Positions 1 to 39,172 of a DNA stretch of 39,172 nt are shown here, piece after piece. The DNA is from Bacillota bacterium (lineage in GTDB: Bacteria; Bacillota; Clostridia; Tissierellales; Tissierellaceae), in NCBI GenBank assembly GCA_030602225.1, contig JAUWAD010000009.1:1-39172 (forward strand). The letters run 5' to 3'. The notes under the pieces were generated by a model. It ran no database searches. It worked only from the letters and a program-made list of their open reading frames with translations, and was not told the DNA's origin. Position 1 is the stretch's first letter. Every line of letters starts with the position of its first letter. Position numbers and translations under genes: made by a program.

Positions 1-176
1 TATGCTTTTTTAAGCAAAGGAAGAGCCTTTGCATATTGATTGTAGTTAAGGTATCCATCACTCTTAGCTAATGCTAAAAAATGATTGTAGATGAATCTGC
101 TACAACCAATATTTTTGTTGATTAATGCAGCCTGTTCAGTTGTTGGGTACAATCTATATTTATAAGCTCTGTTCAT
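1..176 (-). CDS. tnpB: TnpB-type RNA-guided nuclease of an IS200/IS605 element, N-terminal part (runs off the left edge)
   Basis: Reading the minus strand from an ATG at 176 gives 58 codons without a stop before the window ends. The peptide begins MNRAYKYRLYPTTEQAAL, followed by INKNIGCSRFIYN. This is the N-terminal helix-turn-helix signature of OrfB/TnpB proteins (basic start, K-Y-R-L-Y-P-T-x-x-Q, then a G-C-x-R-x-x-x-N segment). TnpB is the transposon-encoded ancestor of Cas12 and is guided by an omega RNA made from the element's 3' end, which lies outside this window. The RuvC catalytic residues are also outside, so activity cannot be judged. A good Shine-Dalgarno (AAGGAG) lies about 9 nt upstream of the ATG. 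No tnpA lies upstream of it in the window. Confidence 0.85.
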   Translation of the reverse strand, partial: MNRAYKYRLYPTTEQAALINKNIGCSRFIYNHFLALAKSDGYLNYNQYAKALPLLKKA

Positions 177-243
177 TATACTCAACTCCTTGATATTAGT
201 ATATCACAGCTAGTTTAGTCGAACAAGTGTTTTGTAGAAATAT

Positions 244-290
244 CTAGTAATTCATCTCCTACCTGCAGAGGAAGGAGTATTCTTACCAAG
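244..290 (+). mobile_element. IS200/IS605 right-end-like hairpin sequence (possible relic)
   Basis: The stretch starting AATTCATCTCC holds a hairpin at 256-277: CTCCT, an A.A mismatch, CCT, loop GCAG, then AGG, A and AGGAG. It is followed by GTATTCTTACC. From memory, AATTCATCTCCyACCT...GGAG...TTCTT resembles the 3' (right-end, omega-RNA scaffold) sequence of clostridial tnpB elements. Here it points rightward, opposite to the tnpB at 1-176. It may be a decayed end of another copy, or this element's own terminal hairpin. The rest of 177-307 shows nothing else I can name. Confidence 0.35.
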
Positions 291-304
291 AGATTTTGAT
301 AAAA

Positions 305-333
305 CAACCCCCAAAACCCTAGGGTTTTGGGGG
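305..333 (-). terminator. Rho-independent terminator of pucG
   Basis: A perfect 26-nt palindrome at 308-333 (CCCCCAAAACCCT, then its complement) lies 5 nt beyond the pucG stop codon. On the minus strand it is followed by a T-rich stretch (TTGTTTT). Confidence 0.85.
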
Positions 334-338
334 TATAA

Positions 339-1547
339 TTATGCTTCATACACATTAAGTGCTGCTTGTAATGCCTCTCCTCTATTTACTTTGACTCCTT
401 TTCTTATTAGAGTTGCCTCCAATGCAGATAGTACTCTTAGAACATTTTCCTTTCTACAACTATATCCCATTGAACCAATTCTCCAGATCTTTCCTGTTAA
501 GGGACCAAAAGCAGCTGCTATTTCAACACTGAAGTTTCTGATCATTTCCAATCTAACCTCAGACTCAACCACTCCATCAGGTACCATAACACATGTAACA
601 GTTGGAACCTTGTCAAACTCTTCTCCAAATATTTCAAGACCCATTGCCTCTAATCCTTCTACAAGAGCTTTTTCATTGTACTTATGTCTTTTTATTCTTT
701 CTTCAAGACTTTCTTCTTTTATTATCCTAAGACCTTCTCTTAGAGCATATAGCATGGAGGTTGCTTCTGTGTGGTGATTTAGTCTCTTAGGTGACCAGTA
801 CTCCTGTATCTGGCTTAAATCTAAATAATTAGTAGAAATCATTCTATCATTGAATGAATCCTTATCAAGTCCTTGTTCAATTTTCTTTCTCTCTAAAAGA
901 ATCTTTTCTACTCTTTCATTATATGTTAATGGAGCCATTCCAGTGGGAACTGATAAGCACTTTTGTGTTCCACCAATAACTGCATCTATTTTCCATTCAT
1001 CTGTTTTAAATTCTGTTCCTGTAAGGGTTGCGACAGAGTCTACTACTAATAGAATGTCTTTCTCTCTACAATAATGTCCCAACTCTTTTAGTGGCTGCAT
1101 TCTACCAGTTGATGTCTCTCCATGAACAATTGCTACAACTTTGGGATTAAACTCATCAATTTCTTTTTTTAGCTGTTGGAAGGAATATGTTGTTCCCCAC
1201 TCAATCTCAGTAGTGTGTACATCTCCTCCTGCTCTTTTAGATATCTCTGTTAAAAGGTGCCCGAATCTTCCAAATATGGGAACATATACCTTATCTCCCT
1301 TTTCTATTATCCCTGATAGAACAGCCTCTATTCCTGCTCTTGCAGTCCCATCAACCACGAATGTCTGCTGGTTTTCGGTTTGAAAAGTATATCTTAGTAA
1401 ATCTTGAACCTCATCCATGATATTAAGGAAATCAGGATCATATTGACCAAGTATGGGGGCACTCATTGCCCTAAGTACTCTTGGTTCCGCTTCTACAGGT
1501 CCTGGAGTCATAATAGTCCTTTGTGGTATCACTAATTCTTTATACAT
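339..1547 (-). CDS. pucG: (S)-ureidoglycine--glyoxylate aminotransferase, PucG-like
   Basis: PLP-dependent class V aminotransferase of 402 residues. It matches the PucG family throughout: TPGPVEAEPRVLRAMSAPI at the N terminus, GQYDP around Q35, WGTT at 117-120, HGETSTGR at 142-149, the PLP-contacting D170, the Schiff-base lysine K196 in GGTQKCLS, and GPLTGKIWRIGSMGYSCRKE near the C terminus. PucG transfers the amino group of ureidoglycine to glyoxylate, giving glycine and oxalurate (N-carbamoyl-2-oxoglycine). The ATG has a strong SD (AAGGAGG). It is monocistronic: its own terminator lies downstream, and a terminator separates it from the symporter upstream. Plain alanine--glyoxylate aminotransferase is the alternative, but the close match and the AllC/AllE/AllFGH neighbours favour the ureidoglycine role. 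Confidence 0.9.
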   Translation of the reverse strand: MYKELVIPQRTIMTPGPVEAEPRVLRAMSAPILGQYDPDFLNIMDEVQDLLRYTFQTENQQTFVVDGTARAGIEAVLSGIIEKGDKVYVPIFGRFGHLLTEISKRAGGDVHTTEIEWGTTYSFQQLKKEIDEFNPKVVAIVHGETSTGRMQPLKELGHYCREKDILLVVDSVATLTGTEFKTDEWKIDAVIGGTQKCLSVPTGMAPLTYNERVEKILLERKKIEQGLDKDSFNDRMISTNYLDLSQIQEYWSPKRLNHHTEATSMLYALREGLRIIKEESLEERIKRHKYNEKALVEGLEAMGLEIFGEEFDKVPTVTCVMVPDGVVESEVRLEMIRNFSVEIAAAFGPLTGKIWRIGSMGYSCRKENVLRVLSALEATLIRKGVKVNRGEALQAALNVYEA

Positions 1548-1696
1548 AAACTTACCTCCTTGTATGTGAGCTTGGCACTTGCAGCTCCCACTATCCTCTA
1601 TTACTATTTTCTTATATTTTTATCAAGAAATAACTATCAATAGTTGCTAAAGTATACATTTTTTTATGGAAGTTCTAGACAATTAAGTATAAAGGG

Positions 1697-1735
1697 AAAA
1701 CCCACTTGGCTTAAGGAACCTAAGTGGGTTTTTGG
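1697..1735 (-). terminator. Terminator between the DAACS symporter and pucG (probably bidirectional)
   Basis: An 11-bp perfect stem, AAAACCCACTT (1697-1707) against AAGTGGGTTTT (1722-1732), extends inward by two more pairs. T-runs follow on both strands. It lies about 115 nt past the symporter stop. The remainder of the 1548-1847 gap holds the pucG leader, including a small hairpin near 1566-1592 (GTGAGCT against AGCTCCCAC), and AT-rich sequence with a 14-nt palindrome at 1771-1784 of no evident role. Confidence 0.75.
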
Positions 1736-1847
1736 ATAGTTTATGCAGATTTATATATAACACATAATTTGATTTTATAAAATCTATATTTAGTACACTT
1801 TTCTTGACTTATTTTATTGGTGTAGCTAAATATCGTTGAATAATAAA

Positions 1848-3122
1848 CTATACAGTGCCTACTTCAACAGCATTCTTATACTCAACTACCACTTTCTCAT
1901 TGTATACATCGTAATTAAATTCATTAAGATCTTTTGATACCAACATAGCTATTAAAACATCGATGTCAACGTTCATAATAGTTCTAAGCATTCCTGCAAA
2001 CCAGTCTATTCCAATTAGGATTGCTATACTTTCCATTGGTAATCCCAATGTTGTGGCGAAGAAAGTATAAACTACAACTGAACCACCTGGTACTACTATT
2101 GTTCCCATTGTCATCATTGCTGCAAGTAAAACTCCTGTCATCATTTCTACTGTAGTTAATACTGTTCCAGTAGATTGTGCCATAAATAAAATTGCTAAAA
2201 CATAACATGCAACCGCCCCTGAACTATTCATGGTCATAGTAATAGGTCCTGTAAAGTCAGCAACCTTTCTACTAACACCAAACTTAGTAACTGAATCTTC
2301 CATCTTGGTTGGAAGGCATATTGCACTTGAAGTGATTGTTAATGCCATTATAGACATTTTAGCAAACTTCTTAGGCATTTTCAGTGGATTTACACCAACT
2401 CTAACAGCTGTATAAGGTATGTATAGTGCAAACATTATAAGATCTGCAATTAAAAGTGCCATTAAGAACTTAATCATAGGCATGATAACATCGAATCCTG
2501 TAGTTGCTGCAACTCCTCCCAAAAGAGCAAAAATTCCTATAGGTGCAAACTTCATAACCATCTCAATAATTTGGAGAACTACTCCATTTACATCTTTTAA
2601 AAATGACAAGATATTATCTCTTCCAGTAATTTGAGCATATTTACCAGCAGCTAAACCGAATAAAAGTGAAAATACTATAGCTTGTACTGTTGCTCCTTGG
2701 CTCATTGCTGCAAATATATTAGTTGGTACAAAGTTTACTATTGTATCGATAATTGAAACTGATCCCAAAGTACTTTCTGTAGTTTCAACTCCTGTAGCTA
2801 TGTTTATTCCTACTCCTGGTTGGATTAATAAAGCAAGACCCAGTCCAATGAATGCAGATATAAACGTAAATGAAATTATGTACTTAAATGTATGAAAACT
2901 TAGTTTGCCAGCTCCTGAACCGCCTATGCTTCCAATTGCCCCCGCTACAGATGTCATTATCAATGCTATAATAGACATTTGAATCAATCTTAACCAGATT
3001 GTACCAATAAACTGTATGTTTTTCATTGGCTCTCCTATTAGAGACCCTAGAATCAATGCAAGTGCACTGGCTAATACTATTTGCGATGTAATAGATAAAG
3101 TTTTTTTCTTCGTAATAGACAT
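1848..3122 (-). CDS. DAACS-family (dicarboxylate/amino acid:cation) symporter with an altered substrate site
   Basis: A 424-residue polytopic membrane protein with about eight hydrophobic segments and two re-entrant hairpins, as in GltP/DctA relatives. The first hairpin motif is TITSSAICLPTKMEDS (262-277, family SSSATLP). The TM7 motif reads MNSSGA (298-303) in place of the usual NMDGTA. TM8 reads IDWFAGMLRTIMNV (372-385), keeping the substrate-carboxylate arginine (R380) and N384, but with Gly377 where amino-acid transporters have the aspartate that holds the substrate amino group. This suggests a carboxylate without a free alpha-amino group. Given the neighbours, an allantoate-like ureido acid or a dicarboxylate are candidates; this is inference. 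SD GGAGAGGAG precedes the ATG. It lies 176 nt downstream of allC on the same strand, with its own candidate promoter. Confidence 0.8.
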   Translation of the reverse strand: MSITKKKTLSITSQIVLASALALILGSLIGEPMKNIQFIGTIWLRLIQMSIIALIMTSVAGAIGSIGGSGAGKLSFHTFKYIISFTFISAFIGLGLALLIQPGVGINIATGVETTESTLGSVSIIDTIVNFVPTNIFAAMSQGATVQAIVFSLLFGLAAGKYAQITGRDNILSFLKDVNGVVLQIIEMVMKFAPIGIFALLGGVAATTGFDVIMPMIKFLMALLIADLIMFALYIPYTAVRVGVNPLKMPKKFAKMSIMALTITSSAICLPTKMEDSVTKFGVSRKVADFTGPITMTMNSSGAVACYVLAILFMAQSTGTVLTTVEMMTGVLLAAMMTMGTIVVPGGSVVVYTFFATTLGLPMESIAILIGIDWFAGMLRTIMNVDIDVLIAMLVSKDLNEFNYDVYNEKVVVEYKNAVEVGTV

Positions 3123-3179
3123 GATTTCTCTCCTCTCCAGACATAATTTTTCCTTAACTATAGAATAATTCCAATAGAT

Positions 3180-3210
3180 TTTATACTATTTTTAGCACCC
3201 CCTTGGTCAA
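3180..3210 (-). promoter_or_regulatory. Candidate promoter of the DAACS symporter, overlapping a PucR-box-like sequence
   Basis: On the minus strand, TTGACC (3210-3205) and TATAAA (3185-3180) are 19 nt apart, which is slightly long. The opposite strand reads CCTTGGTCAA over the -35, close to the C-N-TTGGTTAA core reported for B. subtilis PucR boxes. Both calls are by eye. Confidence 0.3.
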
Positions 3211-3298
3211 AATTATTCTTATTAAGCTCGTTTCATTTTCTATCATCTGACTCATAGTGTTATTATAAATTATAGTTCTGAAAATCTATCTAACACTT

Positions 3299-4540
3299 TT
3301 AATAAGCTAGATCATAGAACATTTCTTTCAGAAGTTCCACTCCATATACATAATCTTCTGGATCAGTAAACTCCAAGTAACTATGACTGATTCCTTTCCT
3401 ACTTGGAACAAAAATTAAAGCTGTTGGTATTTTAGGGGCAAAGATTTGTGCATCGTGACCCGCACCACTATGCATTATTTTATAATCTAACTCTTTTGCA
3501 AGACAAATTTTCTCCATCTTGTTTATAAGGTCTTCATCCATAGGGACTGGATATCCATCCATGTATTGATCTATCTTAATTTTTAAGTTCATCTCATTAG
3601 CTATTGACTCAATTGATGCCTTAAATTTACTAATAAAATCACTCACTACTTCATTATTTGTATGTCTTGTATCAACCGAAAATACAACTTTTCCTGGAAC
3701 AACGTTACTTGTATTAGGGACTACATCTAATCTACCAACTGTTGCTACTAAAGGATCTCCATATTCCTTGCTAAGTTCAATAATTGAATCAATCATTTTT
3801 GCAGCACCGTGTAATGAGTCTCTTCTATAACTCATAGGTGTTGTACCAGCATGATTTGATTCTCCTTCGACCTCTATTAGAAATCTTTTTTGACCAACAA
3901 TGCTATTTACTAATCCAATGGGTTTTCCTTCTTTTTCAAGGACCCCACCTTGTTCGATGTGTAGTTCCAAATAAGCTTTTATATCGTCTCTAATAACAGC
4001 ATTTTCATTTTTGAAATCAAATCCTTTACCTTTCATGGCTTCGGCAAAGCTAACACCATCATGATCAACTAGTTTCTCAACCTCTTCTTTAGAAACTGTA
4101 CCAACAATATTCTTAGATCCCCAGAAAGTATAAGGAAATCTACTTCCTTCTTCTTCTGCCATAGATACGATTTCCAGGTTCTTTTTGGGCACTCCAAATT
4201 CTTCTACCAATTTCTCTATTGCTATAATTCCAGATACTATACCCAACTGCCCATCAAGTCTTCCCCCGCCAACTACTGTATCAATATGAGATCCTACCAT
4301 AATAGTTTCAGTAGCTTGCTCCGTACCTTTAACCATACCATACAAATTTCCAACTTCATCAAACCTAGTTTTAAGGCCTCTTTTTACCATTTCTGATTCT
4401 AAAAACTTTTGTGTATCCATCCAAATATCACTAAACAATGTTCTTGTTATTCCATTATTTTCAGTCTTCCCATACTCACTCAATTCTTCTATTAAATTTG
4501 ATACTTCATTCTTTAAATTATTTCTTTTACTTAAGTCCAA
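3299..4540 (-). CDS. allC: Allantoate amidohydrolase (M20 metallopeptidase family)
   Basis: This 413-residue M20/M28-fold amidohydrolase belongs to the AllC/PucF/N-carbamoyl-amino-acid hydrolase group. The two-metal site is complete: H85 in GSHIDTV, D96 in GRLDGQLG, the acidic run E129-E131 in AEEEGSRF, H194 in LELHIEQG, and H386 in ISHS. The lid domain has NHAGTTPM (229-236) with R240, NTSNVVPG (276-283) and R292. The SGAGHDAQ motif (358-365) is typical of allantoate amidohydrolases, which convert allantoate to (S)-ureidoglycine, CO2 and ammonia. A ureidopropionase or hydantoinase-partner carbamoylase is the alternative, but the AllE and PucG neighbours argue for allantoate. The start is a TTG placed 8 nt after AAAGGGG. 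Upstream lies the small cupin gene on the same strand. Confidence 0.85.
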   Translation of the reverse strand: MDLSKRNNLKNEVSNLIEELSEYGKTENNGITRTLFSDIWMDTQKFLESEMVKRGLKTRFDEVGNLYGMVKGTEQATETIMVGSHIDTVVGGGRLDGQLGIVSGIIAIEKLVEEFGVPKKNLEIVSMAEEEGSRFPYTFWGSKNIVGTVSKEEVEKLVDHDGVSFAEAMKGKGFDFKNENAVIRDDIKAYLELHIEQGGVLEKEGKPIGLVNSIVGQKRFLIEVEGESNHAGTTPMSYRRDSLHGAAKMIDSIIELSKEYGDPLVATVGRLDVVPNTSNVVPGKVVFSVDTRHTNNEVVSDFISKFKASIESIANEMNLKIKIDQYMDGYPVPMDEDLINKMEKICLAKELDYKIMHSGAGHDAQIFAPKIPTALIFVPSRKGISHSYLEFTDPEDYVYGVELLKEMFYDLAY

Positions 4541-4610
4541 AATAACTACCCCTTTCCAAGTTACAGATTAAAAATTAATAATATATACCTGTATAAACCC
4601 ACTAAATATA

Positions 4611-4958
4611 TTATGAGTACAAAATTAACATTATATACTCTAAATCCTCATTCCCGATGGATTCGATTGAATGATAATCCCCATCTTTGCAAATAGCTAA
4701 ATCTCCAGGCTTTAAACAAATTTCTTTGCCATTGTCAATATATTTTGCCTCACCTTTTAAAATGAAGTAAGCTTCTTGATCTCCAGAATGTTGATGATAT
4801 CCGATTGAGTGTCCTGGTTTTATAACTGACTTACCATATAGTCTTCCCTTTCCTAAAAAATCTTCCTGATTAAAAAAATTAATTACTCTGACAAAACCTT
4901 TTCCACCTTTTAAACTCTCAATATCCTCTATCAACATTTCCTCATATGTTCTTATCAA
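4611..4958 (-). CDS. Small single-domain cupin protein of unknown function in the allantoate cluster
   Basis: A 115-residue protein consisting of one cupin_2 barrel. Both metal motifs are intact: G-Y-H-Q-H-S-G-D-Q-E-A-Y then ILKG (motif 1, two His and one Glu), and KPGDLAICKDGDYHSIE (motif 2, third His). No other domain or signal peptide is visible. I chose the TTG at 4958, which lies 8 nt after a perfect AGGAGG; the in-frame GTG nine bases upstream overlaps that SD and is unlikely. It sits between allC and the divergent allE, so a role in ureidoglycine/ureidoglycolate metabolism is plausible. No ureidoglycolate lyase is present in the window, and this is a weak candidate for that gap. Substrate unknown. 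Confidence 0.7.
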   Translation of the reverse strand: MIRTYEEMLIEDIESLKGGKGFVRVINFFNQEDFLGKGRLYGKSVIKPGHSIGYHQHSGDQEAYFILKGEAKYIDNGKEICLKPGDLAICKDGDYHSIESIGNEDLEYIMLILYS

Positions 4959-5269
4959 AAGAAACACCTCCTAACCTAAGTATTAGTAATAAAGATTTCA
5001 TGAAATATGTAAACGATTTCTTATAGTACTGATATTATCATTTTAACTAGAATAATGTTGGATAAACTAATGTTGGTGCTTTTATCTATTATTGATAATC
5101 TATTAACAACTACCCACTTTTTCAGTTTTTCTTATACTTGTTTTACTATAAATATGACAATATATTTTTTATTTTTATCCTCTATTGCTAATGGTTTTTC
5201 TAATGATAAAATCAATAATATATATGTATGGTTGTGTGGATAAATATTTATTATGAAGGGAGCAGTAAT
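4959..5269. other. Divergent intergenic region between the cupin gene and allE
   Basis: About 311 nt, very AT-rich, carrying the SDs of both divergent genes and a candidate allE promoter. TTGGATAA occurs near 5058-5065 and a related TGTGGATAA near 5235-5243; the first resembles repeats in the allF/permease intergenic region. A 62-codon open frame at 5055-5243 lacks an SD and looks non-coding. No RNA gene is recognised. Confidence 0.5.
5138..5166 (+). promoter_or_regulatory. Candidate sigma-A promoter of allE
   Basis: TTGTTT (5138-5143), a 17-nt spacer and TATATT (5161-5166) lie upstream of allE and imply a leader of about 100 nt. Confidence 0.35.
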
Positions 5270-6034
5270 ATGGGTTATAGAAATGATTTACTTAGTAGTA
5301 GAGCAATTATTAAGCATGGTAGTTTTGCTCTTATACCACCAGATGGATTGGTAAATAACGTATTGCCTAATTTTGAAGGAGCAACTTTAAGTATAATAGC
5401 ATCTCCTAAACTAGGAGCTAGCTTTGTGGAGTACCTTGTTGAGTTTGAGCCAGGTGGTGGTAATAGAAGAGGATTTGGCGGAGATGGAGTTGAAACCTTT
5501 GTCTATGTTATCAGCGGAGAACTGGAAATAAATGTGGAGGAAGAAATTTATGTCTTAGAGGAACAGGGATACTTATTCTGTCCACCTAGTAAAAGCATTA
5601 TTATGACAAATAAATCAGATTCTCCAGTTAAATTGGTACTGTACAAGCAAAGATATATACCGGTTGAAGGAGTAAATGAGCCTTGGCTAATTTGTGATAA
5701 TGTTAAAAATCTACCTGTTGTCAACTACTCCGATATGGAAGATGTTACATTAGTTGACTTTTTGCCTACCAGTGTAGAATTTGATATGAACTTTCACATA
5801 TTAACTTTCCAACCAGGAGGATCACATCCTTTTATAGAGACACATGTACAAGAACATGGTGCTTATCTACTATCTGGAGAAGGAATGTATAATTTAGATA
5901 ATGACTGGATATCAGTTAAAAAAGGTGATTTCATCTGGATGGGACCATTTGTTCATCAAGCAACCTATGCTGTTGGTATGGACCCATTATCCTATGTTTA
6001 CTCCAAAGACTGTAATAGAGATCCTGAAATATAG
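5270..6034 (+). CDS. allE: (S)-ureidoglycine aminohydrolase (bicupin)
   Basis: A 254-residue bicupin that closely follows E. coli AllE (YlbA): RAIIKHGSFALIPPDGL near the N terminus, SPKLGASFVEYL, GFGGDGVETFVYVISGE, then the C-terminal cupin. Predicted Mn ligands are E190, H192 and H196 in FIETHVQEHGAYLLSGEG, and Q230 in VHQATY; the protein ends YSKDCNRDPEI. It hydrolyses (S)-ureidoglycine to (S)-ureidoglycolate and ammonia, so it competes with PucG for the product of AllC. The ATG at 5270 has GAAGGGAG upstream; an in-frame GTG/ATG extension 14 codons longer lacks an SD and family similarity. It is transcribed toward oriC, against the local strand bias. A bidirectional terminator follows. Confidence 0.95.
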   Translation: MGYRNDLLSSRAIIKHGSFALIPPDGLVNNVLPNFEGATLSIIASPKLGASFVEYLVEFEPGGGNRRGFGGDGVETFVYVISGELEINVEEEIYVLEEQGYLFCPPSKSIIMTNKSDSPVKLVLYKQRYIPVEGVNEPWLICDNVKNLPVVNYSDMEDVTLVDFLPTSVEFDMNFHILTFQPGGSHPFIETHVQEHGAYLLSGEGMYNLDNDWISVKKGDFIWMGPFVHQATYAVGMDPLSYVYSKDCNRDPEI

Positions 6035-6040
6035 CATATT

Positions 6041-6072
6041 AAAGGGCTTGGTTCGCAGGAACCAAGCCCTTT
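6041..6072. terminator. Bidirectional terminator between allE and pucR
   Basis: A perfect 14-bp stem, AAAGGGCTTGGTTC (6041-6054), loop GCAG, and its complement (6059-6072), separates two convergent genes. The stem begins with an A-run and ends with a T-run, so it can act in both directions. Confidence 0.85.
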
Positions 6073-6074
6073 AA

Positions 6075-7721
6075 TTATCCAATTATCTTTAGAATTTTCA
6101 ATCCCACTTCCAATTCTAACATCTTGTCTCTATCATCAATATCTAGATTTGTTATCTCCTTTATTCGGTTTAATCTATATAATACAGTTTTATAATGGAC
6201 AAATAATTCTTCTGCTGTTTTAACTGCATTTAAGTTGCATTTCAAATACATCTCAAATGTATCTATTAAATCATTATTCTTTTCCTTATCATATTCTTTA
6301 AGTTTTAACAGATTTTGAGGTATGAAGTCAACTAATACATTCCTATCTTCAAAACTACATAGCATTCTATATATTCCTAATTCTTCGTATACAGTTGTAC
6401 CATCTTCTCCAAATATTCTTTTCCCAAAATTCACAGCATCCTTAGATTCATTATAACTTCTTCCAATCTGTGTCATATCTTCAGCTAGACATCCAATTCC
6501 TAAGTTAACCGACACATCTCCCAGTCTCTTTTTAACAGTATTTCTGACTTCAGTTCCAAATTCTTTAAATCGCAATGTAGAATCTTTTCCAATTTCATCC
6601 TTCTCAACTGGCCAAAACACAATTATTTCTTCACCCTTTATTATTGAAATAAGGCCTGTTGTATGGTGGTATGCTATTCTATCGATTATTGTTTTTACTG
6701 TTTCTCTTGATTCCATTAACCACTCAGTTAATGATTCCTTCATCTTTATGGATTTTGGCTTAATAGAAAATATCCCGATATTATATGATTTCCTTAAATC
6801 CCAACCTAGTATGAACCCTCTATCGTACATACTTTGGAGAGAATCGTACTTACCATTAATAAGATCTTCCATTAAGTCGCCTTTGTATCTTAATTGAGAT
6901 TCATTTACCGCAGTTTGTTTCAATATTTCAAGCCTTAATGTATTTGCAGCACTTTCCAATGCAATAAAATCCAATTCCTTAGGGCTACTATTTACTTCTA
7001 CAATTCCTAAATAAGCTTGTATTTTATTTACAACTTCAATTGGTTCAACTGTCAAATGATAAAGAGTATCATCTTTCTCGAATTTCATGTCTATACCGAA
7101 GATAGGATACCCTTCGTATACCATTTTTCGCATTTTCTTCTCTACTATATTTAAATCAGAATAATTTTCATCACTATAGGCTAATATTCTCATTTCATTA
7201 TCAAATATAATAACTGGATTATTAATCAACTCTTCAAGGGTTTGAGCCACAGACTCAATTCCTTTCATACTTAATGAGAGATTATTAAATCTAACATGAC
7301 ACTCTTTATAATAATTAAGTCTCATTACCTGGTCATTAAACAAAATTCCCATAACAGGATAAAGAATATCAATATATTTTCTCTCCCTTGGAATCTCGAT
7401 TATGGGAAATCCAATTGCATTAGATTTATCAATGATTGTTTGGCTTATTCTCTCATACGTAACTGATGTTTTAATAACTATACCAGCAGCACCATTCTTA
7501 GCTACTTCTTCCACTAGCTTAATCTGCGCATCTAAATTATTCTCTATTGAATAAAAGCTAGTTAGAAGTAGTTCACCACCTTTAATCCAATTTGCTATAT
7601 CTGGTCTTTCTACAATAGTTATCCCTTCAACTGATATGTTTTCAATGTTATCCTCACCTGATAATAATACTGCATCATTAAAACAACTCATATCAAGGAT
7701 TTCTTTAAACATGATCCCCAT
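6075..7721 (-). CDS. pucR: PucR-family transcriptional regulator (purine catabolism)
   Basis: A 548-residue regulator with the standard PucR/CdaR layout. The N-terminal PucR domain (about 1-130) includes GEDNIENISVEGITIVERPD and WIKGGELLLTS. A central region has the degenerate GGDEF-like fold (about 280-430). The C-terminal HTH_30 (about 485-545) reads FEMYLKCNLNAVKTAEELF, then HYKTVLYRLNRIKEITNLD. PucR controls purine-degradation genes in B. subtilis, and the ligand there is thought to be a pathway intermediate. Its place between allE and the allK-allH-allG-allF operon suggests it regulates the cluster. The start is uncertain: ATG at 7721 or 7712, or a GTG at 7733; none has a strong SD. Confidence 0.85.
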   Translation of the reverse strand: MGIMFKEILDMSCFNDAVLLSGEDNIENISVEGITIVERPDIANWIKGGELLLTSFYSIENNLDAQIKLVEEVAKNGAAGIVIKTSVTYERISQTIIDKSNAIGFPIIEIPRERKYIDILYPVMGILFNDQVMRLNYYKECHVRFNNLSLSMKGIESVAQTLEELINNPVIIFDNEMRILAYSDENYSDLNIVEKKMRKMVYEGYPIFGIDMKFEKDDTLYHLTVEPIEVVNKIQAYLGIVEVNSSPKELDFIALESAANTLRLEILKQTAVNESQLRYKGDLMEDLINGKYDSLQSMYDRGFILGWDLRKSYNIGIFSIKPKSIKMKESLTEWLMESRETVKTIIDRIAYHHTTGLISIIKGEEIIVFWPVEKDEIGKDSTLRFKEFGTEVRNTVKKRLGDVSVNLGIGCLAEDMTQIGRSYNESKDAVNFGKRIFGEDGTTVYEELGIYRMLCSFEDRNVLVDFIPQNLLKLKEYDKEKNNDLIDTFEMYLKCNLNAVKTAEELFVHYKTVLYRLNRIKEITNLDIDDRDKMLELEVGLKILKIIG

Positions 7722-7777
7722 ATTTACACCCACTTTTTATTTGTTACTAACAATTATACAATAAATTAAACAAATAA

Positions 7778-7813
7778 CAACAGCCCTCACATGAAATCAT
7801 ATGAGGGTTGTTC
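7778..7813 (-). terminator. Terminator of the allF-allG-allH-allK operon
   Basis: AACAACCCTCATATGA pairs with a near-complement, with one G.T mismatch position, across a short AT loop just past the allK stop. It separates that operon from pucR downstream. Confidence 0.7.
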
Positions 7814-8746
7814 TTAGTTGCTAATAAGTGTTCCGGTTTTTCCATTTATTGCTTCTTTTGCATTTTCCAGAGATGTTATTATGGCAGTTCTCCCATTATT
7901 TGATCTCACAAACTCCATAGCAGATATAACCTTGGGAAGCATGCTACCTGGTGCAAAATGGCCTTCATTTACGTATTCTTCCATTTCCTTTAAATTAGCT
8001 TTTCTAAGTTGCCTTTGTGTAGGCTTTCCAAAATCAAGAAGTATTGTCTCAACAGCAGTGAGAATGAATAAAGTGTCGCAATCTAGAAGTTCTGCTAATT
8101 TCTCACTTGCAAGATCCTTGTCTATAACCGCGGATACTCCTTTTAGTTGACCATTTTCTTCCACTGTAGGTATTCCACCGCCACCTACAGCAATTACCAC
8201 ATGCCCTTTTTCAACAAGATCCCTTATTACTTCAATTTCCACTATACCCAATGGTTTTGGAGAAGGGACTACCCTTCTATAACCTCTTCCTGAGTCTTCA
8301 ACCATAGTATAGCCTTTAGTTTTAGCTAGTTCCTTAGCTTCTTCCTTAGTATAGAAACCTCCTATAGGTTTTGTTGGATTTTCAAATGCAGGATCATCAC
8401 CATCAACCAATACTTGAGTTACTATAGATGCAACATTTTTTTGTACACCTCTAGTTATTAACTCATTTCTTAAGGCCATCTGTAAATGATATCCTATATA
8501 CCCCTGGCTCATAGAACCACATTCTGGAAACTGAACCAATGGAATCTTATCATTAGTCTTATTTCCTACTTCAAATGCAAGATTAATCATACCAACCTGA
8601 GGTCCATTACCATGGGCAATAACCACATGATGACCATCTTCAATCAGGTCAACTATTGGTTTGGCAGTTTCTTTAACTAGAGATAGCTGTTCTTGTGGAG
8701 TATTTCCTAGTGCATTTCCACCTAAGGCAATCATTATTTTACTCAT
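7814..8746 (-). CDS. allK: Carbamate kinase (AllK/ArcC family)
   Basis: A complete 310-residue amino-acid-kinase-fold enzyme: MIALGGNALG (5-14), HGNGPQVG (45-52), FPECGSMSQGYIG, GRGYRRVVPSPKP (153-165), and AVGGGGIP (186-193) with the following DKDLASE. It transfers the phosphate of carbamoyl phosphate to ADP, yielding ATP and carbamate. Its ATG overlaps the allH stop codon (ATGA), which implies translational coupling. Being last in the allF-allG-allH operon, it most likely consumes the carbamoyl phosphate released by that complex, as ybcF/allK does in E. coli allantoin fermentation. A role in arginine-deiminase metabolism (arcC) is less likely because no arcA or arcB is nearby. Confidence 0.93.
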   Translation of the reverse strand: MSKIMIALGGNALGNTPQEQLSLVKETAKPIVDLIEDGHHVVIAHGNGPQVGMINLAFEVGNKTNDKIPLVQFPECGSMSQGYIGYHLQMALRNELITRGVQKNVASIVTQVLVDGDDPAFENPTKPIGGFYTKEEAKELAKTKGYTMVEDSGRGYRRVVPSPKPLGIVEIEVIRDLVEKGHVVIAVGGGGIPTVEENGQLKGVSAVIDKDLASEKLAELLDCDTLFILTAVETILLDFGKPTQRQLRKANLKEMEEYVNEGHFAPGSMLPKVISAMEFVRSNNGRTAIITSLENAKEAINGKTGTLISN

Positions 8747-9585
8747 ACAATTTTCTCCTCTCTATAGATTTGGAGATTGTTATTTAGACTGACATAACCC
8801 GCCACTACACCAAGAAATGTGTCAACCCCAGAAGTTTCTCCATGTTGTACTAAATCCTTTAATGACTTTTCATCATAAATGTTCAGTTGAATGTAGTTTA
8901 CTAATCTTATGATATTTTGACTAAATTCTCCCCTTAATGCTTTTAATATATAATCTGCACCAATATCAGTTGTATACTTGTGTATATTTCTCACCAATTC
9001 TTGTTTTACTTCATGAAAATCCTCATCAAAATAATTATTTGCAAATAACGAAGCTAGAAAACCTACAAAAAAGTCATCTCCAGATGGTGTTAAACCCTCA
9101 CCTCTGCCTATAATTAATCTTAAATCATTAATATCTGATGTGGTTATTATTCTATTGATGAGATTTCCAACTTCATTTAATGTAGCTGGATAGAACTTCC
9201 TCTTCAAAATCCCATGAATTTCAGTATTTAAGATGCCTAATCCATTTCTCTTGTTCAATTCTAGAAACTTCTTGAAGTAAATACTCAAAATTCTAATATC
9301 AGGTAGAATTGGATAATTTAATATTTTCGAGTTGTATTTGTATGAGTTTGATGGTTCCAGGACAAAGTTCTTGTCTTGGATCCAATCTAGGTCCCCCTCC
9401 TCAACAATCACACCAAGTGGCGGTAATACATCTTTAATAGTAGTAAAAACCATCATTCCATGATTGGTTTTTACATTAATTGTATTCTTAAAAACACTGT
9501 GAATATTAATTTCTTTCTCCAGTTCCAATACTTTTAATGTGTTAATATCTATTGCAACTGGTTTAATTTTTTTCTTCCTCTGCAT
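8743..9585 (-). CDS. allH: Oxamate carbamoyltransferase subunit AllH (DUF2877 family)
   Basis: A 280-residue DUF2877 protein. The conserved block GRGEGLTPSGDD (160-171) and the C-terminal HGETSGVDTFLG match the E. coli YlbF family, shown in E. coli to be one of three proteins needed for oxamate (oxamic) transcarbamylase. The enzyme phosphorolyses oxalurate to oxamate and carbamoyl phosphate. The individual role of this subunit is not known to me. The 5' end overlaps allG by 23 nt and the 3' end overlaps allK by 4 nt. The ATG at 9585 has GGTGG about 6 nt upstream, inside allG. Confidence 0.85.
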   Translation of the reverse strand: MQRKKKIKPVAIDINTLKVLELEKEINIHSVFKNTINVKTNHGMMVFTTIKDVLPPLGVIVEEGDLDWIQDKNFVLEPSNSYKYNSKILNYPILPDIRILSIYFKKFLELNKRNGLGILNTEIHGILKRKFYPATLNEVGNLINRIITTSDINDLRLIIGRGEGLTPSGDDFFVGFLASLFANNYFDEDFHEVKQELVRNIHKYTTDIGADYILKALRGEFSQNIIRLVNYIQLNIYDEKSLKDLVQHGETSGVDTFLGVVAGYVSLNNNLQIYREEKIV

Positions 9586-10831
9586 ATTTTTCCACCAATC
9601 CTTTTAAAGCCTGTGTAAAACAACCATATGGTGCTCTAACAGTACCAGCGCCAATCTGACCAACTCCTGCTTTTTTATGTGCAATGCCAGTATTAATAAG
9701 TGGTGTAATGCCAGTCTCCACAACCTTTCTTACATCAATTCCAACAACTGCACCTTTAAAATCCCAGGTGGGTATTGCTAAATTTTGGTTGTGAGAAAAT
9801 GTAATTTCCTCCATTTCATCACTTATCTCTTGGGCAGCATTAAATCCATCTGCACCTACGAATCTAGTAACTCCTGGTGCAGCAATCATAGCCATTCCAC
9901 CAACTCCAAAAGTTTCTGTAATAGCACTATCTCCCATATCCATATTTGCTTCTTCCTGAGAATAACCAGTAAAGAATAAACCCTTAGGCATGTTAACGGG
10001 AGCTACAAACCACCTTTCACCCAATCCTGATACTTTTATTGCAAACTCTTTGCCATTCCTAGTCATTGCAGTTACTATGGTTCCTTCTCCAATGGATTTT
10101 GCTGCATCCATAACTGATTTGCAATAAGCCATTGCAATGTTTAGGAAGAACTGATCTGTATCTGCTAAAAATTTCGTTACTGCTATCAAATCTTCTTTAG
10201 GTATATCAAGTTGTTGAATGTATGGTGTTATATCCTTCATAAAAAGTGCTGATGCTGCAATGTTTCTCTGGTGGAATTCATCACCCATGGTTAATGCTTT
10301 CGCTACAATAACATTTAGGTTCATACCTCCATCTATAAGTTTTAAGGCATTGGATAAGGTAGGTCCTAGAGTGTTTTTCATCCAATGAAGCCTGTTTATT
10401 ACTTCCTCACTATATGCACCAAACCTAAGAACTTTACCTATGCCTTCATTCAAATTACAATAGGCCTTATTGCCATGTTCTTTGTTTTCCACCACTAGTA
10501 CTGGCATATTACCTGAAGTTATCCCACCCATGGGTCCTACTGCGTTTACGTCATGACAGGGAATAAACTCTATTTCACCTTTTTCCAGCATACTGTGGGC
10601 TTCTTCCTTTGATTTAGCCCAACCTTCAAACAGCACTGCACCATAGCATGATCCCTGCATTGGTTCAGTCATTTCTTCCCATTTTATAGGAGGACCTGCA
10701 TGTAATAAAACCTTATCCTCTAACTTATTGATAACTGACTTTGCTGGAACAACATCCACTAAGAATGGTTGTGCTGCAAGGATTTTTTCTACTACTGCAT
10801 CATTTGCCTTATCTAAATTCTCATATAACAT
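9563..10831 (-). CDS. allG: Oxamate carbamoyltransferase subunit AllG (DUF1116 family)
   Basis: A 422-residue DUF1116 protein (E. coli YlbE family). Conserved segments include LLHAGPPIKWEEMTEPMQG (42-60), CHDVNAVGPMGGITSGNMP (92-110), NLNEGIGKVLRFGAY (126-140), HWMKNTLGPTLSNAL (149-163), FFTGYSQEEANMDMGDSAI and MAMIAAPGVTRFVG. With AllF and AllH it forms the oxamate transcarbamylase acting on oxalurate. It starts 11 nt after the allF stop, with an SD of GGAGGG. I see no truncation or frame break. Confidence 0.9.
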   Translation of the reverse strand: MLYENLDKANDAVVEKILAAQPFLVDVVPAKSVINKLEDKVLLHAGPPIKWEEMTEPMQGSCYGAVLFEGWAKSKEEAHSMLEKGEIEFIPCHDVNAVGPMGGITSGNMPVLVVENKEHGNKAYCNLNEGIGKVLRFGAYSEEVINRLHWMKNTLGPTLSNALKLIDGGMNLNVIVAKALTMGDEFHQRNIAASALFMKDITPYIQQLDIPKEDLIAVTKFLADTDQFFLNIAMAYCKSVMDAAKSIGEGTIVTAMTRNGKEFAIKVSGLGERWFVAPVNMPKGLFFTGYSQEEANMDMGDSAITETFGVGGMAMIAAPGVTRFVGADGFNAAQEISDEMEEITFSHNQNLAIPTWDFKGAVVGIDVRKVVETGITPLINTGIAHKKAGVGQIGAGTVRAPYGCFTQALKGLVEKYAEEEKN

Positions 10832-10842
10832 TATATTCCCTC

Positions 10843-12513
10843 CTATTTATCCTTAAGGATTCTTAACAATCTCTGTAGTTCTTTATCTCCACCTGCTACT
10901 GGTGACCAATTGTATTGTATTACATCCACCCCTTGATCAAATAAGGTTTGTGAGAAACTCTCCAAGCCAACATTTATAATTCTTAACTCACTATTTAGTA
11001 TATTAGGCTTAACATCCTTCTTTATATCATTCTTTTTATCTAAATACTCCACAGCTTCTTTTGCTAGTTTAGCAGCAGATGCATTTGAATCTAAAACGAG
11101 TACTCCAGATTCTTCCAGAATCCTAACCTGTTGAGAGTATACTTGCTTATCCATTTCTGTTCCGCAAACCGATGCCAGGAATACTATCTCTCTTCCACTA
11201 TCCTTATAATATTCATTTACTTCCATTATTGCTGGACCCAGTGAACCAGCCATATCCGTATTTGATCCATATCCAATAACATTATCAAGTAAAACCACTG
11301 CCACATCTTCCAATCTCTTAAGATTCTTAACTGCCTCCACTCTCGTTGTAGGATCTATCATTGGATGTGGTCTGCCTTTAGTATATTGATCATCTCCAAA
11401 ATCAATAATTCTATGCTTGGAATTTAACATACCTTCCTTGAGAATATTCTTGGACTCACCTGCAAGTGTTCCTCCACCGTAATATCCGTGAATTTGTCTT
11501 TGGTTTGGGTTCTTTTTTATAATTTCAAGTTTGCCCATAATTTTTTCTAATTTGTTCTTACTACTTCCAAATTTCTTACTTAAGTACAGGGATAAGTATG
11601 CTGTTTCTTCTAATGTATTAGCAAAGTAGACATTATCTTCCCTCTCCATTTGTCCATCGCCTAAAAATAATGCAACTACTATCTTGTTCATTGTCTTAAA
11701 CTTACTTACTATCTTCTCCTTGACTTCTTTTGCTGGTGGTTTAGATATAAATACGATTAATTCACTTGAATCATCATACTCCAGAAGCTCCAAAGCTTTC
11801 ATAGCAGAAATCCCGCCTATTTCCAAGGCCAAATCTCTTCCTCCTATGCCTATTGCATGGGATATTCCCCCTCCAAGTCTTGTTATTAAACTGGTAACCT
11901 CTTGAATCCCTGTTCCAGATGCCCCCACAACACCAATATTTCCCTTATTCACAACATTGGCAAAAGCTAAAGGTGTATTAGATATTATTCCCGTGCCACA
12001 ATCTGGTCCCATAACTATCAAGCCTTTTTCATTTGCCTTATCCTTTAGTTTTCTCTCTTCCTCCATTGACACGTTATCGCTGAATATAAACAAATTCAAA
12101 CCTTTATCTAAAAGCCTATTTCCTTCATCAAAGACATACTCTCCTGGTATTGATACCAGTGCTAAGTTTGTATTATCCATTTTTTTAATGGCAGTATCCA
12201 AGCTTCTTACCTTTATTATATTTGATCCCCTGGATGAAAGTGATAGCTCACTTATAAACTTATCTAGCTCCAATTCAACTACGCTGACCATACTTGAATC
12301 TTCTGATTCAACCGCTATACAAATATCATTTGGATTTGCTGTGTCAAACTCAACAGAGTACATGTTGGTGTTTTTAAAAATATCTTTATTTGCAGGTGTA
12401 CCCATCATAATTGAAACCTTACTAACTCCATCCATTGATGAAAGCTTTGAACTTAAGAGCATAAGGTTTACAGAGTCCTGATAAGTATTCCTTTTAACAA
12501 GTCCGAATATCAT
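10843..12513 (-). CDS. allF: Oxamate carbamoyltransferase subunit AllF (FdrA, succinyl-CoA-synthetase-like fold)
   Basis: A 556-residue FdrA-family protein that aligns with E. coli FdrA end to end: KRNTYQDSVNLMLLSSKL, MMGTPANKD, GPDCGTGIISNTPLAFANV (from about 169), VVGASGTGIQEVTS (195-208), GIGGRDLALEIGGISA, FISKPPAKEV, DFGDDQYTKGRPHPMIDPT, and QYNWSPVAGGDKELQRLL at the C terminus. The fold is shared with succinyl-CoA synthetases. I chose the ATG at 12513 with GGAG 9 nt upstream, because it matches the E. coli start. An in-frame TTG 36 nt upstream would add 12 unaligned residues. It is the first gene of the allF-allG-allH-allK operon and is divergent from the LctP-like permease. Confidence 0.92.
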   Translation of the reverse strand: MIFGLVKRNTYQDSVNLMLLSSKLSSMDGVSKVSIMMGTPANKDIFKNTNMYSVEFDTANPNDICIAVESEDSSMVSVVELELDKFISELSLSSRGSNIIKVRSLDTAIKKMDNTNLALVSIPGEYVFDEGNRLLDKGLNLFIFSDNVSMEEERKLKDKANEKGLIVMGPDCGTGIISNTPLAFANVVNKGNIGVVGASGTGIQEVTSLITRLGGGISHAIGIGGRDLALEIGGISAMKALELLEYDDSSELIVFISKPPAKEVKEKIVSKFKTMNKIVVALFLGDGQMEREDNVYFANTLEETAYLSLYLSKKFGSSKNKLEKIMGKLEIIKKNPNQRQIHGYYGGGTLAGESKNILKEGMLNSKHRIIDFGDDQYTKGRPHPMIDPTTRVEAVKNLKRLEDVAVVLLDNVIGYGSNTDMAGSLGPAIMEVNEYYKDSGREIVFLASVCGTEMDKQVYSQQVRILEESGVLVLDSNASAAKLAKEAVEYLDKKNDIKKDVKPNILNSELRIINVGLESFSQTLFDQGVDVIQYNWSPVAGGDKELQRLLRILKDK

Positions 12514-12587
12514 ATTCTCACTCTCCGATCTGATTTTCAAGAATCTCAATATCTTTACATTGAAATTCTACCATTAAAAACAATGCT

Positions 12588-12630
12588 AAACCTTATCACT
12601 AATTGATAAGGTTTTGTCTTTTTTTTTCTT
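12588..12630 (+). terminator. Terminator-like hairpin in the allF/permease divergent region, pointing toward the permease
   Basis: AAACCTTATCA (12588-12598), loop CTAAT, and TGATAAGGTTT (12604-12614) form a perfect 11-bp stem. On the plus strand it is followed by TGTC and a run of nine T. No plus-strand gene ends here. It could block antisense transcription, attenuate the permease leader, or act as an operator. Confidence 0.55.
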
Positions 12631-12632
12631 TA

Positions 12633-12676
12633 TTTGGATATATTTTCATTGTTTTATGTCCTTTTTGGATAATTTT
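12633..12676. promoter_or_regulatory. Paired TTTGGATA direct repeats, candidate regulator sites
   Basis: TTTGGATATATTTT (12633-12646) and TTTGGATAATTTT (12664-12676) repeat with 31 nt between equivalent bases, about three helical turns. They sit midway between divergent allF and the permease. TTGGATAA is one base from the TTGGTTAA core reported for PucR boxes, so PucR is the natural candidate. Not tested. Confidence 0.35.
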
Positions 12677-12761
12677 ATTAATCTGTATTATCATACTTAA
12701 GCATTGCAAGAATCTTTAAGAGAAGATACACTCTAGATATAATATTTTTGGAGGTTGTAAT

Positions 12762-14366
12762 ATGACACTACAATATAACTTTACATATTGGTTATTATCT
12801 TCTGCACCAATTTTACTATTGTTATTCTTTATGATGATCATGAAATTACCTGCTTTGAAAGCTGCTCCAGTAACTCTTCTTATTACTATTGTTTCGGGAT
12901 TATTTGTATTTAAGGGAGGGTTACTACTAGTTGGAGTTGAATTAGGCAAGGCTTTGTGGAATTCCATCAGTATAATATCTGTAGTAATAACTGCAATTCT
13001 ACTTTATGAAACAAGCAAGGAGGCTAATGCTTTTAGTGTACTAAATAAAGCCTTTGTAAAAATCGCACCCAATGAATTAATCAGAATACTATTAATCGGT
13101 GTAGTTTTTTCAAGCTTTCTACAAGGTGTTACTGGTTTTGGGGTTCCTATTCTGGTAACTGCACCATTATTAATAGGTATTGGAGTTTCTCCCATCTACT
13201 CTGTAGTAATACCATTAATCGGTCATTGCTGGGCTGGAACATTTGGAACTCTTGCATTAGCTTGGCATGCATTATTATTACAGGCTGATACCATCTCTCC
13301 ACAAATTATATCCCAGGCTGCAATTTATACTTCAATATTACTTGGTATACTAAACCTTGTATCTGGTATGATGATAGCATATATCTATGGTGGCTTTACA
13401 GGCCTCAGAAAGGGCTTTGTAGCGGTTTTGTTAATCTCTTTGACCCAATCGATAGGCCAGGTGATAATTACCCAAATAAACCCTGATTTAGGGGTCTTCA
13501 TTCCAAGTACCATGTCGGCTCTGGTATTGTATTTGCTTTCAAAATCATCACTATATAAGAATAATTGGAAGTTTGAAAAATCCAAGATAATAATTCTCAA
13601 AGAGTTTAATGGTGAAAATGAAACTGAAAATCTAAAAGTTTATGAAGCTTTCTTGCCTTATATTATTATGACCATCTTAACATTGGTGATTTTATTAGTT
13701 CCAACTGTTAATCAGTTGTTTGGACGAATAAGTTTTGGTCCTTCTTTTCCAGAGACTATATCTGGCTTTGGGGTATTGAATAATTCAGTATATACTTATT
13801 CACCAATAAAACCATTTACACATGCTTCATTTCTTCTACTTCTATCCTCCCTATCTGGATATATCTACTATAGAAGAATTGGAGAGATCCAAAAAAACAG
13901 ATTTGGATTAGTATTGGGAAGAACATTAAGAAAAGCAATTCCATCAAGTATTGCAGTTATATCATTGATCTCAATATCAAGGATAATGACTGGTACTGGA
14001 CAAACTGAAATACTAGCTGTGGGAGTGTCCTCGTTGTTTGGATACTACTATTCACTTGTATCCCCTTTTGTGGGACTCTTAGGTGCTTTTATAACCAGTA
14101 GTAATATGTCATCGAATATACTATTTGGAGGATTTCAATATGCATCTTCATTGGTTTTGGATATTGATAGCCATCTCCTTCTTGGTGCTCAGACAGCAGG
14201 TGGAAGTATTGGCACTTCCATAGCCCCAAGTAATATTATTTTAGGTGCTACCACTGCAGGTATACTAGGCAAAGAAGGAGAGATCCTTAAAAAGAATCTC
14301 CCCTTTGTACTTATAATTACAACTATTTTTGGAATAATAACATTTCTAATTTCAAACATAAATTAA
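12762..14366 (+). CDS. LctP-family permease (lactate/glycolate permease-like)
   Basis: A 534-residue membrane protein with about a dozen hydrophobic segments, resembling the L-lactate permease (LctP/LldP/GlcA) family. Family-type segments include FLQGVTGFGVPILVTAPLL (119-137), GHCWAGTFGTLALAWHAL and GAFITSSNMSSNILFGGFQ with NIILGATTAGI late in the protein. These carriers move lactate, glycolate and other 2-hydroxy or 2-oxo monocarboxylates by proton symport. SD GGAGGT lies 7 nt before the ATG. It is divergent from the oxamate-producing operon and oriented against the local strand bias. By context it may export oxamate, which is isosteric with pyruvate, or move glyoxylate, glycolate or allantoate; the substrate is not determined by the sequence. 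Confidence 0.85.
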   Translation: MTLQYNFTYWLLSSAPILLLLFFMMIMKLPALKAAPVTLLITIVSGLFVFKGGLLLVGVELGKALWNSISIISVVITAILLYETSKEANAFSVLNKAFVKIAPNELIRILLIGVVFSSFLQGVTGFGVPILVTAPLLIGIGVSPIYSVVIPLIGHCWAGTFGTLALAWHALLLQADTISPQIISQAAIYTSILLGILNLVSGMMIAYIYGGFTGLRKGFVAVLLISLTQSIGQVIITQINPDLGVFIPSTMSALVLYLLSKSSLYKNNWKFEKSKIIILKEFNGENETENLKVYEAFLPYIIMTILTLVILLVPTVNQLFGRISFGPSFPETISGFGVLNNSVYTYSPIKPFTHASFLLLLSSLSGYIYYRRIGEIQKNRFGLVLGRTLRKAIPSSIAVISLISISRIMTGTGQTEILAVGVSSLFGYYYSLVSPFVGLLGAFITSSNMSSNILFGGFQYASSLVLDIDSHLLLGAQTAGGSIGTSIAPSNIILGATTAGILGKEGEILKKNLPFVLIITTIFGIITFLISNIN

Positions 14367-14368
14367 AA

Positions 14369-14398
14369 GGAAGTAGCTAAGGCTACTTCCAAAATTTT
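14369..14398. terminator. Terminator between the permease and the M23 peptidase gene
   Basis: A perfect 9-bp stem GGAAGTAGC (14369-14377), loop TAAG, and GCTACTTCC (14382-14390) is flanked by an A-run and AAAATTTT between two convergent genes. It can serve both strands. Confidence 0.7.
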
Positions 14399-14402
14399 CT
14401 AA

Positions 14403-15839
14403 TTAATATATAAATCTACTTGGATTCTGGTTTACTCCATTAACTAAAACCTCAAAGTGAAGATGTGATCCTGTAGATCTACCTGTACTTCCCATATTTG
14501 CTATATGCTGTCCTTGATAAACCCTATCTCCTGACTTAACAAGAAGCTTACTAGCGTGGGCATATCTTGTTGTATATCCGTTTTCATGACTTATTTCCAC
14601 CATATAACCATATGATCCCTTATATCCAGAGAATGTAACTCTTCCGCCATCTGCTGCATATATTGGTGTCCCTACACTATTGGCAATATCAATACCTCTG
14701 TGCATACTTCCACCTCTCATGCCATAAGGAGAGCTTACTCTTCCCCTAGTTGGTACGATAAATGTACCTCTTGCAGCTGTTTTTGGCAATTCCTTTGTTC
14801 CTTGTAACACTATCTCTTTTTTTGGTTCTTCTATTACTATCTCTTCAATTATTTCCCTATCTGCTAAAATTCCATTATGTTTTACTTCATTCGCTACTAT
14901 TTCTGATATTCCTTTTACACCTTTTACTACTACCTTTTTCTGGTTTTTATACATGCTACTATCCTGCTGTACCTCAGTTGGATAATCCGTTGCCTCTGTA
15001 TATTCCACTTCTTCGTATGTTACAACCGTAAGTAGTGGTACAGGTACAAATAAGTTAACTTCATCACCCGGTTTTAATTTTTGAGGATCTTGACCTGGGT
15101 TTGCTTCTATTAACTCATCAACTGTAGTCTCATACATCCTAGCAATAATCCAGTAACTTTCTCCAACTTCAACAGTATGGGTTCTCATTTCTTCCTTACC
15201 TTGTTGTATGGTTTCAACTAACTGAATCATTTCTTCCTCATTTACAAAATCGCCATAATTAACTTCCACTGGCTTCATTTCAATGTTTTCTAAGAACTCA
15301 ACCTTAGTTAGAACTGATTTTCTTGTTTCTGATTCGATTACATTCACAAAAGGTTCTTTGATTCTATCCAAAACAAAATTGATTTCATCTTCCGACTTGA
15401 AAATTCCAAAACTTTCGCCATCTACAAAAAACTCTAATGCTGTAACTTTAAAGTTAATATTCCTTTCAATATTTCTTACAAGTTCATTTTTTTCAGTAAG
15501 TTCTTCGTCCTTAGCATGAGTTGGTTCAAATGTTAGCTCTTTGTCTAATACGACTTCCATGTCATATGTATTAGTTAACTTTTCTTCAACTTCGTGATAT
15601 GCTTCATGCGCTAAATCTTCGGTTCTAATAGTACCTATGTGGTTGTCCCCTAAGTATACATCAAATCCTCTGGTTTTTTCCTCATTTATTGAGTAACTAA
15701 CATAGGAAACGCTTGCTATGGTTATCGCCAAAACCATTACTACTATAATACTCAGGAACTTATTGTTATTCTTCTTATTTTTATGTGTCTTTTTTCTTCT
15801 ATTATCGTCAAAGTTAAGCGATGAAGAGTTTTGCTTCAT
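14403..15839 (-). CDS. Membrane-anchored LysM-G5-M23 peptidoglycan endopeptidase
   Basis: A 478-residue protein with a short basic cytoplasmic N terminus (many Lys/Asn), one membrane anchor at about 28-49, and an extracytoplasmic region of about 170 residues without a named domain. Then come a LysM repeat (221-266, THTVEVGESYWIIARMYE), a G5 domain (about 272-347, VVVKGVKGISEIVANEV and HNGILADREI) and a C-terminal M23 domain (about 377-472). The LytM-type zinc site is complete: H380 and D384 in HRGIDIA, H428 in RYAHAS, and H459/H461 in GSHLHFEV. It should cleave peptide crosslinks in peptidoglycan. The ATG at 15839 lies 8 nt after GGAGGAG; the upstream in-frame start has no such support. Substrate bond and physiological role are unknown. 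Confidence 0.88.
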   Translation of the reverse strand: MKQNSSSLNFDDNRRKKTHKNKKNNNKFLSIIVVMVLAITIASVSYVSYSINEEKTRGFDVYLGDNHIGTIRTEDLAHEAYHEVEEKLTNTYDMEVVLDKELTFEPTHAKDEELTEKNELVRNIERNINFKVTALEFFVDGESFGIFKSEDEINFVLDRIKEPFVNVIESETRKSVLTKVEFLENIEMKPVEVNYGDFVNEEEMIQLVETIQQGKEEMRTHTVEVGESYWIIARMYETTVDELIEANPGQDPQKLKPGDEVNLFVPVPLLTVVTYEEVEYTEATDYPTEVQQDSSMYKNQKKVVVKGVKGISEIVANEVKHNGILADREIIEEIVIEEPKKEIVLQGTKELPKTAARGTFIVPTRGRVSSPYGMRGGSMHRGIDIANSVGTPIYAADGGRVTFSGYKGSYGYMVEISHENGYTTRYAHASKLLVKSGDRVYQGQHIANMGSTGRSTGSHLHFEVLVNGVNQNPSRFIY

Positions 15840-16104
15840 TGATAAATCTCCTCCAGACCTTACCCTTCGATTTTCAGGTAATTTATTTTTGTAACCTTTT
15901 TGTAACATTCATGAAAACATTATACCAATATCGTAAAATAATTACAACATTTTATCTTAATAAATATTCTGTTAATTTAATGCGGTAATTAGTTTCCATG
16001 AAATCCTGTGTTTACCTTATTAACTAGGTTTAAGTCCTTGTCAAATATTACCATTGTGCGTAATGTGCAATTGTTACAAAAACTTAACAATTATGAAAAT
16101 CCAT

Positions 16105-16983
16105 CTAAATCAATACCTTCAGCTTTTCATCTGCCAGTTTAAACTTAATTTCCTCATCAATAACTGGTGAAATTTCACCATCGACATTTAGGTAATACTT
16201 CCCTTCTGTTTTCACAATTACTTCCTTACCCTTAAAGAATTCAACATATTCCTTATACTTAACATGCTCCCCTTTAAATATTGTTGGAAATAAAAATAAA
16301 ATCCTAATATTACTGATATCTCTAACTATGCAAATATCAAGCTCTCCATCATCAACAACACTCATGGGTAGTATTTGCATACCTCCCCCATAGAATTGTC
16401 CATTACCCACTGCTATTAGCATTGCATTTCTTTTATATTCTACTCCATCTATTGTTAAACTTATTCTTCTCTTCCTATATCCTAATAAGGTGGTAATTAC
16501 ACCTAGAATGTATGCTATTTTACCTTTTACTATCTTTCTTATTAATTCAGTACTTCTTACAACCTGTGCATCAAACCCTAAACTTGCTATATTAAAAAAG
16601 TATTTGTCCTTTGCCAGTCCAATGTCTATTTCCCTTGAATTCTTCTCAAATATATTAAGCATCGCAGCATCAATATCTTCTTCAATTTCCAAGACTTTTG
16701 CAAGATCATTACCAGTTCCTGAGGGGATTATTCCAAGGACTCCATAACCTCTTTGAAGAATTCCCTTAGCCACCTCATTTACAGTCCCATCTCCCCCGAC
16801 AGCTATGCAAACACCATATTCAGAATTTAACATAACTAAATCAGTGGCTTCTCCCACCGATTTAGTTATTTCTATCTTTCCTATTAATTTTCTCTTCTCC
16901 AACTCACTCTGAATTCTTGGGATATAGTCAAGGGATTTCTTAACTCCAGCCACAGGATTGACTATAAATAGAAACTTTTCCAT
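16105..16983 (-). CDS. Diacylglycerol kinase-family lipid kinase (DgkB/YegS-like)
   Basis: A 292-residue lipid kinase. The catalytic nucleotide-binding loop VGGDGTVNEV (62-71) and PSGTGNDLA (87-95) are present, as are the family motifs GFDAQVV, YGGGMQILP and VDDGELDICIV. It probably phosphorylates diacylglycerol or a related lipid using ATP, at the membrane face. I chose the ATG at 16983 because GGAGTG lies just upstream; an ATG five codons earlier directly follows the stop of the DUF4446 gene and lacks its own SD. It is likely co-transcribed with the DUF4446 and aminotransferase genes. The 16984-16998 spacer is the SD region. Confidence 0.88.
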   Translation of the reverse strand: MEKFLFIVNPVAGVKKSLDYIPRIQSELEKRKLIGKIEITKSVGEATDLVMLNSEYGVCIAVGGDGTVNEVAKGILQRGYGVLGIIPSGTGNDLAKVLEIEEDIDAAMLNIFEKNSREIDIGLAKDKYFFNIASLGFDAQVVRSTELIRKIVKGKIAYILGVITTLLGYRKRRISLTIDGVEYKRNAMLIAVGNGQFYGGGMQILPMSVVDDGELDICIVRDISNIRILFLFPTIFKGEHVKYKEYVEFFKGKEVIVKTEGKYYLNVDGEISPVIDEEIKFKLADEKLKVLI

Positions 16984-16998
16984 GTCATTACACTCCAT

Positions 16999-17517
16999 TT
17001 ACTTAGGATTTATTGTATTTTCACCTTTCAATGCCCTGTCTATTGCCAGCATCTCCTCAGGTGAGATTGGAATATTGGTTTTTCCATTTTTTATTGGTTT
17101 GGAAAATGACACCGATCTTTCTCTTCCATAAATACTGGTTAGTACAAATCCGTTGTTGTAGCTATCTAATAATGCAATTGAAAAACTCAGCTCACTTCCC
17201 ATATCACCAAAAGCATTATATCTAACAAAGCCGATCCTTTGAAGTGCAAAAGATAACTTTGTCTCTAAAGTCTCAATGTGGTCTTCCAATAAGTTAATAT
17301 CTCGATTAACACTTGCTATATCTCTGTTAATGCTTAAAAAGAGATCTTCTATATTAGCACCAGATAAACCTCTGGTTAAGGAATTATACCTTTCCTTGTG
17401 TTTTTTAAATTTTCTCAAACTCACAATATAGAGAATAAGAAGTACTATAAAACTTAAGATTAATCCAATTAAAAAGTACTCAGTATACACATTTAAAAAT
17501 TGAAGTATTCTGTCCAT
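16999..17517 (-). CDS. DUF4446 family membrane-anchored protein
   Basis: A 172-residue protein with one N-terminal transmembrane segment (about 15-34, FLIGLILSFIVLLILYIV), a helical, probably coiled-coil stretch (about 55-95), then a small beta-rich domain containing LQRIGFVRYNAFGDMGSEL and SIALLDSYNNGFVLTSIYGRE, the DUF4446 hallmark. Function is not known to me. The family is common near parAB in Clostridia. SD AAGGAG precedes the ATG. It sits 10 nt downstream of the aminotransferase gene and 15 nt upstream of the lipid kinase, so the three probably form an operon. Confidence 0.85.
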   Translation of the reverse strand: MDRILQFLNVYTEYFLIGLILSFIVLLILYIVSLRKFKKHKERYNSLTRGLSGANIEDLFLSINRDIASVNRDINLLEDHIETLETKLSFALQRIGFVRYNAFGDMGSELSFSIALLDSYNNGFVLTSIYGRERSVSFSKPIKNGKTNIPISPEEMLAIDRALKGENTINPK

Positions 17518-17527
17518 GGGCTGCTCC

Positions 17528-18670
17528 TTAAAATTCCTTAGAAATTTTGTGTAAAGCTAAAATAACTTGATCAATATCCTCTTCAGTATTAAATGGTCCT
17601 ACACTAAGTCTCACTGCACCTTGATTTAATGTACCTAAGGTTTCATGAGCCAATGGTGCACAATGTAACCCTGGTCTTACACAAATACCAAACTCTTCAT
17701 TTAGTAGGTAGGCTGTGGTTGAAGAATCAACATCCTTAAAGTTAATAGAAAGAACTCCCCCCTGCTCACTTGTGTTCAGAGGTCCATACATTATTATATT
17801 GTTGATTTTGGAAATTTCTTCCATTAATTTGTCCATAAGATTTTCCTCATGTATTCTAATATTATCTATTCCAACAGTATTGATGTATTTGATTCCTTCT
17901 CCCAATCCAATTATTCCAGGGGCATTAGGTGTTCCACTTTCGAACTTGTCTGGCATTAGCTCTGGCTGTATCAAAGACCCAGATGCACTTCCAGTACCCC
18001 CTTGGATTAGTTCCTCTATAATCAATCCCTCTCTTATATATAATCCTCCCGTTCCTTGGGGTCCCAATAATCCTTTATGTCCAGGAAAAGCCATCATGTC
18101 GATGTTTATACCTTTAAGATCTATACTGAAAACACCGGCAGATTGAGCAGCATCTAGAAGATATAGAATACCATTATTCTCTGCTACTTTTGCAATTTCC
18201 TTTATTGGCAATATAGTTCCTGTTAGATTAGATACATGAGTTGTGACGATTAGTTTAGTATTGCTTTTTATGGCCTTTTCTATTTGTTCAGCCCTTATCC
18301 TACCCTTATTGTCTGCCCAAACAATAGTATTCTCGATACCATATCTCTCTAGATGTTTTATAGGTCTAAGTACTGAATTATGTTCCATGGAGGTAGTAAT
18401 AACATGATCTCCCGGCTTTAATACTCCTTTTATGGCTATATTCAAACTTTCAGTTGCATTGAAGGTAAATATCATATTAAAAGGATTGTCAACATTGAAA
18501 AAGGCTGCCAATAGCTCCCTTGTATCGTATATTCCCCTGCTGGCCTTTAATGCTAGATCATGTCCTGATCTTCCGGGGTTTGCGCCATAATTTAACATTG
18601 CTTCATTTATCTTATCATAAACTGTACTTGGTTTTGGAAAGGTCGTTGCAGCATTATCTAAGTAAATCAT
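17528..18670 (-). CDS. Cysteine desulfurase-family class V aminotransferase
   Basis: A 380-residue PLP enzyme with YLDNAATTFPKP (3-14), NATESLN, SMEHNSVLRP, HVSNLTG, DAAQSAG (D173, Q176), the H198-K199 Schiff-base pair in FPGHKGLLGPQG, and GICVRPGLHCAPLAHETLG with Cys330 and Cys337. Cys337 is placed as the persulfide-carrying cysteine would be. It belongs to the family of cysteine desulfurase-like proteins named after Enterococcus EF2568. A role in sulfur or selenium mobilisation is likely, but the acceptor is unknown. No iscU, thiI or selD is adjacent. The SD is GAGGG and a promoter lies just upstream. Confidence 0.82.
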   Translation of the reverse strand: MIYLDNAATTFPKPSTVYDKINEAMLNYGANPGRSGHDLALKASRGIYDTRELLAAFFNVDNPFNMIFTFNATESLNIAIKGVLKPGDHVITTSMEHNSVLRPIKHLERYGIENTIVWADNKGRIRAEQIEKAIKSNTKLIVTTHVSNLTGTILPIKEIAKVAENNGILYLLDAAQSAGVFSIDLKGINIDMMAFPGHKGLLGPQGTGGLYIREGLIIEELIQGGTGSASGSLIQPELMPDKFESGTPNAPGIIGLGEGIKYINTVGIDNIRIHEENLMDKLMEEISKINNIIMYGPLNTSEQGGVLSINFKDVDSSTTAYLLNEEFGICVRPGLHCAPLAHETLGTLNQGAVRLSVGPFNTEEDIDQVILALHKISKEF

Positions 18671-18698
18671 ATTATCCCTCTTTTCTTATACTAGTTCT

Positions 18699-18727
18699 AT
18701 TTTATCATCTGGATTGTAATGTTACAA
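18699..18727 (-). promoter_or_regulatory. Candidate promoter of the cysteine desulfurase-DUF4446-lipid kinase operon
   Basis: On the minus strand TTGTAA (18727-18722), a 17-nt spacer and TAAAAT (18704-18699) lie about 28 nt upstream of the ATG at 18670. Confidence 0.5.
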
Positions 18728-18755
18728 CGGATTATTAGAACAAGTATATATAAGT

Positions 18756-18788
18756 AGAAAAAATAAAAAAAGGGAGAATAATCCCCCT
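18756..18788 (-). terminator. Terminator of the fchA-like gene, overlapping its stop codon
   Basis: On the minus strand AGGGGGA and TCTCCCT form a 7-bp stem with one G.T pair, followed by TTTTTTTATTTTTT. The 5' arm begins within the stop codon of the gene. Confidence 0.75.
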
Positions 18789-19425
18789 ATGCTAACCTAC
18801 TATATACAATTTCCAATAGTTGATCTCTTAATTCTTTACCTTCTTTTAGAAGACTAGATACTCTATCTTCCATTTCTTTCTTATAGTCTTGATCCTTTAT
18901 ACTTTTTAAATTAATTGTCACATTGAATAGTGCGCCCTCTAAACCGGAGTAAGCTAACAATGTTCCAACTCCAACATCAGTTATTGCATTTACATTACCA
19001 TGATTTGCAAATACATCTTGAAGCTTCAATACTTCAAAGCACTTCTCTCCGCATCTTAAAGGTACTTCTAATGCCTTCTTATACCCTGACTGTATTGCTG
19101 TTGATCTTGCTTTCTTTTCTTCTTCTGTCTCTTTAGGCAATTTGAAAGCTTGCATTACATCATCGAACGCTGTTGAGTCTTCGTCCACCAAATTTAGTAA
19201 CTCTTCAATTAGAGCATCTATTTTCTTAAAATTTTCTTCCATTTTTGGCTTCATTGCATCAGGTACATCTGAATACACCTTTTTATCAATGGTTAGATTT
19301 CCCACCATATTAGTAAGTGCTCCTCCAAGACTTCCAACCAAAGCAGCAACGCTTCCTCCACCAGGTGTTGGACTTTCGCTGGCTACATCATATACAAAAT
19401 TCCTTGCAGTTCTCTCAATTAACAT
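18787..19425 (-). CDS. fchA: Cyclodeaminase/cyclohydrolase family protein (FchA-like)
   Basis: A 212-residue all-helical protein of the FTCD C-terminal/FchA family. SPTPGGGSVAALVGSLGGAL (18-37) is the folate-binding signature; FDDVMQAFKLPK (88-99), NVNAITDVGVGTLLAYSGLEGALFNV and the terminal helix follow the family. Members interconvert methenyl-THF and formyl-THF, or release ammonia from formimino-THF. In purine and histidine fermenters this feeds one-carbon units into ATP synthesis by formyl-THF synthetase. No folate gene is adjacent, so methenyl-THF cyclohydrolase versus formimino-THF cyclodeaminase cannot be decided. The SD is GGAGGGG; it lies 13 nt after the phzF-like gene. Confidence 0.85.
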   Translation of the reverse strand: MLIERTARNFVYDVASESPTPGGGSVAALVGSLGGALTNMVGNLTIDKKVYSDVPDAMKPKMEENFKKIDALIEELLNLVDEDSTAFDDVMQAFKLPKETEEEKKARSTAIQSGYKKALEVPLRCGEKCFEVLKLQDVFANHGNVNAITDVGVGTLLAYSGLEGALFNVTINLKSIKDQDYKKEMEDRVSSLLKEGKELRDQLLEIVYSRLA

Positions 19426-19438
19426 ACTACCCCTCCAT

Positions 19439-20335
19439 TTAAAATTTTATTATTCCCTCCAATACAATACTAGCACATCCACCTACTTTAACAATGTAGG
19501 AACCCTCTTCCCCTTCAATAGTACAATTTATTATACTGGGTCTATTCAGGGATTCCCCTTGGAACACTCTAATGCTATTGGATTCCAATACTCCATTCTT
19601 TTTTAAATAGTAGATCAATGCTCCATTTGCTGTTCCTGTAGCTGCTTCCTCTTCTATTCCGACAGCTGGAGCAAAATTTCTAGCATATATATGTTGAGGA
19701 TTGTCCTTATCCATTGAAAATGCATGAACTCCTGTAACTCCCAGTCTATTGCTATATTCTTTCAAATTACAATGGTCAACTTCCATTCTATCCAAAGTGC
19801 CCTTATCTTTCAAGGGTAAAATAATATCTGGCAATCCAGTTGAAATTATTTCAGGATTAATGAATCTCTTCCCTATACCAATGTCTTCCTCTGAAATGTT
19901 AAATATGCTTAGTAGTTCTTTCAAGTCATCCAATAATGCCAAACTTCTTGGTGTATCTTGTTCCATGATTATATTGCTAGGGGAGAAATTCTTGAATTCA
20001 ATTTCAATTTCCAAATCTCCCAATTTAGTTTCGATTAAAGCCTTCTTAATTCCCTGTTCTATTGGTTTTATATAACCTTTCTCAGCCAGTGTATATATGG
20101 CAGCAATTGTTGCGTGACCACATAAATCCACCTCACATAAGGGGGTGAAGTATCTCATTCTAAAATAAGAATCATCCAACTGCCTAATAAAAACCGTTTC
20201 CGATAGATTCATTTCATTTGCGATCTTTTGCATATCAGAATCCTTTAGACCCTTTGAATTCGTAACAACACCTGCGGGATTACCTCCAAAAGGTTTAGTG
20301 GTAAAAGCATCAACTTGAAAAATATTAACTTCCAT
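19439..20335 (-). CDS. PhzF-family isomerase/epimerase-like protein
   Basis: A 299-residue PhzF-fold protein with IFQVDAFTTKPFGGNPAGVV near the N terminus, NLSETVF with catalytic-type Glu46, RYFTPLCEVDLCGHAT (first-half G-H), and GIEEEAATGTANGAL in the second half. PhzF relatives are double diaminopimelate-epimerase-like folds, and most have no known substrate. The ATG at 20335 is preceded by AAAGGGG at 8 nt; an in-frame TTG six codons upstream lies inside that SD. It starts 21 nt from a parS site and lies between parB and the fchA-like gene, perhaps read from the par operon. Confidence 0.85.
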   Translation of the reverse strand: MEVNIFQVDAFTTKPFGGNPAGVVTNSKGLKDSDMQKIANEMNLSETVFIRQLDDSYFRMRYFTPLCEVDLCGHATIAAIYTLAEKGYIKPIEQGIKKALIETKLGDLEIEIEFKNFSPSNIIMEQDTPRSLALLDDLKELLSIFNISEEDIGIGKRFINPEIISTGLPDIILPLKDKGTLDRMEVDHCNLKEYSNRLGVTGVHAFSMDKDNPQHIYARNFAPAVGIEEEAATGTANGALIYYLKKNGVLESNSIRVFQGESLNRPSIINCTIEGEEGSYIVKVGGCASIVLEGIIKF

Positions 20336-20355
20336 AGTACTAACCCCTTTCAAAA

Positions 20356-20371
20356 TGTTCCACGTGAAACA
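20356..20371. other. parS: parS centromere site, parB-proximal
   Basis: TGTTCCACGTGAAACA matches the ParB-binding consensus TGTTTCACGTGAAACA in 15 of 16 positions. It lies immediately after the parB stop codon. Confidence 0.9.
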
Positions 20372-21238
20372 TTACCTTGTAAGCAAGTCAATTAGCCTTT
20401 CCAGATCATCGTTACCATAGTATTCAATCTCAATTTTCCCTGATTTCTTACCTGGATTAAGTCTAACTTTTGTTCCTAAAGATCCCATCAATCTTTCTTC
20501 AACATCAATGACATAACTTTCCTTTGCCTTTGTCTTCTTGACCTTTTTCTTGTTTATTTTTACAGATTGCTCAGTTTCTCTAACATTGCTTCCCTGTTTT
20601 AGTATTCTTTCTGCTGCCCTAAACTGCTCTTCTGGATTCTTTATCCCCAGTAGAGCCTTCCCATGACCACTGGTTAGCTTTCCTTCATAAAGTAACTCCA
20701 CTACTCTATTATCAAGGTTTAAAAGACGAATGTTATTACTTATATAGGATCTGCTCTTCCCAACAGCTTTTGCAAGTTCTTCTTGTTTTAGCTTATATTC
20801 AGCCATTAATCTCTTGTAGGCTTGAGCTTCTTCTATAGGATTAAGGTTTTCTCTTTGTATATTCTCAATTAAAGAAATCTTTGAGGCTGTTTCTTCATCT
20901 ATATCTCTTACAATAGCAGGGATCTTAACTAAAGAGGCTTCCCTTGCTGCTCTCCACCTTCTCTCACCAGCTATTATTTCATATCCTAGATCAATTTTTC
21001 GAACTATTATTGGCTGAATAACCCCATTTACCCTTATACTGTCAGTCAGGTCCTTTAGGGCATCTTTATTAAATATCTTTCTTGGTTGATCCTTTTTAGG
21101 CGTTATCTCATCAAGACTAATCTCTTCAATTACTTCCCCAATATCAAGTTTGCTTTCATTAACTAAGGTCTCAACTTTCTCTTTATCCTGTATAAGAGCA
21201 GATAGCCCTTTACCTAACCCTCTTTTTTTAGCTGTCAT
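20372..21238 (-). CDS. parB: Chromosome partitioning protein ParB (Spo0J), a CTP-dependent DNA clamp
   Basis: A 288-residue ParB. The N terminus KKRGLGKGLSALI is the ParA-activating peptide. The CTP-binding domain carries DQPRKIF, NGVIQPIIVR, GYEIIAGERRWRAARE and SLIENIQRENLNPIEEA. The helix-turn-helix KQEELAKAVGKSRSYISNNI binds parS, and the C-terminal part dimerises. ParB loads at parS, spreads, recruits SMC and stimulates ParA. The ATG at 21238 has GGGAG 7 nt upstream; starts further upstream would overlap parA without benefit. It begins 17 nt after the parA stop, so parAB is one operon. Confidence 0.95.
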   Translation of the reverse strand: MTAKKRGLGKGLSALIQDKEKVETLVNESKLDIGEVIEEISLDEITPKKDQPRKIFNKDALKDLTDSIRVNGVIQPIIVRKIDLGYEIIAGERRWRAAREASLVKIPAIVRDIDEETASKISLIENIQRENLNPIEEAQAYKRLMAEYKLKQEELAKAVGKSRSYISNNIRLLNLDNRVVELLYEGKLTSGHGKALLGIKNPEEQFRAAERILKQGSNVRETEQSVKINKKKVKKTKAKESYVIDVEERLMGSLGTKVRLNPGKKSGKIEIEYYGNDDLERLIDLLTR

Positions 21239-21255
21239 AATCACACTCCCTTTCA

Positions 21256-22020
21256 TCAATCTTGCAGGTCGAGAAACTCTTCTGCCAATTCTAAGTAAGA
21301 TTCTGCTCCCTTTGACTTTTCTTCATAATCCATAATTGACAAACCATAGGATGGTGCTTCTGCTAATCTAACATTTCTGGGTATTATACTGCTATATACT
21401 TTGCTCTTAAAGGCTTTCTTCACTTCTTCAACTACTTGAATAGATAAATTTGTTCTTCCATCAAACATACTTAACACTACACCTTCTATTTCCAACTTAG
21501 GATTATAGTTCTCTTTAACTAAGTTCATGGTTTCAACCAATTGTACTACACCCTCAAGGGCATAATACTCACATTGTATGGGAATTATTACGCTATCAGA
21601 TGCTATTAATCCCATTACGCTTAGTATTCCAAGGGAAGGGGGACAGTCTATAAATATATAATCATAGTCATCTTTAATCTGATCCAGTGTATCCTTTATT
21701 GTGTTTTCCCAATTACCACCTTTGGCAAGTTCAATTTCTAATCCAGCCAGGTTGTTGTTTGAAGGAATTATACTTACATTTTCAGCACTTGTTGTGTAAA
21801 TTCCTTCTGTAATATCAATGTCTTCTGTTATTATGTCATATAATAATACCTGAACTTCACTCTTGTTAATTCCTAGACCACTGGATGAATTCCCCTGTGG
21901 ATCTATATCAACTAACAATATGGTTTTTCCCATTTTCCCCAATCCAGCGGATAAATTTATGCATGTGGTGGTTTTTCCAACACCACCTTTTTGATTAAAA
22001 ACAGAAATAATCTTGCCCAT
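21256..22020 (-). CDS. parA: Chromosome partitioning ATPase ParA (Soj)
   Basis: A 254-residue MinD/ParA ATPase. The deviant Walker A KGGVGKTT lies at 11-18 (signature Lys11 and catalytic Lys16), Walker A' is LLVDIDPQGNSSSGLG, and Walker B is YDYIFIDCPPSLG. With ParB it segregates origins and, in Bacillus, regulates DnaA. The ATG at 22020 gives the conventional MGKIISVFNQ start with AAAGGG upstream; the 24-codon upstream extension is not family-like. It lies between two parS regions and downstream of rsmG. Confidence 0.96.
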   Translation of the reverse strand: MGKIISVFNQKGGVGKTTTCINLSAGLGKMGKTILLVDIDPQGNSSSGLGINKSEVQVLLYDIITEDIDITEGIYTTSAENVSIIPSNNNLAGLEIELAKGGNWENTIKDTLDQIKDDYDYIFIDCPPSLGILSVMGLIASDSVIIPIQCEYYALEGVVQLVETMNLVKENYNPKLEIEGVVLSMFDGRTNLSIQVVEEVKKAFKSKVYSSIIPRNVRLAEAPSYGLSIMDYEEKSKGAESYLELAEEFLDLQD

Positions 22021-22082
22021 AAAAACACCCTTTCTCTTTCTTATTACTATAATAACATAGAAATTCAATTTTAAAACAAAAA

Positions 22083-22125
22083 TGTTCCACATTAAACATT
22101 CATCAAAAATGTTTCACGTGGAACA
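22083..22125. other. parS: parS centromere site with an adjacent degenerate copy, upstream of parA
   Basis: TGTTTCACGTGGAACA (22110-22125) matches the consensus in 15 of 16 positions. Eleven nucleotides away, TGTTCCACATTAAACA (22083-22098) is a degenerate version with three mismatches. Confidence 0.88.
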
Positions 22126-22160
22126 TTTGCCTCTACACTTGTGTTTTTAAGGGTTTTAGG

Positions 22161-22883
22161 TTAGTTTATTGGTGATTTTTTTGGCTTTCCTCCACCTCTT
22201 GGATACTTCTTTGGAGTGTTTCTAATCTTCTTAATGATTACAAGGGAATGGGTTATATCTGTACCAGGTAAGGTAATATATTTTATATCCTCCACCTTGC
22301 ATCCCAGTACTTCTATAGCCTTACTGCTGGCATTTACCTCTTCTTCAACACTGGGTCCTTTCATAGAAATAAAATAACCTCCTACTTTAACAAAAGGTAT
22401 GCAGTATTCACTCAAAGTATCGAGGGATGCAACTGCTCGTGATACGCATATATCATAAACTTCTCTATACTCATTCTTTATACCTAATTCTTCTGCTCTT
22501 CCATGGATTGGGACTATATTATCCATCCTAAGTTCTCTAATAACTTCAGATAAGAATATAATTCTCTTGTTTAGACTATCCAATAGAGTGATATCTAAAT
22601 CATTATTATAAATCTTAAGGGGGATTCCAGGAAAGCCTCCACCTGTTCCTATATCTATTACTTTCTTTTTACCTTGAAACTTTCCAGATAACACAACACT
22701 TAAACTATCGATAAAGTGCTTAATATCAATCTCTTGATCATCTGTTATAGTAGTGATATTTATTTTCTCATTCCACTCTTTAAGCATAGATTTGTATTTT
22801 TCAAAATTAAGAATCATCTTTTTATCTAATTCAATACCTATTTCTTCTGAAGCAGTTAGTAATAAATTACTGGTTCTTTCCAT
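22161..22883 (-). CDS. rsmG: 16S rRNA (guanine-N7)-methyltransferase RsmG
   Basis: A 240-residue class I SAM methyltransferase. [20 protein letters not shown], the SAM loop [42 protein letters not shown] and the C-terminal [12 protein letters not shown] are all diagnostic of RsmG (GidB), which methylates G527 of 16S rRNA; its loss gives low-level streptomycin resistance in other bacteria. The ATG has GGAGGGAG upstream, located inside mnmG; the two genes overlap by 17 nt. It is part of the conserved mnmE-mnmG-rsmG-parA-parB order. Confidence 0.96.
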
Positions 22884-24780
22884 TATTCTCCCTCCTTCTT
22901 CTTTGTTCTAGGTGGATTAGAAGCACATTAATATCCGCAGGAGAAACACCTGATATTCTAGAAGCCTGACCTATGGAATCAGGTTGTATCTTAGCCAGTT
23001 TTTGTACTGCTTCATTGCTTAGTCCCCTTATGTTAGTATATATAATATCCTCAGGAATCATCTTGTTTTCAAGTTTTTTGAATTGTTCTATCTGTTGCAT
23101 TTGTTTCTTTATATATCCCTCATACTTAATATGTGTTTCAACTTGAAGTCTTATTTCTTTATTAAGAAATGGTCTTTGTGTGTCAAAAACTTCAGTAACA
23201 TCATATGTTATTTCAGGTCTTCTGATTAATTCGTAGAGATTGATTGCTGTTTTAAGCGGTACTGAACTAAGCTCCATAAGCTTTTTATTATTATCTTCTG
23301 TTGGAGTTAGGATAATCTTTTGAAGTCTTTGTAATTCATCGTTAATAGACTTTTCCTTCTCCAATGTCAGTCTATATCTATCCTCAGATACCAGACCTAT
23401 TTCATATCCCCTTTTAGTTAACCTTAAATCAGCATTATCCTGTCTTAGTGTTAATCTATATTCTGCTCTTGATGTCATCATCCTGTAGGGTTCATCAGTT
23501 CCTTTAGTGACTAGATCATCTATCAATACACCTATATAGGCTTCAGATCTATCCAATATAAAAGGTTCTCTTCCTAATATATTTTGGGATGCGTTAATTC
23601 CAGCAATTAAGCCTTGGGCTGCTGCTTCCTCATATCCGGATGACCCATTTATCTGTCCAGCGAAAAAGAGGTTTTTCACATTCTTATGTTCCAAGGTTCT
23701 TTTTAGTATTGTCGGATCGATTGAATCGTACTCGATGGCATAAGCACTTCTCATAAATTGAACATTCTCCAGACCCTTTATCTTTCTATACATTTGGATT
23801 TGCACTTCCTCTGGTAATGAAGAGCTTACCCCTTGAACATACATTTCCTTTGTAGTTAATCCTTCAGGCTCAATGAAAACCTGATGCTTGTCCCTATCAC
23901 CAAATCTGACAACCTTATCCTCAATGGAAGGACAATACCTTGGGCCAACTCCTTCGATATATCCAGAGAACATAGGTGATCTGTCAAGATTAGCTCTAAT
24001 TATGTTATGGGTTTCTTCTGTTGTGTATGTTAAATAGCATGGTACCTGATCTACTTTAAATTCCTTGTTCATATTAAGGAATGAGAAAGGTACTATCTCA
24101 TCATCGCCTGGTTGTACTTCCATTACACTATAATCAATGGAATCCTTATGAACCCTAGCAGGAGTACCGGTTTTCATTCTTCTTAGTTTAAATCCATTCT
24201 CCTTTAAAGATTCAGATAGTAAAAGGGAAGGGAACATTCCATCCGGACCAGACTGATAACTAACTTCTCCAATATAGACCATTCCTCCAAGATAGGTGCC
24301 AGTGGCTACCACAACTGCCTTGCTATTATATATGGCTCCTGTCCTTGTCAAAACACCTGTAACTCTTCCATCTTCTATGATTATATTAATTACTTCAGCT
24401 TGTCTTAAAGTAAGGTTTTCTTCATTTTCAATTATCTGCTTCATCTCAATATGGTAGGTCTTCTTATCCGCTTGGACTCTTAAAGAGTGTACTGCCGGTC
24501 CTTTGGAAATGTTAAGCATCCTACTCTGAATAAAGGATTTATCAATGTTCAAAGCCATTTCTCCACCAAGGGCATCAATTTCTCTTACCAAATGTCCTTT
24601 ACCTGTACCACCAATGTTTGGATTACAAGATAGCGCAACAATACCATCTAGACTAATTGTAAGCATTATTGTTCTCAAACCCATTCTACTGGCAGCTAAA
24701 GCAGCCTCTACTCCAGCATGACCTGCTCCAATCACTGCAACATCGAATTCTCCACCATTATAAGTTCTAGTTTCTATCAT
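22867..24780 (-). CDS. mnmG: tRNA uridine-5-carboxymethylaminomethyl modification enzyme MnmG (GidA)
   Basis: A 637-residue FAD protein: the dinucleotide-binding [75 protein letters not shown] and the C-terminal [20 protein letters not shown]. With MnmE it installs the cmnm5 group on U34 of certain tRNAs using methylene-THF and glycine or ammonium. I chose the ATG at 24780, preceded by AAAGGTG; an in-frame GTG three codons upstream overlaps that SD. It lies 21 nt downstream of mnmE. Confidence 0.97.
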
Positions 24781-24801
24781 ATGGTTCACCTTTCATAAAT
24801 C

Positions 24802-26175
24802 CTATTTTCCTATGCAAAATTCCTTAAATATCCTATCAAGGATGTCTTCTGTTATACTCTCACCTGTTATTTCTCCTAAATTCTCCCAACAATTCTTTAA
24901 GTCCACTTCCAGACAATCCAGTGGAACCATATTATTTAGATCATTAAGAACACTTTCAATATTTATTTTCGCCAACTCCAGCTGGTTCTTGTGTCTTAAA
25001 TTATTAATTATCATAGATGAGTCAAGTTTCACATCTCCTTGATAGAACATATTTCTTATACTGTTCTCCAACTCTTCAATCCCCACACCTTCTGTCATTG
25101 AAGTAAAAATGATCTCTATTTCCTTGAAATAGTCTCTGAAATAATTCTCATCATACTTATTGGGCAAATCTGTCTTGTTTAATAGAACTACTGTTTTCTT
25201 ATCCTTAATCAAGTCGATTATATGGTAATCCTCATTTGATAGTTCCCTTGATATATCGAAGATTGCTATGATTAAGTCTGCATTTTTCAAACTTTCTTTT
25301 GCACGATCCACTCCAATTTTTTCAACCAAATCTTCTGTTTCCCTTATTCCAGCTGTATCCATTATCTTTAGAGGAATACCATCAATATTAATATACTCTT
25401 CAATTACATCCCTGGTGGTTCCTGGTATATCAGTTACTATAGCTCTGTTTTCCCTTAGGACAGCATTCAACAAAGATGACTTTCCCACATTAGGTTTTCC
25501 AAGAATCACTGTATTTAAGCCATCTCTTAGGATTTTTCCTCTTTGTGATGTAGCAAGAAGTTTGGAAATTCTATCTAATACTAAATTTCCATTTTCTACC
25601 AATTCTTCATAAGTTACTTCTTCGATGTCATCTTCTGGAAAATCAATGGAAACTTCAATGTGGGCAATCATCTGCAATAATATACTTCTAATTGATTCCA
25701 CTTCTCTGCTTAAACTACCTTCCAATTGATTTAATGATACATCATAACTAACCTCAGTCTTTGCCTTTATAATATCTATAACTGCCTCTGCCTGTGTCAG
25801 ATCCAGTCTACCATTTAAAAATGCCCTCTTTGTAAATTCTCCAGGTTCAGCCAGTTTAGCACCTTTACTTAGAATCAACTCCAATGTTTTCTTAACTGGA
25901 ATAATACCACCATGACAATATATTTCTACCATATTCTCTCTTGTGTAGGTATATGGTTCCATCATAAATGCTACCAATACTTCATCAACTATTTTATCAT
26001 CATCTACTATATGTCCATAAACTAATTTTCTATTATCAGAAGCTTCAACTTCCTTACCCCTAATTCCTTTAAAAATGCTCTTTCCTATTTCAATGGAATC
26101 TCTTCCACTCATTCTTACAATTCCTATTCCAGATTCTCCAACTGCAGTGGATATAGCAGCTATTGTAGCTGACAT
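24802..26175 (-). CDS. mnmE: tRNA modification GTPase MnmE (TrmE)
   Basis: A 457-residue GTPase. The N-terminal THF-binding domain starts TIAAISTAVGESGIGIVR; the central helical domain is split by a G domain with G1 GKPNVGKSS (226-234), the TTRD loop, G3 DTAG (273-276) and G4 NKTD. It ends with the C-terminal CIGK motif that works with tRNA U34 modification. It forms a complex with MnmG. SD GAGGTGAT precedes the ATG. It is first in the mnmE-mnmG-rsmG run, with a consensus-like promoter upstream. Confidence 0.97.
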   Translation of the reverse strand: MSATIAAISTAVGESGIGIVRMSGRDSIEIGKSIFKGIRGKEVEASDNRKLVYGHIVDDDKIVDEVLVAFMMEPYTYTRENMVEIYCHGGIIPVKKTLELILSKGAKLAEPGEFTKRAFLNGRLDLTQAEAVIDIIKAKTEVSYDVSLNQLEGSLSREVESIRSILLQMIAHIEVSIDFPEDDIEEVTYEELVENGNLVLDRISKLLATSQRGKILRDGLNTVILGKPNVGKSSLLNAVLRENRAIVTDIPGTTRDVIEEYINIDGIPLKIMDTAGIRETEDLVEKIGVDRAKESLKNADLIIAIFDISRELSNEDYHIIDLIKDKKTVVLLNKTDLPNKYDENYFRDYFKEIEIIFTSMTEGVGIEELENSIRNMFYQGDVKLDSSMIINNLRHKNQLELAKINIESVLNDLNNMVPLDCLEVDLKNCWENLGEITGESITEDILDRIFKEFCIGK

Positions 26176-26222
26176 TTGATCACCTCATTCTACATTCATT
26201 AAATACTTTCCCTGTTAAATTA

Positions 26223-26250
26223 ATTTTACATTAATAAGTCCCCATGTCAA
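26223..26250 (-). promoter_or_regulatory. Sigma-A promoter of the mnmE-mnmG-rsmG operon
   Basis: On the minus strand TTGACA (26250-26245), a 16-nt spacer and TAAAAT (26228-26223) lie about 47 nt upstream of the mnmE ATG. Confidence 0.7.
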
Positions 26251-26283
26251 ATTTTTATTCCTTTTAAAATGAAGGAGGGAGGG

Positions 26284-26312
26284 TCAAAAAAATAAAAGCC
26301 CTGTTAGGGCTC
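26284..26312 (-). terminator. Terminator of the rpmH-to-jag gene run
   Basis: AGCCCT, loop AAC, AGGGCT, then TTTATTTTTTT on the minus strand, directly after the jag stop codon. Confidence 0.85.
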
Positions 26313-26316
26313 TTAT

Positions 26317-26943
26317 TTACTTTGAAATTATTACTACTCTTCTATAAGGTTCGTTTCCTTCGCTGTAAGTATTGACACCATCAAAGTTCTGTAAAGCTGA
26401 GTGAATAATTCTTCTCTCATATGGATTCATAGGTTCAAGCTTTACTGGTCTCTTTGAGTAAGTTGCTTTTTCAGCCATTTTCTTAGCCAACTTAATAAGT
26501 GTTTCTTCTCTTTTTTGTCTATATCCTTCAGAATCTAAAACTACTTTAAGGTATTTCTCTCTATTCTTGTTTACAACTAAACTCAATAAATATTGAATTG
26601 AATCAAGAGTATTACCTCTTTTTCCAATTAAAATTCCCATATCTGTGGATGAGATGCTGTTTATATCAACGTATAACATATCATTTTCAAGCTTAATGTC
26701 GTGAAGTGCAACAATTCCCATTCCCCTTAAAATTCCATCCAAGAATTTATCAGCTATTTCTTCTGGATCATTAATTAATGTAACCTTTACTTTAGCTTCT
26801 TTAGCACCTAAAATTCCAAATAGTCCTTTTGAAGCTTCTTCAATTATTTCAATCTCTACTTCCTCTTTGGTTACATTTAGTTCATCTAAGGCTTCTTTTA
26901 CTGCATCTTCAACGGTTTTAGAGGTTTTAACAACGAATTTCAT
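26317..26943 (-). CDS. khpB: RNA-binding protein Jag (KhpB/EloR)
   Basis: A 208-residue protein with the Jag N-terminal domain (about 1-50, KTVEDAVKEALDELNVTKEE and GLFGILGAKEAKVKV), a KH domain (about 75-150, MGILIGKRGNTLDSIQYLL) and an R3H domain (about 150-208, MNPYERRIIHSAL, ending EPYRRVVIISK). The family binds RNA and regulates cell elongation in Gram-positives. It starts 2 nt after yidC, with its SD (AAGGGGG) inside the yidC 3' end. It is the last gene before the terminator. Confidence 0.94.
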   Translation of the reverse strand: MKFVVKTSKTVEDAVKEALDELNVTKEEVEIEIIEEASKGLFGILGAKEAKVKVTLINDPEEIADKFLDGILRGMGIVALHDIKLENDMLYVDINSISSTDMGILIGKRGNTLDSIQYLLSLVVNKNREKYLKVVLDSEGYRQKREETLIKLAKKMAEKATYSKRPVKLEPMNPYERRIIHSALQNFDGVNTYSEGNEPYRRVVIISK

Positions 26944-26945
26944 AA

Positions 26946-27662
26946 TTATTTTGCCCCCTTAATTTTTAAAACCGACTTATTAGATATCATCTGTTGTACT
27001 ATTGTAAATATATTACCAACAACCCAATACAATGCCAATCCTGCTGCAAACCCTCTAGCAGCCATAAATATCATAACTGGCAACATGTAATTCATCATCT
27101 TTTGAGTAGATTGAGCTGCTGCATCCCCACCTGCACTAGGACTTGCCATGGTCTTACTTTGTATGAATGTTGTTGCTGCTGACAATAATGGTAATCCCCA
27201 TATAAATGGATCCGGATTTTCAAGATTTGCTATCCAAAGGAAATTTTTAGCCATGCTTTCATATAAACCTGGTTCAGTAAACGCATATTGTGCAGGATTT
27301 CTAAACACAGCAAAAAATGCAAATATAATTGGTAATTGTACTAATAGTATTAAACAACCTGATGCTGGATTATATTTATGTTCCTTATATAGCTCCTGCA
27401 TCTTTATCTGCATAGTCTGTGGGTCTTTTTTGTATTTTGTCTGTATTTCCTTCATAAGTGGTTGTATTTCACTCATTTTTCGAGTTGATCTCGTTTGCTT
27501 AATATTTATAGGCAATAGCATAAGCTTAAATACTATAGTGGTAAAAATAATTGCTATTGCATAAAAAGATATTGATGACGGTTCACTACCCATTGTAGAT
27601 GATACCACATCGTATACTAACTTCAATAACGATCCTAGTATATTTCCTAGAAATCCAGTCAT
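26946..27662 (-). CDS. yidC: Membrane protein insertase YidC (Oxa1 family)
   Basis: A 238-residue protein of the short Gram-positive YidC type. It shows five hydrophobic segments and the Oxa1 core, including KLMLLPINIKQTRSTRKM, whose arginine lies in the membrane groove, then LIQLPIIFAFF-like and LALYWVVGNIFTIVQQ near the end. It lacks the lipobox cysteine seen in SpoIIIJ/YidC1 of Bacillus, as many clostridial forms do. It inserts and folds membrane proteins with or without Sec. SD GGGAGG precedes the ATG. It is part of the rnpA-yidD-yidC-jag cluster. Confidence 0.95.
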   Translation of the reverse strand: MTGFLGNILGSLLKLVYDVVSSTMGSEPSSISFYAIAIIFTTIVFKLMLLPINIKQTRSTRKMSEIQPLMKEIQTKYKKDPQTMQIKMQELYKEHKYNPASGCLILLVQLPIIFAFFAVFRNPAQYAFTEPGLYESMAKNFLWIANLENPDPFIWGLPLLSAATTFIQSKTMASPSAGGDAAAQSTQKMMNYMLPVMIFMAARGFAAGLALYWVVGNIFTIVQQMISNKSVLKIKGAK

Positions 27663-27676
27663 TTGTTAACCTCCCA

Positions 27677-27892
27677 TCATTTTAGCGGATCATATCCTCC
27701 TTCATGAAAAGGATTACATCTTAATACACGCTTGGTGGTAAGATATGTTCCTTTTAAAAAACCATACTTGGTATAAGCTTGTAGGCCATACTCGGAGCAA
27801 GTAGGATAAAATCTGCAGTTATTCCCAGTAAGAATATATTTGGAAATATATCTTTGGTAGAATTTAATCAATAATATAGCTATCCTAGTCAT
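27677..27892 (-). CDS. yidD: Membrane protein insertion efficiency factor YidD
   Basis: A 71-residue protein of the YidD family, with an amphipathic N-terminal helix, CRFYPTCSEYGLQAYTKYG (three-cysteine-type core) and RCNPFHEGGYDPL. It assists YidC-dependent insertion. I chose the ATG at 27892, five bases after AGGTGA; an upstream GTG overlaps the rnpA stop. Confidence 0.93.
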   Translation of the reverse strand: MTRIAILLIKFYQRYISKYILTGNNCRFYPTCSEYGLQAYTKYGFLKGTYLTTKRVLRCNPFHEGGYDPLK

Positions 27893-27897
27893 AATTC

Positions 27898-28239
27898 TCA
27901 CCTGATTTCTAATAAACCGGATACCTTGTAAATGTGTCTAATAGCACTTTCCAATTCTTTAAAACTAAGGTCTACAGCGTTTTTTTTAGGTATGATTATT
28001 AGATCATACCCTTTCTTTATGTCATTTAAGTTTTCTCTATTTAGTTCCCTAATCCTTCGCTTTAACTTATTTCTAGTTACAGCGTTTCCAACTTTTTTTG
28101 TAATGGATATTCCAATCCTAGTCTCTTCCAATCCATTTTTCTTTACATAAAGAATAAGGTTTCTATTCCAATAGTTCTTTCCTGACTTATAGACCTTTTT
28201 AAACTCCATATTCTTTCTTAATCTGTTCTTTTTGTTCAT
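27898..28239 (-). CDS. rnpA: Ribonuclease P protein component
   Basis: A 113-residue basic protein. KKNRLRKNMEFKKVYKSGK at the N terminus and the signature RIGISITKKVGNAVTRNKLKRRIRE (arginine-rich RNA-binding helix) identify RnpA, which binds the RNase P RNA and pre-tRNA leader. It lies between rpmH and yidD as in most bacteria. The SD is AAGGTGG. Confidence 0.96.
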   Translation of the reverse strand: MNKKNRLRKNMEFKKVYKSGKNYWNRNLILYVKKNGLEETRIGISITKKVGNAVTRNKLKRRIRELNRENLNDIKKGYDLIIIPKKNAVDLSFKELESAIRHIYKVSGLLEIR

Positions 28240-28252
28240 ACTAATTCCACCT

Positions 28253-28278
28253 TAAAAATGGCCTTTAATAAAAGGCCA
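28253..28278 (-). terminator. Terminator-like hairpin between rpmH and rnpA
   Basis: TGGCCTTT (28259-28266), loop AATA, and AAAGGCCA (28271-28278) form a perfect 8-bp stem. On the minus strand it is followed by TTTTT. It could attenuate readthrough so that rpmH is made in excess of rnpA. Confidence 0.6.
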
Positions 28279-28291
28279 CTAACAAGCGGCC

Positions 28292-28426
28292 TTATGCAGA
28301 AAGTTTTTTTCTACCTTTTCTTCTTCTAGCTTTTAAAATTTCTCTTCCAGATCTTGTTTTCATTCTCTTTCTAAAACCATGCTCTTTACTTCTTTGTCTA
28401 TTTTTTGGTTGATAAGTTCTCTTCAT
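28292..28426 (-). CDS. rpmH: 50S ribosomal protein L34
   Basis: The reading frame encodes 44 residues beginning [18 protein letters not shown], followed by [17 protein letters not shown] and ending in RKKLSA, a complete L34. It is below usual ORF-length cut-offs but unmistakable. SD AGGAGGTG lies just upstream of the ATG, and a perfect-consensus promoter is about 85 nt upstream. It is the first leftward gene from oriC. Confidence 0.98.
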
Positions 28427-28510
28427 TAAACACACCTCCTTCGATATTTGCAGTAATCCTATATGTTAAATATAGAGTTTTCTACAGGAAACCATAAAAC
28501 ACTACTATAA

Positions 28511-28539
28511 ATTATATGTATTTGCCTTGTATATGTCAA
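28511..28539 (-). promoter_or_regulatory. Strong sigma-A promoter of rpmH
   Basis: On the minus strand TTGACA (28539-28534), an exact 17-nt spacer and TATAAT (28516-28511): a perfect consensus promoter. Confidence 0.85.
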
Positions 28540-28554
28540 GATTTTTAATTGACA

Positions 28555-28953
28555 GTAATCCACATCCAGCTAATTCTACCCCTGTTTGTGCTGTGGATAA
28601 TTTTATTGAATATAGATGTTCAATCTGTTAATATAAAAGGAGATGTTGATAAGTTTTTAAGTTAGTGGATAATTTGAAGTTATGCACAATTTGTGGATAG
28701 TTTGTGTATAACTTTTAAAAATTTGCACCTATTTATATTAAAATATTGTAATCTTTGGGATTTTTTATCCACAATTGATGTTATTTTTACATTGTGGAAA
28801 TTTATTATAACATATTTAATAGAAAATTAATCAACAAACAGTTGATATTTTTATCCACAAAATAGTACTATAGATCAATATAAAAAATCAGCATGTTTTC
28901 TTATTAATTCTGTTGATAAATCTGTTGATTAATTATTTAAGGAGGTATATTTA
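28555..28953 (+). other. oriC: oriC, upstream part: DnaA-box cluster between rpmH and dnaA
   Basis: The gap between rpmH and dnaA is 527 nt and has no gene. It holds DnaA boxes (TTATNCACA) at 28592-28600 and 28703-28711 (minus strand) and at 28680-28688, 28765-28773 and 28851-28859 (plus strand). Near matches lie at 28664-28672 and 28692-28700. TGTTGATAA-type variants occur at 28644-28652 and 28911-28919. An AT-rich stretch lies at about 28800-28850. Strand bias of flanking genes switches here. Confidence 0.9.
28842..28871 (+). promoter_or_regulatory. Candidate dnaA promoter overlapping a DnaA box
   Basis: TTGATA (28842-28847), an 18-nt spacer and TACTAT (28866-28871). The spacer contains the DnaA box at 28851-28859, which would allow autoregulation. 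Confidence 0.45.
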
Positions 28954-30285
28954 ATGGACTCAAATTTGGACCAAATATGGGAAAGTGTTTTAAGTCTTAT
29001 TAAAGTTGAACTTACAGAAGTTAGTTTTAACACATGGCTTAAATCCATAGAACCCATAAGCCTTAAGGAAGGGAAGGTTATACTTGGAGCACCTAATGAC
29101 TTTACCAAGGGGATATTAGAAGGTAGATACATCAATTTAATTAGAAATGCCATTAAGCAAATAACAAAAGAGAATTATGATATATCTTTTGTTGTTCCCG
29201 GTGAAGAAATTAATGTGATAACTCAATCCCCTAAGGAAAAGTTAGAGGATAAAAGTATAATAAAATCTCAATTAAATCCAAAATATACATTTAATACTTT
29301 TGTTACTGGTAAAAGTAATGAATTTGCCCATGCAGCAAGTCTAGCTGTAGCTGAAGCACCAGCTCAAGCTTACAATCCTCTATTTATATATGGAGGAGTA
29401 GGTCTTGGAAAAACTCATCTAATGCATGCAATAGGTCATTTTATATTATCAGAGAATCCTGATGCGAAAGTTGTATATGTTTCATCAGAAAAATTTACAA
29501 ATGAACTAATTAACTCAATTCGTGAATACAAAAATGAAGAATTTAGAAATAAATATAGAAATGTAGATGTATTATTAATTGATGACATTCAGTTTATCGC
29601 TGGTAAGGAAGGAACTCAAGAAGAATTCTTCCATACTTTTAATGCACTTCATGAGAATAATAAACAGATCATAATTTCAAGTGATAGACCACCAAAGGAT
29701 ATACCTACACTGGAAGATCGATTAAGATCAAGATTTGAATGGGGACTTACCACGGATATTCAAACACCAGATTTGGAAACTAGAATGGCTATATTAAGGA
29801 AGAAAGCAAATCTTGAAAATTTAGAGATGCCCGATGATGTAATGTTATTAATTGCAGATAAAATTCATTCCAACATAAGAGAACTTGAAGGTGCCCTTAT
29901 TAAAGTTGTTGCATATTCATCCCTTACCAATAAATCAATTACTATAGAACTGGCAGAAGAGGCTCTTAAGGATATAATCTCAAATCATAAATCTGTTGAA
30001 ATAACCGTTGATTTAATAAAAGATAAGGTATCAAAAAAGTTTGGAATAAGAATGGATGAATTTAACTCAAAAAAGAGAACAAGGGCAATTGCATATCCTA
30101 GACAAATAGCAATGTACTTGACAAGAGACTTAACAGATCTTTCACTTCCAAAAATAGGAGATGAATTTGGAGGAAGAGATCATACAACAGTCATTCATGC
30201 TTGTGAGAAAATAAGTAATGATATTCTCAGCGATCATATGTTAAGAAAGAAAATTAACGATATAATAGAAGAATTAAAAAAATAA
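28954..30285 (+). CDS. dnaA: Chromosomal replication initiator DnaA
   Basis: A complete 443-residue DnaA. Domain I spans about 1-80 ([14 protein letters not shown]), domain II is short, and the AAA+ domain III has Walker A GGVGLGKT (147-154), Walker [10 protein letters not shown] (206-214) and sensor ISSDRPPK. Domain IV carries the DnaA-box recognition helix [17 protein letters not shown] (404-420). It binds DnaA boxes on both sides of the gene and melts oriC. The SD AAGGAGG is 9 nt upstream of the ATG. Confidence 0.98.
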
Positions 30286-30319
30286 AAAACTGTGGAAAGT
30301 TTAGGATAATATTTTAATG

Positions 30320-30413
30320 TTATCCACATGTTATTATTTTCCTTGCACTTTCTAATTTAAATACCTAACAGACTTATCCACATATTCACAGTGCCTACTA
30401 CTATTACTACTAT
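30320..30413 (+). other. oriC: oriC, downstream part: DnaA boxes and DnaA-trio unwinding element between dnaA and dnaN
   Basis: Two perfect TTATCCACA boxes lie at 30320-30328 and 30374-30382, with a weaker TATTCACAG directly after the second. Next come a short GC cluster (TGCC) and six consecutive trinucleotides TAC TAC TAT TAC TAC TAT (30396-30413), then AT-rich DNA. This order is the basal unwinding system described for B. subtilis, where DnaA loads on the trios to melt one strand. Confidence 0.85.
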
Positions 30414-30453
30414 AGTATCTTATTCTATTATTCTATATAAGGAGGATGAAGAG

Positions 30454-31560
30454 ATGAAATTTAGAGTTGAACAAAGAGACTTGTCAAAACATATAACAAT
30501 CGCTCAAAGAGGTATTTCCTCAAGATCAACATTACAGATTTTAGATGGAATTCTTGTTGAAGCAAAAGATGATGCAATTAAGTTAACAGCAACAGATCTT
30601 GAAATAAGTATAGAAACATTTGTGGAGGCAAAGGTAGAAGAAAAAGGTAAAATTGTTTTAAATTCTAGAATTTTTGGGGATATAGTAAAAAAATTACCAG
30701 ATGATACAATATTTTTTAATGTAAAAGATAATCACGTAAATATTAAATGCCAGAATGCAGAGTTTAATATTATAGGCAATTCTGGAGATGATTATCCAGA
30801 CCTACCCCTGGTAATAGAAGAAAACCAATTTAGTATTTCAAAGGATCTATTTAAAGCAGCCATAAGACAGACGGTTTTTGCAACAACTCAGGATGAGACA
30901 AGACCATCATTAACTGGAGTTCTACTTGAGATATCAGGTGGAATTATAAACTTTGTTTCATTAGATGGATATAGATTAGCATTAAGAAAAGTGAGTACAA
31001 CATCAGATATAGAGTCTAAGATAATAATACCTGGAAGAGCTTTGAATGAACTAAATAAAATACTTGAGGATAAGGATGAGGAACTAGTTGTAAGCATGTC
31101 CCATGGACAAGCTATATTTAACTTAGGTGAAACAATAATGTTTACCAAATTATTAGAAGGTCAATTCTTTAATTATAAGGATATAATGAGAAATGAGCAT
31201 AAGACTAAGATAGTTATTAATAGAAGAAGTTTGCAAAGTGGATTGGAAAGAGCCTCTTTATTGGCAAAAGAAGAAAAGGCTAATTTGGTAAAACTTTCAA
31301 TATCAGATGGTGAGGTTATTATCAAATCAAATTCTGAAATGGGTGATGTATTAGAATCTATAATGGCTCATCAAAATGGTGATGACATAAACATCGCCTT
31401 TAATTCAAGATATATTATTGAAGGTATAAGAATAATGGAATCAGAAGAAGTAGAAATGAATTTTATAGGCAGTTTGAATCCATGTATTATTAATGGGGTA
31501 GGGGATGACACCTACACGTATTTAGTTCTTCCTGTAAGATTAGCTCAAGATGATTTTTAA
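30454..31560 (+). CDS. dnaN: DNA polymerase III beta subunit (sliding clamp)
   Basis: A 368-residue clamp with three repeated clamp domains, each around 120 residues: MKFRVEQRDLSKHITIAQRG at the start, TQDETRPSLTGVLLEISGG and LDGYRLALRK in the middle, and YLVLPVRLAQ at the C terminus. The start at 30454 has GGAGG 8 nt upstream and matches the family; an open frame extends 21 codons upstream, but that DNA is the origin unwinding element. Confidence 0.97.
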   Translation: MKFRVEQRDLSKHITIAQRGISSRSTLQILDGILVEAKDDAIKLTATDLEISIETFVEAKVEEKGKIVLNSRIFGDIVKKLPDDTIFFNVKDNHVNIKCQNAEFNIIGNSGDDYPDLPLVIEENQFSISKDLFKAAIRQTVFATTQDETRPSLTGVLLEISGGIINFVSLDGYRLALRKVSTTSDIESKIIIPGRALNELNKILEDKDEELVVSMSHGQAIFNLGETIMFTKLLEGQFFNYKDIMRNEHKTKIVINRRSLQSGLERASLLAKEEKANLVKLSISDGEVIIKSNSEMGDVLESIMAHQNGDDINIAFNSRYIIEGIRIMESEEVEMNFIGSLNPCIINGVGDDTYTYLVLPVRLAQDDF

Positions 31561-31575
31561 AAAGAGGTGAATAAT

Positions 31576-31785
31576 TTGGAAGAAATAAGAATTGAAACTG
31601 ATTATATTAAACTTGACCAGTTTTTAAAACTGTGTGGAGTTGCCCAGACAGGAGGTCAAGCGAAAATGATTATTGCTGATGGGCTTGTGAAAGTAAATGG
31701 AGAGGTTTCATTACAAAGAGGAAAGAAGATAAGAAAAGAGGATAAGGTTGTTATTGATGATACTTATTCTTTTATTGTGATATAA
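31576..31785 (+). CDS. yaaA: S4-domain RNA-binding protein YaaA
   Basis: A 69-residue protein made of one S4 RNA-binding domain (IKLDQFLKLCGVAQTGGQAK, IADGLVKVNGEVSLQRGKKI). It always sits between dnaN and recF in Firmicutes; the B. subtilis homologue is linked to ribosome assembly. The start is a TTG at 31576, 8 nt after AGAGG; an in-frame GTG nine bases earlier lies within the SD. Confidence 0.92.
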   Translation: MEEIRIETDYIKLDQFLKLCGVAQTGGQAKMIIADGLVKVNGEVSLQRGKKIRKEDKVVIDDTYSFIVI

Positions 31786-31827
31786 TAGTAATGTTAACCT
31801 TAAATAATTCCCTAAGGAGTGTCATTT

Positions 31828-32964
31828 TTGATAGTTGAAGGAATTAGATTAATAAATTTTAGAAATTACAAGAATATTTTCGTTTCTTTTAGCAGTGATG
31901 TAAATATTCTTGTTGGAAAAAATGCACAAGGAAAGACAAATATCCTAGAAGCTATATACATGTGTTCCAATGGAAGATCTTTTAGGACATACAGAGATAA
32001 AGAAATTATTAGCTTTGATAAGGATGAAGCATATATTGGAGCTAATATTAAAGTTGGCCAGTTGGAAAAATTCACTGAGATAAAGCTTCATAATGATAAG
32101 CCTAAGAGAATTAGGGTTAATAAAAGTGAGTTATCAAATAATAGGGAATTAAACACAGGCTTTAAGGTAGTTATATTTTCACCAGATGATTTAAAACTAA
32201 TAAAGGAAGGTCCATCTAATAGAAGAAACTATTTGGATAACTGTATATCCCAACTAAAGCCACTATATGGCTATAATTTAAATAAATATTATAAAGTATT
32301 GATTCAAAGAAATAATGCACTTAAATCCATTAGATTAAAAGGTGATATAGATTCATTATTGGATGTTTTTGACATACAACTGGCAAATCTTGGATCTTTA
32401 ATAATAACTGAAAGAAGAGCCATGATAGATAAACTAAATAAGGAATCAAAAGAAATACATTCATCCCTCACAAAGGGTAATGAAAGTATTAGTTTATATT
32501 ATGGAACTAATACGCCACTTTTTAAAAGTTTAAAGGAAATTGAAAATGGATTTTTAGATAAGTTAAAAGCAACAAGAAAAACTGATCTTATTAATAGGAC
32601 AACTGAAGTTGGACCCCACAGAGATGATCTTCTCATATATATAAATGATAAAGAATCTAAGTTATTTGCATCTCAAGGTCAACAGAGGTCTTTGGTCTTA
32701 ACCTTAAAACTTTCAGAAGTAGAGATAATAAAAAAGGATATTGGAGTGTATCCAGTATTGTTATTAGATGATGTTTTCTCTGAATTGGATGAGGATCGAA
32801 GGTTGTATTTATCAAAGTTATTCAATAATATGCAGACTTTTATAACAATCACAGATGCTGTAGATATAAAAGGTTTGGAAAATCATAATATAGAGTACTT
32901 TTATGTAAAAGAAGGATTAATTTTTAGAGGAAAAAAGACATGGAGGGAAGTAAATGACCAATGA
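31828..32964 (+). CDS. recF: DNA replication/repair protein RecF
   Basis: A 378-residue SMC-like ATPase: Walker [16 protein letters not shown], the family's [22 protein letters not shown], signature [16 protein letters not shown], and Walker [14 protein letters not shown]. It loads RecA at single-strand gaps. The TTG at 31828, 8 nt after AAGGAG, is preferred over a GTG nine bases upstream inside the SD. Its 3' end overlaps gyrB by 11 nt. Confidence 0.96.
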
Positions 32965-34882
32965 AATAAATGGAAATGGTAATGGTAATGGTAGACATTA
33001 TACAGCCAATGAAATTCAGGTTTTAACAGGTCTTGAACCAGTTAGAAAAAGACCAGGAATGTATATTGGTAGCACTGGTCCAAAAGGACTGCACCATCTG
33101 GTATATGAGGTTGTAGATAATAGTGTTGATGAAGCATTGGCTGGTATTTGTGACACTATAAATGTTATCATTCATGAAGATAATTCAGTGTCGGTAGAGG
33201 ATAATGGTAGTGGTATACCAGTTGAAACACATCCTCAAACTGGTAAATCAACAGTTGAAACAGTTCTTACAATTCTTCATGCTGGAGGTAAATTCAATAA
33301 TTCGGCATATAAGGTTTCGGGCGGACTTCACGGTGTAGGTGTTTCAGTAGTTAATGCTCTTTCTGAATGGTTAGTTGCAAAAGTAAGAAGAGAAGGAAAA
33401 GAGTATATGCAATCATTTAGCAGAGGAGAAGCAAATACTGAGTTGCAGTGTATTGGTGATGCAAAAACAACGGGAACTACCATACACTTTAAACCAGATG
33501 ATCAAATTTTTGAAACTATTGTTTATAGTTTTGAAACCCTTGAATTTAGATTTAGAGAGATGGCATTTTTAAATAAAGGCATAAAAATTACATTAGAAGA
33601 CAGAAGAACTGACACGAGGAAGGATTTTCACTACACTGGCGGTATAAAGTCTTTTGTTGAATATATTAATAGAAATAAGAATTCACTTCACAAAAATGTA
33701 ATATATTTTGAAGCTGAGAAAGATTTTACAACAGTTGAAATAGCTATGCAGTATACTGATGGATACAGTGAAAATGTATTTACTTTTGCTAATAACATTA
33801 ATACAGCAGAAGGCGGATCACATCTATCAGGATTTAGGTCAGCATTAACAAGAACTGTAAATGATTATGCTAGAAAATATGGTTTCTTAAAGGATAAGGA
33901 TGAAAATCTATCAGGAGAAGACATAAGAGAAGGTATGTCAGCCATAGTTTCAGTTAAATTACCAGAACCTCAGTTTGAAGGTCAAACTAAGGGAAAACTT
34001 GGAAACAGTGAAACTAAAGGTATAGTTGAAAGTTTAACCAATGAGTATCTATCTAATTTTATGGAAGAGAATCCAAAAATATCAAAAGTAGTCCTTGATA
34101 AAGCTATAAGTGCACAAAGAGCAAGGGAAGCAGCAAGAAAAGCTAGAGATTTAACTAGAAAAAGAAGTATTTTTGATAATACTCCTCTACCAGGCAAACT
34201 TGCAGATTGTCAATCCAGTGACATAAATGAAACAGAAATATTCATCGTCGAGGGTGACTCAGCAGGTGGTAGTGCTAAGCAAGGAAGAGACAAAAAGTTC
34301 CAAGCAATCCTACCACTTAGAGGTAAGATAATGAATGTTGAAAAAGCTAGACTAGATAAAATCCTTGGATTTCAGGAGATAAAGTCTATGATAACCGCAT
34401 TTGGAACAGGTATTGGTGAAGATTTTTCTTTAGAGAGATTAAGATATGGAAAAATCATAATAATGACCGATGCCGACGTGGATGGAGCTCATATAAGAAC
34501 TTTGTTATTAACATTCTTCTATAGGTATATGAGAGAATTAATAGATAATGGAAACATTTATATAGCTCAACCTCCATTGTATAAAGTAACCAAGAATAGA
34601 AAAGAGTATTACTGTTATACAGATAGGGATTTAGATATACTTCTTAATGATATTGGTAGAACTGGATATCAAATTCAAAGGTACAAAGGTCTTGGAGAGA
34701 TGAATGCTGATCAACTTTATGATACTACAATGGATCCGAACCAAAGGGTATTACTTAAGGTGAGTGTTGATGATGCAGTTGCGGCAGATGAAGTATTTAC
34801 AACACTCATGGGTGATAAAGTTGAACCGAGAAGAGAATTCATTGAAGAAAATGCTAAGTATGTTAAGAATCTTGACATCTAG
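32954..34882 (+). CDS. gyrB: DNA gyrase subunit B
   Basis: A complete 642-residue GyrB. The GHKL ATPase has [25 protein letters not shown] and [15 protein letters not shown]. The TOPRIM domain has [31 protein letters not shown] and [20 protein letters not shown]. The C-terminal tail is [20 protein letters not shown]. It is the ATP-driven half of gyrase. The N terminus carries an Asn-Gly repeat (NGNGNGNG) coded by tandem AATGGT-like units. The SD is GGAGGG. Confidence 0.98.
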
Positions 34883-34891
34883 GAGGAAAAT

Positions 34892-37312
34892 ATGGAAAAC
34901 GAAAGAGATAAGTTAATAGATATAAATATTGAAGATGAAATGAAAAATTCTTATCTGGACTATGCCATGAGTGTTATAGTAAGTCGTGCTCTTCCTGATG
35001 TAAGAGATGGATTAAAACCAGTACACAGAAGAATACTATATGCAATGAATGAACTAAATATGACCCCTGATAAGCAGTACAGAAAGTCTGCTAGAGTTGT
35101 GGGTGATGTATTAGGTAAGTTTCATCCACATGGAGATAGTTCGGTTTATGGTGCAATGGTAAGACTAGCTCAGGACTTTAACACTAGATATCTACTTGTT
35201 GATGGACATGGTAACTTTGGTAGTGTTGATGGCGATGGGGCTGCAGCCATGCGTTATACTGAGGCGAAGATGACTAAAATTGCCACAGAAATGCTTAGAG
35301 ATATAGAAAAAGAAACTGTAAACTTCATGCCCAACTTTGATGAAACATTGAATGAACCTGTTGTTTTGCCAAGTAGATTTCCAAACTTATTGGTTAATGG
35401 ATCATCAGGTATAGCAGTTGGTATGGCAACAAATGTTCCACCTCATAACTTAAGAGAAGTTATTGAAGGAATAGAAATGATGATAGATGAACCAGAAGTT
35501 GATGTGGATGATCTAATGAAGGTGATAAAGGGTCCAGATTTCCCAACAGGTGGAAGTATAATGGGAAAAGATGGAATAAGAAGAGCTTTTAGAACTGGTA
35601 GGGGAAAGGTAACGCTTAGAGCAGTTGCTGAAATAGAGGAATCCACTAGAGGTAGACATGCTATTGTAGTAACAGAGATTCCTTATCAGGTTAATAAATC
35701 AAATCTGATTGAAAAAATTGCAGAATACGTAAGAGATAAGAAATTAGAAGGAATATCAGATCTAAGAGATGAATCAGATAGAGAAGGTATGAGAATAGTA
35801 ATTGAGCTAAAAAGAGACTCAAATCCCAAGGTGGTTTTGAATAATCTATATAAGCATACTCAATTGCAGACAACTTTTGGAATCATTAATCTAGCCTTAG
35901 TCAATGGTGAGCCAAAAGTTTTAAATTTAAGGGAGATGATTTACTATTATTTAGAGCATCAAAAGGAGATAATAGTAAGAAGAACTAGATATGATCTAAA
36001 TAAAGCAGAAGAAAGAGCTCACATTGTAGAAGGATTAAGAATTGCCTTAGATAATATAGATCAGATTATTAAGATAATAAGGGGATCAAGTGATGATCAA
36101 TCAGCTAAAATAGCATTAATCGAAACGTTTGGTCTTTCAGAGAAACAAGCACAAGCAATACTAGATATGAGATTAAGAAGACTTACTGGCCTTGAAAGAG
36201 ATAAACTTGAAGAAGAATATGAGAATTTAATTAAGCTTATTAATAGATTCAGGGAGATATTGGCAAGTGAAAGACTAGTTTTAAATATAATAAAGGAAGA
36301 GCTTGTGGAAATAAAGGAAAAGTATGGGGATTTAAGAAGAACCAGAATAATGCCTACAGCTAATGAAATTAATATGGAAGATATGATAGAGGAAGAGGAT
36401 GTTGTTATTACTCTGACACATTTTGGATACATCAAAAGAATGCCTGAAGGAACCTATAGACCACAAAAAAGAGGTGGAAGGGGAATTGCAGCACTTTCAA
36501 AGAGAGAAGAGGATTTCGTAGAGGATCTATATATAACATCAACTCATAGCACAATACTATTCTTTACAAATAAAGGAAAAGTGTACTCATTAAAGGCATA
36601 TGAGATACCAGAGTCAAGTAGGACAGCTAAGGGAACAGCTATTGTAAATCTACTAAACCTAAATGGGGACGAGAAGATTTCAGCAATAATACCACTGTAT
36701 AAGTATAATCAAGATGACAATCTTGTATTTATAACAAAACAGGGAATAATAAAGAAAACCAGTATAGACCAATTTGAGAACATTAGAAAAACTGGTATAA
36801 TAGCCCTAACTCTTCATGATTCTGATGAATTAATGAGTGTTAAACTAACTTCTGGTAAGAATGATTTGATCGTTGTAACAAAAAAAGGTATGGCTATTAG
36901 ATTCTACGAAGATGATGTTAGAGTCATGGGAAGAAGTGCCATGGGAGTAAAGGGTATTACACTGGATACTAATGATCAGGTTGTTGCCATGGAAATAGTT
37001 GAAGATGACAAAACTCTACTTGTTATTTCTGAAAAAGGATTTGGTAAAAGAACAAACTTATCCGAATATAAAACTCAAAAAAGAGGGGGTAAGGGTCTTA
37101 TCACTTACAGCATAAAGGATAAGACAGGAGATATTGTATCCGCCAAGGTAGTTAGTGAACATGATGAAATACTGATGATATCATTAAATGGAACTATAAT
37201 CAGACTTGGAATAGGAGATATATCAATAATGGGTAGAAGCACCCAAGGTGTTACATTAATGAAGATGAAGGAAGATAAAGTTGTAGCTGTAGCAAAATAT
37301 GTAGAGGATTAG
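34892..37312 (+). CDS. gyrA: DNA gyrase subunit A
   Basis: A complete 806-residue GyrA: the breakage-reunion domain with catalytic Y122 in [10 protein letters not shown], then a beta-pinwheel C-terminal domain with a GyrA-box QKRGGRG near 530 and a second similar QKRGGKG later. The quinolone-determining region reads [14 protein letters not shown], with Ser83 kept but Gly at the position of E. coli Asp87. It follows gyrB by 9 nt with SD AGGAGG. A short hairpin overlaps its stop codon. Confidence 0.98.
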
Positions 37313-37330
37313 AGCCAAGCTCTTTTCCTT
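37310..37330 (+). terminator. Weak terminator after gyrA
   Basis: AGAGC (37311-37315), loop CAA, GCTCT (37319-37323), then TTTCCTTT. The stem is only 5 bp and begins in the stop codon, so readthrough into the next genes is possible. Confidence 0.4.
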
Positions 37331-37389
37331 TACATTCCAACATTTTTAGTATAAAATTACTATAAATCAAAGGATGGAGGGAAGAAATA

Positions 37390-37719
37390 ATGTCATTAAA
37401 TACAAAGGTAGATTTTAGTTTTGATAGAAATCTTTGGGTTGTAAAACCTATTGGAGAAATTGATATTTATACCTCATCTGTTTTTAAGGAAGAAGTAGTA
37501 AAAGCATATGAACAAAGAAAATCAGACCTACTGATAGATGGTGAGAATCTAGATTATATTGATTCGACTGGATTGGGAGCACTTATAAGTCTATTAAAGA
37601 TGATTCAAGATACTGAATTTAAGATTCATATAGAAAATCTTAAACCTAATATTAGAAAACTATTTGACATAACAGAATTAGATAAAGTGTTTGTCATCAG
37701 AGGTGACAACAATGAATAA
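37390..37719 (+). CDS. STAS-domain anti-sigma factor antagonist (RsbV/SpoIIAA-like)
   Basis: A 109-residue single STAS domain: VVKPIGEIDIYTSSVFKEEV, then the phosphorylation loop LDYIDSTGLGALISLL with Ser59, and TELDKVFVI at the end. Such proteins release a sigma factor by binding its anti-sigma factor when unphosphorylated. SD GGAGGG precedes the ATG. Its 3' end overlaps the next gene by 8 nt, implying coupled translation. It belongs to a three-gene module with the RsbW-like protein and a sigma factor. Confidence 0.88.
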   Translation: MSLNTKVDFSFDRNLWVVKPIGEIDIYTSSVFKEEVVKAYEQRKSDLLIDGENLDYIDSTGLGALISLLKMIQDTEFKIHIENLKPNIRKLFDITELDKVFVIRGDNNE

Positions 37720-38074
37720 TGATAATATATTTCTTAGAATACCCAATAAAGCCGACTATATTAGCTTAGTGCGGCTGATGTCTTCTGCAGTTGGAAATAA
37801 AATCGGTTTAAACATCGATGAGATTGAAGATTTGAAAGTAGCTATGGGAGAAGCGTGTGTACTATCTTTTGTTTCAGATGAAAATGAAGATATTGACATA
37901 ACTTACACTATATATCCAGAGAAACTCAAAGTTGTAATTAACAGAACAGGTGATGTGAAATCTGTGATGGAAGATACAAAGGAAGCTCAATTAGGAAAAA
38001 TGATTATTGAATCATTGATGGATGAGGTCTACTACACAGAAAATGAGATTGTTATTATTAAACTAATAGATTAA
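37712..38074 (+). CDS. RsbW/SpoIIAB-like anti-sigma factor lacking key ATP-site residues
   Basis: A 120-residue protein that follows RsbW in its first half (RIPNKADYISLVRLMSSAVG, then LNIDEIEDLKVAMGEAC) and at the end (LGKMIIESLMDEVYYTE). In active RsbW/SpoIIAB kinases the N box reads E-A-C-T-N; here it is E47-A-C-V-L51, so the Mg-binding Asn is missing. The G1-box Asp region reads INRTGD (Arg78 where Asp is expected), and the ATP-lid segment is short. It is about 30-40 residues shorter than typical RsbW. It probably still binds the sigma factor and the antagonist, but kinase activity looks doubtful. The ATG at 37712 has AGAGGTG upstream; a TTG 21 nt earlier is less likely. Confidence 0.82.
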   Translation: MNNDNIFLRIPNKADYISLVRLMSSAVGNKIGLNIDEIEDLKVAMGEACVLSFVSDENEDIDITYTIYPEKLKVVINRTGDVKSVMEDTKEAQLGKMIIESLMDEVYYTENEIVIIKLID

Positions 38075-38087
38075 GGATGGTAGTCCT

Positions 38088-38882
38088 ATGGCGAGTAAGC
38101 AGCATAACAGCAAAGAAAAAAACAATGGTTCAGATAAAGCCAATATCAAAGAGATGTTTAGGCAATATAAGACAAATCCTTCAAAGGACTTAAGGGATAT
38201 TCTTATTGAAAAACATCTCTATATTGCTGAGATATTGGCGAAAAAGTATGCAAATAGAGGAATTGACTATGATGATATTTATCAGGTGGCTAGTATTGGC
38301 TTGATTTATGCAATTGATCGATATGATATAGATAAAGGTTTTGAGTTTTCAAGTTTTGCAACTCCAACTATTATTGGAGAAATTAAAAAGTACTTCAGGG
38401 ATAAAGGATGGACAATTAGAGTTCCAAGGAGAATACAAGAACTTTCCAAGAAGATAAATAATGCAAAGGTACATCTATCTCAAGAACTTCAAAGAGTTCC
38501 CACAGTTGAAGATATTGCAAACTATCTTAATACAACTGAAGAAGAAGTACTTGAAGCTATGGAAGCAAGTAAGGTCTATACACCTCAATCTTTAGATGTA
38601 ACTTTTGATTCTCATAATGATGATAAGGAAGTTAATCTTGCAGAATTAATAGGAGAAGAGGACTTTTATTTTAGTAGAATTGAAAACAATGATTTCCTTG
38701 TAAAAACCATGGAAAAATTAAATGAAATGGAAAAGGAAATATTAATAGAGAGATATTTTAATAAGAAGACACAAGTTACTATTGCTAATAAGCTTGAAAT
38801 TTCTCAGATGACAGTATCAAGAATTGAAAAGAGGATACTAGAAAAGCTAAGAAAAGAAGTGGAAAGAACTATGATGGACTAG
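38088..38882 (+). CDS. SigB/SigF/SigG-family RNA polymerase sigma factor
   Basis: A 264-residue group 3 sigma factor. Region 2 is YANRGIDYDDIYQVASIGLI, then YAIDRYDIDKGFEFSSFA, with IIGEIKKYFRDKGWTIRVPR (region 2.4/3). Region 3 has VHLSQELQRVPTVEDIANYL, and region 4 ends TIANKLEISQMTVSRIEKRI. It lies 13 nt after its presumed anti-sigma factor. It could be a stress-type SigB-like factor or a forespore-type SigF/SigG paralogue; sequence alone does not decide. A terminator follows. Confidence 0.9.
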   Translation: MASKQHNSKEKNNGSDKANIKEMFRQYKTNPSKDLRDILIEKHLYIAEILAKKYANRGIDYDDIYQVASIGLIYAIDRYDIDKGFEFSSFATPTIIGEIKKYFRDKGWTIRVPRRIQELSKKINNAKVHLSQELQRVPTVEDIANYLNTTEEEVLEAMEASKVYTPQSLDVTFDSHNDDKEVNLAELIGEEDFYFSRIENNDFLVKTMEKLNEMEKEILIERYFNKKTQVTIANKLEISQMTVSRIEKRILEKLRKEVERTMMD

Positions 38883-38899
38883 ATTACAAGCGGTTAAAG

Positions 38900-38940
38900 T
38901 GCCCTTACAAGATATCTTGGAAGGGCATATTTATTTTTTG
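38900..38940 (+). terminator. Terminator of the sigma-factor operon
   Basis: TGCCCTT (38900-38906) pairs with AAGGGCA (38921-38927) around an inner CAAGA/TCTTG stem, followed by TATTTATTTTTT. Confidence 0.85.
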
Positions 38941-38961
38941 CTAAATATAGCTAAAAACCTA

Positions 38962-38990
38962 TTGACTTTTATATCTCTAAGAGTTAATAT
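38962..38990 (+). promoter_or_regulatory. Upstream rRNA operon promoter (P1)
   Basis: TTGACT (38962-38967), a 17-nt spacer and TAATAT (38985-38990). A further TTGACT at 38999-39004 has no -10 at correct spacing. Confidence 0.55.
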
Positions 38991-39040
38991 TATAAAAGTT
39001 GACTCCAATTTAAATATAATAAAAAAACTTTAAAAAGGTG

Positions 39041-39070
39041 TTGACTAAGGATTGGTATACATGGTATACT
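39041..39070 (+). promoter_or_regulatory. Downstream rRNA operon promoter (P2)
   Basis: TTGACT (39041-39046), an 18-nt spacer and TATACT (39065-39070), with AT-rich DNA upstream as in rrn promoters. Confidence 0.7.
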
Positions 39071-39076
39071 AATCAA

Positions 39077-39172
39077 GTCGCCTCAAGAGAGGACGACATG
39101 AACCTAGATAACTAAACAGTATGAGAACTTTGAATAAAACCAAGATTCAATTTTTTAAAAACAAATAATATG
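39077..39172 (+). promoter_or_regulatory. Leader of an rRNA operon, ending at about the 16S rRNA 5' end
   Basis: The leader starts with a hairpin (GTCGCCTC, loop AAGA, GAGG-A-CGAC; 39077-39097) right at the expected start of transcription. It continues with ACCTAGATAACTAAACAG, then GAACTTTGAATAAAAC, which resembles a Gram-positive boxA antitermination element. The final ATATG would be followed by AGAGTTTGATCC in a typical 16S gene; that part is outside the window. Confidence 0.6.

Follow-up and report, generated by a model that had tools for sequence, protein, structure and literature searches.

The allantoate locus described here probably encodes an anaerobic pathway in which the aminotransferase PucG replaces the dehydrogenase AllD as the source of oxalurate, a reading to which we assign a probability of about two in three. 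The window, a stretch of 39,172 nucleotides from a member of the Tissierellaceae, carries pucG, allC, allE, allF, allG, allH and allK, all within positions 339-12549. As proposed, AllC would convert allantoate to (S)-ureidoglycine, part of which AllE would turn into ureidoglycolate. This would break down to glyoxylate and urea, spontaneously or by a lyase, perhaps a 118-aa cupin encoded in the locus. PucG would then use the glyoxylate and the remaining ureidoglycine to form oxalurate and glycine, AllFGH would split oxalurate by phosphorolysis into oxamate and carbamoyl phosphate, and AllK would use the latter to make ATP. The balance would be 2 allantoate + ADP + Pi -> oxamate + glycine + urea + 4 NH3 + 3 CO2 + ATP (water omitted), with no net NADH. 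With AllE as the source of the acceptor, the yield is therefore 1 ATP per 2 allantoate by our own arithmetic. Every reaction, the flow through the route and the compound that accepts the amino group in the PucG step are what we infer from sequence.

Gene rows and enzyme identities

The window carries pucG and allFGH in two distinct rows. The first, in the order cupin-allC-SDF-pucG, lies on the minus strand and closes with pucG (339..1547), which encodes a predicted (S)-ureidoglycine-glyoxylate aminotransferase and is followed by a terminator-like stem (334-307). The SDF-family (sodium:dicarboxylate symporter) transporter (1848..3122; PF00375, 289 bits) perhaps carries allantoate or a product. 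AllC (3299..4540), the allantoate amidohydrolase that forms ureidoglycine, is 49% identical to E. coli AllC and passes the NF006768 allantoate deiminase cut-off (583 vs 532 bits), but not that of the TIGR03176 AllC model (540 vs 598 bits). The cupin gene (4611..4967; PF07883), a candidate for a ureidoglycolate lyase analogue, precedes allC. Between the rows are allE on the plus strand (5228..6034; (S)-ureidoglycine aminohydrolase, TIGR03214 338 bits vs a cut-off of 200) and, on the minus strand, a gene for a PucR-type regulator (6075..7733; PF07905, PF17853, PF13556).

The second row, also on the minus strand, encodes the three oxamate transcarbamylase subunits AllF (FdrA; 10843..12549; NF004760, FdrA model), AllG (9563..10831; PF06545, the Pfam AllG model) and AllH (8743..9585; PF11392, the Pfam AllH model). 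The carbamate kinase gene allK (7814..8746; carbamoyl phosphate + ADP -> ATP; TIGR00746 388 bits vs a cut-off of 358) overlaps allH by 4 bases and thus belongs to the allFGH row. AllF is listed from a TTG at 12549, but its start is probably 12513, the end given by the earlier reader, in keeping with an FdrA profile match that starts at residue 13. Beyond it, on the plus strand, is a gene for an LctP-type permease (12762..14366; PF02652), a possible oxalurate importer or oxamate exporter. The cupin, the SDF transporter, the PucR-type regulator and the LctP permease were absent from the earlier note.

Signals of regulation in the window were at chance level for the PucR box (16 found, 15.9 expected) and for promoters (71 found, 64.5 expected), and no upstream 10-mer was common to at least 5 of the 9 intergenic stretches. 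A PADLOC scan of three window ORFs was empty, and two intergenic stretches held no direct repeats.

The gene identities proposed in the earlier note for PucG, AllC, AllE, AllF, AllG, AllH and AllK are borne out by profile searches, phmmer and sequence identities. Against solved structures, the top phmmer match of PucG is B. subtilis PucG (3isl, 537 bits), followed by a ureidoglycine-glyoxylate aminotransferase (3nnk, 410 bits), whereas aminotransferases of the alanine/serine-glyoxylate type reach at most 286 bits. Gln37 and Asn264 of PucG (B. subtilis numbering) were reportedly given a role by Ramazzina in 2010. Gln35 and Asn257 of the window's PucG occupy alignment positions at which both 3isl (numbered by hand count) and 3nnk have Gln and Asn, and the same positions in 1vjo are His and Tyr. 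By these comparisons, PucG is closer to the solved PucG/HpxJ enzymes than to alanine/serine-glyoxylate aminotransferases. All three transcarbamylase subunits (FdrA, DUF1116, DUF2877) are present, with AllG 64% identical to E. coli AllG vs 44% to YahG, AllF 44% identical to E. coli AllF vs 37% to YahF, and AllH showing weak resemblance to E. coli AllH (29%) as well as to YahE (27%). The higher identities of AllF and AllG to their E. coli namesakes led us to reject assignment to the YahF/YahG kind.

Genome-wide searches and the glyoxylate step

The window's genome (96.8% complete) was searched for AllD, AllA and AllB, as the earlier note had proposed. No AllD-type protein was found anywhere in it, so that the absence of AllD noted at the locus extends genome-wide; an AllD elsewhere would have counted against the earlier proposal. 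AllA (PF04115) is likewise absent, both here (0/1) and in relatives (0/12). The search for AllB returned one protein (G000:C23:2392-3762) narrowly over the allantoinase cut-off (370 vs 358 bits). Its gene is clustered with those for a TRAP transporter, an IclR-type regulator, PyrK and PyrD, a context that makes the presence of an allantoinase uncertain. Among the enzymes found in this genome, PucG appears to be the only recognisable one that could form oxalurate for AllFGH.

The earlier note had AllE supplying glyoxylate through ureidoglycolate. AllE is indeed present, but would not suffice alone: AllA is absent, and ureidoglycolate must therefore decay spontaneously or meet another cleaving enzyme. 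The cupin is a candidate for this missing lyase. Among the loci examined it occurs only in the PucG lineage. Its Pfam matches are Cupin_2 (PF07883) and AraC_binding only, it does not match PF04115 and could be an AllA analogue at most, and its best solved relative is 1o4t, labelled a putative oxalate decarboxylase. A bolder version of the pathway, which we consider doubtful, is a self-contained, redox-neutral ureide fermentation in which the cupin would be a novel ureidoglycolate lyase with no sequence relationship to AllA, PucG would use its glyoxylate to form oxalurate and glycine, AllFGH and AllK would deliver ATP, and different AllFGH stocks would have entered the pairing on two or more occasions within a single family.

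Enzymes of the HpxJ/PucG class are reported to be promiscuous for the acceptor. PucG might thus feed AllFGH while passing the amino group mainly to pyruvate or some other 2-oxo acid, leaving AllE and glyoxylate as a side branch and giving 1 ATP per allantoate, an arrangement compatible with the lack of an AllA to release glyoxylate. We regard it as rather unlikely, given that AllE is kept over the cut-off in all four PucG genomes of the order and that the rows of Tissierella praeacuta and a congener of the window's bacterium (G235) include a BhcA-like (aspartate-glyoxylate aminotransferase-like) gene, which at 240-243 bits (cut-off 650) nevertheless points to glyoxylate production. A search of the window's genome for glycine reductase, which might serve as a sink for the glycine, found one betaine-type selenoprotein B (825 vs 775 bits) and a second selenoprotein B-type protein that falls below the cut-offs of the glycine (595 vs 602 bits) and sarcosine (616 vs 800 bits) models.

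Distribution and history of the PucG-AllFGH pairing

Across 249 genomes of the order, PucG occurs in four (one broken) and AllD-type proteins, defined by at least 52% identity to E. coli AllD, in six (52-60%), with no overlap. AllG of the AllFGH type is present in ten, of which three have PucG, five AllD and two neither. The chance of finding at least three of the four PucG genomes among these ten is 0.0002 with relatedness ignored, but within the ten alone the mutual exclusivity of PucG and AllD is not significant (Fisher p 0.17). Although the AllG model matches in 35 of the 249 genomes, we left out of the count 23 whose rows compare best with YahG or are unclassed, and two (G007 and G160) whose AllG compares best with the window's (43% and 52%) but lacks an AllF-type partner and sits on a very long branch. 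In a phylum sample of 398 genomes, and leaving aside the genome of the window itself, G562 gave a match at 62% and no other match exceeded 54%.

In 55 of the 80 closest AllG loci, allD lies within 10 kb, and it is nearby in 38 of the 40 that bear allC. The two exceptions, Gudongella M17C-05 and T. praeacuta, have PucG and genome-wide no AllD-type match; M17C-05 (G222) encodes three distant Ldh_2 relatives (29-32%) and T. praeacuta nothing AllD-like. The co-occurrence without allD that the earlier note proposed to look for across Firmicutes is thus seen, beyond the window's own Gudongella genome, in another Gudongella and in T. praeacuta. In Bacilli, PucG and AllFGH also occur together, but with AllD as well (11 of 13 PucG-bearing genomes, among 47 tested). 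The intact cases without AllD number three, all in one family. The central claim of that note, ATP without NADH from PucG feeding AllFGH, is partly supported: the genes, the missing AllD and the repeated pairing speak for it, the Bacilli limit it, and its reactions stay predictions. Where AllG genomes have no allD nearby, 14 of 25 encode neither AllD nor PucG, and AllFGHK can therefore be fed otherwise.

One such feed might be imported oxalurate: AllFGHK and LctP would form an import cassette independent of PucG, whose role would be confined, as in B. subtilis, to recycling amino groups by converting ureidoglycine into glycine. The AllF and AllG of Gudongella group with LctP-linked cassettes of G155, G161 and Acetoanaerobium pronyense, which have no allC, allD or allE in the stretches examined; AllE is under its cut-off in G155 and G161, and lctP, near allF in these genomes and adjoining it in T. 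praeacuta, is beside allF in the window too. However, the T. praeacuta row, lctP-allF-allG-allH-pucG on one strand (gaps of 15, 15, -11 and 14 bases), ends in pucG. In G235, lctP, allF and allG are gone, allH survives as remnants in two frames and pucG is split by a frame change, whereas cupin, allC, allE and allB are kept; this is one event only, and the assembly it comes from is 6% contaminated. Without AllFGH, the oxalurate that PucG forms would lack a known outlet here among the enzymes searched for. On this evidence we consider independent import unlikely.

A single clade of Gudongella and T. praeacuta is disfavoured for AllG (p-AU 0.011) and AllF (p-AU 2.5e-6), in a test that was chosen with the AllG tree already known and that used two linked genes. 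The PucG-AllFGH pairing therefore probably arose twice, with AllF and AllG from different branches. A further member of the family (G240) has the row allC-allE-allD-SDF where the window has cupin-allC-SDF-pucG, its SDF transporter 78% identical to the window's.

The sole Ldh_2 protein of the window's genome (G000:C110:4102-5133), encoded outside any allantoin cluster beside what by eye are a Lon-like protease and a PatB-like aminotransferase, was rejected as AllD: it is 30-31% identical to the E. coli enzyme, scores 269 bits with a sulfolactate dehydrogenase model, and has a malate dehydrogenase as best solved relative (355 vs 136 bits). That it nonetheless acts as a divergent AllD in an E. 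coli-like pathway is very unlikely: it shares the Pfam family and matches the AllD models, but far under both cut-offs (184 vs 496 and 200 vs 356 bits), its 31% identity compares with 52-60% for the order's AllD-type proteins, and T. praeacuta has the pairing without any such match.

Known systems and implications

The E. coli ALL pathway, outlined as AllB-AllC-AllE-AllD-AllFGH-AllK with oxalurate split into oxamate and carbamoyl phosphate for ATP (PMC11326118, PMC12535856), shares AllC, AllE, AllFGH and AllK with the locus. Unlike here, E. coli has AllA and forms oxalurate from ureidoglycolate by NAD-dependent AllD. The word ‘aminotransferase’ is absent from the main text of both papers. The Klebsiella HPX pathway (HpxJ, HpxY, HpxW) also relies on a PucG homologue, a ureidoglycine aminotransferase (3nnk, 410 bits), to form oxalurate. 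K. pneumoniae reportedly lacks AllFGH and AllK genes (PMC11326118), and HpxY and HpxW are named as oxalurate amidohydrolase (PMC12625717) and oxamate amidohydrolase (PMC5270733), steps that would yield no ATP. The B. subtilis puc system likewise has PucG and a PucR-type regulator, but an AllFGH outlet is not described in the available text of PMC6522883. Arginine and agmatine deiminase pathways similarly obtain carbamoyl phosphate for ATP from a catabolic transcarbamylase (PMC6022934), but from other substrates and with a transcarbamylase family not similar to AllFGH (PMC11326118).

A link between PucG and an oxamate transcarbamylase was suggested by Danchin in 2016 (PMC5270733). Apart from that idea, the available text of the open-licence PMC literature contained no description of PucG and AllFGH as one pathway. 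The enzymes are already known; their combination appears new in detail, and an earlier proposal may exist outside that literature.

If the proposed pathway is correct, oxamate transcarbamylase would be a plug-in ATP module, fed by AllD, PucG or perhaps imported oxalurate. It would also provide an energy-yielding outlet for PucG, an enzyme familiar from B. subtilis and Klebsiella. Where AllA is lacking, the cupin would be a candidate enzyme for cleaving ureidoglycolate. The pairing is available in a named type strain, T. praeacuta DSM 18095. The PucG version would free purine fermentation from NADH disposal and tie it to glycine, and would thus bear on the energy balance of anaerobic amino-acid fermenters.

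The ureide cluster of the window

The proposal under study is that PucG, rather than AllD, makes the oxalurate that is consumed by the oxamate transcarbamylase AllFGH and the carbamate kinase AllK. The window belongs to a draft genome of 2.08 Mb in 138 contigs (96.8% complete) that shares its genus with Gudongella sp. M17C-05, and the ureide cluster spans 339-14366. On the minus strand, allF-allG-allH-allK are followed by a terminator-like stem and pucR, and then, beyond the plus-strand allE, by a gene for a 118-aa cupin (4611-4967), allC, an SDF transporter gene and pucG, after which comes a strong terminator-like stem. The lctP gene is divergent from allF. The origin region (19439-37312; noc/parA, rsmG, mnmG, mnmE, jag, yidC, dnaA, dnaN, recF, gyrB, gyrA) adjoins the cluster, and by eye the contig edge falls inside the start of a putative IS200/IS605-type transposase gene (1-180, minus strand).

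The identities given in the earlier note to PucG, AllC, AllE, AllF, AllG, AllH and AllK are borne out by profile searches. PucG scores highest against the B. subtilis PucG structure (537 bits), followed by the ureidoglycine-glyoxylate aminotransferase 3nnk (410 bits), with alanine/serine-glyoxylate aminotransferases at ≤286 bits, and its Gln35 and Asn257 align with Gln and Asn in both ureidoglycine-glyoxylate aminotransferase structures. AllG is 64% identical to E. coli AllG vs 44% to YahG, and AllF 44% identical to E. coli AllF vs 37% to YahF.

PucG and AllD across the order

The lack of AllD noted in the window extends to the whole draft genome. Its sole Ldh_2 protein falls far short of the cut-offs of two AllD models (184 against 496 bits, 200 against 356), shares 31% identity with E. 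coli AllD and is most like malate dehydrogenase among solved structures, and was thus rejected as AllD. An AllD should be recognisable if there, because the order's six AllD-type proteins share 52-60% identity with that of E. coli. An assembly gap may have hidden the gene, but Tissierella praeacuta (99% complete) has the same PucG-AllFGH pairing and no AllD-like match. AllA was found neither in the window's genome nor in 12 relatives tested. Elsewhere in the genome (locus L010, contig C23), a gene row at 2383-10061 holds an allantoinase-model hydrolase together with a nitroreductase, a TRAP transporter, an IclR-type regulator, PyrK and PyrD; the row may serve the use of orotate or dihydroorotate, with the hydrolase as a dihydroorotase.

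Among 249 genomes of the order searched, PucG occurs in four (the window's, Gudongella sp. M17C-05, T. praeacuta and G235, of the T. praeacuta genus), AllD-type proteins in six and AllFGH-type AllG in ten. Of the four PucG genomes, three have AllFGH, an overlap with a chance probability of 0.0002 when relatedness is disregarded. PucG and AllD are never found together in a genome of this set; within the ten AllFGH genomes this exclusivity is not significant alone (p 0.17).

In T. praeacuta the row is lctP-allF-allG-allH-pucG, with 14 bases between allH and pucG. G235 (locus L225, contig C4:28001-48000, at 15802-17573) has lost lctP, allF and allG, its allH is reduced to two remnants, and a frame change divides its pucG; cupin, allC, allE, allB and permease are retained. 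This reads as pucG decaying in nature along with AllFGH, its presumed outlet, albeit as a single event with a possible assembly error at the frame change.

In the AllG tree (86 rows), LctP-linked cassettes are the neighbours of Gudongella, and AllD-type Bacilli and Clostridium those of T. praeacuta. A single Gudongella and T. praeacuta clade, a test group chosen after the AllG tree was seen, is rejected (p-AU 0.011 for AllG, 2.5e-6 for AllF). The PucG proteins are 82-89% identical among these order genomes and 60-68% identical to those of Bacilli. Similar pucG genes joined to allFG of two origins suggest, from the sequences, that the pairing arose independently twice.

Possible glyoxylate supply and proposed energy balance

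PucG requires an acceptor for the amino group, and AllE is above cut-off in all four PucG genomes. Among 231 loci (stretches, not whole genomes), the 118-aa cupin that precedes allC in the window turns up only in these four genomes, a restriction that relatedness alone could produce; the relatives' versions are 69-73% identical to the window's. It retains the histidine/glutamate metal-site pattern of cupins (read from the alignment by eye), gave no match to PF04115 in a Pfam search, and has as its best solved relative 1o4t, labelled a putative oxalate decarboxylase. Since G235 keeps the cupin without AllFGH, it more likely acts upstream of oxalurate, and we would guess at a candidate lyase. 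In the two Tissierella genomes (T. praeacuta and G235) only, a BhcA-like class V aminotransferase gene lies between the small cupin and allC (3069-4208 in locus L228, 10230-11369 in L225). It is possibly another glyoxylate aminotransferase, and its presence beside the cupin is as expected if glyoxylate is made.

Were the acceptor glyoxylate to come from the AllE branch, the yield would be one ATP per two allantoate, without net NADH. The AllD reaction yields one NADH. As reported for E. coli, the AllD branch makes one ATP from one allantoin (PMC12535856), so the PucG form would trade yield for redox neutrality. The glycine product might enter glycine reductase; of the selenoprotein B copies in the window's genome, one is betaine-type and one is below cut-off for both the glycine and the sarcosine type. 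The parts of the pathway are known. Searches of open-licence PMC papers gave no description of the gene pairing, but the join was mooted in 2016 for oxamate transcarbamylase in general (Danchin, PMC5270733). The word 'aminotransferase' is absent from the main text of the 2024 and 2025 AllFGH papers (PMC11326118, PMC12535856).

Possible feeds of AllFGH in the wider survey

Of 301 AllG loci from 84,980 named genomes, the best 80 were taken. An allD lies within 10 kb in 55 of these, and 24 have two allD-type genes, adjacent in many (e.g. L086, L087, L088, L102, L107, L120, L122). Where allC is nearby (40 of the 80), allD is too in 38, the two exceptions being Gudongella M17C-05 and T. praeacuta. 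A genome-wide test of 47 genomes, covering 50 of the 80 loci, found PucG in 13, of which 11 (Bacilli) also have AllD. The 25 loci without allD nearby comprise nine genomes with AllD elsewhere, two with PucG and no AllD, and 14 with neither, none of which has allC near AllG. In loci L074, L077, L078 and G562:C3, AllG is part of a protein 980-1013 aa long, and a separate allF was not found next to it; these are probably AllF-AllG fusions.

Some cassettes of this last kind, those of Acetoanaerobium and of genomes G155 and G161 (loci L068, L071 and L084), carry allF-allG(-allH)(-allK) near lctP, with no allC, allD or allE within the stretch examined. A PTS_EIIC_2-type membrane protein gene is recognised by profile in L084 and as a fragment in L068, and L071 has a candidate for such a gene of similar size. 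It is possible that these cassettes import oxalurate. AllFGHK may plausibly be an ATP module with three feeds: AllD, PucG, or oxalurate from outside.
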